64,000 nucleotides of DNA from the NCBI RefSeq assembly GCF_001984155.1, contig NZ_MTQO01000054.1, positions 868,001 through 932,000 of the forward strand, given 5' to 3'. A model generated the notes under the pieces. That model saw only the letters and a list, made by a program, of their open reading frames with translations, had not been told where the DNA came from and ran no database searches. Shown piece after piece: positions 1 to 64,000 of the stretch. Each line of letters begins with the position of its first letter. The first letter of the stretch is position 1. A program made the position numbers and the translations under genes. Source of the DNA: Actinosynnema sp. ALI-1.44. GTDB lineage: Bacteria > Actinomycetota > Actinomycetes > Mycobacteriales > Pseudonocardiaceae.

Positions 1-195
1 GTCGTCGCCGGAGGCGAGACGTCGGGCGCGGTCGTCGGAGCACTCGGGATCACCGGCGGCGCTGTCGGCGCGGAGGCCGACGTCGGCGTGCCGTGGATCC
101 ATCCGGTCGGCAGGCCGGACCTGGCTCTGCTGCTGAAATCCGGCAACTTCGGCCACGTCGGCCTGCTCGTCACGGCCTCTGGGGAGGGCGAATGA
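1..195 (+). CDS. otnK: 3' end of a four-carbon acid sugar kinase (OtnK/DUF1537 family)
   Basis: Only the last 64 codons are in the window; the frame is open from base 1 and stops at 193-195. The tail carries the family's C-terminal signatures GGETSGAVV and LALLLKSGNFG, which form the nucleotide-binding end of the OtnK fold. OtnK enzymes phosphorylate 3-oxo-tetronates (four-carbon sugar acids), and the product is decarboxylated by OtnC. The next gene is an OtnC homologue that starts inside the stop region of this one (ATG at 192), so the two steps are translationally coupled. The assignment rests on the C-terminal motif plus the OtnC neighbour; the exact substrate (erythronate, threonate or other) cannot be read here. 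Confidence 0.8.
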   Translation, partial: VVAGGETSGAVVGALGITGGAVGAEADVGVPWIHPVGRPDLALLLKSGNFGHVGLLVTASGEGE

Positions 196-806
196 TTCGC
201 GAACGCGACATGCTGGTGACCGCCGCCCGAACGCTGTACGCGCGCGGCCTCACGCACGGCAGCACCGGGAACGTCTCGGTCCGAGTCGGCGACAAGATCC
301 TGGTCACGCCAACCGGGTGCAAGCTCGGCACGCTACTGCCCGGAGAACTGTCCACTATCGACCTGAACGGCAACCACCTCGACGGGCCGAGACCGTCCAA
401 AGAGGCCTTCCTGCATGCGATCGTTCTACGGCAACGCCCGGACGCGAATGCCGTGGTGCACACGCATTCCACGTACACGGCGGCGGTGTCGTGTCTGGAC
501 GGTCTCGACCCGGCCGACGCGATCCCGCCGCTGACAGCGTATTTCGCGATGCGTGTTGGCAAGCTCCCTCTGCTTCCGTACTATGCGCCTGGAGACACAG
601 ACATCTCCGCCGCCGTGACCGACGCGGCCACGGATCATCGGGCGTTTCTGCTCAGCAATCACGGACCGGTCATCGCCGGAGCAGATCTCGGCACGGCCAT
701 GGACGTGCTCGACGAGATCGAACACACAGCCAAGATCTTCCTGCTGCTGCACGGCATGCGCACCCGGCCGTTGACCGAGCGGCAACGGCAGGACCTTGTT
801 CAATGA
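192..806 (+). CDS. otnC: 3-oxo-tetronate 4-phosphate decarboxylase (OtnC), class II aldolase
   Basis: A 204-residue class II aldolase/adducin-family protein. The N-terminal GSTGNVSVRV stretch is the phosphate-binding loop of this fold, and the metal ligands are visible as HTHS (residues ~94-97) and a second His in SNHGP near residue 155. OtnC decarboxylates 3-oxo-tetronate 4-phosphate to dihydroxyacetone phosphate, downstream of OtnK. I chose ATG 192 because it overlaps the otnK stop and gives the usual family length; a longer open frame exists upstream but lies inside otnK. The gene is followed after 16 bases by a solute-binding protein in the same direction, so one operon for uptake and breakdown of a sugar acid is likely. 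Confidence 0.85.
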   Translation: MIRERDMLVTAARTLYARGLTHGSTGNVSVRVGDKILVTPTGCKLGTLLPGELSTIDLNGNHLDGPRPSKEAFLHAIVLRQRPDANAVVHTHSTYTAAVSCLDGLDPADAIPPLTAYFAMRVGKLPLLPYYAPGDTDISAAVTDAATDHRAFLLSNHGPVIAGADLGTAMDVLDEIEHTAKIFLLLHGMRTRPLTERQRQDLVQ

Positions 807-822
807 CGAACGGACATCCAGC

Positions 823-1488
823 ATGATCACCTTGTTCAGCGTCCTCGCGGTGAAGAAAGCCGTCGAAGAACTGGTTCCCGTGTTCACGGCGGAAACCGGG
901 ATCGCGGTGGAGACCGTGTTCGACCCCACCACTGTGCTGATGAAGCGGATCGAAGCGGGCGCGCAGCCGGACGTGATCGTCGCGGTGACCGAAAGCGTTG
1001 CCACGCTTGGTCAACCGATCGTGCCCGTCGCCAAGGTCGGCGTCGGTGTCGCGGTCGGGCCCGACGTGTCCGTTCCCGACATCTCGGCGGTTCCGGTGTT
1101 GCGCGAGACCCTGACGTCGGCCCGCTCGGTCGCGTACTCCCGGACCGGTGCCAGCGGCATCTACTTCGCGACCCTGATCGAACACCTCGGCATCGCCGAC
1201 GAGGTCAACGCTCGCGCGACCGTGGTGGAGAAGGGGTTCACCGCACTCGCTCTGCTGGACGGCCGGGCGGACCTCGCGATCCAGCAGATGAGCGAACTCA
1301 AGTTCGTCCCCGAGGCGCGGGTGGTCGGTCCACTGCCCGAAGAGGTCCAGCACTACAGCGATTTCTCGGTCGCCGTCGGCACCGGTGCGGCCCCGGACGC
1401 CACCCGGCTGCGCGACTTCCTCTGTGGACAGTTGGCGAGGGAGGCGTACACTCGGGCCGGTCTGGCACCAGCCGAAGGTGACGAGTGA
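823..1488 (+). CDS. ModA-like periplasmic-binding-fold protein without a signal peptide
   Basis: A 221-residue protein of the type 2 periplasmic-binding fold, similar in pattern to molybdate-binding ModA: it opens with LFSVLAVKKAVEELVPVF and has SRTGASGIYF in the middle and LADLAIQQ-like hinge sequence near residue 155. Unlike true ModA there is no signal peptide or lipobox; the protein starts directly with the first beta strand. The ATG at 823 was chosen over an upstream TTG at 796 because the TTG lies inside otnC. The stop overlaps the start of the permease gene (TGATG at 1486-1490). It may be a cytoplasmic ligand sensor or an unsecreted remnant of a transporter receptor; the ligand is unknown. 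Confidence 0.65.
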   Translation: MITLFSVLAVKKAVEELVPVFTAETGIAVETVFDPTTVLMKRIEAGAQPDVIVAVTESVATLGQPIVPVAKVGVGVAVGPDVSVPDISAVPVLRETLTSARSVAYSRTGASGIYFATLIEHLGIADEVNARATVVEKGFTALALLDGRADLAIQQMSELKFVPEARVVGPLPEEVQHYSDFSVAVGTGAAPDATRLRDFLCGQLAREAYTRAGLAPAEGDE

Positions 1489-2825
1489 TGAACGCGATCT
1501 ACGCCTTAGGCGCCTTCATCCTGACCATCGTCGTGTGGAACGCCGTGTTCAAGCGGAACATCGGCGAGGCCATGGCTGTCGGGTTCGTCGTCACCGCCGC
1601 GTTCGCCGGGGCGGACGCCTTCGCGGTCGGCTGGAAGAGCCTGGTCGACGGGCTCAAGTCGGAGATCACCTTCGCCGCGCTGGCCTTCGTGTTCGTCAGC
1701 GAACTGCTGACCAGGACCGGTCTCGTCGGCCGGATGGTCGACATCCTCAGCTCGGTCCTCGGCCGGTACCGCGGCGGATCGGCCTACGCCGCGACCGTCG
1801 CGTCCGGACTGTTCGGAGCGGTGGCGCACAACGGCGCCGCGATCGTGGCGACCATCGGTTCGATCACCATTCCCTGGATGAAGCGGTCCAAGGCCAGCGG
1901 GGAGACGGCGGCGCTGGTGCTGTCCGGGAACGCCGGTGTCGGCGCCACGTTCCCCTTCAGCGGCGCGTTCTTCGTCCTGCTCGCGGCGCCGACCGTGCTG
2001 CCGGTGCTCAGCTCGGGCGACATCGTCGCGGCGATGTTCATCACCGGGATCTGGATGGTCCTGATGCGGGTGGTCGTCGCGGCGGTGATCGTCCGCAAAC
2101 GCGGTGTCGGCGCGATGGCCGCGGCCGACATCCGTCCACTCCGGACCTCGTTCCGGGCGGGCTGGCCTTCCCTGGTGGTCCTCGGCTCCATAGCCTTGCC
2201 GATCATCGTCGCGTCGGGGAGCCTCGTGGTCAGCCGGACCGGGCTGGACGCGGACGACGTGATCCCGCTGCTGATCTGGCTGCCGGTCGTGATGCTGCTG
2301 GTCGGCCTGGTCGTCGAGCGCAAGGCGTTGCCGCGGGGCCGTTCCCAGTGGTGGTCGTTGCTGGGCGAGGTCAGCCCGAAACTCGGCCTCGTCGGGATGA
2401 CGATGATCGCGGCTTTCGCGGCGTCGAACGTGCTCAACACGCTCGGGCTGGGCAAGCAGCTCACGCCGTACCTGACCGGTCTGACCGGCGTGCCGAAGGT
2501 GGTCGCGGCCATCGTGGTGGGTCTGGTGATCGTGATCGTCGCCGGTCCGCTCAACACGACGTCCACAGTGGCCGCCGTCGGGCCGGTCGCGTTCGTCGCG
2601 CTGACCACCGCCGGGATCCACCCGGCGGTGGCCTTCGCCGCCATCCTCGTCTGGGCGTCGTCGGAGGGCTGTTCCCCGCCCGGCGCGGCACCGCTCTACG
2701 TCGCCGCGGGGATCGCGGAGATCAACCCGGTCCGCATCTTCGTCCCCGTGGTGCTCTACTACCTGATCCCGACGCTGATCACCGGCATCCTGCTGGCCGT
2801 CGGCATTCTCTGGATCCCGACGTGA
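1488..2825 (+). CDS. DctM-like/TRAP large-permease family transporter
   Basis: A 445-residue polytopic membrane protein with roughly 11-12 hydrophobic segments. The C-terminal motif SSEGCSPPGAAPLYVAAGI resembles the conserved re-entrant region of DctM-type permeases, where a proline/glycine-rich loop precedes the last helices. Transporters of this group move small carboxylates using an ion gradient. The start overlaps the stop of the binding-protein gene (TGATG), and a 74-residue two-helix protein follows 11 bases downstream, mimicking the large-permease/small-subunit pairing of TRAP systems. With OtnK and OtnC upstream the likely cargo is a four-carbon sugar acid, by inference. A GntP/Na+:H+ antiporter-like superfamily member is the main alternative. 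Confidence 0.65.
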   Translation: MNAIYALGAFILTIVVWNAVFKRNIGEAMAVGFVVTAAFAGADAFAVGWKSLVDGLKSEITFAALAFVFVSELLTRTGLVGRMVDILSSVLGRYRGGSAYAATVASGLFGAVAHNGAAIVATIGSITIPWMKRSKASGETAALVLSGNAGVGATFPFSGAFFVLLAAPTVLPVLSSGDIVAAMFITGIWMVLMRVVVAAVIVRKRGVGAMAAADIRPLRTSFRAGWPSLVVLGSIALPIIVASGSLVVSRTGLDADDVIPLLIWLPVVMLLVGLVVERKALPRGRSQWWSLLGEVSPKLGLVGMTMIAAFAASNVLNTLGLGKQLTPYLTGLTGVPKVVAAIVVGLVIVIVAGPLNTTSTVAAVGPVAFVALTTAGIHPAVAFAAILVWASSEGCSPPGAAPLYVAAGIAEINPVRIFVPVVLYYLIPTLITGILLAVGILWIPT

Positions 2826-2836
2826 AGGGAGCCGAC

Positions 2837-3061
2837 ATGCGCACAGTCCTGCTGACCGCGTCCCGCGTCCTGCTGGCCGTGTTCCTGATCGGCGGCATCG
2901 CCGTGACACTGGGGCAGACCATCGGCATCGTCACCGGATCCGGCCCGCTGGTCGAGGTCTTCGGAACATCGGTGGCCGACGCCGCCTGCGTCACCGCCGG
3001 GATCGCAAGCGTCCTGGCCTACCTCCTGGTCTACACAGGAGAGAAGATCCAGGACGACTGA
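2837..3061 (+). CDS. Small two-helix membrane protein, possible small permease subunit
   Basis: A 74-residue protein with two hydrophobic segments (residues ~8-27 and ~43-64) joined by a short polar loop and ending in a charged tail, EKIQDD. It follows the permease by 11 bases and ends just before a strong hairpin, so it is the last gene of the operon. It is much shorter than a classical DctQ (four helices, ~160 residues), so it is either a reduced partner of the permease or an unrelated membrane protein. The ATG at 2837 is preceded by AAGGGAG, a good ribosome binding site. No enzyme motif is visible. Confidence 0.6.
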   Translation: MRTVLLTASRVLLAVFLIGGIAVTLGQTIGIVTGSGPLVEVFGTSVADAACVTAGIASVLAYLLVYTGEKIQDD

Positions 3062-3067
3062 ACAACC

Positions 3068-3108
3068 CTCGTGAGTGTTTGGTTCTAACCGGACTAAACA
3101 CTCACGAG
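3068..3108. terminator. Perfect 13-bp inverted repeat, likely bidirectional terminator
   Basis: Arms CTCGTGAGTGTTT (3068-3080) and AAACACTCACGAG (3096-3108) are perfect complements around a 15-base loop. The element sits 7 bases after the operon stop and 27 bases before the end of the opposing hydrolase remnant, which fits a terminator serving both strands. There is no U-tract, which is common for actinomycete terminators. The same motif may be a dispersed repeat in this genome. Confidence 0.7.
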
Positions 3109-3134
3109 CCGAACATCGCCCCGCACCTGGCGTC

Positions 3135-3545
3135 TCACGGACTCGCCCCGATGGAGATCTCGGAGGGCAACGTCCGGTGCACGGGACACTTGTCGGTGAG
3201 CAGGTGGTTGGCCCCGTCAAGGGCGACGAACGACTTGGGGTGATGTGCGGCGTCGAAGATCCGCCGCGCATTGTCGATCCCCACGTACTCGTCGACAGGG
3301 GAGTGCATCACCAGAAGCGGCCTTGAGCCCAGCGATCCGCTCGGCCTGCGGCTGCTCGGCGATGTCGTCGAGGAACTGACGGCGAATCCGAAAAGTCCGC
3401 CCGGCGAGCACAACCTCAGCCTCACCCCGCGCCTCGATCTCGGCCCGCGAGTCCCCGATCAGCTGGAGAACATGTGCCGGATCAGCAGGAGCCCCAATGG
3501 TGGCAACAGGACGGACCTCGGGCAACCGACTCGCGAGCTGGTGGA
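3135..3545 (-). pseudogene. Remnant of an alpha/beta hydrolase-OsmC fusion protein, frameshifted and internally deleted
   Basis: The minus strand encodes hydrolase-like sequence: LPEVRPVATIGAPADPAHV, then after a frameshift near 3360 [20 protein letters not shown] and [14 protein letters not shown]. That is followed immediately, near 3195, by [15 protein letters not shown] and a stop. The last piece is the C-terminal signature of OsmC peroxiredoxins (the DKCPVHRTL cysteine motif). In the fused family the hydrolase precedes OsmC by well over 100 residues, so the central part of the fusion has been deleted here. The N-terminus is also missing upstream of about 3545. It is therefore a dead, collapsed gene. 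The frameshift, the internal deletion and the missing start are all seen directly; the family is inferred from motifs. Confidence 0.6.
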
Positions 3546-3723
3546 TGGGCGGTATCCCAGACGTGCCGTATTCTCGCTCGAACGGTGTGGTCTGGTCGAG
3601 GCACCCACACCATCCGGCAGATGGGCGATCTCGTGCTCAACCTGTCCCCTCCGGAGGAAGCGCCGGTGACCCGGCTCGACCTGGAACCACGGGTACTGGT
3701 CGCTCCGCGTACGTGAGCGGCGA

Positions 3724-3837
3724 TCACCTGGTGGCGGCTGTGCCCAGCTGGGCCAGGACCACGCCGAGAACAACACCGACGCAGACTGCCCACAGCGCGA
3801 TCCGAATCAGGGTGCGTATCGAGCACTGGATCCTCAT
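3724..3837 (-). CDS. Small membrane protein, 37 residues
   Basis: The product is short with one clear transmembrane segment: after a basic start MRIQCSIRTLIRIAL come WAVCVGVVLGVVLAQLG and a short polar end. A strong GGAGGG lies 7 bases upstream of the ATG. The start overlaps the TGA of an upstream open frame (ATGA at 3834-3837), suggesting translational coupling. I do not recognise the family. The RBS and the amphipathic/hydrophobic composition argue for a real small protein, but the surroundings are gene debris, so it may be a survivor of a broken operon. Confidence 0.4.
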   Translation of the reverse strand: MRIQCSIRTLIRIALWAVCVGVVLGVVLAQLGTAATR

Positions 3838-4010
3838 CTGTCTGCCCTCCGAGACAGGGGTTGATCGCGTTGCCAGCGGGCGAGCTGGTTCTCGAACGCG
3901 ACATGCCCGTCCATCCCCTCGCGATAGACGCGCTGGACTCGGTCCAGGGTGTCGTTATCGAGGCTGGAGGGTCGGGCGCCGGCCAGCAGGTGCTGTTGTT
4001 CGGCTGCGCG
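3834..4010 (-). pseudogene. 3' fragment of an unknown gene upstream of the 37-residue ORF
   Basis: Reading leftward in the frame that stops at 3834, a coding-like, charged, codon-biased stretch is visible (DRVQRVYREGMDGHVAFENQ, then LARWQRDQPLSRRADR). No start codon with a ribosome binding site precedes it; upstream of about 4010 the sequence loses coding character. The stop overlaps the start of the 37-residue membrane protein. It looks like the C-terminus of a gene whose front was lost. The family is not recognised. Confidence 0.3.
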
Positions 4011-4162
4011 CCTTGGGCAAAGTCGCCGCGCCTGCCGCTGGTGAAGCGGCTGCCAGCAAAGCGGCAGCCGCCAAAGTGGTACCGAACAAACGAGTTTCGT
4101 GCCGAACAGCTATACGGATACCCGGCAGCGACTCAGTGGGGCGGTGACAGCGAGCCGACAGT

Positions 4163-5134
4163 TCATGTTCCGGAAGACGACATCAGGTTGGCGCCGAGAG
4201 AACGGAGGCGGTCGGTGATCTCGGCCGGAGCGTCCAGGGTGAACCCGGCGCCGAGCGCGGCGATCGCCGCGATGTGCTGGACCACCAGCTCCGGGGAGTC
4301 CGCACTGAGCCGGACCGAGCATTCCCCCGGCCCGGTGTCGGCGACCCCCCAGCGGAATGGGCCGAACACTCCGGCGCGCACGGCCTCGGCTGACATGCGC
4401 ACGGCCATGACCGCGGTGTACCGGTAGGACGCCCGTGCGAACACCGTGGCGACGTAGTCGGCCGCGGTCTCGGCGGGCAGCTCGCGTGGGCTGAACCGCC
4501 GATGCGTGGCCAACGGCCGCTCGAGCCGGTCGATCCGGAAGGTCCGCCAATCATCCCGATCGAGGTCGAAAGCCAGCAGGTACCAGCGCCCGCCGAATGT
4601 CACCAGTTCGCGTGGCTCGACCCGCCGGGTGCTGGGGGAGCCGTCGCGGCTGCGGTAGTCGAACGACAAGACCTCCTGGTCACGGCAGCACGCGGCCAAC
4701 AACGCCAGCGTCGGCGGGTCGACCTGCGGCAGGCCCTGGTTCGGGATTGCCGTGGTGGTGCCGGTGATCGCGGCGAGCCGGGGCCGCAGCCGGGCAGGCA
4801 GCACTTGTTCCAGCTTCGCGAACGCCCGCATCGAACTGTCCGGCGCGCCTGCGGTGCTCCCGGCGGCGGTCACCAGGCCGATGGCGATCGCGATGGCCTC
4901 CTCGTCATCCAGCAGCAGGGGAGGGATATTGCGGCCTGACCGGAGCCGGTAACCACCGGCGGTGCCGGTCGTCCCGTCGACGGGGTAGTCCAGGGCCCGC
5001 AGCCGGTCGATGTCCCGCCGGACGGTCCGGCCGGTCACGCCGAGCCGTTCGGCCAGTTCGGTCCCCGACCATTCGCGTCTGCTCTGCAGCAGCGACAGCA
5101 GGCGCAACATCCGGCCCGGCATGTCCTTACTCAC
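4163..5134 (-). CDS. WYL-domain transcriptional regulator (DeoR-like HTH)
   Basis: A 323-residue regulator. An N-terminal winged helix-turn-helix of the HTH_11 type spans residues ~8-60 (ELAERLGVTGRTVRRDIDRL), followed by the linker and WYL domain with FGGRWYLLAFDLDRDDWRTF near residues 190-210 and a C-terminal WCX extension. WYL domains sense small ligands or nucleic acids. The GTG start at 5134 is set by an excellent AAGGAGG 5 bases upstream. The gene is divergent from the FAD oxidoreductase with a 51-bp spacer holding a perfect palindrome that overlaps this gene's own ribosome binding site, so autorepression and control of the oxidoreductase are likely. Confidence 0.9.
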   Translation of the reverse strand: MSKDMPGRMLRLLSLLQSRREWSGTELAERLGVTGRTVRRDIDRLRALDYPVDGTTGTAGGYRLRSGRNIPPLLLDDEEAIAIAIGLVTAAGSTAGAPDSSMRAFAKLEQVLPARLRPRLAAITGTTTAIPNQGLPQVDPPTLALLAACCRDQEVLSFDYRSRDGSPSTRRVEPRELVTFGGRWYLLAFDLDRDDWRTFRIDRLERPLATHRRFSPRELPAETAADYVATVFARASYRYTAVMAVRMSAEAVRAGVFGPFRWGVADTGPGECSVRLSADSPELVVQHIAAIAALGAGFTLDAPAEITDRLRSLGANLMSSSGT

Positions 5135-5141
5135 CCGACCT

Positions 5142-5168
5142 CCTTGCGGACAGTCTATGTCCGCAAGG
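5142..5168. promoter_or_regulatory. Palindromic operator between the WYL regulator and the FAD oxidoreductase
   Basis: CCTTGCGGACA (5142-5152) and TGTCCGCAAGG (5158-5168) form a perfect 11-bp inverted repeat with a 5-bp spacer. It is the most symmetric element of the 51-bp divergent intergenic region and covers part of the regulator's Shine-Dalgarno sequence. This spacing and position fit a dimeric WYL/HTH regulator binding site, by inference. Confidence 0.65.
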
Positions 5169-5185
5169 CTACTTAATGTGAGGCC

Positions 5186-6532
5186 ATGACCAAAGCACTC
5201 ACCACCAACGGCCCTGTCCTCCTCCCGGGGACGGACGGATTCGACGAGGAGGCCACCGGGTACCAGCTCAACCGCCCGCACCGGCCGTCGCTCATCGCCG
5301 GTGTCACCAGCACGCAGGATGTGCGTGACGCCGTGGCGTACGCGAACCGCACCGGCGCCAAGGTCGCCGTGCAGTTCAGCGGGCATGGGCGTGGGGCCGG
5401 GCTGGAGGGCGGCGTGCTGATCAGCACCCGCCGGATGTCCGGTGTCCGTGTCGACCCGCAGGCCCGCACCGCGTGGGTGGAGGCCGGAGCGTCCTGGCAG
5501 CAGGTGGTCGACGCGACCGCGCCGCACGGCCTCGCGCCGCTGTCCGGAAGCTCACCCGGCGTCGGTGCGGTGTCCTACACACTGAACGGCGGAATCGGGC
5601 TGCTCGGGCGCCGATACGGGTACGCCTCGGACTGGGTGCGCCGCTTCGAGCTGGTCACCGCCGACGGCGGCGTGCAGGAGGTCACCCCTGGCTCCGAGCT
5701 GTTCTGGGCGTTGCGGGGTGGTGGCGGCAGCTTCGGCATGGTGACCGGGATGGAAATCGGGCTGGTTCCGGTCGCCCGGCTGTACGGCGGTGGGCTGTAC
5801 TTCGATCTTGCCCAGACCCCGGACATCATGGACGTCTGGCACGAGTGGACCCACACGGTGCCGGAAGAGATGACCTCGGCGGTGTCCGTGCTGTCCTATC
5901 CGGACGCTCCGATGTTCCCGGAACACTTGCGGGGCAGGCACGTCGCGCAAGTCCAGGTCTCCTACGCCGGATCCGCCGACGATGGTGCGCGGCTGGTGCG
6001 GCCCTTGCGGGCAGCAGGACCGGTCCTCGCCGACAAATTGCGTGAACTGCCGTTCGTGGAGTCGGGCGAGGTGTTCGACGAGCCGAAGCAGCCGCATCCC
6101 TACCGGTCGGAGCACCGGCTGCTGAACGGGCTCGACTCACAGGCCCTCGCCAAACTCGTGTCACTGGCCGGTCCGTCGGCCCCGGCGTTCTCGGTGATCG
6201 TGCTGCGGCATCTCGGTGGCGCACTCGCCCGGTCGCCCGAGATCCCGAGCGTGGTGGCGCACCGGGACGCCGCGTACTCCCTGCACGTGCTGTCCATCGT
6301 GGACAACGGAGAGGAGGTGGTTCGGCCGCTGCTGGAGGAGGCCATGGCGCTGGTCGCGGGGCAGGCGATCGGACGGTTGCTCGCCCAAAGCTTCGGACCG
6401 ATGACCGAGGACCACGTCCGGTCCGCGTTCGCCCCCGGGGACTGGCCACGGCTGACCGCGCTGAAAGCGCAGGTCGACCCGGACCGGCGGTGGCACGTCA
6501 ACCATCCGATTCCCGGACGGCAAACCGCGTGA
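5186..6532 (+). CDS. FAD-binding oxidoreductase (PCMH/BBE type)
   Basis: A 448-residue flavoprotein of the berberine-bridge-enzyme-like family. The N-terminal PCMH FAD-binding domain shows QFSGHGRGAG around residue 60, whose His can form the covalent 8-alpha-histidyl FAD link, and the conserved YTLNGGIGLLGRRYGYASDW near 130. The usual Cys of bicovalent members is absent from that second motif, so a monocovalent flavin is expected. The C-terminus has the BBE segment ending in DPDRRWHVNHPIPG. Such enzymes oxidise alcohols, sugars or aromatic substrates; the substrate is unknown. It is transcribed away from the WYL regulator and probably controlled by it. Its 3' end overlaps the stop region of a TetR remnant on the other strand by about 35 bases. 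Confidence 0.85.
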   Translation: MTKALTTNGPVLLPGTDGFDEEATGYQLNRPHRPSLIAGVTSTQDVRDAVAYANRTGAKVAVQFSGHGRGAGLEGGVLISTRRMSGVRVDPQARTAWVEAGASWQQVVDATAPHGLAPLSGSSPGVGAVSYTLNGGIGLLGRRYGYASDWVRRFELVTADGGVQEVTPGSELFWALRGGGGSFGMVTGMEIGLVPVARLYGGGLYFDLAQTPDIMDVWHEWTHTVPEEMTSAVSVLSYPDAPMFPEHLRGRHVAQVQVSYAGSADDGARLVRPLRAAGPVLADKLRELPFVESGEVFDEPKQPHPYRSEHRLLNGLDSQALAKLVSLAGPSAPAFSVIVLRHLGGALARSPEIPSVVAHRDAAYSLHVLSIVDNGEEVVRPLLEEAMALVAGQAIGRLLAQSFGPMTEDHVRSAFAPGDWPRLTALKAQVDPDRRWHVNHPIPGRQTA

Positions 6533-6782
6533 GCATCACGATCAGTTCGTCCCGGAACGCCGGCCGGTCACCGTCCGGGAAGTCGGCCAGGTACCGGTGA
6601 GTCAGCGATTCGGTGGCGGCGATCAGGAACCAGGCGGTCAGGCTCGTCCGGGGCGTCGGGCGGGAGGTTGAGCAGCAGGTCGGCGGCGCGGGCGATGACC
6701 TCGGCGCGGGTGCGGCCGTTGTGGTCGGCGGCGAGGAAGTGGCTGCCGATGGCCGTGCAGAAGGCGATCAGACTGACCAGGA
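6498..6782 (-). pseudogene. C-terminal remnant of a TetR-family regulator
   Basis: The minus strand encodes AFCTAIGSHFLAADHNGRT and ARAADLLLNLPPDAPDE, then, after a one-base frame change near 6643, LTAWFLIAATESLTHRYLAD and a stop at 6498. This matches the ligand-binding C-terminal half of TetR proteins. The DNA-binding N-terminus is missing: upstream of about 6782 the homology ends abruptly. Both the frameshift and the truncation show that it is inactive. Its tail overlaps the 3' end of the FAD oxidoreductase, which suggests the two genes were once convergent neighbours in an intact locus. Confidence 0.5.
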
Positions 6783-6990
6783 CCTACACCGGGCCGCGGC
6801 CCTTCTGGCGTATTCGGTTCCCACCCCGTGTGGATCTGTCGCTGACCAGCACCGTCGTTGGCAACCGGGTGTGATCGTGTCCTGACGGTCGGACGGTCTT
6901 GTTCACTCGAATGGGTGGCTGATCTTCTGATCGATCCTCCGGCAGCGGAGGCTTGCAGTGGCATATCCGTGTCCTGAGAGGCGGAGGACG

Positions 6991-7239
6991 ATGAGCACGC
7001 GGAAGCGGCCACAGTGGCGGCGTGCTGGATGGTGGGAGGATCCGCCGGGCGATCTGGAGGAACCGTTCTGGCCGTTGCTTGACAGCCGGACACCAGAACC
7101 TGCGGGATTGACTGCTGAGCAACGGGCGCAGCGCGAGCGCGGAGCAGCTGTCCAGGCTCGACGTTCACCGCCATCGCAGGGAGGTCGTCAGGACCCGGTG
7201 AACGAGGCACTCAATGCTCGGGAGAACCGGCGATCGTGA
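6991..7239 (+). CDS. Small hypothetical protein, 82 residues
   Basis: ATG 6991 is preceded by GGCGGAGGAC, a good ribosome binding site 4-5 bases upstream. The product is hydrophilic and Trp/Pro-rich at its front (KRPQWRRAGWWEDPPG) and basic at the end. It has no recognisable domain. The coding bias at third positions is high GC but not decisive. It ends before a hairpin at 7313-7350 and converges with another small gene. It could be a genuine small gene or chance; I lean slightly to genuine because of the RBS. Confidence 0.35.
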   Translation: MSTRKRPQWRRAGWWEDPPGDLEEPFWPLLDSRTPEPAGLTAEQRAQRERGAAVQARRSPPSQGGRQDPVNEALNARENRRS

Positions 7240-7312
7240 CTGTGGTGGTTGGTCGACCGCCTGGGTGAGTCGAGACGTCTCGATGGCGTTGACGTTGCCC
7301 GAGATTGTCAGT

Positions 7313-7350
7313 GTCCGCGCAGAACCCCGGTGGGGCGGCTCTGCGCGGAC
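7313..7350. terminator. Hairpin between two convergent small genes
   Basis: GTCCGCGCAGA (7313-7323) and TCTGCGCGGAC (7340-7350) pair perfectly over 11 bp, and the loop holds a further CCCC/GGGG stem. It lies 17 bases downstream of the minus-strand small gene and downstream of the plus-strand one, so it can terminate both. Confidence 0.65.
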
Positions 7351-7366
7351 GGTCCATCGGGGCAGG

Positions 7367-7510
7367 TCAGTCGGCGTCATCGTTGCGATCGGCTGCTTGT
7401 TGCGCGCGGTCGTCGAATCCGCTCTGCGCGGCCGGCGAGTCCGGATCGCGTTCGGCCGCGGCGGAGATCCGTTCCGCGGCTTCATGATTCATCGGGGTTT
7501 CTCGGCCCAT
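7367..7510 (-). CDS. Small conserved-type protein, 47 residues
   Basis: A 47-residue acidic/alanine-rich protein, with MGRETPMNHEAAERISAAAE at the front and FDDRAQQAADRNDDAD at the end. Its ATG is preceded by AAGGAGG at about -10, a near-perfect ribosome binding site. Short proteins with an EAA-RI-AA-N/D-SDxAxxGF-ARAQxAADRN pattern are common in Streptomyces and relatives (from memory; function unknown). It is followed by a strong hairpin. It is the best-supported small gene in this debris-rich region. Confidence 0.6.
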   Translation of the reverse strand: MGRETPMNHEAAERISAAAERDPDSPAAQSGFDDRAQQAADRNDDAD

Positions 7511-7958
7511 GGTGTGCACCTCCTTCCACAGCGAGCCGTGCGCGGTGGCCATGTACAGCGCACACGGAATACCAAGGCGAGGGAAGACGGAACACAACCG
7601 GTGCGGGAGCGCCCGTCAGATGCGGGACGGTCCCCCTGAGCCGACTCGCCCACTGCGAGCAGGCTCGCGCCACCCGGCGCCCGAGGGATGGGTGCGCTCA
7701 CGTGCCGCGTCACCGCGGCCGTGATCTCGTTCCTTAAGCGGGCCCTCGTTCGAGGACTCCCTGCCGTCATCCGAGATCGTCCTTACCGCGCGGACAACCT
7801 TCCGGCGGGCGGGCCATCATCCCCGCTGGATCCACGCACGGCCACCCACAGCGACCGCGTGTTTCATGCTGCGCCAAGGGTATGGTCGTTGTCGAGAACC
7901 GGAACGGGTGATCACCGCTGGGTGGTGTTCAACGGGTGGCGGGCGTCGGGTGGAGGCG
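7511..7958. other. Gene-free stretch between the small gene and the recombinase remnant
   Basis: 448 bases with open frames on both strands but no ribosome binding site, domain or hairpin that I can support. It contains the promoter region for the 47-residue gene at its left and the downstream flank of the recombinase cassette at its right. No clear inverted or direct repeat marks an element end here. Confidence 0.5.
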
Positions 7959-10261
7959 CTATTCGTCTTCTTGCCGGGCGGCGAGGTAGTCGGTCCAGTT
8001 GTTCCGGGCGTAGCCGAGCCATTGGTTGGCAGTTTTGATGTTGATGCCGATCATGTCGCTGACGACGACGGCTGGGAGGTCGGTGATCAGCATCGCCATG
8101 GCTGTGTTGTGTGCGGCGGGGGTGCCGAGGTCGTGCCGGAGGAGCTGAACTCCGAGCGATTCGGATCGGAGCGGTCGGTTGGGGACGGTGCCGGGGAACA
8201 GGTAGTGGGTGTTGCCGGGGATGATGCCGCGTTGGTGGTTGGCCAGTTGCTGGTCGATCAGCGTGGCGAGGCTGGGCGGTAAGAGCACCGGGTTCGCGCG
8301 GATGGTGAGGAAGGTGTCGCCGTGTGGTGGTGAACGCGGTCGGCGGTCAGTTCCACAACCCGTGTGAGCGGCATGGCGTAGAGCCGGACCAGGGCTCCGG
8401 CGATGCGGGCCTCGGTGGGCATGGCGGAGTCTGTGAGGCAGCGTCGGAGTTGGTCGATGTGCCCCTCCTCGTCGAGGAACCGGGTGGGCAGCGCGGGACT
8501 CTGGTGCGCGATGGTGAGTGGCGTGGTGATCTTTCGTGCTGTGGTCCAGCGCAGGAATGCGCGTGCTCGTTGCCTGGTTGGTGGTCCGGTGGTGAGCCAG
8601 ATATCGACGTGGGCTTGGGTGATCGAGGCCAAGTCTGTTTGCTGCTGTTCTATCCAGCTGAGGAACTGGATCGCCGAGCGGATTTTGCTGCGGTCGAGGG
8701 TGGCCGAACTGATGGTGTATCGCTTGCGTGCCGCGGTGCGTCGCGCAGTGCGCAGGACGTCCCACTCGATGAAGGGGCGTAGGTAGCGAAAGTGATGGGC
8801 GGGAAGGTCGGTCAAGGTGGTGTTGATCCAGGGGCCAAGCCTGGCCAGCTGTTCCTCACGGGGCGGCAGGATGTCGATCGCGACGAGAGTGGCGCGCAGA
8901 TAGTCGACGTTCTTGTTGGGGGCAACGAGTCGAGGTGGTCATGACTGATGGTGGCGTGTTTCTCGACTAGGTCGGCGATGAGGCGGACGACGGGGCTGGA
9001 CCTCAGCCAGGCGATGACCGACCGTGGGTTGGTTGCTCTGATGAGTGCTTCCTGCAGCGGCAGCAATTGTGCCGTGACTGGCCGGTTGTCGTGGCGGAGC
9101 AGGTCGGTCGCTCGATCGCTGACCACGCAGCGGGCGCAGCGGCCATCGGCGTAGATGTCGCCGGGATGGGAGCAGGTGAGGCAGGTGAAGTTGATGTCGA
9201 CGCCAGTGCAGGGCCCGCAGATTCGCTCGCCGTCGTCGGTGTGGCCGACGAGTACGCGCGTGGTGGCACAACGTGTGCAGGGCGTGGGGTGCCGGGTGGC
9301 TGAGGAGTAACAACTGGAGTAGATGGAGCCCAGCGGCCAGTTCGCCTGGACGTGGCGTCGTCGTCGGCAGAGTGAGCAGGTCTTTGGTGTACGGGGCCGG
9401 CAATTGGTGCAGATGAGGGCGCCGCCGTGAAAGCGAGTGACGCCGTCGAGGGTGCGGGAGCAGATACTGCACCCGTCTCTGCGTCCGCGGTAGCAGTGGA
9501 CGCAGACGTCAGGTTGTCCGTCGACCGCCTGTTTGGCGATCGGTCGGTCCAAGCCACAGGTTCCGCAGGTGCGTGGAGGGGAGGTGTAGCACTCGCGACA
9601 GACCGGCCCCTGGTCCTGGCCGTTGGTGTGAGCCGGTGCCAGGGTGCCGCAGCGGGAGCACACGTGCAGCGGACGCGGGGCTGCAGGGGATGCACAGCCA
9701 CGATTGTGGACCTGTGCGTCGCCCTGGTTCGCGCATCTGTCCACAGTCGTCACAGGGCCGCAGGCGTGATGGGCTGGCCCGGTAACAGCGCCGGCAGGTA
9801 TTAATGCCGTCGGCGGAACGTGTGACGATGTACCCGATCTCGCCGCAGTGACCGCACGGTCGCTGATTGGCTCGGCCTGCGCAGCGGGCACAGACGCGGC
9901 CGGACTCGGAATTTTGGGGCAACATGATCCCGGCGCGCCCGCAACTTGTGCAGGCCCGTTGTGTGACCGCTTTGTCGTATCCGGCGCCGTCCAAGGCCAG
10001 CAACAGACGGACCAGACCCACTGGGCAGTGCGCGGGTGGCGCGGACAACGCGTCCGGTGTGGACCGGATGTAGGAGGCGAGAGGACGCACGGTCCGCGGG
10101 CCGGCCACCTCGGCCGAACGTAATACCTCCTCGGCCGCCTCGTCGCTCAGTTCCTGCCCCACAACCGCTCGGAGATGGACGACCAGTTCGGTGCGCGCGT
10201 CCTGCAGTGTGCCGGAGTAACGCTGCCGAGGTCCACGCTTCCCCGTTCGCGTAGACGTCAC
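7959..10261 (-). pseudogene. Zinc-ribbon, recombinase-like gene with three frameshifts
   Basis: The GTG start at 10261 overlaps the HTH gene stop. Read across frames, the protein has an N-terminal helical part, then a long series of CxxC zinc ribbons (for example CTSCGRAGIM, CARCAGRANQRPCGHCG, CSRCGTLAPAH, CRECYTSPPRTCGTCG), then a recombinase/integrase-like C-terminal half (DLPAHHFRYLRPFIEWDVL, GALVRLYAMPLTRVVELT, and AVVVSDMIGINIKTANQWLG). Coherent sequence jumps frame near 9680 (after IPCSP), near 8928 (before NKNVDYLRATL) and near 8320 (at HHHGDTFLTIRANP). The first two sites lie at C/G runs. The gene is dead as read. The family resembles the large partner of paired actinobacterial integrases; it is assigned by pattern and context. 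Confidence 0.65.
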
Positions 10262-10590
10262 TGACCCGGCCGCCGGATCACAGTGCGCCGCACGACCGGC
10301 GGTGGTGCGTCGGCAGACGGAGCCACCCCGTGGGCGGTCTTGCGGAGTTGCTGGTTCACCACCGCCGGCTCGATCAGATCGTTCGGGGTGCACACCAGGA
10401 TGTCGCAGAGGGCCACCAACACATCCATGTTCAACCGCTGCGGCGGCTGGGTGACCAGCCGGAAGACTTGCTCGCGGGATAGCACGACCCCACGCTCGGC
10501 CAACAAAGGGACCAACTCCGTGGTCTGGAACAACTTCCGCTCGGCCATCCGCTGCCGCAGATGCCACTCATAACCCATCTTCTTGATCAC
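10258..10590 (-). CDS. HTH (XRE-like) DNA-binding protein of the recombinase cassette
   Basis: A 110-residue protein with a Cro/XRE-like helix-turn-helix: residues ~5-75 read MGYEWHLRQRMAERKLFQTT and then LLAERGVVLSREQVFRLVTQ, ending with LVALCDILVCTPNDLIEP, a pattern typical of small XRE regulators (YIU/XRE_C type). The GTG at 10590 overlaps the recombinase stop (GTGA); an internal ATG 4 codons later (10578) is an alternative start. Its own stop overlaps the next start. It lies between two recombinase genes and probably acts as their regulator or directionality factor, by inference. It shows no damage, unlike both neighbours. Confidence 0.7.
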   Translation of the reverse strand: MIKKMGYEWHLRQRMAERKLFQTTELVPLLAERGVVLSREQVFRLVTQPPQRLNMDVLVALCDILVCTPNDLIEPAVVNQQLRKTAHGVAPSADAPPPVVRRTVIRRPGQ

Positions 10591-11171
10591 GATCCACCAT
10601 CCCAGTCCCGGCCGAGCCGCGCTCGCATCGATGACGTCATCAGCTTGTTGCGGTACTCGTTGCTCACCCCGCTGTAGATCGCCGTGGTTGCCGCGTGCGA
10701 ATGACCCACCTGCTCCTGCACGAACCTCTCTGGGTAGTCGAACTCGATCAGATGTGTGACGAACGAACGCCGAAGGCAGTGCAGATCCAGTGCCGGATCC
10801 AATCCAGCCTCGTCGCGGGCAACCGTGAACGCGGTGTTGATCGACCGTGGTGACAGGCGCCGTTTGGGTGGTCCGCCACGGTTTGCCTTGCCGTAGCGCA
10901 CCATCAGACTCCCGGCGTCGCGGAACATCGGCGCCTTGTGGTTACGTCGAACATCCACGAGGTCCAGTCTGGATGTCTCAGTCCGCCGCAAGCCAAACGC
11001 GTAAACCACCTTAAGAACAGCCGAATCACGCAGCGCACACAGTGCCCCCTTCCGGCCTTGGCCCCTGATCCGGGCCACTCGCCCGTCGGCCGCGTCGAAC
11101 AACGCCTGGACTTCGTCGTAGGACAACGGCCTCCGTCGCGGATGGCCCTCGTACTCGGCGACGTGCGCCAC
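10587..11171 (-). pseudogene. Tyrosine recombinase, N-terminally truncated and internally shortened
   Basis: 194 residues covering only the catalytic region. Box I Arg is at R62 (FGLRRTETSRLD), the HxxR motif at H131/R134 (LDLHCLRRSFVTHL), and H157 and the nucleophile Y166 appear in GHSHAATTAIYSGV. The N-terminal core-binding domain is absent, and a TAA lies in frame just upstream near 11195. Only 69 residues separate Box I from HxxR, against the 100 or more usual in this family, and the joint PPKRRLSPRSIN looks like an in-frame deletion of roughly 50 residues. All named catalytic residues remain, but a protein lacking both regions is unlikely to work. Confidence 0.65.
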
Positions 11172-11746
11172 CGAGTTCCCGCCAGTTTTCTCTTATGGGC
11201 GAGTGTTGCATCAAATTCAATTCATCCCGTTTGCGGCGAGCACAGCGGCACCACCCGCATTGGCCACACATCCTGGTGCACAACGGTCGTCAGTATGATT
11301 CGACGGCGATCGTCGGAGCGGCACACGAGTTCTTGGACGGCTGGCCACTCGCGACATCGGCCTTCAGCGGTGGGAAGGCCACCGTCCACGCATCTGGGAC
11401 ATTCCGTTGACCATCACCGACAGCCCGGGCTGACCTGCTTGCTCAGCAGCGGGTGGGTCGGTTGCGGCTTCCTGGACACTTGACATCCGCACCGCAGCGG
11501 GTCGGCCACGTTTTCCGTCCTATTCGACAAAAGCTGCCCGCGAGTGCTCATTTGCTGACAACTATTCGGCGTTTTGGCAACGCATGACAAAGATGTCCTA
11601 CCTGTATTGATGCTTTTTTCGGGTCTTGCGCCGCGTGGCTTCGGTGATTAATTTTGGCCTGTCGTAGCGCGGCTGTAACGTACACGTTCCTTTTTGCCTG
11701 TCCTGTTTTCGCGCGCTCTTCTTACCTGCCGGGAGGATGCTCAGTG
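11172..11746. other. Intergenic region with AT-richer leader before the secreted FnIII protein
   Basis: 575 bases without a supportable gene. The left part is recombinase-cassette flank. From about 11520 the composition becomes clearly AT-richer (for example TGCTTTTTTCGGG near 11610 and GGTGATTAATTTTGG near 11645), which marks the promoter/leader region of the downstream secreted protein. GGGAGG at 11731-11736 is that gene's ribosome binding site. Confidence 0.55.
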
Positions 11747-14545
11747 ATGCCGACAAGATCCAGTCGAAGATGGACGAGGGGGATGGCGGCGGTGCTTGCC
11801 GCCGGGCTGGTGGTCACCGGCCTGGTCACCGCCTCGTCGCCTGCGCTGGCTGTCCAGGCCCAGCTCACGCAGTCCTACACCTGTCCGTTTCCCCTGATCG
11901 GCAACCAGAACGTCACCGTTCAGATCACCGCCGACCAGCCGTCGACCCTGGCCACGGGGCAGTTCACCCCGCCGATCAACGTCAAGGCGGTGGCCAACGC
12001 GGGGGCGACCGCCACCCAGGGGCTGCGCCTGGTCGGTGCCGAGTCGATCCAGGGCTCGGCTCTGGCGACCTCCACCGTGACCGCTCCCGCTGATCAGGGA
12101 GCGTTGACCGTGCGGGTTCCCACCACGGTGCCCAAGCAGCCGATTCCCGCGATCGGCAACGACTTGGTCGTGAACGCTGAGGGAAGCGCACCGGGCCTGC
12201 GCTTCGACAAGCCGGGCAAGGCGACGCTGTCGGTCGACGCGCTGGAGATGGAGATGACTCCGCTGCGTGCCGATGGCAGCCCGACTGACCTCGGGACGTT
12301 CAAGTCGGCCTGCGTGATGAACCCCGGCCAGCCGACGCTCCTGCACAGCTACGACGTCACCGGCAACCCCGTGACCCCGGAGACGATTGTCGGCCAGGGC
12401 AACGTCCCGCCGCTCAAGCAGGCCTACACCTGTCCGTTCCCCCTGATCGGCAACCAGGACGTCACGGTCGACATCTCGGCCGACCTGCCTGCCAAGGTGA
12501 AAGCCGGGGACTTCACACCGAAGATCGACATCACGGCGGTGGCCAACGCGGGCCCGACGGCCACCCAGGGCCTGCGCCTGGTGAGTGCCGAGACGATCCA
12601 AGGCACCGCCCGTGCCACGTCCCTCGTCTCGTCACCTCAAGGTCACCTGGCCGTGCAAGTGGCGACCGACGTGCCCAACCAGCCCATTCCGCAGGTCGGC
12701 AACCCGCTGATCGTCAACGCGAAGGGCGCGGCGCCCGCGCTGCGGTTCGACAAGCCGGGCACGGCGACCCTTTCCGTGCACGACCTCGTGATGGAGATGA
12801 CGCCGCTGAAGGCCGACGGAACCCCCACCGGCCTCGGCACGTTCACGGCGGACTGCACCCTCAAGGACGGCCAGACCAACGTCCTGCACACCTTCACCGT
12901 GGAGGCGGCAGCGGACACCGAGAAGCCGTCGGTGCCGCAGAACGTCCGCAAGGGCGATGTCACGACAAGCACTGTCGCCTTGTCGTGGGATGCGTCGACG
13001 GACAACGTTGGCGTGACCGGCTATGAGGTGTTCGTCGACGGTCAGTCCAAGGCGACCGTCACGGGCACCTCGGCCATAGTGGACAGCCTGACACCCGACA
13101 CCGAATACGCCTTCACCGTGACCGCCAAGGACGCTGCGGGCAACACCTCACCCCCAAGCGCTCCGCTGACTGTGCGCACGTCAACCGCCCCTGACGCCGT
13201 GGCGCCGACCGTTCCACAGAACGTGAAGGCCACCAATGCGACGGAGAACAGCATCGCGCTGTCCTGGGAGGCGTCCACTGACAACGTGGGCGTGACCGGC
13301 TATGAGGTGTTCGTCAACGGCCAGTCCAAAGCGACTGTCACAGGCACCTCGACAACAGTGGACGGCCTGACTGCCGACACCGAGTACACCTTCACCGTGC
13401 TGGCGAAGGACGCCGCGGGCAACAAGTCCGACCCGAGCACCGCAGTGAAGGCACGGACTCTCAAGAAGCCGGACGTCACCGCGCCGACGCCGCCGACCAA
13501 CGTCCGAGCCACCACGGTCGGCGAAACCAGCATCACGCTGGCCTGGAACGCGTCCACCGATGACACCGGAGTCACCGGCTACGAGGTGTTCGTCAACGGC
13601 CAGCCGAAGACGAGCGTGGCGGGCACCGAGGCCACCATCGACGGCCTGACGCGCGGCACCGAGTACACCATCGCGGTGAAGGCGAAGGACGCCGCCGGGA
13701 ACGTGTCCAACCCCAGTGCCGACATCAAGGTGACCACCACCAGCAAGGACACCGAGGCACCCACGGCTCCCGGTAACGTACGCGCCACCGGAACGACCGA
13801 AACGGCCATCACCTTGGCCTGGGACGCGTCCACCGACAACGTCGGCGTCGTCGCCTACGAGGTGTACAACGGCGCCGCGAACACGTCGGTCACCGGTACG
13901 TCCGCAACCATCGGCGGACTGACACCCGACACCGAGCACACCTTCACCGTCAAGGCGAAGGATGCTGCGGGCAACCTGTCGGCGGCCAGTGCACCGGTTA
14001 CCGTCAAGACCAAACCGCGTAGCAACAACGACATCCCGTATGCCTTCGACATCAACGGCAAAAGCAAGGTCAAGGCAGCCAACGGAACAGTCCCGCTGGA
14101 CGGCGGCATCTCGGTGCTGTTCACGCCCGCGACCGGCGCCTTCCAAGGTGACCTGAAGCTGGGTCCGACCCACGGCCACTTCAGGCTGTTCGGGTTCATC
14201 CCGGTCTCGGCCAGGATCGAGTTCGCCCCCGTCGGCAAGACCACCGGTACCCTCGCGGCGAACGGCGTGCTCACGTCGAAGTCGAGTGTGACGGTCAAAC
14301 TGCCGCGAGTCAGCCTGTTCGGCTTCCCGATCAGCGCGTCGCAGACCTGCCAGACCAGCACCCCGGTCGACGTTCCGCTGGCCTCCAAGCCCGGCTTCAG
14401 CCCGGTGAAGGGCGGCAGCCTCGCCGGCAAGTACACGCTGCCGTCGCTGCGCGGCTGCGGCCCGTTGACCAGCCTGATGAACGCCTTCACCGAAGGGCCG
14501 GGCAACACCGTCGAACTGTCCCTGACACCCACACCGAAACGCTGA
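11747..14545 (+). CDS. Secreted repeat protein: two DUF6801-like domains, four FnIII domains, C-terminal domain
   Basis: A 932-residue exported protein. A signal peptide with twin basic residues and a hydrophobic core ends at the ALA/VQ site after residue 35. Two ~150-residue repeats follow (about 36-200 and 223-385), each opening with YTCPFPLIGNQ(N/D)VTV and closing with a Cys-containing strand; the pattern matches DUF6801 as I remember it. Four fibronectin type III domains occupy about 389-755, with near-identical cores (LSWDASTDNVGVTGYEVF and LTPDTEYAFTVTAKDAAGN). A ~175-residue C-terminal domain with two Cys ends at TPKR. There is no sortase motif or membrane anchor, so it is released or bound by affinity. 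ATG 11747 is used; GTG 11744 just before it is equally possible. The gene ends in a strong terminator. Confidence 0.8.
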   Translation: MPTRSSRRWTRGMAAVLAAGLVVTGLVTASSPALAVQAQLTQSYTCPFPLIGNQNVTVQITADQPSTLATGQFTPPINVKAVANAGATATQGLRLVGAESIQGSALATSTVTAPADQGALTVRVPTTVPKQPIPAIGNDLVVNAEGSAPGLRFDKPGKATLSVDALEMEMTPLRADGSPTDLGTFKSACVMNPGQPTLLHSYDVTGNPVTPETIVGQGNVPPLKQAYTCPFPLIGNQDVTVDISADLPAKVKAGDFTPKIDITAVANAGPTATQGLRLVSAETIQGTARATSLVSSPQGHLAVQVATDVPNQPIPQVGNPLIVNAKGAAPALRFDKPGTATLSVHDLVMEMTPLKADGTPTGLGTFTADCTLKDGQTNVLHTFTVEAAADTEKPSVPQNVRKGDVTTSTVALSWDASTDNVGVTGYEVFVDGQSKATVTGTSAIVDSLTPDTEYAFTVTAKDAAGNTSPPSAPLTVRTSTAPDAVAPTVPQNVKATNATENSIALSWEASTDNVGVTGYEVFVNGQSKATVTGTSTTVDGLTADTEYTFTVLAKDAAGNKSDPSTAVKARTLKKPDVTAPTPPTNVRATTVGETSITLAWNASTDDTGVTGYEVFVNGQPKTSVAGTEATIDGLTRGTEYTIAVKAKDAAGNVSNPSADIKVTTTSKDTEAPTAPGNVRATGTTETAITLAWDASTDNVGVVAYEVYNGAANTSVTGTSATIGGLTPDTEHTFTVKAKDAAGNLSAASAPVTVKTKPRSNNDIPYAFDINGKSKVKAANGTVPLDGGISVLFTPATGAFQGDLKLGPTHGHFRLFGFIPVSARIEFAPVGKTTGTLAANGVLTSKSSVTVKLPRVSLFGFPISASQTCQTSTPVDVPLASKPGFSPVKGGSLAGKYTLPSLRGCGPLTSLMNAFTEGPGNTVELSLTPTPKR

Positions 14546-14559
14546 CAACGAGTTAGCCA

Positions 14560-14593
14560 GGTGGCCCCGCCGACCCCCCACGGCGGGGCCACC
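14560..14593 (+). terminator. Rho-independent-type terminator after the FnIII protein
   Basis: GGTGGCCCCGCCG (14560-14572) and CGGCGGGGCCACC (14581-14593) form a perfect 13-bp GC stem with an 8-base ACCCCCCA loop, 15 bases after the stop codon. Confidence 0.85.
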
Positions 14594-14682
14594 GCCATAC
14601 CTGACGAAGCACAGCCGCGACCGTGGACTTCGGGCCCGGCGACCGGAAAGACTTCATCCACTCGAGAAGAAGGGATCCGGCC

Positions 14683-14871
14683 ATGCCCATGATCAGTGTC
14701 CAGATGCTGTCCGGCCGCACCGCGGAGCAGAAGGCGGCGCTCGCCGAACGCGTGACCGACGTCTTCCTGGAGACGTGCGGCAACCCTGGGCAAACCCGCG
14801 AAGGGATCTGGGTGGTGATCAACGAGGTCCCCGGCGAACACTGGGCGATCGGCGGCAAGCTCGACGCGTGA
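14683..14871 (+). CDS. 4-oxalocrotonate tautomerase family protein
   Basis: 62 residues, exactly the size of 4-OT subunits. It begins MPMISVQMLSGRTAEQK, so removal of Met exposes Pro1, the catalytic base of the superfamily. The later segment WVVINEVPGEHWAIGGK is the conserved beta strand and C-terminus. 4-OT enzymes tautomerise enol/keto acids as homohexamers. The ATG at 14683 is chosen because only it yields the N-terminal proline; AAGGGA lies 8 bases upstream. The gene stands between a terminator and a GNAT gene 37 bases downstream, so it may form a two-gene unit. The substrate is unknown. Confidence 0.85.
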   Translation: MPMISVQMLSGRTAEQKAALAERVTDVFLETCGNPGQTREGIWVVINEVPGEHWAIGGKLDA

Positions 14872-14908
14872 CCCCGGATTGTCGGTACCCAGTGGCACAC
14901 TCCCCGAC

Positions 14909-15367
14909 ATGACCGACGAAGTGCTGCTGCGAGACGTCCACGACGCCGACCTGCTGGTGTTCCACCAGCAGGAACAGGACCCGGAAGCGGGCCGCCGTTC
15001 GAAGTTCAAGCCACGGGACAAGGACGCGTTCACAGCCCACTGGACGAAGGAAATACTGGGCGACCCGCCGACCTTCGTCCAGACGGTGACGGTGAACGGC
15101 GAACCGGCTGGCCACGTAGTCGCCTGGTGGCAGCAGGATCAGCGGTTCGTGGGTTACTGGTTCGGCCGTGAGTACTGGGGCAGGGGAGTCGGATCGCGGG
15201 CGCTGAGCCTGTTCCTCCGGGCGGAGAAGGTCCGTCCGCTGTACGCGGACCCGTTCGCAGGGAACCTGGCCTCGGTGCGCCTGTTGGAGAAGCAGGGTTT
15301 CGAGCGTCTCGACACAATCCACCACGGTGAAGACGAACACGTCCTGTTAGTCCTGAACGCGGCCTAG
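14909..15367 (+). CDS. GNAT-family N-acetyltransferase
   Basis: A 152-residue acetyltransferase. The acetyl-CoA binding motif A is visible as GREYWGRGVGSRALSLFL near residues 87-104, and motif B as ADPFAGNLASVRLLEKQGFE near 112-131. These features fit the RimJ/RimL-like GNAT_3 group. The start ATG at 14909 lacks a clear ribosome binding site, so the gene may be leaderless or coupled to the tautomerase upstream. Its last 21 bases overlap the end of the convergent helicase gene. The substrate cannot be inferred. Confidence 0.85.
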   Translation: MTDEVLLRDVHDADLLVFHQQEQDPEAGRRSKFKPRDKDAFTAHWTKEILGDPPTFVQTVTVNGEPAGHVVAWWQQDQRFVGYWFGREYWGRGVGSRALSLFLRAEKVRPLYADPFAGNLASVRLLEKQGFERLDTIHHGEDEHVLLVLNAA

Positions 15368-17548
15368 GCCCAGTCGCCGGCGTTCGCCTTCGATGATCTG
15401 GTGCTTGGCGGCTTCCTCGCTGTGCCAGTCCGTGTCGACGGCGCGAGCGTCGGATTCCTTCGCCGAGCTCTTACGGGCGTAGGCGTCGAACAGCCGTGTC
15501 TTGCCTTCGAGGATCTCGCGAATGCGTTCGTCGACGGAGTCCTTCGCCATCAGGCGGTGCACGTGCACTTTCCGGAGCTGGCCCATTCGGTGAGCGCGGG
15601 CGATCGCCTGTTCCTCCGTGCTCGGTTTCCACTGCGGCTCGGCGATGATCACGACGGACGCGGCCTGGATGTTCAGGCCGACGCCGCCGGCCTCGACCTG
15701 GCTGAGCAGCACGGCATGGCCGTCGTGCCGCGAGAAGCTGTCGACCAGGTCCTGCTTCTGCCGGGGAGTGGACGAGCCGGTCAACGGCCCGAAGGCCACC
15801 GGGCGGACGGCGTCGAGCACGCAGTCCAACACGTCGAGAAAATAGGAGAAGACAATGACCTTCCACCCACTGGCCGCGGACTCCTCGACGATCTCCAGCA
15901 GCCGCTCCAGTTTGGCGGAACGCCCCTTACCCCCGGCGAACGCCGCCCGCCGCATCGCCATGTAGTTGCCGGACGAGACAGCTCGGCGGTAGTTCCGTTC
16001 GTCGGCGTCGGTGAACTGCACCCAGTCGTCCATTTCCAGCCGCTCAGGCAGTTCACGCAGAACGTCCTCCTGGTTGCGACGCAGGTAAACCGGCGCGACC
16101 GCGCGGCGGAACGCCCGCGCCCCGCCCAGCGCGTCCAGCGGCCGGACCTTGGCGGCGACCCCGGGTTGCAGATAGCCGACCAGGTTTCGGAACTCCTCGA
16201 CGCGGTTCTCCATCGGCGTACCCGTGAGGAACAGAGCGCGTTCCGCCTGACGCACGACAGCAAGCACAGCTTGTGACCGCTGCGCTTCCGGGTTCTTGAC
16301 GTAGTGCGCCTCGTCGACGATGACCATGCTCAACCGCACCTTCGGCAACCGCAGCCGACCCAAGGTCGTGTACGTGGTCACGGCGACACCGCCCTGCCGC
16401 GCCCAGGTTTCGGCAGCCGCGTCACGCCCGGACCCGTACAACTGCTGCGCTTTCAGGACGGTGTGTTTGTCGATTTCGTTGATCCAGTTGACGAGAACGC
16501 TGGCAGGACAGACGACCAGGAACAGCGTCTGCCCGTTCGCGGCGAGATGAGCCGCGGCTGCCAAGGCCTGGACCGTCTTGCCCAGCCCCATCTCGTCGCC
16601 GAGGATGACCCGCTGCTGCGTGATGGCGTACTGGGCGCCGAACACCTGGTAGCCACGCAAAGTGGCGGTGAGATGACTCGTGTCCAGCGGTACTGCCTGG
16701 ATCTTGCGCGTCAGGTCGCTGGAGGCGTAGCCGTGTGCCGCCTCGGTGTCGTCAGCGCGCCGGGCGCCGGAGAGCGTGGCCAGAAGGGAGTTGATGTCCG
16801 CGGCGGAGTTCTCGTAGCTACGCCAAACCTCGTCCGCCCGGGACCCAGCGGCGGCCACCGCCGTCTCAGCCGACGCGATCTCACGACGCAGGGCGGCAAC
16901 ACCAGGTCCCGCGAGCAAGGCTTCGATACGCCGCAAAGCGGCCAATGCGGCGTTCTTCGCAGCCTTCCCGGCGAAGAACATCCGAAACTTGCTGCCCGCC
17001 CGGCGAGCCTCGACCAGCAACGGCGCGGCTTCGTCCCGCAAACGCTCGACATCGGGACGCAGCCGTTTGGCGGCCTGCTCGGCTGCCCGCAGCTTCACGA
17101 GACTGCCCAGCAGTTTCGTGTCCCGGCCGGGTCGTTGCGCGACGTCGAAGCGGATCACCGCGTCCTGCCGGAACTGCCGGGCGACTTGCGCCGCGGCAGT
17201 GGCGATCGCCTTGGCCGAGTTCTCACCGACACCCTGCACCGCGAGCAAGGAGGACACCGGCTTGGACCGGACGTCGGCCACAGTCCGATACCCGGCAGCC
17301 TCGAGTTTCCCGAACCGAACACCCTTGCCGACGACGCCGCGTAGCTCATTGAGCGAAGTCGCCCGGAGCCGTTGGGCCACTTGTGCTTCGATCAGCGCGT
17401 CCGCCAGTTCACTCGCGCGCTCACGCAACGCCTCTGGCGCCCCAATGAGAATTTCACCTTGCTGAAGCAGAGCTTCCAGCGCGTCCAGTTTTTCACGTGC
17501 TTTCGCGCCCACCTGCTTGCGCCGCGCCGCGGCGTCAACCTCGTCCAT
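15347..17548 (-). CDS. SNF2/DEAD-box helicase with N-terminal helix-hairpin-helix region
   Basis: 733 residues. The N-terminal half is helical and contains a helix-hairpin-helix-like SLLAVQGVGENSAKAIATAA near residues 100-120. The C-terminal half is an SNF2 ATPase: motif I DEMGLGKT (~318-325), motif II DEAH (~411), LTGTPMENRVEEF (motif III), and motifs V-VI with GGVGLNIQAA and EEQAIARAHRMGQ. Such enzymes translocate on double-stranded DNA and remodel protein-DNA complexes. No RING or nuclease domain is seen. The start is the first Met of a long open frame with acidic MDEVDAAARRKQ. It is convergent with the GNAT gene. The link to any neighbour is unclear. Confidence 0.85.
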   Translation of the reverse strand: MDEVDAAARRKQVGAKAREKLDALEALLQQGEILIGAPEALRERASELADALIEAQVAQRLRATSLNELRGVVGKGVRFGKLEAAGYRTVADVRSKPVSSLLAVQGVGENSAKAIATAAAQVARQFRQDAVIRFDVAQRPGRDTKLLGSLVKLRAAEQAAKRLRPDVERLRDEAAPLLVEARRAGSKFRMFFAGKAAKNAALAALRRIEALLAGPGVAALRREIASAETAVAAAGSRADEVWRSYENSAADINSLLATLSGARRADDTEAAHGYASSDLTRKIQAVPLDTSHLTATLRGYQVFGAQYAITQQRVILGDEMGLGKTVQALAAAAHLAANGQTLFLVVCPASVLVNWINEIDKHTVLKAQQLYGSGRDAAAETWARQGGVAVTTYTTLGRLRLPKVRLSMVIVDEAHYVKNPEAQRSQAVLAVVRQAERALFLTGTPMENRVEEFRNLVGYLQPGVAAKVRPLDALGGARAFRRAVAPVYLRRNQEDVLRELPERLEMDDWVQFTDADERNYRRAVSSGNYMAMRRAAFAGGKGRSAKLERLLEIVEESAASGWKVIVFSYFLDVLDCVLDAVRPVAFGPLTGSSTPRQKQDLVDSFSRHDGHAVLLSQVEAGGVGLNIQAASVVIIAEPQWKPSTEEQAIARAHRMGQLRKVHVHRLMAKDSVDERIREILEGKTRLFDAYARKSSAKESDARAVDTDWHSEEAAKHQIIEGERRRLGLGRVQD

Positions 17549-17696
17549 CAGGCGTCCTCGAGAGGATCGAACAACCGCCAGCCGGGCACTCGGCGGATTA
17601 TGTCAGCCGGTTCACCCACAATCAAGATTGCCGGGAAGCACGCGGTCCGGCCCGGTGCGCCCGTCTGAACACGAGGCGCACCAGGCCGGTATTGGG

Positions 17697-18284
17697 TCAC
17701 ATAGTCGAAGGCCTGGATATGTCAAGCAGGTCGGGGCCTACAGCGTCCCAGTGCTCGTAGAGCGCCTCGGTGTCCTGAACCGCGCACACCACCTCAGCCC
17801 GTGTCAGCGGAATGAGCGTGATGATCTGGAACACAACATTGTCGCTGGTCAGAGTAGCCCCAGGACGCGTCGGGAGGTAGTTGAACTCCGTGGCGAACTG
17901 CGGATGGCCCGACGCGAGCACCGCAACGATGCGGGCGTCGGCGAAACATTCATCCACGTTGTCCAGAACCTGACCGAACTCAAGCCCAGTACGCGTCTCC
18001 GTGACGTAACCGCTCGCGTACCGAATGAGCTCACGCGCATAACCCGCTTGCTCCATCCGCAACGTACAAGCCAGTTCGCCACCAAACGGCACACCGACCT
18101 CCACGAACCGAAGTCCGTCGCTGACGATGGTGACCAGGTCATCCTGCCTGAAGCAGGCGAGCCCGTACTCACAGTCCCGCTGGTCCAGCGGCTTCGTCTC
18201 AGTCCCGATATAGGTCCCCGCGTACTTCTGCACATGCCGAAGAAGCGGAGACAACTCAGGTATGTATTGGTCCATGGCCGTCAT
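17697..18284 (-). CDS. Suppressor-of-fused (SUFU)-domain protein
   Basis: A ~195-residue soluble protein with the SUFU-like pattern seen in bacteria: FGGELACTLR, then a region around SGHPQFATEFNYLPT, and a C-terminal FQIITLIPLTRAEVVCAVQ segment followed by LYEHWDAVGPDLLDISRPS. Bacterial SUFU proteins often act as immunity proteins in polymorphic-toxin and contact-dependent systems (established for the family), but no toxin gene is next to this one. Possible starts are ATG 18302, 18284 and 18275; none has a clear Shine-Dalgarno, so the exact start is uncertain. Confidence 0.65.
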   Translation of the reverse strand: MTAMDQYIPELSPLLRHVQKYAGTYIGTETKPLDQRDCEYGLACFRQDDLVTIVSDGLRFVEVGVPFGGELACTLRMEQAGYARELIRYASGYVTETRTGLEFGQVLDNVDECFADARIVAVLASGHPQFATEFNYLPTRPGATLTSDNVVFQIITLIPLTRAEVVCAVQDTEALYEHWDAVGPDLLDISRPSTM

Positions 18285-18302
18285 GGTGACGAGTGGAATC
18301 AC

Positions 18303-18762
18303 TGGTTACGATTCGCAAATCGACAAGTCCGTCCAGTGCGACTCCAAAATTCTCACCTGAACGCTCCTGCGGAGCGGCAGGAGACGGCGTGCGACGCGAC
18401 CGGCCCATCTGCTGACTGCCAAGGGTTTTCGGCATGAATCGCTGGAAGGCCGCACCCCACCAAGCGCCGCGACGGCCGCTGCGGCGCGCCGCAAGAAACG
18501 ATCCTGAGGCTGGCGCGGACGCCGTCACATCCCGTGCACCCGATCGGGCGAATCCCAAGCTGTAGAAACCGGGCGCGACCAGCGAGAACGCACCCATATG
18601 ATCATCCACCTCACAGCAAGGAGTCCGTCGAACGGGTGAACTTGCGGGAAGTCCAGGGGCGACTGAAGTAGATGACTCGCGCCTGTCATAGCGCGCCGTC
18701 GGCTGGTGTGTCACGCTGTCCCGACGGTGGTTGCTAGATCGGCCAGCGGGTAACACTTGCCA
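18303..18762. other. Gene-free stretch
   Basis: About 460 bases between the divergent SUFU-like and glycosyltransferase genes. Open frames on both strands lack ribosome binding sites and show no domain. I see no tRNA, hairpin or repeat I can defend. It should hold the two divergent promoters. Confidence 0.5.
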
Positions 18763-19626
18763 ATGGCCCGTACAACGGTGGTGGTCGCCACGCGCAATCG
18801 TGTAGACGAACTCGCGCGAACTCTGACACGTCTGAAGAACTTGTCCGTTCCCGTCATCGTGGTGGACAACGGTTCGTCGGACGGCACGACGACGCGCGTG
18901 CGGCGGGACTTTCCATGGGTGCGAACAGTGGCTTTACCGCGCAACATCGGAGCGTCGGCGCGCAATCACGGCGTGCGTTTGGCTCGTACGGCCTACGTGG
19001 CCTTCAGCGACGATGACTCGTGGTGGTCGCCAGACGCCTTGCGCAAGGCGGAGCAGCTGTTTGAACGTTGTCCTGCGCTCGGTCTGGTCGCGGGGCGGGT
19101 AGTGGTCGAGCCTGCGGGCACCGAGGACCCGGTTTGTGCGGAAATGGCATCCTCGCGACTGGGCCGGCTTCCCGAGCTGCCTGGTCCGTCCGTGCTGGGA
19201 TTCATCTGTTGCGCCTCGATTGTTCGCAGGGACGCGTTCCTCGGAGTCGGAGGTTTCAATCCGGTGCTGTTCTTCGCTGGTGAAGAACGCCTGTTTTCGT
19301 GGGATATGGCAGCGACCGGCTGGGCGTGCTGCTATGTCGACGATGTGGTTGCCTACCACCAACCGTCCAAAATCCGTGGTCCGTCGGGCGCTCGACGGCG
19401 GGCGGAGTTGCGCAATGATCTGCTCACCACGTGGTTGCGTCGTCCGGCGATGGTCGCGATCACCGAGACGGTGGGGTTGGCCAAGCGAGGTGTTGGGGAC
19501 CGTGACGCGAGGGCCGCGCTGGGAGCGGCGGTGCTCCGGCTGCCCGAAGTCGTCAGACAACGGCACCGGCTGCCCGCGGACGTGGAGCGACAGGTGAAGC
19601 TGCTGAGCCGGAAGGTGTCCCGCTAG
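18763..19626 (+). CDS. Family 2 glycosyltransferase
   Basis: A 287-residue GT-A fold protein. TTVVVATRNRVDELARTL and VIVVDNGSSDGTTTRVRR form the nucleotide-sugar binding start, and VAFSDDDSWWSPDAL near residue 85 carries the metal-binding DxD motif. Later WDMAATGWACCYVDDVVAYH resembles the acceptor-side region with the ED/His motif. GT2 enzymes transfer sugars from UDP/GDP donors. It has no membrane segments, so it is cytoplasmic. ATG 18763 is used; a TTG two codons upstream is the alternative. No glycan operon is present nearby, so the product is unknown. Confidence 0.8.
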   Translation: MARTTVVVATRNRVDELARTLTRLKNLSVPVIVVDNGSSDGTTTRVRRDFPWVRTVALPRNIGASARNHGVRLARTAYVAFSDDDSWWSPDALRKAEQLFERCPALGLVAGRVVVEPAGTEDPVCAEMASSRLGRLPELPGPSVLGFICCASIVRRDAFLGVGGFNPVLFFAGEERLFSWDMAATGWACCYVDDVVAYHQPSKIRGPSGARRRAELRNDLLTTWLRRPAMVAITETVGLAKRGVGDRDARAALGAAVLRLPEVVRQRHRLPADVERQVKLLSRKVSR

Positions 19627-19724
19627 AGCAAGCAACGCTTGGCGGGTTCCCTGAAAAGCGGGTCGGTCCCTGGTTTGCCGGTGTGTCCACTGGGTATACG
19701 GGCATTCCAGAGAAGGGGTGTGCG

Positions 19725-21050
19725 GTGGGCAAAGCGGGAACGTTGGTCGCCGTGGCGATGCTCGCGGCGGGATGCGCCGGAGTGGGGACATCGGCTGGCG
19801 ACGCGCCGAACGTGCTGACCACCATGGGTTTCGGCTTGCCCGATGAGCACGCGACGGCTCGAGTGGCAGTCTTCCGGCAGAAGTACCCGGGCATCGATCT
19901 CCGGATCACCGAAGGCGCGTTCGACGAGCAGCAGTTCCTGTCGGCCGTGGCCAGCGGAGAACCGCCGGACCTGGTGTACGCCGATCGGTTCAAGCTCGGT
20001 GGGTTCGCCGCACGCGGTGCGGTCCAACCGATCGACGAATGCGTAAAACGGCACCACATCGATCTCTCGGTCTTCCGGCCCGCGGCGTTACGCCAGGTCA
20101 CCGTCGATGGCCAGACATATGGTCTGCCGGATTTCGCCACGGTCAAGGTGTTGATCATCAACAACCCACCCGCCCGGGCCGCGGGCATCGACCCAGCCGG
20201 GATGTCGGCGACGGACTGGTCGTTGCTGGCAGCGCAGACGTCGACGTTGACCGAATCCGCCGACGGGCGGCTACGCCGGATCGGTTTCGACCCGAAACTG
20301 CCGGACTTCGTTCCGCTGTGGGCCAAGGCAAACGGTGCCGACCTGATCTCCGAGGACGGCAGGCGGGCGATGCTGGACGACCCGAAGCTCGTCGAGGCGT
20401 TGCGGTACACCACCGACCTGGTCAAAGCCCAGGCGCCGTGGGCGTCGTTCAAGGCGTTCAAGGACGGCTTCGACGAGTTCGGCGCCGGGAACCAGTACGC
20501 GAAGGGCCAACTGGCCGCGATGCCGATGGACTCCTTCTACATCAACACGCTGGCCACGAACTCACCGAACGTGGACGTCACGGTCAAGCCGTTCACCGAC
20601 CGCGCGGGCAACGCCCTCACCGAACTCGGCGGCCAGGCGTGGGCGATTCCCCAGGGCGCGGCACATCCCGAGCAGGCCTGCGACTTCCTGGCCACGATGA
20701 CAGCCAAGGACACCTGGGTCGCCGCGGCCAAGGCGCGCCGTGACGGATTGGCAGCCAAGGGCAGGCCCTATGGCGGCACTTTCACCGCGAACCGGGACGC
20801 TGACAACGAGATCTTCTCGACAGTGTACCGGCCGAACGGCAACCGGATCATCGAACAGGGCGTGCCAGTGGTGTTGTCGTTGCAGGAAAAGGCTTTCGCG
20901 CTACCGCCCAGTCCCGCAGCGCCGGATCTGATCCGGGCGTGGCGCTCGGCGGCGGTGCGCGTGCTCAACGGCCAGCAGACCGCGCAGCAGGCACTCACCG
21001 AGGCGCAACGCGAAGCCGACCTGGCGCTGCACCGAGTGATCGGACGGTAG
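19725..21050 (+). CDS. Sugar ABC transporter solute-binding lipoprotein
   Basis: A 441-residue family 1 (MalE-like) extracellular binding protein. The GTG at 19725 with AAGGGG upstream gives a short lipoprotein signal, LVAVAMLAAGC, with the lipidated Cys at residue 17 (position -3 is Ala, slightly atypical for a lipobox). The mature protein shows ITEGAFDEQQFLSAVASGEP and LVYADRFKLGGF in the first lobe, and FGAGNQYAKGQLAAMPMDSF and LGGQAWAIPQGAAHPEQ in the second. It is followed at once by two permease genes, forming an importer for a sugar or polyol. There is no ATP-binding subunit or regulator beside it; in actinomycetes a shared MsiK-type ATPase often serves such importers. Confidence 0.85.
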   Translation: MGKAGTLVAVAMLAAGCAGVGTSAGDAPNVLTTMGFGLPDEHATARVAVFRQKYPGIDLRITEGAFDEQQFLSAVASGEPPDLVYADRFKLGGFAARGAVQPIDECVKRHHIDLSVFRPAALRQVTVDGQTYGLPDFATVKVLIINNPPARAAGIDPAGMSATDWSLLAAQTSTLTESADGRLRRIGFDPKLPDFVPLWAKANGADLISEDGRRAMLDDPKLVEALRYTTDLVKAQAPWASFKAFKDGFDEFGAGNQYAKGQLAAMPMDSFYINTLATNSPNVDVTVKPFTDRAGNALTELGGQAWAIPQGAAHPEQACDFLATMTAKDTWVAAAKARRDGLAAKGRPYGGTFTANRDADNEIFSTVYRPNGNRIIEQGVPVVLSLQEKAFALPPSPAAPDLIRAWRSAAVRVLNGQQTAQQALTEAQREADLALHRVIGR

Positions 21051-21053
21051 GCC

Positions 21054-21956
21054 GTGGCCGGACGACGCGGTGACACCCGAGCGGCATGGGCGTTCATCTC
21101 CCCGTGGGTGGCCGGATTCGTGCTGTTCACGGCCGGTCCGATGGTGTTCAGCCTGTGTCTGTCGCTGACCCGCTACGACATGCTTAAACCCGCGTCCTAT
21201 GTGGGCTTGGACAACTATCGGGAACTGATCTCCGACCCCAAGGTCGCCACCGCGCTGTACAACACGTTGTTCTTCACGTTCCTGCACGTGCCGCTGCATA
21301 TCGTGTTGGCACTGGGCCTGGCTTCGTTGCTACGGCGGGCAGGCCGCGCGAGCGGGTTCTTCCGGACCGTGTTGTACCTGCCCGTGATGACGCCTCCGGT
21401 CGCGCTCGCCGCGCTGTTCCTGCTGCTGCTCAATGGCCAGACCGGTGCGATCAACGAACTGCTCGGCTTCTTCGGGTTCACCGGTCCGAACTGGACCACC
21501 GACCCGGTCTGGGTCAAACCCGGGTTGGTCGTGATGAGCCTGTGGACGGTCGGCAGCACGGCGATCATCTACCTCGCCGCGCTCAGCCGTGTGCCGGGTG
21601 AACTCTACGAAGCCGCCCGGCTGGACGGAGCGTCACCGTGGCGGCAGTTCTGGCACATCACGTTGCCGGGCATCAGCGGCACGATCTACTTCACCGTCGT
21701 GGTGAACACCATCGCCTCCCTGCAGACGTTCACCGAGGCGTACGCGATGTTCTTCGGCAACAGCAAAACCGCCGACAGCCAAGGCGACTCCGCGCTGTTC
21801 TACGTGATCTACCTGTTCCAGCAGGCGTTCAGCTCGCTGCGAATGGGGTACGCCTCGGCACTGGGCTGGGCGTTGTTCGTGGTGATCGCGATCATCACCG
21901 TCATCCAGGTCCGGGTCAGCCGACGGCTGGTGCACTACGAAAGCGAGCCGGGATGA
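21054..21956 (+). CDS. Sugar ABC transporter permease, MalF-type
   Basis: A 300-residue membrane protein with about six helices. The cytoplasmic EAA loop that docks to the ATPase reads ELYEAARLDGASPWRQFWHITLPGI near residues 185-208. The N-terminus (SPWVAGFVLFTAGPMVFSL) and the loop with YVGLDNYRELISDPK are typical of the MalF-like half of sugar importers. GTG 21054 lies 3 bases after the binding-protein stop, and the next permease overlaps its stop by ATGA. Confidence 0.9.
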   Translation: MAGRRGDTRAAWAFISPWVAGFVLFTAGPMVFSLCLSLTRYDMLKPASYVGLDNYRELISDPKVATALYNTLFFTFLHVPLHIVLALGLASLLRRAGRASGFFRTVLYLPVMTPPVALAALFLLLLNGQTGAINELLGFFGFTGPNWTTDPVWVKPGLVVMSLWTVGSTAIIYLAALSRVPGELYEAARLDGASPWRQFWHITLPGISGTIYFTVVVNTIASLQTFTEAYAMFFGNSKTADSQGDSALFYVIYLFQQAFSSLRMGYASALGWALFVVIAIITVIQVRVSRRLVHYESEPG

Positions 21957-22849
21957 GTCTCGTGGAAGCGTCCGCCGCGGCGACCGTCACCGAACAGGAC
22001 GTCCCCGGCCGCAGGACACCGCAGACCACGCCGTTTGCCAGGATCGCGTGTGTGCTGGCACTGCTGCTGACCGCGGCGGCGTTCACCTACCCGCTGATCT
22101 GGCTGGTCAGCGCGTCGTTGAAGGATCGCGCACACGTCTTCGACAACGCGCTCGTCCCGAATCCCGTCGCGTTCGCCAACTACGTCGAGGTCTGGCGGGC
22201 GGTGCCGCTGTTGGTGTGGATCGTCAACAGTGTGCTCGTCGGCCTGGCCGCCGCGGTTGCTGCGACGTTGTCCAGCGCCGTGGTGGCCTATGGGTTCGCG
22301 CGGTTCCGGTTCCGCGGTCGCAATGTGCTGTTCGGCCTGGTTCTGGCGACGATGATGTTGCCGGGGGCGGTCACCATGGTGCCGGTCTATCTCGAATGGC
22401 ACGCTGTCGGCCTGGCGACCACGCAGGTACCGCTGTGGGCGCAGAACCTCTTCGGCTCGGCGTTCTACATCTTCCTGCTCCGCCAGTTCTTCCTGGGCCT
22501 GCCGGGCGAGATCTTCGACGCCGCGAAGGTCGACGGTGCGGGGCACGTACGCACGTTCGTCCGGATCGCGCTCCCCCTGACCGTACCGGCGTTGATCGTG
22601 GTGTTCGTGTTCGAGTTCAAGGCCGCGTGGACGGACCTGATCAAGCCCTTGATCTACCTGCGTGAAACCGACTTCTTCACGCTGCCGCGTGGACTCAAGA
22701 CGATTCTCGACCGGTTCGGTGAGGGTGGTGAGTCGCAGTGGGAACTCGTGCTGGCCGCGAGCACGATCGCGACCGCGCCGATGATCCTGCTGTTCCTGGT
22801 GGCGCAGCGCTACTTCGTACGTGGCCTGGACACCCGATCGAACCGATGA
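21953..22849 (+). CDS. Sugar ABC transporter permease, MalG-type
   Basis: A 298-residue partner permease with about six helices. The EAA loop is GEIFDAAKVDGAGHVRTF, followed by RIALPLTVPALIVV. After a 35-residue polar N-terminus, helix 1 starts at ARIACVLALLLTAAAFTYPL, and YGFARFRFRGRNVLF is the conserved MalG loop. The ATG overlaps the MalF-type stop (ATGA), so equal synthesis of the two subunits is expected. The C-terminal RYFVRGLDTRSNR is typical for the family. The operon appears to end here; no ATPase gene follows. Confidence 0.9.
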   Translation: MSLVEASAAATVTEQDVPGRRTPQTTPFARIACVLALLLTAAAFTYPLIWLVSASLKDRAHVFDNALVPNPVAFANYVEVWRAVPLLVWIVNSVLVGLAAAVAATLSSAVVAYGFARFRFRGRNVLFGLVLATMMLPGAVTMVPVYLEWHAVGLATTQVPLWAQNLFGSAFYIFLLRQFFLGLPGEIFDAAKVDGAGHVRTFVRIALPLTVPALIVVFVFEFKAAWTDLIKPLIYLRETDFFTLPRGLKTILDRFGEGGESQWELVLAASTIATAPMILLFLVAQRYFVRGLDTRSNR

Positions 22850-24367
<1,518 letters not shown>

Positions 24368-24390
24368 CAGTCCGGTAGCCGCATCAGCCG

Positions 24391-24420
24391 AACCCCGCCC
24401 GGTCACGACCGGGCGGGGTT
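24391..24420 (+). terminator. Terminator after hpd
   Basis: AACCCCGCCCGGTC (24391-24404) and GACCGGGCGGGGTT (24407-24420) are a perfect 14-bp inverted repeat with a 2-base centre, 23 bases after the hpd stop. It isolates hpd from the PKS genes. Confidence 0.9.
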
Positions 24421-24785
24421 CAAGTGCTGCCAAAACCGTTTGACAGTCAGGGTTTGACGCCCCGACCGGCCCCACGAATGGCCCTAGTCGTCCTATGATT
24501 GACGCGTTACGGTCGATCTCACCGGGGGACACGCACAGTAGGTGAATCACCTGCCGCCCCCGCTCCTGGGGAGGATCGACAGCGTGAACGCCTTAGTCAG
24601 CCTGCGGCCGCAGGGCTCGGAGTACGTCATCGGACTCGATCCTGGCCGCGCACGACGTCGACCTGGGCGACCTCGTGCTGCTGCCGCGCGTCGGCCTGCC
24701 CAAGACAACCAGCGCAAGATCCAGCGCGGCCGCTGTCACGCGGCATCCCTGTCCGGGCTGTAGATCGGTGTTCGTGAGGAAATCC
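24421..24785 (+). other. Leader region of the PKS-NRPS operon
   Basis: 365 bases between the hpd terminator and the first PKS gene. A possible 59-codon frame (GTG 24584 to TAG 24763) has a GGGGAGG upstream, but its protein is Arg/Pro-rich in the second half and looks like chance. GTGAGGA at 24774-24780 is the ribosome binding site of the first PKS gene. No operator, terminator or regulator gene was identified, so pathway control must come from elsewhere. Confidence 0.4.
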
Positions 24786-27700
24786 ATGTCTGACCTGCGT
24801 TCCTGGCTGATCGCGCGCGTCACCGCGCTGGGTGGACTCGACCCGGCCGCCGTCGGCACCGACCGGCCGTTCGATGAGCTCCACTTGTCCTCGACCGGCG
24901 TGGCCACACTGATCGCCGATCTGGCGGCCCACGTCCACGTCAACCTGCCGCCCACGCTGCTGGCGGAGTACCCGACCATCGACCGGCTGGTCGCCCATCT
25001 GTCTGGAGTGGACATTGTGGTCCCGGCGGCGGAGGGCGGGATCGCCGTGCTGGGCATGGGATGTAGGTTGCCCGGCGGAGTGTGCACACCGGAGGGTATG
25101 TGGGACCTGCTTGTCTCCGGGCGCGACGCCATGGGCGAGATCCCGGCCGGGCGGTGGGAGCGTTACGGCGACGCGGTCAAGGCAGTGACCCGGTTCGGCG
25201 GGTTTCTCGACGACATCGCCGGGTTCGACGCGGAGTTCTTCGGCATCACGCCGCGCGAGGCGACCGCGATGGACCCGCAGCAGCGGATCGTGCTGGAGGT
25301 GGCGTGGGAGGCGTTGGAGCGCGCCGGGTTGCCACCGTCGTCGCTGGCAGGCACCCGGACCGGCGTGTACGTGGGTGCGTCAGCCGACGACCACGCGCGT
25401 CGGCAGATGGAGGACCTGGCCGGAATCGACGCGTGGAGCGGGACGGGGTCCGCGCTGAGCATCATCGCCAACCGCGTGTCGTACCTACTGGACCTGCGCG
25501 GGCCGAGCATGACCGTGGACACGGCGTGCTCGTCGTCGCTGGTGGCTGTGCACCTGGCCATGAAGGCGTTGCGGGACGGGGAGATCGACGTCGCTGTGGT
25601 GGCGGGCGTGAATCTGGTGCTGGGGCCGGGTCTGACCGCCAACTTCGACCAAGCCGGGGCGATGGCTGCCGATGGTCGCTCCAAGCCGTTCGACGCCGCC
25701 GCCGATGGCTACGGGCGGGCCGAGGGCGCGGTGGCCGTGGTGCTCAAACGCCTGCAGGATGCCGCCGGGGACCCGGTCCTGGCCGTGCTGCGTGGTAGCG
25801 CGGTCAATTCCGATGGACGCTCCGACGGTCTGATGGCGCCGAACCCGCTCGCGCAGAAGGACATGCTGCTGACGGCGTGTGCGTCGGCCGGGGTTGATCC
25901 ATCGCAAGTGGACTATGTGGAAGCGCACGGCACAGGCACGCCGCTGGGTGACTCGATCGAGGTGTCCGCCATCAAGGCCGCTCTCGGTGAAGGACGTGGA
26001 CGGCCGCTGCTGATCGGGTCGGCCAAGGGCACCTTCGGACACCTGGAGGCGGCGGCCGGGTTGGTCGGACTGGCCAAGCTGGTGCTGTCGTTGAGCCGAG
26101 GTGAGCTGCTGCCGAGCGCGCAGTACGCCAACCCCAACCCGCGTATCACGTTCGACACCGTGCGGGTCGTCGACACTCGTCAGTCCTGGCCCGAGCCCAG
26201 GTTGGGCGGGGTCAGCTCGTTCGGATTCGGCGGGACCAACGCGCACGTGATCGTCGAGCAGGCAGCCGCGCGGGAGCCAGTGTCCGCGTCGGCTGATCTC
26301 GTTGTGCTGTTCGTGTCCGGCCGGTCGGAGGAACGTCTGCGGGACAACGCCTCGACGATCGCGGACTGGCTCGCCGAATCTCAAAGCTCTCTTGTGGACG
26401 TGGGATACACGTTGGCGCGCAGGCGCGAACATGGTCCGTTGCGGGCCGCGGTGGTGGCGCGGGACCGGGCGGCGGCTGTCGATGGCCTACGGGCCATCGC
26501 AGCCGGTGAAGTGTCCGAGAACGTTGTCCGCGGTGAGGTCCGGGACCCCGGGCTGGTCTGGGTGTTCCCCGGGCAGGGCTCGCAGTGGGCGGGAATGGCC
26601 AGGGCGCTGCTCGACGAACCCGTGTTCGCCGAGTTGGAGCCGCTGTTCCTCGCCGAGGCCGGGTTCTCGCTGCGGGACGCGCTGACGTCGGCCGCGCTGC
26701 CGGAAGGGATCGACCGGATCCAGCCGCTGCTGTTCGGTGTGCAGATCGCCCTCGCGGCGGTGTGGCGGTCGTACGGTGTCGAGCCGTCCGCCGTTATCGG
26801 GCACTCGATGGGCGAGGTGGCCGCCGCTGTGGTGGCCGGGGCGTTGACGGTCGAGCAGGGGCTGCGGGTGATCACGCGGCGGTCCAGACTGATGGCGGGC
26901 ATCGCGGGTGCCGGGGCGATGGGTGCTTTGGAGCTCGCCGCCGCCGAGGTCGAGGAGCTGATCACGCGGTATCCCGGCGTGTCCGTGGCCGCGTACAACG
27001 CGCCGGGGCAGACGGTCGTGGCCGGGGATGCCGGGCAGGTCGCGGACCTGGTCGCCGAGGTCGCCGAGTCAGGCAGGCTGGCCCGGCTGGTGAAGGTGGA
27101 CGTCGCGTCGCACTCCGCGCAGGTCGACCCGCTGCTGCCCGACCTGGCCGACGCACTGGCGGACATCCGGGGAATCACACCGCTGGTGCCGTTCCTGTCG
27201 ACTGTGCGCGACGGCGAACCCGTCTTCGACGCCGAGTACTGGGTGGCGAACCTGCGTCAGCCGGTGCGGTTCGCGCAGGCCGCCGCCGAGCACCGGGCGT
27301 TCCTCGAACTGTCGCCGCATCCCTTACTGGGGGCGGCCTTGCGTGAAGTCGGCGCGGAGCTGGTGATCGGGTCTCTGCGGCGCGACGTCGACGACCGGGT
27401 CGCCTTCCTCGGCAACCTCGCCGCCCTGCACTGCGCCGGAATCGACATCGACCTGACCCGGCTGTACCCGGTGGGGTCGGTGGTGGTGGATGTGCCGGTG
27501 ACGCGGTGGCGGCACGTGCGGTACTGGCGCGAGTTCGCCGCGGCCGTGTCCTCGGTGAAGCACGTCGAGTTGGCCGACCCGAGGGGCGCGCACCTGGTGC
27601 AGGTGTCGCTGCCGGACGGGTTGACCGAGGACAGTTGCCGGGCGTTGTTGGCGGAGTGCGCGTCGGCGGTGGGACTGCCCGGGGTCGCGCCCGTCGACTT

Positions 27701-29527
27701 GGTCGTGACGGTCACCGGACCCGGTGTGGCGCAAGCGATCCTACGGCCGGACGGCGCGGGCTGGGCAGTGGACGTGCACGTGCGGGCCGGTGACGGTCCA
27801 TTCACCCGCTCCGCGACCGCACGGTTGCCTGCCGGTCTGCCCGAGGAGTGGGTACACGATCTGGTGTGGGAGCCGGTGCCCGCTCCCGCCCCGGCACTGC
27901 CGGATGCGACCTGGCTGGTGGTCGGGGGTGCGCTGGCCGGTGTCCGGACGTACGCGGGGGAGATCCCGGAGGACACCCGGCACGTGGTGTCCCTGGCGGC
28001 GCTGGACGCGACCGACGATCCGGATGACGCGCTGCGGCTGACCGTCGAGACAGTGGCGCTGGCCAGGGAACTGGCCGCCCGGCCGGAACCGCCGATCCTG
28101 CACCTGGTGACCCGCGACGCGCACACCGGCAACCCGGCGCAGGCCGTGATGTGGGGCTTGGCGCGGGGCATCGCGGTCGAGTCGCCGCAGGTCATGGGCT
28201 CGGTGATCGACGTGGGAGACCGTGAACCGACCTTGGAGCTGCTGGCGGCGGAGGTGTACGACACGGCGCAACGGCAGGTGGCGTACCGGGACGGGGTGCG
28301 GACGGTGCCTCGCCTGCGCAAGGTGGTCGGGAGTGCGGGATCGGACCTTGGCCCGCGGGCGCTCGGGCCCGGAGCGCATCTGGTGACCGGTGCCAGCGGG
28401 TCCATCGGGCCCCGGCTGCTGGACACGCTCGTCGCGGCGGGTGCGCGGAATCTTGTCACCGTCACTCGAAGCGGGCTGTCCGCCGACGTGGCCGGGCGGC
28501 TGCGGCGGGCCGGGGTCGTGCTGACCGACGTCCGCGCCGATGTCGCCGACGAAGCCGCCATGACGTCCCTCTTCGCGCGGTTCGGGCACGACCTCCCGCC
28601 CCTGGCAAGCGTTTTCCATGCCGCGCTGGGTGGTGGCATGGTCGGCCTCGCCGACTTGGACGCCGATGCCATCGCCGACATGTTCCGCGCCAAGGTGCAC
28701 GGGACCGCATTGCTCAGCCGGTTGGCCGCCACGCACGCGCCACCGGTGTTCTGCCTGTTCTCCACGGTCGCTGGGCTGCTCGGGTCGCGCGGGATGACGC
28801 ACTACTCGGCGGGAAGCGCCTACCTCGACGCGGTCGGCGGCGCACGCCGGGCAGCCGGGGCCGCGGCGCAGGTGGTCGCGTGGGGCGCGTGGCGGGACTG
28901 GATGGCCGGAGCGGGTGCGCACGACCGATGGGTGGGGACTGCCGAGATGGGCGGCCTGATCGAGCGGTCCGGGCTGGTGCCGATGGCCGACGAGCTGGCG
29001 ATCCAGGCGGTTCCGATGATCGTCGGGGAGGACCGGGCCTACACGGTGGTGGCCGCCGCGGACTGGGGGCTGCTGGCCGGCAGCTACGGCACGCACTCGG
29101 CGGCCGGGGTACTCGCGGAGCTGACTGGGGAGACGCGTGAAGCAGGCCAGGAAGGCAACGCCGTCGTCGCCGAGCCAGTCGGCGGACTGCCCGAACGGTT
29201 GCGAGTCGCCGGACCCGCCGCGCGACGCAGATTGTTGCGAGAACACGTGCGCAGCGTGGTCGCCGAGGTGATGGGAGTGGGCGAGGTGTCCGCGCTTCGC
29301 ACCCGGGTCGGGTTCCGCGAGCTGGGGATGGACTCGATCATGAGCGTGCGGGTACGTCGCGATCTGGTGGCGTCGACCGGCGTCGACCTGCGTCCGACCG
29401 CGGTGTTCGACTACTCCACAGTGGACGATCTGGCCCAGCACATCGGCGAGTCGTTCGCCGAGCCCGCGCCGGCTGACGACGAAGCGGACCTGGTCCGTCG
29501 CCTCGAGGAACGACTGGGGCAGCTCTC

Positions 29528-29531
<4 letters not shown>
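24786..29531 (+). CDS. Type I PKS, ACP-KS-AT-KR-ACP (first module)
   Basis: 1581 residues. An N-terminal carrier domain (1-75) carries the attachment Ser in FDELHLSSTGVATL. KS (~85-505): Cys248 in VDTACSSSL, His381 in EAHGTGT, His419 in FGHLEAAAG, all present. AT (~590-880): Ser674 in GHSMGEVAAAVVAGAL and a VASH specificity motif, which leans to methylmalonyl-CoA. KR: NADPH motif TGASGSIG at 1201, catalytic Tyr in HYSAGSAYLDA; the usual Asn is Ser and there is no LDD motif, so stereochemistry and even activity are uncertain. ACP: Ser1517 in LGMDSIMSV. There is no loading AT, CoA ligase or KSQ, so the N-terminal ACP must receive the starter in trans. The stop overlaps the next start (ATGA). 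Confidence 0.92.
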
Positions 29532-35492
<5,961 letters not shown>

Positions 35493-35500
<8 letters not shown>

Positions 35501-38294
35501 CCTGCGCGGACTGATCGCCAAGCTCACCCCCGAGGGCCGCACGCTGCTGATGCGCCACCTGCTCGACGCCGGGGTCGCACCCCCGCCGCCGCAGGACGAC
35601 CCGGTGGCGGTTGTCGGCATCGGCTGTCGGTTCCCCGGTGGTGCCACCGGTCCTGACGACTACCTGTCGTTGTTGGGCGACGACAGGGATGTGATCGGGC
35701 CGGTTCCGGCGGACCGTTGGGAAGTACGGGAGTCGGACGGGTTCACGGTCGGTGCTTTCCTGCCGGACATCGCGGGGTTCGACGCCGAGTTCTTCGGCAT
35801 CTCACCGGCCGAGGCGGCGGGGATGGACCCACAGCAGCGGCTGCTGCTCGAAGTCGCCTGGGAGGCGCTGGAGCATGCGGCGCTCGACCCGGACACCCTG
35901 CGCGGCAGCAAGACCGGCGTGTTCGTTGGCATGTCCTCTTCGGACTACCTGGTGGCCGGGATCGAGCGCGGAGCGCGCGTCGACGGGTACACCACGACCG
36001 GGACACCACACAGCACCGCGGTCGGTCGAGTGTCCTATGTGTTGGGTCTGCGAGGGCCTTGTGTCGCTGTCGACACCGCCTGTTCGTCGTCGCTGACCGC
36101 GATCCACCTGGCATGCCAGAGCCTGCGTTCAGGCGAGTCGAACGTGGCGCTGGCGGGTGGCGTGCACCTGATCGCGGGTGCGTTTACCGGGTTGACTCTC
36201 TCGAAGTGGGGGATGCTCTCGCCGACCGGCGGCTGTCACGCGTTCGACGAGGCCGCGGACGGGTTCGTGCGCGGTGAAGGCTGTGGCGTCGTTGTGCTGA
36301 AGCGTTTGTCGGACGCCCAACGGGACGGGGACCGGATTCTCGGGGTTGTCCGCGGGAGCGCGGTCAACCACGACGGGCGGTCCAACGGGTTGACCGCGCC
36401 TTCCGGGGTGGCACAGAAGGAGGTTCTCGCGTCGGCGCTGGCGTCGGCCCGGATCGACCCGGGAACGGTCGGACTGATCGAAGCGCACGGGTCGGGAACC
36501 CGGCTGGGTGACCCGATCGAGTTCGAGGCGCTGGACTCGGTGTACGGGCGCGGCCGGGGCCGGTGTGCGCTGGGGGCTGTGAAGTCTGTCGTGGGACACC
36601 TGGAGGCCGCTGCCGGGGTGGCCGGATTCATCAAGGCCGTGCTGAGCGTCCATAGTGGTGTGATTCCGCCCAATCAGCGGTTCACGCGGTGGAACCCGGA
36701 GATCGACGCGGGTGAGAGCCGGCTGTTCGTGCCGACGGAGTCGGTCGAGTGGCCGGTGGACGGGCCGAGAGTCGCTGGGGTGAGCGCGTTCGGGTTCGGC
36801 GGGACCAACGCGCACGTGCTGGTAGAACAGCCGCCCGCGCACCACTTGGTCGAGAACGCGCCGGGTGCCGTCGTGGTGCCGTTGTCCGGGGCCTCGGCGG
36901 AGCAAGTCCGTGACGTTGCTGCCGGTCTGGCGGACTGGCTGCGGTCGTCCTCCGCCTCCCTTGCAGATGTCGCGGCCACCCAGGGACGGCGAGGTGCTCC
37001 CCGGCGGTTTCGGGCGGCCGTGGTGGCGCGCGACAGGGAGGGTGCGCTCGCCGGGCTGGCCGACGTGCGGCCGGTGGCGGCCACCCCGCCCGGCCCCGGG
37101 GTCGTGTTCGTGTTCCCCGGGCAGGGCGGGCAGTGGGTCGGCATGGGGCGGCGGCTGTTGGCCGAGGAGCCCGTGTTCGCCGCCGCCATCGACGAACTCG
37201 GGATGCGGTCCGCGTTGCTGGGTGAGCCCCATGGCATCGACCAGGTGCAGCCGCTGCTGTTCGGCGTCCAGGTGGCCTTGGCGCGGCTGTGGGAGTCGAC
37301 CGGGGTGCGGCCCGCCGCCGTCATCGGGCACTCGATGGGCGAGGTCGCCGCGGCCGTGGTCGCGGGTGCGTTGACCCCGCAGCAGGGTTTGCGGGTGATC
37401 ACGACTCGATCCCGGCTGCTGACGCGGGTGGCCGGACGCGGGTCGATGGCGTCGCTGGTCGTGTCCGCCGAGGAGGCGCAGGAGCTCGTCGGCGGCGACG
37501 AGTCGGTCGGCATCGCGGTGTACGCCTCGCCGGAGTCGGTCGTGATCGCCGGTGACACCGACGCTGTGACCGCGATCGTCGGCAAGGTCGAGGCAGGCGG
37601 CGGACACGCTCGTCTGATCGAAGTGGACGTCGCGTCGCACTCACCGCAGGTGGATTCGCTGCTGAACGATCTCGCGCGAGAGCTGGCCGGTATTGTGCCC
37701 GCGGCGCCCAAGGTCTCGGTTTACTCTACTGTGGACAATAACCCGCGTCGCCAGGTCGTGTTCGACGCGGGGCACTGGGTGACCAACCTGCGCGCGCCGG
37801 TGCGGTTCGAGCAGGCGGTCGCCGCAGCCGCCGAGGACGGGTACCGCGTGTTCGTGGAGGTGTCGCCGCACCCGGTGCTGGTCCATGCGATCGGCGACAC
37901 GGCGGCCGGGCTGGTCCTGCCGACGCTACGCCGGGACGAGGACGACACGGTCACCTTCCACACCCATCGCGCCGAGTTGCACAACCACGGCGTGGTCCCG
38001 CTGCCGGTGCCCGCCGGGCGGGTGGTGAACACGCCGACGACCCCGTGGCGGCATACCCGTTACTGGTTGCCGGAGGCAACGTCCGTCCGCGACACGCACC
38101 CGCTGCTGGGTGTGCACGTGGCCCTGCCCAACCGCGGACACCACGCCTGGCACGCCCGGGTCGGCCTGAGGGAGCTGCCGTGGCTGACCGACCACCGCGT
38201 ATTCGACCGGATCGTGTTACCGGGCGCGGGTTACGTCGAGATCGCACTCGCGGCGGGATCGGTCCTGCTCGACGACCCCTTCGAGGTCCGCTGA
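35493..38294 (+). CDS. Type I PKS, KS-AT-DH(N-part), ended by an in-frame TGA
   Basis: 933 residues from GTG 35493 (GGAGG 7 bases upstream; overlaps the previous stop). KS: Cys197 in VDTACSSSL, EAHGSGT and VVGHLEAAAG. AT: Ser614 in GHSMGEVAAAVVAGAL and a VASH motif. DH begins at HPLLGVHVALPNRGHHAW; His901 lies in DHRVFDRIVLPG (the Gly of HxxxGxxxxP is Asp). The frame ends at TGA 38292-38294 in the middle of the DH fold, right after DDPFEVR. The next codons, in the same frame, continue DH sequence without loss (LTLHTTLELDADITTL). So this is the front of a KS-AT-DH-KR-ACP module cut by a nonsense codon. CGA or GGA to TGA would be a one-base change. Without reassembly with the downstream part, the module has no ACP. 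Confidence 0.88.
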
Positions 38295-38312
38295 CTGACC
38301 CTGCACACGACT

Positions 38313-40343
38313 TTGGAGCTGGACGCCGACATCACGACGCTGGCCAAGCCGGAGGGCGGCGGGTACGCGGTCGAGGTGTACGCGGGCCGTGCGGGCCAGT
38401 GGACGTTGCACGCCACCGCGTCCGTGGCCCCGGCTGAGAAGTTGGATGAGCGTGCGACGGTGCCCGAGGTGGCCGGGGACCCAGCGGGCCTGTATGCCGG
38501 GTTGCGCGCTGTCGGGCAGCTGCACGGGGACGCTTTCGCCGGTGTGACAGCGATTTCCGGCGCAGGCGCGCGGCTACGGGTGCCGTTCTCGGCGGAGGAC
38601 GAGCGCTTCCACGTGCACCCGGTGTTGCTCGACAGCGGCCTCCAGGCGATGGCCGCCGCGCTGCCCGCCGGTCAGGCGTACCTGCCGATGGAGTTCGGGC
38701 GCGTGCGGATCGCGGGGCCGGTGCGGCATGAGGGGTACTGCGTCACCGAGGTCTGTGCCGACGGGGACGACTGGGTCGGGCGGATCAGGTTCCTGGACGC
38801 GGACGGGCTCGTGTTCGCCGCTGTGGACGACGTGTTCGTCCGCCGGGTGACGCGGTCCGGCCGTCTCGGCTACGCGCTGCGCTGGGACGTCGCCCCACTG
38901 CCCGGTAGGTCCACTGTGGAAAGATCGACGCTGGTGCTCCGTGCGAACGACCCCGTCGACGTGGACGACGTGGACGACGTGGTGCTGCGTTTCGGGTCGG
39001 AAACGCCCGCGGCGAAGGTCGCACGGGTGGCGGAGGTGGTGCGGGCGGTCGTGGCCAAGGGCTCGTCGCCCCGGTTGTGGCTGGTCGGCGGTGGGGAGCC
39101 GGACCAAGCGTTCCTGCGCGGCCTGACCCGCACACTGGCCTACGAGCATCCGGAGCTGCGGGCCACGATGCTGGAGACCGACGACGAGAGCGTCATCGCG
39201 CCCGAACTCGCGGCAGGCGCTCCCGACGACGAGATCGCCTGGCGTGCGGGGACGCGCTACCGGGCCCGGGTGGTGCGCACGCCGACCGGAACGCCCCGGC
39301 CGCTGGCGCGACCAGGTGCCGGGTACCTGGTGACCGGTGGTCTTGGCGGGCTCGGCCTGACGGTGGCCCGCGCCCTGCTCGCCGACGGTGCCGCCCGAGT
39401 TGTGGTGTCCGGCCGGACCGCACGTGAGGTGCCGGACTTGCCCGGGCTGGAGGTCGTCATCGGCGACATCACCGCTGCCGGCGTCGCCGAACGCCTCGTC
39501 GCGGCCGTGTGCGCCGATGGCGTGCCACTGCGCGGTTGTATCCACGCTGCGGGGGTTTTGGACGACAAGGTGTTTCATGCCGCCGATCGAGATACCGTAG
39601 ATCGTGTTCTGACGCCCAAAGTGGATGGCGCGCTCCGGCTGCATGAGGCCACCGTGGGGCATGACCTCGACTGGTTCGTGTTGTTCTCGTCAGCGGCGGG
39701 ATTGTTCGGCTCGCCCGGGCAGGCCGTGTACGCGGCAGCCAACGCGTGGCTGGATGCCTTCGCCGAGTGGCGACGGGCGCAGGGGCTGCCCGCGACCAGC
39801 GTGGCGTGGGGTCCGTGGGATGAGGTGGGCCTGGCGCGTGACGTCGATGCCCCCGGCTTCACCCGGATCGGACCGGACGACGGCGTGGCCGCCTTGCGGA
39901 CTGTGTTGGACGCGGGCACCATCGCCGTCGCGCACTTCACTCCGGACGCGTTGGCGGAGGCGTACCCCCAGTTGGTCGACTTGCCGTTCTTCTCGGGGCT
40001 GATGGAGCGGAAGGGCGTCGACGAGGCAGCCGAGACGGACGACGGCGCCCGACTGCGGCAGGTCGTGGCCAGGGTCTTGGGCTTCACCACACCACTCGCC
40101 GATGATGTGCCGCTGACGTCCCTCGGCCTGGACTCGCTGACGGCGGTCCGGATCAAGAACGCCATCCAACGGGACTTTGCCGTGACGATCCCGGTTGCCT
40201 TGCTGTTGAAGGGAGCCAGTGCGGGCGCGCTGGCGGAACGGGTGCTGGGGGTGCCCGCGGAGGACGACGTGCCGGACGCGGTCCGTAGGGCGAGGGAGCG
40301 GGCCGGACAACGGGGCATGGCCCGGCGCAGGGGGAGAACATGA
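38313..40343 (+). CDS. Second part of the split PKS module: DH(C-part)-KR-ACP
   Basis: Same frame as the preceding gene, open from 38295 to 40343. The TTG at 38313 is the first possible start; it has no ribosome binding site, so translation after the TGA is doubtful. The DH second half carries the catalytic Asp in HPVLLDSGLQAM. A structural KR half follows, then catalytic KR with TGGLGGLG (39333) and VYAAANAWLDA, LDD present in AAGVLDDKV (B-type). ACP Ser is in LGLDSLTAV (40134). Together with the first part this would be an ordinary 1616-residue KS-AT-DH-KR-ACP module that makes a double bond. The two parts may be one gene broken by mutation or sequencing error, or two polypeptides that reassemble. 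Confidence 0.75.
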   Translation: MELDADITTLAKPEGGGYAVEVYAGRAGQWTLHATASVAPAEKLDERATVPEVAGDPAGLYAGLRAVGQLHGDAFAGVTAISGAGARLRVPFSAEDERFHVHPVLLDSGLQAMAAALPAGQAYLPMEFGRVRIAGPVRHEGYCVTEVCADGDDWVGRIRFLDADGLVFAAVDDVFVRRVTRSGRLGYALRWDVAPLPGRSTVERSTLVLRANDPVDVDDVDDVVLRFGSETPAAKVARVAEVVRAVVAKGSSPRLWLVGGGEPDQAFLRGLTRTLAYEHPELRATMLETDDESVIAPELAAGAPDDEIAWRAGTRYRARVVRTPTGTPRPLARPGAGYLVTGGLGGLGLTVARALLADGAARVVVSGRTAREVPDLPGLEVVIGDITAAGVAERLVAAVCADGVPLRGCIHAAGVLDDKVFHAADRDTVDRVLTPKVDGALRLHEATVGHDLDWFVLFSSAAGLFGSPGQAVYAAANAWLDAFAEWRRAQGLPATSVAWGPWDEVGLARDVDAPGFTRIGPDDGVAALRTVLDAGTIAVAHFTPDALAEAYPQLVDLPFFSGLMERKGVDEAAETDDGARLRQVVARVLGFTTPLADDVPLTSLGLDSLTAVRIKNAIQRDFAVTIPVALLLKGASAGALAERVLGVPAEDDVPDAVRRARERAGQRGMARRRGRT

Positions 40344-43300
40344 CATCCGAACTTTCGAACATGACCACTGAGAACGCGGTCGCCGTCGTCGGGATGGCCG
40401 GGCGGTTCCCCGGGGCGCGTGACCTCACCGAGTTCTGGGCGAACATCGCCGCAGGTAAGGAATCCGTCCGGGACGTGAGCGTGGGCGAACTCGCGGCCGA
40501 AGGCATCCCCGAGGACGTCTTCACCCACCCCTCCTACGTCCGCCGTGCCGCACCCGTCGACGGGGTGCGGGAGTTCGACGCCGAGTTCTTCGGGTTCACA
40601 CCCCAGGCCGCCAGGGAAACCGATCCGCAGCAACGGCTCTTCATCCAGACTGTGTGGCACGCCTTGGAAGACGCTGCGATGGACCCGCGTCGCTGCCCAC
40701 CGCAGACTGGGGTGTTCGCCACGGCAGCGACGAGTTCCTACTTTCTGTACCAACTCATCTCGCAACGTGACCCGGCCACACTGGTCGGGCACGGGGTCAA
40801 CGCCGAGCTGACCACGCTTGCCGCGGGCACCGACAAGGACTACATCGCCACGCGGGTGTCGCACCTGCTCGACCTTCGTGGGCCGAGCATGGCCGTGCAG
40901 ACCGCGTGTTCCAGTTCGCTGGTCGCCGTTCACCTGGCGGTGCAAGCGTTGCTGAACCAGGAATGTGAGCTGGCCGTCGCTGGGGGCACGTCGATCCGGG
41001 TGCCGCATCTCGCGGGTTACCGGCACTCGCCCGGATGGATCGTGTCCGCCGACGGGCGCTGCCGGTCGTTCGACGCCGACGGCGACGGCACGGTGTTCGG
41101 CAGCGGTGTGGGCGCGATCGTCCTGAAGCAGCTGGATCGAGCGCTGGAAGACGGGGACCCGGTTCGTGCGGTCATTCTCGGGTCGGCGGTCAACAACGAC
41201 GGAGCCCTCAAGATGGGGTTCTCCGCTCCCAGCGTGGACGCGCAGGCCGAGGTGATCGCCGAGGCGTTGGCGATCTCGGGCGTCGACGCCACGGACATCG
41301 GCTACGTCGAGGCGCACGGTACGGGTACCAAGTTGGGGGACCCGGTCGAGATCGCCGCGTTGGCCACCGCGTTCGCCGGTGCCAAGGAGTGCGTTGTCGG
41401 TTCGGTCAAACCGAACATCGGACATCTGGAGGTCGTGTCCGGTATCGCCGGGCTCATCAAGACCGTGCTGGCTTTGGAACACCGGCTGATCCCGCCGGTC
41501 CCGCATTTCCGTGCGGCCAACCCGGACCTGGAACTGGAGCGCACGCCGTTTCGCATCGCCACCGAACTCGCCGAGTGGACCGGGCCGTTGCGGGCGGGCG
41601 TCAGCTCGCTCGGCGTCGGTGGGACCAACGCCCACGTGGTGCTGCAAGCCGCTCCCGAACGCGCGGTCACGACATCGACCCGGCCGCGGATCTTGTTGCT
41701 CAGCGCCCATACCCACGACGGTGTGCACGACCTACGCCAACGATTAGCCGGCCGTGTCGCCTCCTTGCCGCTTGCCGACGTCGCCCACACTCTGGACGTC
41801 GGCCGGGGCAGGCACCCCCAGAGGTACGTCGCCGTCGCCAGGAACGCCGAGCACGCGGCGGAGGTCCTGCGGGTCGACGCACACCCGTTGGCGGCATGGG
41901 TCGAGCCGACGGAAAACGCTTCCGTGGCCTTGCTTTTCCCCGGCCAGGGCGCGCAGTACGCGGGCATGGCGCGTGGGTTGAACCAGGAGCCCGTCTTCCG
42001 GAAGTGGTACACACACTGCGCCACCGCCTTCGCTGGCCACGGAATCAACGTCGACGACGACCCGGTGCGCACCGACATCGCGCAGGCCGCTCTCTTCTCG
42101 GTCGAGTACGCCACCGCCAAGCTGCTGGAGTCCGTCGGCGTCATCCCGGCCGCCGTCGCCGGACACAGCCTGGGGGAGTTCGTCGCCGCGTGCGTGGCCG
42201 GGGTGATGGACCTCGACACCGCCATCCGGGTCGTCGCCGCGCGCGGCCGGATCATGGCGGACGCGCCCGCCGGGGCGATGTTGTCCGTGCGGCTGCCGGA
42301 ATCCGTGCTGGACCTCCCGGACGGGCTTTCCCTTGCCGCCGTGAACGATCCCGGAACGTGCGTGATCTCCGGTCCGGCCGACCGGGTCGTTGCCTTCGGC
42401 GCCGAGCTGGCGGGCAAGGGCGTCGACACGCGTCCGGTGGCCACCGGCAACGCGTTCCACTCCGCGCTGATGGACGACGCCGCCGCCGAGTTCGCCAGTG
42501 TGATGGCAGGCGTCCCGCTGGCCGCGCCGACAATCCCGTTGCTGTCCAACATCACCGGCACGTGGATGCCCGCCACCGATGCGGTCGACCCGGACCGCTG
42601 GGCACGGCAGATGCGCGCGACCGTCCGGTTCGCCGACCAGGTCGCCGAACTGCTCGGCGAACCCGGACGTGTCCTGGTCGAGGCCGGTCCGGGCCGTGCG
42701 CTCACCGGCTCGGCGCGCAGGCATGATCTGTGGGGACCCGGCCACCGTGCGGTGCCGGTGCTGCGGCAGGAACGCGAGGGCGTCGACGACCACGACGCCT
42801 GTCTGCTGGCTCTGGGCAAGCTGTGGGCCATCGGCGTGGACGTCGACCTCCCGCGCGAAGGACGTCGGATCAGCCTGCCCGGCTATCCGTTCGCCAGGAC
42901 CGAGCACTGGGTGGACGTCGTCCCCCTGGACACGATCGGGCCGCAGGTCCCCACGTTGGCTCCGCGTGAGTCAGAGGCGTCGGACAATGCCACGCTGTTG
43001 GCTCGGCTGTGGTCGCACGTGCTGGGCATTGAGGACATCGGCCCCGACGCCAACTTCTTCGACCTCGGCGGCGACTCGGTGGTTGCCGTCCGCCTGATCG
43101 ACCTGGCCGCCGCCCGCGGTGTCCCGCTGCGCTCCCAGGACCTGTTCGATCACCAGACCCTGGGCGCCCTCACCCGGCACCTCGAAGCCGTGACCGAGCC
43201 GGAGCAGGACCACGACGTCCCCTTCACGCCATTGCAGGCGCGGGCGCTGGAGTCCGGCGATCCGCTGGCTTGGCGTGTCCCCTTGGCCTTGCGGCTCCTC

Positions 43301-44428
43301 CCGGAGATGACGCCGGAGATCGTCCGCGAGGCACTGGAAGCCCTCGTGAACCATCATGAAGTTCTCCGGATGGACCTCTCGCTCCGAGACGGCCTGTGGG
43401 AGCAGAGAGTCGGTTCCGGTACCGCGGAAATGACCATTGTCGACACGGATCGCTTGACGGAGACAGGAAAGACCGTTGTTGCCGATCTGCTCGGGCCCGG
43501 GCCGATGCTGCGGGCAGCATACCTGCGGACTCCCAACCAGGACCCAGTGTTGGTGCTGACCGTCCATCACTTCGCGTCCGACGCCGCCTCCGAGCGCGTC
43601 CTGCTCGGCGACCTGCGGCATGCGTGTGAGTCCCTGGTTGCCGGGCTACCCGTGGAACTCGAACCTGTCCCCGTCCCGTGGACTACGTGGGCGAAGCGGC
43701 AGGAACCTGTACGGAACAAGCACTTCTGGCTGCGTGAGCGCGTCGGGTCCATCGACGTCGGAGAAGGGCCGGTCGGGCACATCGTGCGGGAGGTCGACGC
43801 AGAGGGCGTGCTGGCGTTGCAGCGGTCGAGTCGGTCCGGGGTCGTCGAGATCCTGCTGGCCGCGCTGGGCAAGGCCGTGCGCAAGGAGTTCGGCTCCGAA
43901 CGGATGCTGGTCGACCTGGAGGGCAGCGCCCGTGAACTGGCCGACCTGCACCGGACCGTGGGCACTTGTACCACGTTGTACCCGGTTTCGGTCCCCACCA
44001 CCGGCCTGGCGGCAGCACGCTCGGCGGTCCGCGAGGTGCCTCGGCAAGGTGTCGACTACGGTGTCCTGCGGTACCTGAACCAACCGGCCGCGCGACTGCT
44101 CTCGTCCTGGCCGAACGCTGACATCCTGTTGGCGTACTTGGGAAGACGAGCCGACCAGTCGTTCGAGTACGTCACCGAAATCTGCGACCCTGCCCGGGAC
44201 ACCGGTCTGGGTATGGGCTACGCCGTCGAGCTGCGGTGCTCGCTCGCCGACGGCGTCCTGGTCACCGACTGGTGCCACCGGGCGAACCCGGAGGTCATCA
44301 CCCGCTTGGCCGACGCGCTGGTGACCGCGCTGGCCGACCTGGTCGCCGGTCCGGGGTTCGAGCTGGCCGACCTCGGCGGCGACGATTTCGCCGACCTGTT
44401 GGACGAACTGGGCGAGGAGATCGGCTGA
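40340..44428 (+). CDS. Hybrid PKS/NRPS protein KS-AT-PCP-E
   Basis: 1362 residues; ATG overlaps the preceding stop (ATGA). KS: Cys190 in VQTACSSSL, EAHGTGT, NIGHLEVVSG. AT: Ser610 in AGHSLGEFVAACV with NAFH at 704-707, a malonyl-CoA signature. The carrier has LGGDSVVAVRL (Ser913), the GGDS form typical of PCPs that precede epimerization domains. The last ~400 residues are E-like: HHFASDAAS at 1076 (E2), LEGSARE (for EGHGRE), RTVGTCTTLYPV (E5), VPRQGVDYGVLRYL (E6) and LAYLGR (for FNYLG). Several E catalytic positions differ (His in EGHGRE, Asn in FNYLG), so the E domain may be inactive. There is no KR, DH or ER, so a beta-keto group is left. The KS-AT type differs from the three upstream modules. 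Confidence 0.85.
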   Translation: MTSELSNMTTENAVAVVGMAGRFPGARDLTEFWANIAAGKESVRDVSVGELAAEGIPEDVFTHPSYVRRAAPVDGVREFDAEFFGFTPQAARETDPQQRLFIQTVWHALEDAAMDPRRCPPQTGVFATAATSSYFLYQLISQRDPATLVGHGVNAELTTLAAGTDKDYIATRVSHLLDLRGPSMAVQTACSSSLVAVHLAVQALLNQECELAVAGGTSIRVPHLAGYRHSPGWIVSADGRCRSFDADGDGTVFGSGVGAIVLKQLDRALEDGDPVRAVILGSAVNNDGALKMGFSAPSVDAQAEVIAEALAISGVDATDIGYVEAHGTGTKLGDPVEIAALATAFAGAKECVVGSVKPNIGHLEVVSGIAGLIKTVLALEHRLIPPVPHFRAANPDLELERTPFRIATELAEWTGPLRAGVSSLGVGGTNAHVVLQAAPERAVTTSTRPRILLLSAHTHDGVHDLRQRLAGRVASLPLADVAHTLDVGRGRHPQRYVAVARNAEHAAEVLRVDAHPLAAWVEPTENASVALLFPGQGAQYAGMARGLNQEPVFRKWYTHCATAFAGHGINVDDDPVRTDIAQAALFSVEYATAKLLESVGVIPAAVAGHSLGEFVAACVAGVMDLDTAIRVVAARGRIMADAPAGAMLSVRLPESVLDLPDGLSLAAVNDPGTCVISGPADRVVAFGAELAGKGVDTRPVATGNAFHSALMDDAAAEFASVMAGVPLAAPTIPLLSNITGTWMPATDAVDPDRWARQMRATVRFADQVAELLGEPGRVLVEAGPGRALTGSARRHDLWGPGHRAVPVLRQEREGVDDHDACLLALGKLWAIGVDVDLPREGRRISLPGYPFARTEHWVDVVPLDTIGPQVPTLAPRESEASDNATLLARLWSHVLGIEDIGPDANFFDLGGDSVVAVRLIDLAAARGVPLRSQDLFDHQTLGALTRHLEAVTEPEQDHDVPFTPLQARALESGDPLAWRVPLALRLLPEMTPEIVREALEALVNHHEVLRMDLSLRDGLWEQRVGSGTAEMTIVDTDRLTETGKTVVADLLGPGPMLRAAYLRTPNQDPVLVLTVHHFASDAASERVLLGDLRHACESLVAGLPVELEPVPVPWTTWAKRQEPVRNKHFWLRERVGSIDVGEGPVGHIVREVDAEGVLALQRSSRSGVVEILLAALGKAVRKEFGSERMLVDLEGSARELADLHRTVGTCTTLYPVSVPTTGLAAARSAVREVPRQGVDYGVLRYLNQPAARLLSSWPNADILLAYLGRRADQSFEYVTEICDPARDTGLGMGYAVELRCSLADGVLVTDWCHRANPEVITRLADALVTALADLVAGPGFELADLGGDDFADLLDELGEEIG

Positions 44429-47400
44429 TGGCCGTCGTGGACGTCTACCCCCTCACGTCGATGCAGGAGGGGATGCTGGTGGACACCCTCAACGCACCCG
44501 GCTCCGGCGTGTACTGCGAGCAGATCGCCATGACGCTGTGCGGCCCGCTGGATCCGGTGGCGCTGCGGGCCGCGGCGGACGCGCTGGTCGCCCGGCACGC
44601 GGTGTTGCGCACGGCGTTCAGTTGGAAACGGGACACCCCGTTGCAGGCTGTCCGCGAAGCGGCCAGGATGCCGTGGCAGGAGGTCGACTGGCGCGGGATC
44701 GACGCGGCGGCGGCCGAACGCGATTTCCGAGCCACAGACAGCGTGATGGGGTTCGAGCTGAACCGCGCGCCGCTGATCCGCGTCACCTTGGCTCGGCTCG
44801 GCACCGACCGCTGGCGTCTGCTGTGGACGTACCATCACATCGTCCTGGACGGTTGGTCCTTCGGGATGCTCTTGGCCGAGCTGGCCGACGAGTACGCGGG
44901 CAAGCGGGTCGAACCCGACCGTCGACCGTTCCGCGACTACGTGAGATGGCTGCGCGACCGTGACGCGGACAGGCTCGAACGCCACTGGAAGTCTGTTTTG
45001 GACGGTTACGAGCCGGTGTCGCCGGACCTTCCCCTGTCCGGAGAACGCACCTCCCAGGAGATCGTGGTCGAGACCGCCCGGCTGACAGACCGGCTGCGTG
45101 CCCGCCGGATCACACTGGGCACGGCTGTCCAAGGCGCGTGGGCGCTGTTGATGTCCCGCTACACCGGGCGCAGGGACGTGGCCGTGTGGGTGGCGTCGGC
45201 CACGCGTCCCACTGACGCAGGCGCGGCGTCGATGGTGGGCATGTTCGTGGAGACGCTGCCGTTCCGAGTGGACGCCGATCCGGACAAGCCCGCCGGCGAG
45301 TGGCTGGCGGACGTCCAGCGGGCCGCCGCCCGCGATCGCGAGTACGGCGGCCTGCCGCTGCGCCGCGTCCTCGACCTCGGCGCGCCGCCCCTTGACGCCG
45401 TCCTGTCCGTGCAGAACGCGGGTCACGACTCGTCGACCTGGCAATCCTTCGCCGATCTCGGCGTCGAGACCATGGACTACGCGCTGCGCACCAGCTTTCC
45501 GCTGATGATCAACGCCCTCCCGGTCGACGGTCTCAGACTCGGCGCGCACTCATCCACAGTGGACAAGCAGGCGGCCGGTCTGCTCCTCGGCCACCTGAAG
45601 ACCTTGGTGACCGGCCTCGCCGAGCATCCGGACCGGCCGCTGGGCGAGTTGGAGATGGCGACCGAGGACGAACGCCGGTCCATCGAGCTGTGGAACAACA
45701 CCGCGCGCACGGTGTCGTCCGAACCAGTGCACCGCCTGATCGAGGACCAAGACCCCGACCGGCTCGCCCTCATCGGCGACCGCACCCTGACCTACGGCGA
45801 ACTCGACGCGGAGTCCAACCGGCTCGCGCACTGGCTGCTCGGCCAAGGCGTCGGCCGGGACGACATCGTCGCCCTGCGGCTGGACCGGTCGGTCGAGCTG
45901 ATCATCGCCATCCTCGCCACCGGCAAGGCGGGGGCCGCGTTCACGGTACTGGACCCCACGTACCCGCAAGCCCGGATCGACGCCATTGTCGCCGACGCCA
46001 AACCCAAGGTCGTGCTCACTGCGGAGACGGTCGCGCACGGCCCGACCACACGCCCGGATGTCACCATCGCGCCGGACGACCTGGCGTACGTGGTCTACAC
46101 GTCCGGGTCCACCGGCAACCCCAAGGGGGTGATGATCGAACACCGGGCCCTGCGCAACGTCATCGAGTCGCACCAACGGTTCTGGCAGCTCGGACCCGAC
46201 GATGTCGTTCTCCAGTTCTGCGCGACGCCTTTCGACGCCGCGATCCTGGAGTTCTTCCACCCCCTCGCGTTCGGCGCACGCCTGGTTGTCAGCCGCGACC
46301 TGGTCCCCGGCCCCATGCTGGCCACCACGTTGCGAGAAAACGGAATCACCGCGTTGACGTGCACGCCGTCCGCCCTTGCCGCGCTCGGTGACGAGGACAT
46401 CTCCGGCGTGCGGACGCTGTCGATGGTGGGCGAGAAGTGCCCAGGGTGGCTGGTGCGCAAGCACGCCCGAGGTCGCCGGTTCTTCAACTTCTACGGACCC
46501 GCCGAGGCAGCCGTCACCGTGACCGGCCGCGAGTGCTTCGCCCACGAGGACGGCGACCCGGACATCGGCCGGCCCATCGCCAACATACGAATCCATGTGC
46601 TGGACGCGGACGGTCACCCGGTCCCGGTTGGCGTGCCGGGTGAACTGCACATCGCGGGCGTTGGACTGGCCAGGGGCTACCTCAACCAACCGGCCCTCAC
46701 CGAAAAATCCTTTATGCACTTCAGTGGCGAGCGGGTGTACCGGACCGGGGACGTGGTCCGGCGCACGGCGACCGGAGCGTTCGAGTTCCTCGGCCGCGCC
46801 GACCAGCAGATCAAGATCCGCGGCTATCGCGTCGAACCCGGCGAGGTCGAGACCGCCATGCTGGCGGACGCGTCCATCGACCAGGCCGTGGTCATCGGAT
46901 ACGGCGAAGGCGACTCCCGCGCGCTGGCCGCGTACGTCGTCGGTCGGGACGTCGATGTCCCGACACTGCGACAGACCCTGACCGCCACCCTGCCGCCCTA
47001 CCTCGTCCCCAGCTCGATCACCGTCCTCCCAGCGCTTCCGCTCAACCACAACGGCAAGGTCGACCGCGCCGCGCTCCCCGCCCCCGGCACCAGCGGGCAC
47101 ACGTCCGTCCGGCCACGCGAGGCGACCGAACTGGCTGTCGCACGGGTCTTCGCCGACACACTCGGCCTGGACCGGGTCGGCGCGACCGACAACTTCTTCC
47201 ACATCGGCGGCCACTCCCTGCTGGCTATCAAGGTGATCACGCGCCTGGGCCAGCACTTCGGGTGCGACCTGGACTTCCGGACGCTGTTCGAGCACCCGAC
47301 CGTGGAGGCGCTGGCGCGCTTTCTGCGCGCGGACCCCTCGGCACGCCGGGAATCACTCATCACCCCGTTGAAAGCCGGGGAAGGAGCTCCGCTGCTGCTG

Positions 47401-48168
47401 ATCCACCCGGCCGGCGGCAACGTCACGGCGTACCAGGAACTGGTCGACCGGCTGCCCGGCCCCGCGTGCGGTCTGGAGGAGTTCCCGGACATCCCGCAGG
47501 ACACCACTGCAGCCGACCTCGCCGACCGCTACACCAAGCTGCTGTCCGACCGCGACGGCCCGATCAGGCTCGGCGGCTGGTCGTTCGGCGGCATCCTCGC
47601 GTACGAGGTCGCTGTCCGACTCGCCGCTGCCGGGCACGATGTCGCACCCGTGCTGCTGTTCGATGCCGTCCTCCCGCTGCCCGCGCCGGACATCCCGGTA
47701 CCCGTGCTCAGCGCCCGCCGGTTCGGCCGGTTCGCGCACTACCTGGAGGTCACACTCGGCGTGCCGGTCGGCGTCGACCCGGACGCGCTGGCCGCGCTGT
47801 CGCCGGCCGACCAACTCGACCACTTCGTGGCCGCCTGCGTGGCCGCCGACATCGTCACTCCAACCGGGACCGACGTCCTCCGCCGCATCTACGCGTCCTA
47901 CCAACGCAGCATGGCCATCGCCGACCGCGCCAAGCCGACCCGCTCGGAACACCCGACCGTGCTGTTCCGGGCTGCCGACAGGCTCCCAGCCGGCGCCGTC
48001 GACCCGCAGTACGACCACCCGGACGGTGACGCGGGCTGGGGCCGGATCTGCTCGGCGCTGACCACGGTGACCGTGCCCGGCGACCACCTGTCGATGCTCG
48101 CGCCCCCGCACGTCGACATCCTCGCCGACACCGTCCTGGCCCACCTGGCGAGACGCGCTTGCCTGTGA
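44428..48168 (+). CDS. NRPS termination module C-A-PCP-TE
   Basis: 1246 residues, start TGATG-coupled to the hybrid gene. C domain: HH at 136-137 in YHHIVLDGWSFG, intact. A domain (~420-900): A3 YTSGSTGNPKGVMIEH (557), A5 FNFYGPAEAAV, A10 NHNGKVDRAAL. By hand alignment to GrsA the ten-residue code reads D-A-L-T-S-V-F-V-T-K, which I cannot match to a known amino acid. PCP: Ser930 in IGGHSLLAIKV. TE: nucleophile Ser1052 in GGWSFGGILAY and a final His in GDHLSML. With the beta-ketoacyl donor upstream this would form a beta-ketoamide; tetramate formation or simple hydrolysis are both possible. The last codons (ARRACL) come from foreign integrase sequence, but the TE fold appears complete. Confidence 0.92.
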   Translation: MAVVDVYPLTSMQEGMLVDTLNAPGSGVYCEQIAMTLCGPLDPVALRAAADALVARHAVLRTAFSWKRDTPLQAVREAARMPWQEVDWRGIDAAAAERDFRATDSVMGFELNRAPLIRVTLARLGTDRWRLLWTYHHIVLDGWSFGMLLAELADEYAGKRVEPDRRPFRDYVRWLRDRDADRLERHWKSVLDGYEPVSPDLPLSGERTSQEIVVETARLTDRLRARRITLGTAVQGAWALLMSRYTGRRDVAVWVASATRPTDAGAASMVGMFVETLPFRVDADPDKPAGEWLADVQRAAARDREYGGLPLRRVLDLGAPPLDAVLSVQNAGHDSSTWQSFADLGVETMDYALRTSFPLMINALPVDGLRLGAHSSTVDKQAAGLLLGHLKTLVTGLAEHPDRPLGELEMATEDERRSIELWNNTARTVSSEPVHRLIEDQDPDRLALIGDRTLTYGELDAESNRLAHWLLGQGVGRDDIVALRLDRSVELIIAILATGKAGAAFTVLDPTYPQARIDAIVADAKPKVVLTAETVAHGPTTRPDVTIAPDDLAYVVYTSGSTGNPKGVMIEHRALRNVIESHQRFWQLGPDDVVLQFCATPFDAAILEFFHPLAFGARLVVSRDLVPGPMLATTLRENGITALTCTPSALAALGDEDISGVRTLSMVGEKCPGWLVRKHARGRRFFNFYGPAEAAVTVTGRECFAHEDGDPDIGRPIANIRIHVLDADGHPVPVGVPGELHIAGVGLARGYLNQPALTEKSFMHFSGERVYRTGDVVRRTATGAFEFLGRADQQIKIRGYRVEPGEVETAMLADASIDQAVVIGYGEGDSRALAAYVVGRDVDVPTLRQTLTATLPPYLVPSSITVLPALPLNHNGKVDRAALPAPGTSGHTSVRPREATELAVARVFADTLGLDRVGATDNFFHIGGHSLLAIKVITRLGQHFGCDLDFRTLFEHPTVEALARFLRADPSARRESLITPLKAGEGAPLLLIHPAGGNVTAYQELVDRLPGPACGLEEFPDIPQDTTAADLADRYTKLLSDRDGPIRLGGWSFGGILAYEVAVRLAAAGHDVAPVLLFDAVLPLPAPDIPVPVLSARRFGRFAHYLEVTLGVPVGVDPDALAALSPADQLDHFVAACVAADIVTPTGTDVLRRIYASYQRSMAIADRAKPTRSEHPTVLFRAADRLPAGAVDPQYDHPDGDAGWGRICSALTTVTVPGDHLSMLAPPHVDILADTVLAHLARRACL

Positions 48169-48283
48169 CGGGGTCCTGTCCGGCGTAGACGACGACGCGG
48201 AGGGAGCCGCTGCGCTCTTCGATCTGGTTGCGAGCGCGCTCTTCAGGTGTGCGCGCCGTCAACGAGATTGATCTCGAGGACAA
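48150..48283 (-). pseudogene. int: N-terminal fragment of a phage-type integrase
   Basis: Reading leftward from about 48262-48283, the protein begins with a polar lead, then RTPEERARNQIEERSGSLRV and VVYAGQDPVTGKR. This is the N-terminal arm-binding region of tyrosine integrases (pattern SGSxRVRVYAGxDPVTGKR). The similarity stops at the 3' end of the TE gene, where the next codons on this strand are simply the antisense of the TE. The core-binding and catalytic domains are absent. TTG 48262 or 48283 could be starts. This is a direct sequence junction between two unrelated genes. Confidence 0.65.
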
Positions 48284-48347
48284 CCTTCGTGGCTTTACGT
48301 TGCTCCTGGCGGCGGGTTCGCGGCGTGAGGTTGGGCGTTGGGTTCAT
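48243..48347 (-). CDS. Short ORF between WhiB and the integrase fragment
   Basis: 34 residues (MNPTPNLTPRTRRQEQRKAT, then KVVLEINLVDGAHT). Its ATG overlaps the original WhiB stop (ATGA at 48344-48347), and its end overlaps the integrase start region. The tight overlaps suggest a translated linker gene of the element. There is no recognisable domain; it is shorter than a typical excisionase. Confidence 0.35.
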   Translation of the reverse strand: MNPTPNLTPRTRRQEQRKATKVVLEINLVDGAHT

Positions 48348-48607
48348 GCTGCGACCTGAGCCTCAGCGTGTCTCAGCGCTTCGCGGTCGACTTGGTCCAT
48401 GTCGCCCTACACGCCGTAGCTCTCGTCATTGGTGAGTGCCGTGATGGCACAGGTGAGGCGGACTGGGCATAGGCGACAGATCGCTTTGCAGTCCGCTGCG
48501 GTCGCGCTTCCCGGCTCGGCGTCGATCCAGTCGACTTCTCGGTCTGCGTTTCGGCATGCTGCGTGCACGTGCCACTGCGGTGCATGCAGCGCCACGAGTG
48601 TCGTCAT
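48344..48607 (-). pseudogene. WhiB-family regulator with a nonsense codon in the conserved Trp position
   Basis: The intact frame would give 87 residues. The four iron-sulfur Cys are present: AACRNADREVDW, then DCKAICRLCPVRLTCAI. The conserved turn reads NDESYGV followed by TAG at 48407-48409 and then GDMDQVDREALRHAEAQVAA. WhiB proteins have G(V/I)WGG here, so a Trp codon (TGG) has become TAG by one change. The truncated product would keep the cluster ligands but lose the basic DNA/sigma-interacting tail. ATG 48607 overlaps the upstream gene stop (ATGA). This is part of the integrated-element debris. Confidence 0.75.
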
Positions 48608-49336
48608 GCAGCCGGACGAAGTGGGCCGCCGAGGATGTAGTCGGCGAGGTGGCGGGAGGCGGTGTTGAGCTGCGCTGCCACCTGATGGCGGTTCATACCG
48701 CGCCGCTTGGCCGCGGTTGATCGGTCTCCGTGGTCGAGGAGCACGTCGGAGACGAGGTCGGCTTCGTGGGGTGTGATGACGCCGGACAGCATGGCTCCTG
48801 CGAGGACGAGGTCCGGGTGCCCGTCGGCTGTGCGGGTGTCGATTGCGGTGTCGGGTGAGTTCGGACCGGGACATGGCCCGTCGCCTTTCGCTGTTGCAAG
48901 CTTCGTGGCCGCGCCGGAAGGCTGCCCAGTAGAGCTGGCCGAAGACCTTCGGCGAGCGTGCGTCGGCGACGTCGAGTGCTTGGAGGAAGCCCTCGAGTAT
49001 CTCAGAGTCCAGGTCGTTGCGGTCACCGCAGAAGCGGGAACCCAGTTTCCCGGCGATGTGCTTGAGACCGGGCATCATCATGGCGGCGGCGATGGTGGTC
49101 CACGGTTCCGGTGTCGCGTGTGCCCGTTGGACGAGTTCCTTCCACACGGCGTCCTTGCTCACCCAGCTCGTCTGTCGTTTGAGGAGCAGTACGCGCACGC
49201 GGTCCAAAGGGAGCTCCTCGTCGGGCAGGCCGCATCCGAGCGTCGCGCAGTCGAGGGTCAGCGGCTGCGGACCGGCGGCCATCGCGAGGAACCGCTGTTC
49301 GATCACGTCCAGGTGCGAGGGAGAGAGCGAGGTCAT
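48604..49336 (-). pseudogene. Frameshifted HTH-like gene of an integrated element
   Basis: Start ATG 49336 gives MTSLSPSHLDVIEQRFLAMA, then a helical protein with WVSKDAVWKELVQRAHATPE and SKVFGQLYWAAF-like sequence. Near 48880 the coherent reading moves to another frame and continues NSPDTAIDTRTADGHPDLVL, then ITPHEADLVSDVLLD and AAKRRGMNRHQVAAQLNTA, a helix-turn-helix resembling sigma region 4, ending at 48604. The family is familiar to me from actinomycete integrative elements upstream of WhiB, with unknown function. The single frameshift makes it non-functional as read. The stop overlaps the WhiB start. Confidence 0.6.
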
Positions 49337-49405
49337 CGGGGAGGTGCCTTTCGGAGAGGGGTCCATCTCACCGCCAAACCCGCCTCCTGCGACGCCCGAT
49401 GGAAA

Positions 49406-49437
49406 GGATTCACCGAAAAGGGTGGCGTGTCGCTGTT
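49406..49437 (+). promoter_or_regulatory. Conserved upstream box, copy A (before the SWIM gene)
   Basis: A 32-base segment beginning GGATTCACCGAAAAGGG and ending GTGTCGCTGTT matches a segment upstream of jetA (51358-51389) at about 26 of 32 positions, including an unbroken GTGTCGCTGTT. It lies about 70 bases before the SWIM gene start. A shared transcription-factor site or promoter is the simplest reading. Confidence 0.5.
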
Positions 49438-49507
49438 TGTGACTCCGTGCAGGTGTAGCTGGCGGGGGAACTTCGCTGCTTGCAGGTGCCTGGAAAGATG
49501 ACCAGCC

Positions 49508-51175
49508 GTGGCGGTGAGCAGGAGCACGGTGCGAAAGCTGGCTGACGAGAGGTCGTTCGAGCGGGGCGAGCGGTACTTCGCGGCTGGCCGGGTTCGGCGG
49601 GTCACGGTGAACGGGTCGACCGTGACCGCAACGGTGGACGGCACGCGGACTTATCGCGTGCGCCTTGATGTGACGCCGAAGGGTTTGAGCGGGCGTTGCT
49701 CCTGCCCGTACGGAGCTGACGGCGTGTTCTGCAAGCACTGCGTCGCTGCTTCGCTGGCGTGGCTGGAGCAAGGCGGTGAGGTGGGGGAGCCGCGCCCCAA
49801 ACCGCTGTCGGACAAGCGCTTGCGGTTGTTCCTTCGTGGTTGTGACCAGGCGTGGCTGATCGACCAGTTGATGACGGCCGCGAAATCGGATGGGCTGCTG
49901 CGTGCCCGGCTCGCTGCCGCGGCCGGGCAGGAGAACGCGTTCGATGACGGGGACATCAGGGACCGCCTGGAACGGGCCGTCTACATCCCGGACTTCGTCG
50001 ACTACGCCGAGGCGTACGGCTACTTCATGCACGTCGGTGAGGCTCTGGACGAAGTCGAACGACTGGTCGGAGCCGGGTTCGCCGATGCCGCGATCACCCT
50101 CGCCGAACACGCGCTGGAACTGCTGGAGTCCTCGGCCGAGCGGGTGGACGATTCCGACGGTGGGTTGTCCGAGGCGATCGCCCGCGCTGAGGAGATCCAC
50201 CTGGCGGCGTGCGAGGCGGGCTCATCGGACCCGGTGGAGCTGGCCGAGCGTCTGGTCACGCGTGCGGTGAGCAGCGAGTACGAGGTGTTCCTCGACGTGC
50301 TGCCCGAGTACGAAAAGGTTCTCGGCTCAGCGGGCTTGGCGCGGTACCGGGAACTCGTCGAGCAGGCCTGGCGGAAGTTGCCGCCGAAGAAGCCCAACGA
50401 CTACAGCGCCCGCCGCTTCGTCATCACCCACCTCATGGAGAACCTGGGGGAGTCGTCGGGAGGGGCAGATGGACTGATTGAGGTGCTGGCCCGGGATGTG
50501 ACGAGCGCCTATGACGTACTCCGCATCGCCGAGCGGCTGTGCACCGACGGCCGTGACGACGAGGCGCTGACCTGGCTGGAACGCGGTCTGTCCGACTTCG
50601 AAGCCGACTTCCGCCTGCGTGATTTGGCTGCCAAGATCCACGTGCGCGCTGGCCGACGCGACCAGGCGGGCGACATGCTCTGGGCCAACTTCACCGACCG
50701 ACCGAATCTGGAAACCTTCCGCGCGCTCCGCCAGGCCACCGCCGGAGGCTTTCCACCCTGGCGGGAACGCGCGCTGGCCTTCCTCGCCGATGCACTGCCC
50801 GCTACGGGATCCTGGTCGCCAGGTCGCTCAGCGTTGGTGGAGATCCTGCTGGACGACGATGAGATTGAGGCCGCCTGGCAGGCTGCTGTCGACGGCGGTT
50901 GCTCGGACGGTCTGTGGCTCCGCCTCGCGCGTACCCGTGCCGCGAGCCACCCGGCCGACGCCATTCCGATCTTGCTCCGCGCTGCCGACCGGGCGATCGA
51001 AGTCCGCAACCGTGACTCCTACCAGGCAGCAGCCCGTCTGCTAGCCGAGGCCAAGGTCCTGTTCGCCCGTTGCGACCGCGATGGCGACTTCTCCGACCAC
51101 ATGGCTGCGGTGCGCGACGCGCACCGCACGAAGTGGGCCCTGCGCCAGGAACTTGATTGGGCGCAGTTGCCCTGA
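49508..51175 (+). CDS. SWIM zinc-finger protein
   Basis: 555 residues. The N-terminal ~110 residues hold a beta-rich region and the SWIM finger CxCx(n)CxH: Cys64 and Cys66 in GRCSCPYG, Cys75 and His77 in VFCKHCVA. The rest is helical and repeat-like, with TPR-like features (TWLERGLSDFEADFRLRDLA, ILLRAADRAIEVRNRDSYQA). SWIM domains bind DNA or proteins and are often found with SNF2-type ATPases. GTG 49508 is the start. It lies upstream of the Wadjet genes in the same direction, 252 bases away, and shares an upstream box with jetA. Whether it is a functional partner of Wadjet is unknown. Confidence 0.8.
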   Translation: MAVSRSTVRKLADERSFERGERYFAAGRVRRVTVNGSTVTATVDGTRTYRVRLDVTPKGLSGRCSCPYGADGVFCKHCVAASLAWLEQGGEVGEPRPKPLSDKRLRLFLRGCDQAWLIDQLMTAAKSDGLLRARLAAAAGQENAFDDGDIRDRLERAVYIPDFVDYAEAYGYFMHVGEALDEVERLVGAGFADAAITLAEHALELLESSAERVDDSDGGLSEAIARAEEIHLAACEAGSSDPVELAERLVTRAVSSEYEVFLDVLPEYEKVLGSAGLARYRELVEQAWRKLPPKKPNDYSARRFVITHLMENLGESSGGADGLIEVLARDVTSAYDVLRIAERLCTDGRDDEALTWLERGLSDFEADFRLRDLAAKIHVRAGRRDQAGDMLWANFTDRPNLETFRALRQATAGGFPPWRERALAFLADALPATGSWSPGRSALVEILLDDDEIEAAWQAAVDGGCSDGLWLRLARTRAASHPADAIPILLRAADRAIEVRNRDSYQAAARLLAEAKVLFARCDRDGDFSDHMAAVRDAHRTKWALRQELDWAQLP

Positions 51176-51357
51176 TCAGCCGAGCTTACACTGCGGTGCG
51201 GGAGCAACCGCGCAGATTGAGATGTCTTCGAAAGGGCGGTCTCCACCAAGTCCGGTGCGACTCACCTTTGGACACCCCGCTCGTGTGCCGCTTCAGAATT
51301 AGCACCCGTACCTCGTGCGGATTGGTGATCATCCCTCCACGGCGCGGTTCAGCGGGA

Positions 51358-51389
51358 GGGTTCACCAGAACGGGTGATGTGTCGCTGTT
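51358..51389 (+). promoter_or_regulatory. Conserved upstream box, copy B (before jetA)
   Basis: GGGTTCACCAGAACGGG followed by TGATGTGTCGCTGTT, matching copy A at 49406-49437. A TACTCT at 51416-51421 could be the -10 of a promoter whose transcript would begin at the GTG 51428, giving a leaderless mRNA. Confidence 0.5.
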
Positions 51390-51427
51390 GTCGTCGGCTC
51401 GGCATCTTGCGTTCGTACTCTGGGCAC

Positions 51428-52756
51428 GTGATCGATCACGACGAGATGCCGGAGACCGAGGCACCCGCTGATCCGTGGTCGGCTCTGCTTCCAGGGCAAG
51501 AACTCGTCCCTGCCTACCTCACTTCGCGGTTCGCGGCGCAGTACCGGGTGATCGTCGATGTCCTGCTGGCCGAACAAGACACGAGCCTGACCGGGTTGTC
51601 CTATGACGAGGTGGCCGCCGGGGTTCGCGCTCGCCTCGCCGGACAGGTGCCGGCGGACGTGGTCGACCGCCTGCTCGCTCCCGAGGTCCTGCACCTCGAC
51701 GCGCGGTTGGAGCGATTGGTGCAGTGGCGGGTTCTGACCCGTTGGCAGGAGCCCGCCCGCTCGGGAGAGGACTTCCTGCGCCGCCGTGACCGGTACCAGC
51801 TCACCCCAAGAGCAGCCGGTCTGCACGTCTTCTGGTCGTCGGTCGACGACACCGAGGAGGCCACGGGTGATCTCACGTTGGCGCCTCGCGCTATCCACGA
51901 ACGTCTGATCGCCTTCGCGGAGTCGATTCGCCAAGCGGTGTACACCGATGCGGCGACGGAATTCCAGCAAGTCGGAGCCATGCACCAGGCGATGGCCACG
52001 GCGGCTCGCGGATGGCAGCGGACGTTGGCACACGCCTTGTCGGGTGGCCCAGACCGGGAGCACACCTGGGAGGCCCTTGGTTCCTGGTTCGGTGGTGCTG
52101 ACAGCCAGGCCCGAAGGCTGCGGCGCCAGCTGCGTGACCTGGTCGCTCCATGGGCGCGCAACATGAATCTTCTATTGGACACCGGTGGTGCGGTCACCCG
52201 CCGGGCCGAACTCCTGGCGTTGGCCGTCGCGGTCGAACGCGCTCCCGACGACGAGAGCGCCTGGCGAATCTGGGACACCGCAGTAGGAGCGTTCTCCGCA
52301 CGCCACCTGCTGCTGGCGCAGGACTCCGCTGACGAAAGCGACTTGAGCTGGACCAACGCGCCGCCCGCGCCGGTCACGGCCCGCTTCCGCGAACAAGGCG
52401 CGCGCGCCGCGGTCGGCAGGCGGACCAAGATCCCGGATTACTCGACTGGCAAGAGTGCCGCCCGACGGGCCAGGCTCGCCGCCCAGGCCGCCCGCAGCGG
52501 CGCGGAGGCGGCGCTGCGCCAGCGTTCCGGAACGCACCTGGCCGAGTGGGGTGAGATCACCGACGCTGAACTGAACCTGCTGTTGGAGTTCGTCGGGGTC
52601 GTGCGGCGGACGCGGTCGGAGAGTGCGGTAACCGGAGACGGTCGGTGGCGGATCACGCTGCGTCGACCGCCGCAAGCGCATGACACCACGAGCCTGCGCG
52701 CCGACAGCGGCAGCATGACGAGCTTGAACTGGTATTTCGGAATGGAGCCCGCGTGA
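51428..52756 (+). CDS. jetA: Wadjet subunit JetA (TIGR02677/DUF2397)
   Basis: 442 residues, mainly helical; matches the TIGR02677 pattern with YLTSRFAAQYRVIVDVLLAE near the front, LVQWRVLTRWQEPARSGEDF and YQLTPRAAGLHVFW in the winged-helix region, then long helices. JetA is the kleisin-like partner that links the SMC-like JetC, by analogy with type I Wadjet/MukF. GTG 51428 is taken as start; ATG 51446 six codons later is an alternative. The next gene overlaps by GTGA. Together with the following three genes it makes a complete system, which I place in Wadjet type II from memory of the domain names. Confidence 0.85.
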   Translation: MIDHDEMPETEAPADPWSALLPGQELVPAYLTSRFAAQYRVIVDVLLAEQDTSLTGLSYDEVAAGVRARLAGQVPADVVDRLLAPEVLHLDARLERLVQWRVLTRWQEPARSGEDFLRRRDRYQLTPRAAGLHVFWSSVDDTEEATGDLTLAPRAIHERLIAFAESIRQAVYTDAATEFQQVGAMHQAMATAARGWQRTLAHALSGGPDREHTWEALGSWFGGADSQARRLRRQLRDLVAPWARNMNLLLDTGGAVTRRAELLALAVAVERAPDDESAWRIWDTAVGAFSARHLLLAQDSADESDLSWTNAPPAPVTARFREQGARAAVGRRTKIPDYSTGKSAARRARLAAQAARSGAEAALRQRSGTHLAEWGEITDAELNLLLEFVGVVRRTRSESAVTGDGRWRITLRRPPQAHDTTSLRADSGSMTSLNWYFGMEPA

Positions 52757-53898
52757 ACCGCGAGGCCGCCGACCGGCAACGGGCGTTCGCCGCCCTACTC
52801 CGCTCGCCGGTGCTCGACCGGCACACTCACCCCGAGATATGGCCGCTGGTGCGGGTGCACCGGGCGACGCTGGGCGAGTGGTTCGCCCAGCGGCTCGGCT
52901 ATCGACTGGTGGTGACCGACTCAGCAGCCCGGCTGTTCAGGCTTCCTGTTGACGGTGTCGTCGTCGCGCCCCGACGGTTCAGGCCGCCGGCCCGGCGGGT
53001 GCTCGTGCTGGCCATCATGGCCGCAGCGGCGGCCGAGGATGCCGAGGACATCACCACCACCCAGGACCTGTCCGACCGGGTCCGCGTGCTTTCCACGCAC
53101 GAGGACGTTGAGCTTGCACACTACGACCCCGACCGGTTCGCCGAGCGCATGCTGTTCGTCAAAGCCGTCCACCTGCTGGTGTCCGTGGGCGCGTTGCGGC
53201 CGACCAGCCGTGACGACGAGGATCAGCGTGAGGGGTGGGCGCACCGCCGTGACGCGATCGGTGGCGCCTACGAAGTCCGCCGCGAGCTGCTGCTGCGCCT
53301 GGTCGACCCCGCCTCGTTGCGCGCCGCTCTCACCGCAGGACACGATGGAGGACCACCCCACGAAGCGGCGGCGCGGATCGGCTTGATGCGCAAGCTGGTC
53401 GAGTTGCCCGTGGTCCTGTACGAGGACCTCACGGACGCCGAGCGGCTCTACCTGACGGGTCAGCGCCATCGGGTCCAGACCTGGTGCGCGGAGATGACCG
53501 GCTGGGCGGTTGAACAACGCGCTGAAGGAATGGCGCTCATCGCCGCCGATGAGACAGACACGGACCTGCCGTTCCCGAGGCTGCGCGCCGCCGACTTCGC
53601 CAGCTTGATGGTGCTTGACGAGCTGTTGCGGACCCACGGTGCAGGTTCGGTCGTCACAGCTGACGAGCTGGCTTCAGCCGCCATCGCAGTCCGTGAGCGG
53701 CACTCCAAGGCGATGACCAATGATCTGCGCGTGGGCAACGCCGTGGAAACCACGGCACGCGATCTGCTGGGTGCGCTGGACCTGTTGCGTCCGACTGGAG
53801 CACTGGACAAGTGGCGCTTGACCGCCGCGGCGGCCCGCTACCGTAATCCGCAAGTGGTGGCCGTGAACGCGAGACTGGACGAGGAGGGTGCAGGTTGA
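52753..53898 (+). CDS. jetB: Wadjet subunit JetB (TIGR02678/DUF2398)
   Basis: 381 residues. Typical features of the family: REAADRQRAFAALLRSPVL at the start, GYRLVVTDSAARLFRLP, and FVKAVHLLVSVGALRPTSRD, a winged-helix-like segment. JetB corresponds to the MukE/KITE-like partner that binds the kleisin and DNA, by analogy. The GTG start overlaps the jetA stop (GTGA) and the stop overlaps the jetC TTG start (TTGA), so the subunits are translationally coupled. No damage is visible. Confidence 0.85.
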   Translation: MNREAADRQRAFAALLRSPVLDRHTHPEIWPLVRVHRATLGEWFAQRLGYRLVVTDSAARLFRLPVDGVVVAPRRFRPPARRVLVLAIMAAAAAEDAEDITTTQDLSDRVRVLSTHEDVELAHYDPDRFAERMLFVKAVHLLVSVGALRPTSRDDEDQREGWAHRRDAIGGAYEVRRELLLRLVDPASLRAALTAGHDGGPPHEAAARIGLMRKLVELPVVLYEDLTDAERLYLTGQRHRVQTWCAEMTGWAVEQRAEGMALIAADETDTDLPFPRLRAADFASLMVLDELLRTHGAGSVVTADELASAAIAVRERHSKAMTNDLRVGNAVETTARDLLGALDLLRPTGALDKWRLTAAAARYRNPQVVAVNARLDEEGAG

Positions 53899-56800
53899 CC
53901 CGACCGGGACCTGAACGCGAGCGGTGGCTGGCGGCAGCGATGACGGGTGGCCTCCCGGAGCCAGGTCTCCACCGCTGGCAGCCCTTGCGCGTGGGCATCG
54001 TCAACCTGTGGGAATACGACCAGGCAGAGTTCTGGTTCGCCGACGGCCGCCTGGTGTTGCGCGGCGGCAACGGTGCGGGCAAGACGAAGGTGCTCGAACT
54101 GACGACCTTGATGCTGCTGCGCGGGGAGATCGGTGCCTCCGTGCTCGACCCGTTCGGATCCCAGCACCGCACGATGCGCTTCAACCTGTTGCCCACGGGT
54201 GAGGATGACGACCCCCGTCCGCCTTCGGACGCCGGTCTAGGTTACGCCTGGGCTGAGTTCGGCAGGCTCGACGACGACGGTACCGCGCGGTTCTTCGTCT
54301 GTGGTCTTGGTGTCAGCGCGCGTCGCGGCAGCGGTACCTCCTCGGTGACCACGTGGCACCTGATCACCCACCTGCGTCCGGGACGCGACCTGAAGTTGAC
54401 CACGGCCGACCGGCCGCTCGACCAGAAAGAGCTCAAGAAGCTCCCCGGCGTCACGGTGCCCGACAGCGCCGCGAGATACCGCGCCAGGGTAGCCACCGAA
54501 CTGTTCGGACTGGGCTCCGACGCCTACGACAACCTGACCGAGCTGCTCAAGCAACTGCGCAAGCCCAAACTGGGGGAAAGGCTCAACCCCACCAGCCTGG
54601 CGGAGACACTGAGCGCGGCCCTGCCGCCCCTCGCGAGCGCGGAGATCACTCAGCTCGCCGACGGGTGGGACAACCTGGAGAAGCTGCGAACGGCCGTGGA
54701 TCAAACCCGTGGTGCGGCCGTGCAGTTGGCGGGGTTCGTACGCACCGCCTGGACTCCATGGGCGCGCACGGTAGTGCGCCACCGCGCCGACGCGCTGACT
54801 ACGGCCACCACAGAGCTGGACCGCACTACCAAAGACCGCCGAGCCGCGGAAACCGCGTTGACCACTGCCCGCACTGAAGCCGACAGGCTGGACGAGGACA
54901 TCAGCCGGGCGCGGACGCACCAGAGCGACCTCGGCACGGAGCTGCGCGAGTTGCTGGACAACAAGGCGTTCCAGGATGCCGTGAGCGCGGCGAGCCGCGT
55001 CGACGGGCTTCGTGAACAGCTCGGCGGCCTGGCCGAGCAACTGTTGGGAGTTGAGAAGCGCCGCATTGGGGCGGCAGCGGACGTGGCGGAAGCCGCCGAG
55101 GCGGAGGCAACCGCGGCTTCCGGCGTTGAGCAGGCCGAATCGGAAACGGTTCTGGCGTCCGAACACGTCGAGGCCGTCGGGCGCCCCGCCGGACTACACC
55201 AGTCGGTTGCCCGGCACCTGCCCGCTCGTGATGTGTCCGCGTTGCGCGCCGACCTCTCGGTCCGCCGGGACCGCTTCACCCAGTTGCAGCGGCTGCGTGC
55301 GGACTTCGACCGGGCCGAGTCGAACGCGGTGCGTTCCGCCGAGCAGTTGGCCGACCGGGAGTCGGACCTGAATGAGGCCGCCGAACGGCGGGAGCTGGCG
55401 CGTGACGGCGTCGAGTCCGCAGTGGACACCTTGCGCAGGCAACTCCGGGAGTGGAACGCGAGCGTCGTCCACGCCAAAGTGGACGAGCAAACCGTTGAGT
55501 CCTGGTGTGATCTGGTTGCCGAGCTGACCGCCGTGCACCCGTCGGGCGCTCCGGCCGAACAGCGCGGAATCTCCCCTGCGGCAGCGGTCGCCCGGCACGT
55601 GCAAGGGGTCCGCGACAAGCTGAGATCGCGGCGTTCGGCACAGGTCCACGAGCACGGTGCGCTCGTCGCGGACCAGGAGAAGGCCACAGCGGAACTGGCC
55701 GAAGCGCTCGACCGGACGGAGCGCCCGCCAACCCCACCAGACTCGTGGCGGCGTCGCGACAGGCCGGAGCCCGACGGCGGGCAGGGCGCACCGTTCTGGC
55801 GGTGTGTGCAGCCCGTCGACGAGTTGTCGACGGACGAGGTCGACCTACTGGAAGCGACCCTGGCCGCCGCAGGCGTGCTTGACGCCTGGCTGAGCACCGA
55901 CGGCGAGCTGATCACCGTGGAAGGCGGAGAACAAGCAGACACAGTCGTGCGCGCGGGAGGAACCCGAGTCGACGCGAACCTGACGCAGGTTCTGGAACCC
56001 ACTCCGGTCGGCGGTGTCCCACAGACCGCCATCCATGCCGTGCTCACCTCGATCGGCTGGCACGAGTTCCGATCCGGCGGCGATGCGACCGGGACCTGGT
56101 TGGCGGCGGACGGCACGTGGCGGTGTGCCGCCCTGTCCGGACGCGCCGAGATCGCCCAACCCGCCTCTTACCTAGGGGCAACTGCCCGTGAGTCCGCACG
56201 GCAGCGGGAGATCGACCGGCTGCGGGCCCGACTCGCGGAATTGGCGGACTCGATCAACGCGATCGAAGCCAGGATCGGGAAACTCGACGACGACCTGCGC
56301 CGCCTCGCCGAGGAGGCAGCGAGGCTTCCGGGAGAGCGCGTGGTCACCGACGCCGTCATAATCTTGCGGGAGAGGGAACGACAGGCGGCTGACAGTGAAC
56401 GTAAGGCGACCTCGGCCAGCAACACCCACCGTGCGAACGAAACCGCCAGGGACACCGCGTGGGCAGACTTCTCCGCGTACGCGGGCGAGCACGCCTTCCC
56501 ACTGGACAATCTGGCACGCCACGACGCGGCATTGCAGGTCTACCACCAGGCTGTGGCCGAGCTGGTTCGCCACAAGCAACTGCTCGACCTGCACACAGCG
56601 ACCCTCACACGCGTGCGAAGCGACCTGGCCGGCGCTCAGCGCAGACTCGCCGGGGTCGATATCGAACTGCGCGACCTGCGTGCGCGAGAGCGCAAGGCGC
56701 AGGTCCGCTTGCGCACCGCCGAAGAGGCGCTCACCAGCGATGTCCACGCGCAGCTGGACCGCCGCACCGAGCTTGACCGTCTGGTGGCACAGGTCGACCG

Positions 56801-58103
56801 CGAACTTGAGGAACTCGGGAAGAAGCGCATGGACGCGTTGGTCACCGTCACCAGAGCCGAAGGCACTCTCGACCAGCACGAGGAACGTCGGCAAGGCGCG
56901 GAACGCAAGCGAGATACTGCGCTTGCGGTGTGGTGGGAGGTGTATGACGCCAACCTCGCGCAGCCCGTCGGGTTGGAGGAACCGGAACGCCGAAGCGTGG
57001 AGTCCGCGCGCGAGTCGACCCGCGCCGCACGCCGGGAACTACCGGACCCAGGCGACGAGGACCGTGCCTGGCGGCTCTGCTACAGCAAGCTCGAAGCGCT
57101 GCGACAGGAGCTGCTGCCCGATCGGGATGCCCGCGTGCTGGAGTCGGAGCGGGACGGTGCGATCCAACGCGTGGTCGTCCTGGCCGACAGCTCCGCTGGC
57201 TGGCAGATGCCATCGGCCGCTGCGTACCTGCTCGCCGACCAGGTACGCGCGCAGGAGAACGCGTTCGACTCCGAACAGCAGCGAGTGTTGACCACGCTGC
57301 TCGGTTCGACGTTCATCGAGCACCTCAAGGACCGGCTGGATTACACCGCCCGGACCTTCACCGACATCAACAAGCAGTTGGCTGGCCATCCGACCCGGCA
57401 CGGGAACGCCGTTCAGTTGAAGTGGGAACCCGACCCCACCGACCCGGACGCGAGCACCGTGGTGGACGCGCTGACCCAGGGCTACCAGCAACTCTCACAC
57501 GCACGCCAGGAAACCGTGCGCTCCTTCCTCGCGCGCAAGATCGACAATGCCAGGGCAGACGCGGCGGCAGGGGGCTCCGCCGACTGGCGGGAGCAACTGT
57601 CCACCGCCCTCGACTACCGCGGCTGGCTGAAGATATCGCTGCAATACCGTCCCGGTTCGACCAGTCGTTGGGTGCCGTTCGACGCCGCCAAACACGGCGC
57701 CAAGTCCGGTGGTGAGAAGGTCGTGCTGCTGTCCCAGCCACTGTTCGCTGCCGCAGTCGTCGCCTACAACGCGGCCGACGGGCACGCCCCGCGTTGCGTG
57801 TGGCTGGACGAGGCGATGACCGGTGTGGACGACGAGATCAAGGCCTCGTTCATGGGCCTGACGGTGAGCTTCAACCTGGATGTGATGCTGACCGCCCACG
57901 ACGAGTGGTGCAAGTACCCAACCGTCCCGGCGGTGGCCGTGTATGACCTGGCCAGGCACAAAGGGCTGCCCGGAGTCGATGCCGTTCCGTACCTGTGGTG
58001 TGGCGGTGAGTGGACCGCGGTCGCACTCCCGATCTCTGACGTGCGCGCGGACGAGACGCTGCTGGCGGCGGATGGCCTGTTCGCCGAGGTGGATGCTGAG
58101 TGA
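53895..58103 (+). CDS. jetC: Wadjet SMC-like ATPase JetC (TIGR02680)
   Basis: 1402 residues. N-terminal ATP-binding half with Walker A GGNGAGKTKVLEL (Lys63). A long region of heptad-like Glu/Arg/Ala helices (about 290-1210) forms coiled coils with a hinge near 590-720. The C-terminal half has the signature SGGEKVVLLSQ (~1272) and Walker B RCVWLDEAMTGVDDE (Asp1305, Glu1306). This is the head-hinge-head architecture of SMC/MukB ATPases, which extrude DNA loops. Type I Wadjet uses this to detect small circular DNA for cleavage by JetD. TTG start overlaps the jetB stop. The length is normal for the family. Confidence 0.92.
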   Translation: MTRPGPERERWLAAAMTGGLPEPGLHRWQPLRVGIVNLWEYDQAEFWFADGRLVLRGGNGAGKTKVLELTTLMLLRGEIGASVLDPFGSQHRTMRFNLLPTGEDDDPRPPSDAGLGYAWAEFGRLDDDGTARFFVCGLGVSARRGSGTSSVTTWHLITHLRPGRDLKLTTADRPLDQKELKKLPGVTVPDSAARYRARVATELFGLGSDAYDNLTELLKQLRKPKLGERLNPTSLAETLSAALPPLASAEITQLADGWDNLEKLRTAVDQTRGAAVQLAGFVRTAWTPWARTVVRHRADALTTATTELDRTTKDRRAAETALTTARTEADRLDEDISRARTHQSDLGTELRELLDNKAFQDAVSAASRVDGLREQLGGLAEQLLGVEKRRIGAAADVAEAAEAEATAASGVEQAESETVLASEHVEAVGRPAGLHQSVARHLPARDVSALRADLSVRRDRFTQLQRLRADFDRAESNAVRSAEQLADRESDLNEAAERRELARDGVESAVDTLRRQLREWNASVVHAKVDEQTVESWCDLVAELTAVHPSGAPAEQRGISPAAAVARHVQGVRDKLRSRRSAQVHEHGALVADQEKATAELAEALDRTERPPTPPDSWRRRDRPEPDGGQGAPFWRCVQPVDELSTDEVDLLEATLAAAGVLDAWLSTDGELITVEGGEQADTVVRAGGTRVDANLTQVLEPTPVGGVPQTAIHAVLTSIGWHEFRSGGDATGTWLAADGTWRCAALSGRAEIAQPASYLGATARESARQREIDRLRARLAELADSINAIEARIGKLDDDLRRLAEEAARLPGERVVTDAVIILRERERQAADSERKATSASNTHRANETARDTAWADFSAYAGEHAFPLDNLARHDAALQVYHQAVAELVRHKQLLDLHTATLTRVRSDLAGAQRRLAGVDIELRDLRARERKAQVRLRTAEEALTSDVHAQLDRRTELDRLVAQVDRELEELGKKRMDALVTVTRAEGTLDQHEERRQGAERKRDTALAVWWEVYDANLAQPVGLEEPERRSVESARESTRAARRELPDPGDEDRAWRLCYSKLEALRQELLPDRDARVLESERDGAIQRVVVLADSSAGWQMPSAAAYLLADQVRAQENAFDSEQQRVLTTLLGSTFIEHLKDRLDYTARTFTDINKQLAGHPTRHGNAVQLKWEPDPTDPDASTVVDALTQGYQQLSHARQETVRSFLARKIDNARADAAAGGSADWREQLSTALDYRGWLKISLQYRPGSTSRWVPFDAAKHGAKSGGEKVVLLSQPLFAAAVVAYNAADGHAPRCVWLDEAMTGVDDEIKASFMGLTVSFNLDVMLTAHDEWCKYPTVPAVAVYDLARHKGLPGVDAVPYLWCGGEWTAVALPISDVRADETLLAADGLFAEVDAE

Positions 58104-59419
58104 CGACCACGATCCCGCCCGGCATCAAGGACTGGGCACGCCTCCCAGGTCCTGCGGCTGTGCTCGACGCCGTCCACACCCGCGCCAGACGAGGACACCG
58201 CACCGAGACGGGAACGCTCACCTCCGTCCCATTGACCGCAGAGCAGCGTCGGCAGGTCGCGTTGCTGCTCGGCACCCGGTGGGAACTGTCCGGTAAACCC
58301 GTCCGTCTCCAAGACCTCGCGGCGAAGCTGGCCGAACACCACCTGACCGTGCGCGGACTCGTCGAGGCACTGCACGGCGAACAGATCGAACCCGACAAGG
58401 CTCACCGCAGCCGAGCCCAAGCCGAGGCAGCCGCTGAGCGTGACCGCGCGGCCACGCATCTGACCGAGTCGGGTGTGGCTCCAGACGTGGTGGAGAGGTG
58501 GCTGTCCGACACCGGTTTGCCCCGGCCAGGCTCGGGTGAGCTCGAGGCCCTGGCTGAACAGGTGGCGACCGTCGGCACCCGACTGCGCAACACGAGCGGC
58601 GGGATACGACTCGCCCAACTCGCCGCGGACGCCCTGCACGACGCCCACGCGCTGGATGCCGATCGGCAACTGGGTCGCGGAGTGGCGCGTCTTCTGGCGA
58701 TCGTGCACGACCTGCCCCGACCACAACGAGCCGGTCGAGCCTGGCGCGCGGCGTGGGCCGGTGCGGGAGTGATGTGCGACGGCGTATCGTCCCGTGTGCT
58801 GGCGTTGAACCTCACACTGACCGGTGAATCTCCGGCGGCGAGGCTGTGCGCCGCCGCTCCCGGCGAGCCCGTCTGGCTGACTCTTCGTTCGCTCACGGGC
58901 ACGTGGACCGCTCCCGCGAGCGATGTCTTCGTGTGCGAGAACCCCACCGTCGCGGAAGCTGCCGCCGACGCGCTCGGCCAGACCTGCCCACCACTGGTGT
59001 GTACCGATGGGATCGCCTCCGGCGCCGCCCTCGACCTCCTCGCTGGGCTCGCTACCACCGGCTGCACGATCCACGCGCGGGCAGATTTCGACCCGGCAGG
59101 GTTTACGATCGCCGACCAAGTGCTCTCTGTGGTGCCCAGTGCGCTGTCGTGGCGTTTCAACGCGCGAATCTACGCCGATGAATGCGGCCTGAGCGCTCAC
59201 CACGACGCTCCCGACGATCTTGCGACCGCTGTCGCCGGATTACGGGTCGTCTACGACCGCGTGCGTTCCCCGGTGCACGAGGAGCGTGTGCTCGCTCTGC
59301 TGCTGTCAGACCTTGCGGTGGGAGCAGGTATCCCTACCAAGACCTCGGTGTCCAGCGATACGCCGCCTGTGATGGTTGGATACGGCCCTCGGCATGCGCA
59401 GTGTCGTGATACGAAATGA
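58100..59419 (+). CDS. jetD: Wadjet Toprim nuclease JetD (TIGR02679; DUF3323-DUF2399)
   Basis: 439 residues. The N-terminal DUF3323-like region (residues ~1-260) is followed by a Toprim fold: the catalytic Glu280 in DVFVCENPTVAEAA and the DxD pair Asp329/Asp331 in ARADFDPAGFTIADQ. Toprim domains of topoisomerases and OLD/JetD nucleases cut DNA with two metals. The GTG start overlaps the jetC stop (GTGA). A hairpin follows the stop, so the Wadjet operon ends here. Key residues are all present and the four-gene system looks intact. Confidence 0.88.
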   Translation: MTTTIPPGIKDWARLPGPAAVLDAVHTRARRGHRTETGTLTSVPLTAEQRRQVALLLGTRWELSGKPVRLQDLAAKLAEHHLTVRGLVEALHGEQIEPDKAHRSRAQAEAAAERDRAATHLTESGVAPDVVERWLSDTGLPRPGSGELEALAEQVATVGTRLRNTSGGIRLAQLAADALHDAHALDADRQLGRGVARLLAIVHDLPRPQRAGRAWRAAWAGAGVMCDGVSSRVLALNLTLTGESPAARLCAAAPGEPVWLTLRSLTGTWTAPASDVFVCENPTVAEAAADALGQTCPPLVCTDGIASGAALDLLAGLATTGCTIHARADFDPAGFTIADQVLSVVPSALSWRFNARIYADECGLSAHHDAPDDLATAVAGLRVVYDRVRSPVHEERVLALLLSDLAVGAGIPTKTSVSSDTPPVMVGYGPRHAQCRDTK

Positions 59420-59427
59420 TGCTCAGA

Positions 59428-59460
59428 GCGGCGCACCAGCTGATGCACGCTGTGCGCCGC
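59428..59460 (+). terminator. Likely terminator after jetD
   Basis: GCGGCGCAC (59428-59436) and GTGCGCCGC (59452-59460) are perfect 9-bp complements around a 15-base loop, 9 bases after the jetD stop. It separates Wadjet from the restriction-modification operon. Confidence 0.6.
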
Positions 59461-59495
59461 CTGGTCGGACGACGCGCACGGGCTCACGCTGGCGT

Positions 59496-59525
59496 TTGAC
59501 ATCTGTCGTCGAGTGAGCCTTGTAA
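59496..59525 (+). promoter_or_regulatory. Putative promoter of the type I restriction-modification operon
   Basis: A perfect TTGACA at 59496-59501 is followed after 18 bases by a weak TTGTAA (59520-59525). It lies just upstream of AAGGAG and the original hsdM start. The -10 is poor, so this is tentative. Confidence 0.3.
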
Positions 59526-59533
59526 GGAGCCTT

Positions 59534-59555
59534 GTGAGCACCCTCGGTAGGTAGT
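59534..59555 (+). repeat. Original hsdM start disrupted by a GGTA tandem duplication
   Basis: GTG 59534 has an ideal AAGGAG 5-6 bases upstream and reads V-S-T-L-G-R then TAG. GGTA is present twice in tandem (59546-59549 and 59550-59553). Removing one copy restores V-S-T-L-G-S-F-I-W-S-I, the natural HsdM N-terminus, in frame with the rest of the gene. So a 4-base duplication shifted the frame at codon 5. Confidence 0.8.
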
Positions 59556-59615
59556 TTCATCTGGTCGATCGCCGACCAGCTTCGGGGTCCCTACCGCCCC
59601 AACCAGTACGGCAAC

Positions 59616-61283
59616 GTGATCCTCCCGCTCACGATCCTGCGCCGCCTCGACTGCATCCTTGAGCCCGACCGGGAGACGGTACGCGAGCTGGCGGCGAAGT
59701 ACGAGAACCCGAATCGCCTCAGGACCGAGGTCAAGAAGGCCACTGGCCGGCCTTTCTACAACACCTCGAACTACTCATTCGCCAACCTGCTGGCTGACGC
59801 CGACGGGCTGGCGGACAACCTGGCCGATTACATCGACCGGTTCTCGCCCGACGTCGACGTATTCGAGTACTTCGACTTTAAGAAGGAGATCCTCGCCTTG
59901 GAGAAGGCGGAACTCCTGCGCGAGGTCATCACGTCCTTCAAGGCCATCGACCTGCATCCTAATGTCGTCTCCAACGCCGACATGGGAGATGCGTTCGAGT
60001 ACATCATCCGCAAGTTCAACGAGGCCGCGAACGAGACCTCGGGTGACCACTACACCCCGCGGGACGCAATCCGGCTGCTGGTCGACCTGCTCTTCGCCGA
60101 GAAGGACGCCGACCTCACCGAGGCCGGGATCGTCCGCACGCTGTATGACCCCACGGCTGGCACTGGCGGCATGCTCGCTTTGGCCGAGGAGCACCTGCTC
60201 GCGCACACCCCCGACGCGAAGCTGAGCTTGTTCGGCCAGGAGTACAACCCGCAGTCGTACGCGATCTGCAAGTCCGACCTGCTCGCCAAGGGTCACGACG
60301 CATCCAACATCGCCTTCGGCAATACGCTGACCGATGACGCCTTCAAGGGCCGCCAGTTCGACTTCTGCATGTCCAACCCGCCATACGGCGTCGACTGGAA
60401 GCAGTACGCCAAGGCGGTCACGAAAGAGAGGGAGTCTGCTGGTCCCTACGGCCGATTCGCCCCGGGACTCCCGTCGACCTCGGACGGGCAGATGCTATTT
60501 TTGCTCCATCTCGCCCACAAAATGCGGACTCCGGAGGATGGCGGCGGCCGAGCCGGGATCGTGATGAACGGCTCGCCGCTGTTCAACGGCGCCGCCGAGT
60601 CCGGACCCTCCAACATCCGCAAGTGGCTATTGGAGAACGATCTAATCGATGCCATCGTCGCCCTGCCGACCAACATGTTCTTCAACACAGGCATCGCCAC
60701 CTACATCTGGATTCTCGACAACACCAAGCACCCCGACCGCAAAGGCAAGGTCCAGCTCATCGACGGCACCGCGTTCTGGACCAAGATGCGCAAAAACCTC
60801 GGCTCCAAGGGGCGCGAGATCAGCGACCAGGACCGAGCCACCGTCGTCAAGCTGTATGCTGACTTCACCGACGCCGACCCCGACTACTCCAAGCTGCTAA
60901 GAAACGACGAGTTCGGCTACTGGACCATCACCGTTGAGCGCCCGCTCCTCGATGAGTCCGACCAGCCGGTTCTTGACCGCAATGGCAAGCCAAAACCGGA
61001 CACGAAAAAGCGTGACACCGAGAACATCCCGTTCACGTACTGCGGCTCGACCGCCGGTGCCGCTGGCAAGGTCGAGGTCATCGGGGCTTATTTCGACGCC
61101 GAGGTGAAGCCGCACGCCCCAGATGCTTGGATCGACTGGACCAAGATCAAAACCGGTTACGAGATCCCTTTCACTCGCCACTTCTACAAGTACGTCCCGC
61201 CCCGCCCTCTTGCCGAGATCGACGCCGACTTGGAGAAGCAGGTTGCCAAGATCCTCGACCTGTTGCGGGAGGTGGAGGGATGA
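59616..61283 (+). CDS. hsdM: Type I restriction-modification DNA methyltransferase HsdM, start region frameshifted
   Basis: 555 residues from GTG 59616; about 581 if the upstream GGTA duplication were removed. N6-adenine methyltransferase: SAM motif DPTAGTGGMLALAEEHLL, catalytic NPPYGVDWK at residue 254, and the HsdM signature SGDHYTPRDAIRLLVDLLF. In-frame sequence upstream of 59616 (SFIWSIADQLRGPYRPNQYG) is clearly part of the protein but no start codon serves it. The current product would lack ~26 N-terminal residues, or not be made. The stop overlaps the hsdS start (ATGA). HsdM pairs with HsdS for methylation and with HsdR for cleavage. Confidence 0.85.
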   Translation: MILPLTILRRLDCILEPDRETVRELAAKYENPNRLRTEVKKATGRPFYNTSNYSFANLLADADGLADNLADYIDRFSPDVDVFEYFDFKKEILALEKAELLREVITSFKAIDLHPNVVSNADMGDAFEYIIRKFNEAANETSGDHYTPRDAIRLLVDLLFAEKDADLTEAGIVRTLYDPTAGTGGMLALAEEHLLAHTPDAKLSLFGQEYNPQSYAICKSDLLAKGHDASNIAFGNTLTDDAFKGRQFDFCMSNPPYGVDWKQYAKAVTKERESAGPYGRFAPGLPSTSDGQMLFLLHLAHKMRTPEDGGGRAGIVMNGSPLFNGAAESGPSNIRKWLLENDLIDAIVALPTNMFFNTGIATYIWILDNTKHPDRKGKVQLIDGTAFWTKMRKNLGSKGREISDQDRATVVKLYADFTDADPDYSKLLRNDEFGYWTITVERPLLDESDQPVLDRNGKPKPDTKKRDTENIPFTYCGSTAGAAGKVEVIGAYFDAEVKPHAPDAWIDWTKIKTGYEIPFTRHFYKYVPPRPLAEIDADLEKQVAKILDLLREVEG

Positions 61284-62530
61284 ACATTTGGGAAGACTTG
61301 TCGGCAGCGCCTGTAGTACCCCTGCGATATCTCGTATCCTTCAACCCTCGCCCCGCGTCGAACTTGAACGGCGATGCGGTGTACTTGCCGATGGAAGCGA
61401 TCTCCGAGTTCGGCGCGGTAGATACGAGCCGTCGCCGCCCGATCAGCGATCTTCGCCACGGGTACTCCTATGTGGCGAACGGTGACGTTGCGTTCGCAAA
61501 GGTGACTCCATGCTTCGAGAACGGAAAGGCTTCGTCGCGCATGATCTCCCGGACGGCCAAGCCTTCGCGACGACAGAAGTTACTGTGATGCGGCCGTCAG
61601 CTCGAGTCGAGGTGGACTATCTCGGTTGGACCCTTCAGTCGTCGCAGTTCCTGAAGAAGGGCGAATCCTATATGACCGGTTCGGGAGGCCTTCGTCGTGT
61701 TCCTGACTCATTTGTAGGATCGTTCTCGATTCCAATACCTGATTGTCGGACGCAGCGGGCCGTGGCGGGCTTTCTTGACCGCGAGACCGCCCGCATCGAC
61801 ACGCTCATCGAGGAACAGCAGCGCCTCATCGCCATGTTGGTCAGTCGTAAGAGTGCTGTCGTCGACGCAGTCATCACGCGAGGTATCGACGCTGATTCGC
61901 GCTTGGTGGACTCGGGTGTCGATTGGATTGGGCCGATCCCCCGACGGGTGGGACATTCGCCCATTGTGGTCGATGTTCCGCCGGATCAAGGATGTCAACC
62001 ACCCGGAGGAGCGAATGCTCTCCGTCTTCCGTGACTACGGGGTCGTGGCGAAAGATTCCCGCGACAACATCAACAAGACGGCCGAGAATCGCAACATATA
62101 CCAGCTGGTCCACCCCGGCTGGCTCGTCACCAATCGTATGAAGGCGTGGCAGGGGTCAGTCGGGATCTCGCCACTGCGCGGGATTGTTTCAGGTCACTAC
62201 ATCTGCTTCGCTCCACTACATAGTGAAGACGATGCCTACCTCAACTGGCTCTTCCGGTCACCGCGATACACGCTCGGTTACGGACTGATTTCGCGTGGTG
62301 TCCGCATCGGACAGGCAGAGATTGACAATGATCACTACAGAGTACTGCCCGTCGTAGTTCCACCGCTCGAGGAGCAACGGCGTATAGCTGCTTACCTGGA
62401 GGAGCAAACTACAAAGATAGACACACTCATCGCAGAGACTGAGCGGTTCGTAGAACTGGCCCGTGAGCGACGGGCGGCGTTGATCACTGCGGCTGTGACG
62501 GGGCAGATCGACGTGCGAGAGGTGGTGTGA
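61280..62530 (+). pseudogene. hsdS: Type I specificity subunit HsdS with two compensating frameshifts
   Basis: ATG 61280 with GGAGGG upstream. The first target-recognition domain starts normally (VPLRYLVSFNPRP, YSYVANGDVAFAKVTPCFEN). A base is missing near 61524, and the coherent protein continues one frame over (GFVAHDLPDGQAFATTEVTV) while the original frame meets a TGA at 61586. Conserved-helix sequence follows (IDTLIEEQQRLIAMLVSRKS). At 61938-61942 a run of five C adds a base, restoring the first frame at DGWDIRPLWSMFRRIKDV and the second recognition domain, which ends with the second conserved helix (KIDTLIAETERFVELARERR). As read, only ~102 residues would be made, so the operon would lack specificity. 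Confidence 0.8.
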
Positions 62531-64000
62531 TGGCGGACCATCACGAGGTCGTCTTCGAGGCTGAGATCTGCGAGTACCTGGCCGACCACGGGTGGCTCCA
62601 CTCAACCGATGACACCGGTTACGACCGGGAGCGGGCGCTGTTCCCCGAGGACCTGATCGCATGGTTGGAGGGAACCCAGCAGGCCGCGTACGAGAAGGCT
62701 CTGAGGGCGGCGGGGTCGGAAGCGAGGTTCCTCGACGTGCTGGCTACGGCGCTCGACAGGCCTCTCGAGCATGGTGGCGGAACGCTGAACATACTGCGCA
62801 ACGGGGTGCAGTACATCGGTGGCGGTCGGTTGAAGATGGCGCAGTTCCGGCCCGAGACCAGCCTGAACGCGACCACGAATGAGCAGTACGCGGCGATGCG
62901 GGTCCGGGTGATGCGGCAGGTGCACTTCTCCACCGCAGACCAGCGCAGCGTCGACTTGGAGTTCTTCGTCAATGGGTTACCGGTCGCCACCGTAGAGTTG
63001 AAGACTGACTTCACCCAGTCCCTCGACGAGGCGATCAACCAGTACCGCAAGAACCGAAACCCGCTGACCAACGGTCGCCCGGAGCCGCTGCTGTCGTTCG
63101 GGCATCGAGCGCTGGTGCATTTCGCAGTCTCCAACGACCTGGCCGCGATGACTACCAAGTTGGAGGGCGAGAAGACGCATTTCCTGCCGTTCAACATGGG
63201 GCACGCCAGTGGCGCGGGAAATCCGCCCGGCGCGGGTGGGCGGTCGGCGACGGCGTACCTGTGGGAGCGGGTGTGGGAGAAGCATGCCTGGCTCAACATC
63301 ATCGGCCGCCTGATGATCGTGGAGACCAAGGAGGAGTGGGACGTCGCCACCGGCACGTCGGTACGGCGGACGAGCATGCTGTTCCCGCGGTTTCATCAGT
63401 GGGAGGCCGTGACAAACATCGTGGCCGCGGTGAGTGAGGAGGGGGTGGGGCAACGCTACCTGATCGAGCACTCAGCCGGTTCGGGGAAGACGAACACGAT
63501 CGCCTGGACCGCGCATCGGCTGGCGCGGCTGCATGTGAACGACGAGAAGGTCTTCGACTCGGTGATTGTGGTGGTGGACCGCACGGTGCTCGACGGGCAG
63601 CTTCAGGAGGCGATCCGGCAGATCGACGGGTCGGGGAAGATCGTGGCCACGATCAGTCCGGAGGATGTCCGCAAGGCGGGGGCGAAGTCAAAGTCCGGGC
63701 TGCTGGCGACCGCGTTGACGAACGGTGAGTTGATCATCGCGGTGACGGTGCAGACGTTCCCATTTGCGCTCGACGAGATCCGGGCCGACAAGGGGCTGAA
63801 GGGCAAGCGGTTCGCGGTGATCGCGGACGAGGCGCACTCCTCGCAGTCCGGGCAGATCTCCTCCAAGCTCAAGGCCGTGCTGACCGCGGAGGAGGTCAAG
63901 GAAATCGAGGAGGGCGGCTCCGTCGACGTCGAGTCGATCCTCGCTTCGGAGATGACCGAGCGGGCCGAGTCGAAGAACATCTCCTACTTCGCGTTCACCG
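62530..64000 (+). CDS. hsdR: Type I restriction endonuclease subunit HsdR, cut by the window edge
   Basis: 490 complete codons, open to the window end. The ATG overlaps the hsdS stop (TGATG). The N-terminal nuclease domain has the PD-(D/E)xK core with Asp in RSVDLEFFV and ELKTDF at residues 156-161. The motor part begins with Walker A HSAGSGKTNTIAW (Gly317) and DEAH box ADEAHSSQSG (433-436), the motifs of the translocating SF2 ATPase. HsdR with HsdM and HsdS moves DNA and cuts it at a distance. No damage is visible in this part, in contrast with hsdM and hsdS. About half of the usual ~1000-residue protein is present. Confidence 0.92.
   Translation, partial: MADHHEVVFEAEICEYLADHGWLHSTDDTGYDRERALFPEDLIAWLEGTQQAAYEKALRAAGSEARFLDVLATALDRPLEHGGGTLNILRNGVQYIGGGRLKMAQFRPETSLNATTNEQYAAMRVRVMRQVHFSTADQRSVDLEFFVNGLPVATVELKTDFTQSLDEAINQYRKNRNPLTNGRPEPLLSFGHRALVHFAVSNDLAAMTTKLEGEKTHFLPFNMGHASGAGNPPGAGGRSATAYLWERVWEKHAWLNIIGRLMIVETKEEWDVATGTSVRRTSMLFPRFHQWEAVTNIVAAVSEEGVGQRYLIEHSAGSGKTNTIAWTAHRLARLHVNDEKVFDSVIVVVDRTVLDGQLQEAIRQIDGSGKIVATISPEDVRKAGAKSKSGLLATALTNGELIIAVTVQTFPFALDEIRADKGLKGKRFAVIADEAHSSQSGQISSKLKAVLTAEEVKEIEEGGSVDVESILASEMTERAESKNISYFAFT

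Follow-up and report, generated by a model that had tools for sequence, protein, structure and literature searches.

A conserved box ahead of SWIM and Wadjet type II genes in Actinosynnema sp. ALI-1.44 as a candidate regulator site of an actinomycete defense locus

The window, by which we mean the whole 64,000-nucleotide stretch of the Actinosynnema sp. ALI-1.44 genome that was analyzed, contains a WhiB-like gene and a gene that we call X on the minus strand, followed by box 1, a SWIM-DUF6880 gene, box 2, jetABCD and HsdM (Table 1). X and its WhiB-like neighbor were absent from the earlier note on this DNA. The four jet genes are present as adjacent frames in the order jetA-jetB-jetC-jetD, and their best PADLOC matches are JetA2, JetB2, JetC2 and JetD2, as in Wadjet type II; with NCBIfam, TIGR02680 (JetC) alone scored above its cut-off, and TIGR02677, 02678 and 02679 fell below theirs. 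The locus differs from Wadjet type II in its short JetA, in the box ahead of it and, in part of the clade, in the nearby X and WhiB-like genes. An HsdM gene (59616-61283) adjoins Wadjet; in a relative (G383; relatives are given as genomes, G, or loci, L), Wadjet II is likewise followed by an HsdM, 93.6% identical, and an 88.6% identical one lies near X in G101. On the other side, a long ORF of 1310 aa (44236-48168) carries GWSFGG close to its end and probably marks where a peptide or polyketide synthase cluster ends.

Table 1. Features of the X-SWIM-Wadjet locus, in window positions
Feature	Position	Strand	Remarks
WhiB-like gene	48407..48607	-	overlaps end of X; early end at GVWGG motif here
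Gene X, divergent, predicted sigma-factor-like regulator	48604..49336	-	frameshifted; pieces approximately residues 1-161 and 161-242
Box 1	49405..49437	+	between divergent gene X and SWIM gene
SWIM zinc finger + DUF6880 protein, 555 aa	49508..51175	+	PADLOC candidate PDC-S62
Box 2	51357..51389	+	upstream of jetA; TTCACC at -67 relative to GTG at 51428
TACTCT, putative -10 of leaderless jetA promoter	51416..51421	+	conserved TA(A/C/G)(C/T)CT, 6-7 nt before jetA GTG
jetA, Wadjet type II (DUF2397), 442 aa	51428..52756	+	67-68 residues shorter than four relatives
jetB, Wadjet type II (DUF2398)	52753..53898	+	PADLOC best match JetB2
jetC, Wadjet type II (SMC-like)	53895..58103	+	PADLOC best match JetC2
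jetD, Wadjet type II (DUF3323/DUF2399)	58100..59419	+	PADLOC best match JetD2

Three genes of the window depart from their relatives. The frameshift in X falls about two thirds along its length. The WhiB-like gene stops at GVWGG, presumably the WhiB-like (Wbl) motif, and does not show the full pattern of four cysteines and GVWGG, unlike a copy from a relative (L033), which has both and matches Pfam WhiB at E 4e-17. JetA, at 442 aa compared with 509-510 aa in G383, G009, G175 and G237 (the G344 row, being out of frame, was excluded), has a single in-frame gap mid-protein and is therefore not a full-length type II JetA. Intact X, WhiB-like gene and JetA are all present in relatives. The X frameshift, the WhiB-like stop and the JetA loss are either sequencing errors or marks of a decaying locus; taken at face value they suggest that the locus may be decaying here, and the box in this genome may be a relic.

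The earlier note had described the two boxes (49406-49437 and 51358-51389) as alike at about 26 of 32 positions in otherwise differing DNA, and both observations hold: the likeness is exactly 26/32, or 27/33 with one extra base on the left, and the 40-base flanks match at 10/40 on the left and 7/40 on the right. Each box spans an imperfect TCACC-N6-GGTGA dyad, a putative site, and the TTCACC of box 1 lies 73 nt from the ATG of X and 99 nt ahead of the GTG of the SWIM gene. We built a pattern, TTCACCNNAANGGGTGNNGTGTCGCTGTT, from both window boxes, so that their own match is true by construction; allowing up to 3 mismatches, it matched the window at these 2 places and none of 100 dinucleotide shuffles, and the genome scan that the note had proposed turned up no further site in the entire 11.7 Mb. 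When 390 genomes of the family were scanned, 17 of them contained 21 places in total; the reversed pattern, used as a control, gave 0 matches in the same 390 genomes. Every one of the 16 places with at most 2 mismatches, the window's own 2 and 14 in relatives, is at gene X, at a JetA2 or SWIM gene, or at both. The remaining 5, each with 3 mismatches (L005, L006, L014, L016 and L018), are not at X, Jet or SWIM genes; L005 is upstream of a helicase with restriction-enzyme-like matches. From an order sample of 397 genomes, the 318 outside the family yielded 2 matches, both with 3 mismatches. The worry that the box might occur widely upstream of unrelated genes is thus not borne out, since sites with at most 2 mismatches are confined to one kind of locus in the 390 genomes. 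We also considered a viral element and rejected it, as the exact pattern TCACCNNAACGGGTGNNGTGTCGCT gave 0 matches in viral contigs.

Upstream of jetA the box has a near-constant position. Every JetA2 gene of at least 75% identity with a readable start (10 of 10, window included; G019, G018 and G264, which have no readable 5' end, are excluded) carries it with 0-6 mismatches at a spacing of 67-68 nt. The interval between box and jetA drifts except for TA(A/C/G)(C/T)CT, 6-7 nt ahead of the GTG, which is probably the -10 of a leaderless jetA promoter; no -35 was recognized by eye upstream of jetA. Three boxless JetA2 genes at 59-66% identity also have TANNNT 7-8 nt before their start, so the leaderless promoter seems older than the box, which would be an addition in this clade.

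X has no sequence match in Pfam, NCBIfam, PADLOC or PDB, and an already named family was rejected because short X matched nothing in Pfam (E 0.1), NCBIfam (E 0.05) or PADLOC (0.01); weak HTH-type matches appeared in PHROG (E 0.1) and, for one relative, with Pfam HTH_8 (E 0.008). An AlphaFold2 model of a relative's X, built from 50 sequences (pLDDT 87, pTM 0.63), gave 376 Foldseek matches at E <=10 and 0 at E 0.001 or better, the best being 7lq4, WhiG, at E 1.9e-3, with TM mostly 0.2-0.3. The 50 listed among these 376, identified from their titles, lengths and chain letters, are all sigma factors or chains of polymerase-sigma entries, some of which we take to be the sigma factors. X is thus predicted to be a sigma-factor-like regulator whose modeled fold may resemble that of the sigma-70 family (WhiG, SigE and ECF types, with sigma2 and sigma4 folds); it differs from that family in lacking a sequence match and in weak global scores, and its promoter role is putative. 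Searched against plasmid and phage records, the X protein matched a single plasmid record (32% identity) and no phage record.

Scanning the X alignment against a single genome per species (84,980 species) returned 182 relatives, of which the best 80 were retained: 15 loci with a short X (at least 44% identity) and 65 with a longer, more distant X. The short-X hosts are Lentzea, Amycolatopsis, Actinokineospora, Solihabitans and Kutzneria, and a WhiB-like gene stands at the end of X in 8 of these 15 named loci (L112-L119). Three other arrangements were seen among X loci. L024 (G152, 7068-11383) has X and box beside a phage-type integrase and a replication gene that is presumably RepSA-like, as in actinomycete integrative elements; L072 (13091-14757, the same as L122), from Lentzea albidocapillata subsp. 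violacea, has two different copies of X lying end to end next to Wadjet I; and the distant X copies L056-L058 have a GCGACACC-N6-GGCGTGTCGC-like palindrome upstream, at the expected place of the box.

We inspected 30 X loci for the box and found it (up to 7 mismatches) in 15, a partial dyad in 2 (G058, X identity 61%; G249, 53%) and neither in 13. Where relatives have the box, it lies 66-82 nt from the X start, and it is present in every case in which X has at least 69% identity and its 5' end. The boxless X genes comprise those at 50-54% (G222, G223 and G081) and at 42-46% (G090, G101, G136, G104 and G219), together with G165 (75%, 5' part missing), one fragment and three at 36-37%; G378, with X within 42-47%, has the box with 6 mismatches. 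Within the gap between X and the cargo, ten close loci share three conserved islands, namely the X ribosome site, a CATCTCAC.gCC.AA.CC block that is probably X's own promoter, and the box.

The genes behind the box vary. Wadjet occurs in 7 of the 15 short-X loci (type I in L122 and L126, type II in L114, L120 and L124, type III in L112 and L123) and, with the same profiles, in 0 of the 65 long-X loci, a contrast whose Fisher p of 2e-6 is uncorrected for shared ancestry and serves as a guide only. These assignments are based on JetA, JetB and JetC, and short JetD profile matches overlapping other frames (L023, L031 and L206) were treated as artefacts of our home-made profile. The remaining short-X loci hold SWIM genes without Wadjet (L115-L117, all partly visible owing to contig ends), a GmrSD-like gene (L113), type I restriction genes (L119, L125) and a SWIM remnant (L118); at L121, which is G165, no defense gene was recognized. 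Metabolic genes were among those tested at the X loci of G165 and G378, and DndC/DndD-like genes lie at that of G104. At box loci, Wadjet II is found in the window, G009, G237 and G383, and also, without X, in G175 and G344; Wadjet I is found at a second locus of G383, and other cargo includes SWIM genes and a GmrSD-like PDC-M55C (G233). In G177 (L026) and G238 (L031), Wadjet III and Wadjet I, respectively, directly follow the box and an N-terminal JetA2 remnant, an arrangement that we read as cargo exchanged behind the promoter.

Since the box is specific, conserved, placed at promoters and common to several defense cargos, common regulation is the best reading of the genes that bear it. Our leading account, held tentatively and with slightly less than even confidence, is that the box is a transcription-regulator site upstream of the core promoters of the locus's defense genes and that the regulator is most likely X with its WhiB-like partner; we are considerably more confident that the box is a regulator site than that X reads it. 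Transcription of X runs away from box 1, so that a box between X and the first cargo gene could set both, and a second box before the second cargo gene (here SWIM, then jetABCD) would make a two-promoter regulon. Box 2 would lie at about -67 to -39 of the jetA promoter, just above the place of a -35 and over the conserved -10, which would drive a jetA transcript lacking a leader. Such a position above the -10 is that of an activator or of a blocking operator, and the box may accordingly act as an activator site or as an operator that blocks polymerase, with different defense modules exchanged behind it. That the box is bound, that X binds it and which sign the control has are points that we infer from sequence.

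The most serious alternative, which we regard as possible though less probable than the leading account, keeps the box as a regulator site and assigns it to a host-encoded reader other than X, such as another WhiB-like protein or a global activator, leaving X as a neighbor that is perhaps under the same control. Five genomes (G175, G344, G224, G377 and G371) have JetA2 boxes without a short X, and there the box is kept above its flanks (30/33 compared with 11/26 in G344; 24/33 compared with 8/26 in G371); an X search at E 1e-5 matched 183 genomes, none of them G224, G377 or G371, and several X genes at 42-54% identity are, as listed above, boxless. No other regulator near the box was obvious among the ORFs listed for X-less loci. 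However, a TCACY-N5-7-RGTG dyad lies upstream of X in 9 of the 15 short-X loci and in 0 of the 65 long-X loci (shuffle expectation 1.1), including 5 of the 7 named loci in which a short X accompanies Wadjet (it is absent in L123 and L126), which argues for X. In G224, moreover, a retained 48-nt stretch resembles what lies on the X side of the box, which points to a probable loss of X in that genome; such loss may explain some X-less boxes. Box mismatches were 0, 0, 1, 1 and 0 with X and 2, 2, 4, 5 and 4 without it (one-sided p 0.005), in a comparison confounded with relatedness, the with-X loci being closer relatives with closer flanks; the window, as the reference, was left out, G058 (X elsewhere in the genome, 6 mismatches) was listed apart, and G009 was scored as with-X though its X is broken.

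An action of the box in RNA appears very unlikely. In this scenario a TCACC/GGTGA hairpin, or a cysteine-rich upstream frame starting from the box GTG, would attenuate the downstream gene. Several boxes do read V-x-C-R-C-C or similar, and among the changes in the arms some preserve G-U pairing and one is compensatory, but over the 24 boxes of alignment A3 pairing (93.9% versus 93.6% when shuffled) and covariation (0.226 versus 0.220) are no better than in shuffled sequence, leaving the hairpin unsupported. A3 was drawn from 28 collected boxes by leaving out G236b and the G383 JetA2 box (near repeats), the G237 SWIM box (one base short) and the G242 SWIM box (damaged). As for the upstream frame, Cys codons after the first are lost in several relatives (G058, G137 and G108), and the conserved -10 lies downstream of it, between box and jetA, so that a message from that -10 would not contain the box.

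We give similarly little credence to the proposal that the two boxes are a duplication left when the SWIM gene was inserted between X and jetA and have no regulatory role. The boxes are indeed direct repeats flanking SWIM, the SWIM-less relatives G383 and G009 have X-box-jetA, and the window pair, at 27/33, is slightly closer than the cross-type mean of 25.2. Mean likeness within types is nonetheless higher (26.5/33 among 12 JetA2 boxes and 28.2 among 4 SWIM boxes), with the window JetA2 box matching that of G383 at 32 positions and the window SWIM box matching one of G236 at 29; the box types are therefore old, and a recent duplication is disfavored. Conservation of the box above its flanks and its fixed spacing to jetA further imply selection.

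The earlier note had linked the SWIM protein to Wadjet as a possible accessory component under a common regulator. The protein matches most of the PADLOC model PDC-S62 (SWIM + DUF6880; residues 5-542 of 555, model 11-551 of 566, E 2e-46), which to our knowledge is a candidate by name only, with no known function; its own structural model (pLDDT 62) was too poor for comparison. Homologues occur in 203 of the 390 genomes at E 1e-10, most of those listed below 40% identity. Among 17 places with at least 58% identity we examined 16, leaving out a G214 fragment (118 residues, 64%). Seven lie at a box/X locus, namely the window, G242, G237, G014, the second copy of G238 and two G236 fragments on short contigs whose far side is only partly visible; Wadjet follows in three of these (type II in the window and G237, type I in G238), and the copies in G014, G238 (second) and G236 are broken or fragmentary. 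The other nine (G244, the first G238 copy, G240, G226, G378, G077, G073, G069 and G128) are solitary, with no box (up to 6 mismatches), X or Wadjet within about 19 kb. Two of these, G244 and the first G238 copy, have the same CAGGAT motif before their start and no box, which indicates that the box belongs to the locus and not to SWIM genes, and boxless solitary genes rule it out as a general part of SWIM promoters. A same-face arrangement of the box before jetA and SWIM, suggested by the window spacings of 67 and 99 nt, was likewise set aside, as the distance from box to SWIM start ranges over 93-99 nt in 7 loci and is not fixed. An accessory role of the SWIM protein in Wadjet, with the box marking the joint system, is the least probable of the readings considered here: Wadjet stands directly behind 3 of the 16 close SWIM places, and two more distant pieces (about 47-56% identity, G214 and G157) lie less than 10 kb from Wadjet I and II and have neither box nor X, but nine of the 16 are solitary and each gene is found without the other at box/X loci (SWIM with no Wadjet seen in G242 and G014, Wadjet in G383, G009 and G177). 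From the earlier proposal, common regulation is retained, and the SWIM protein as a fifth Wadjet component is unsupported; the G214 and G157 pieces speak against a purely random placement of SWIM relative to Wadjet. We read the SWIM gene as an interchangeable cargo among several and, on its PADLOC match, as a candidate defense gene in its own right.

A broader version of the regulator-site account would have X and its WhiB-like partner form a new family of sigma-like defense-locus regulators reading a portable 33-bp promoter box, and the X-box unit serve as an exchange locus that swaps all three Wadjet types, restriction systems, GmrSD-like genes and SWIM genes under one control; this wider claim we consider doubtful for now. 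The nearest described parallel to the X-box locus is BrxR, a family of WYL-domain regulators of defense islands (Picton et al. 2022, PMC9122601). There, too, a regulator gene lies beside diverse defense systems, and the island has two similar boxes, R-BOX1 and R-BOX2, one half-site being better kept than the other (PMC9122601). The X locus is likewise a regulator gene beside varied defense systems with two boxes in one island. In contrast to BrxR, X gave no WYL match with either Pfam or NCBIfam, has a predicted sigma-factor fold, is often paired with a WhiB-like gene and occurs in Pseudonocardiaceae-like actinomycetes; and whereas BrxR is a demonstrated repressor (PMC9122601), control through X and the box could be of either sign.

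In the open-licence PMC literature we found no report of Wadjet control by a sigma-like or WhiB-like protein, of Wadjet linked to a SWIM zinc finger, or of a defense-island sigma factor in Amycolatopsis, and, as far as we searched that literature, how Wadjet is switched on is apparently unreported. Because Wadjet is directed at plasmids and might carry a cost when left unrestrained, having a dedicated regulator and the site it uses would make the control of the system directly testable. If the proposal is true, the box would serve as the control site for a regulator locus that has not been described before and behind which varying defense systems are placed in soil actinomycetes, and X with the box would be a marker for finding further defense cargo in actinomycetes.
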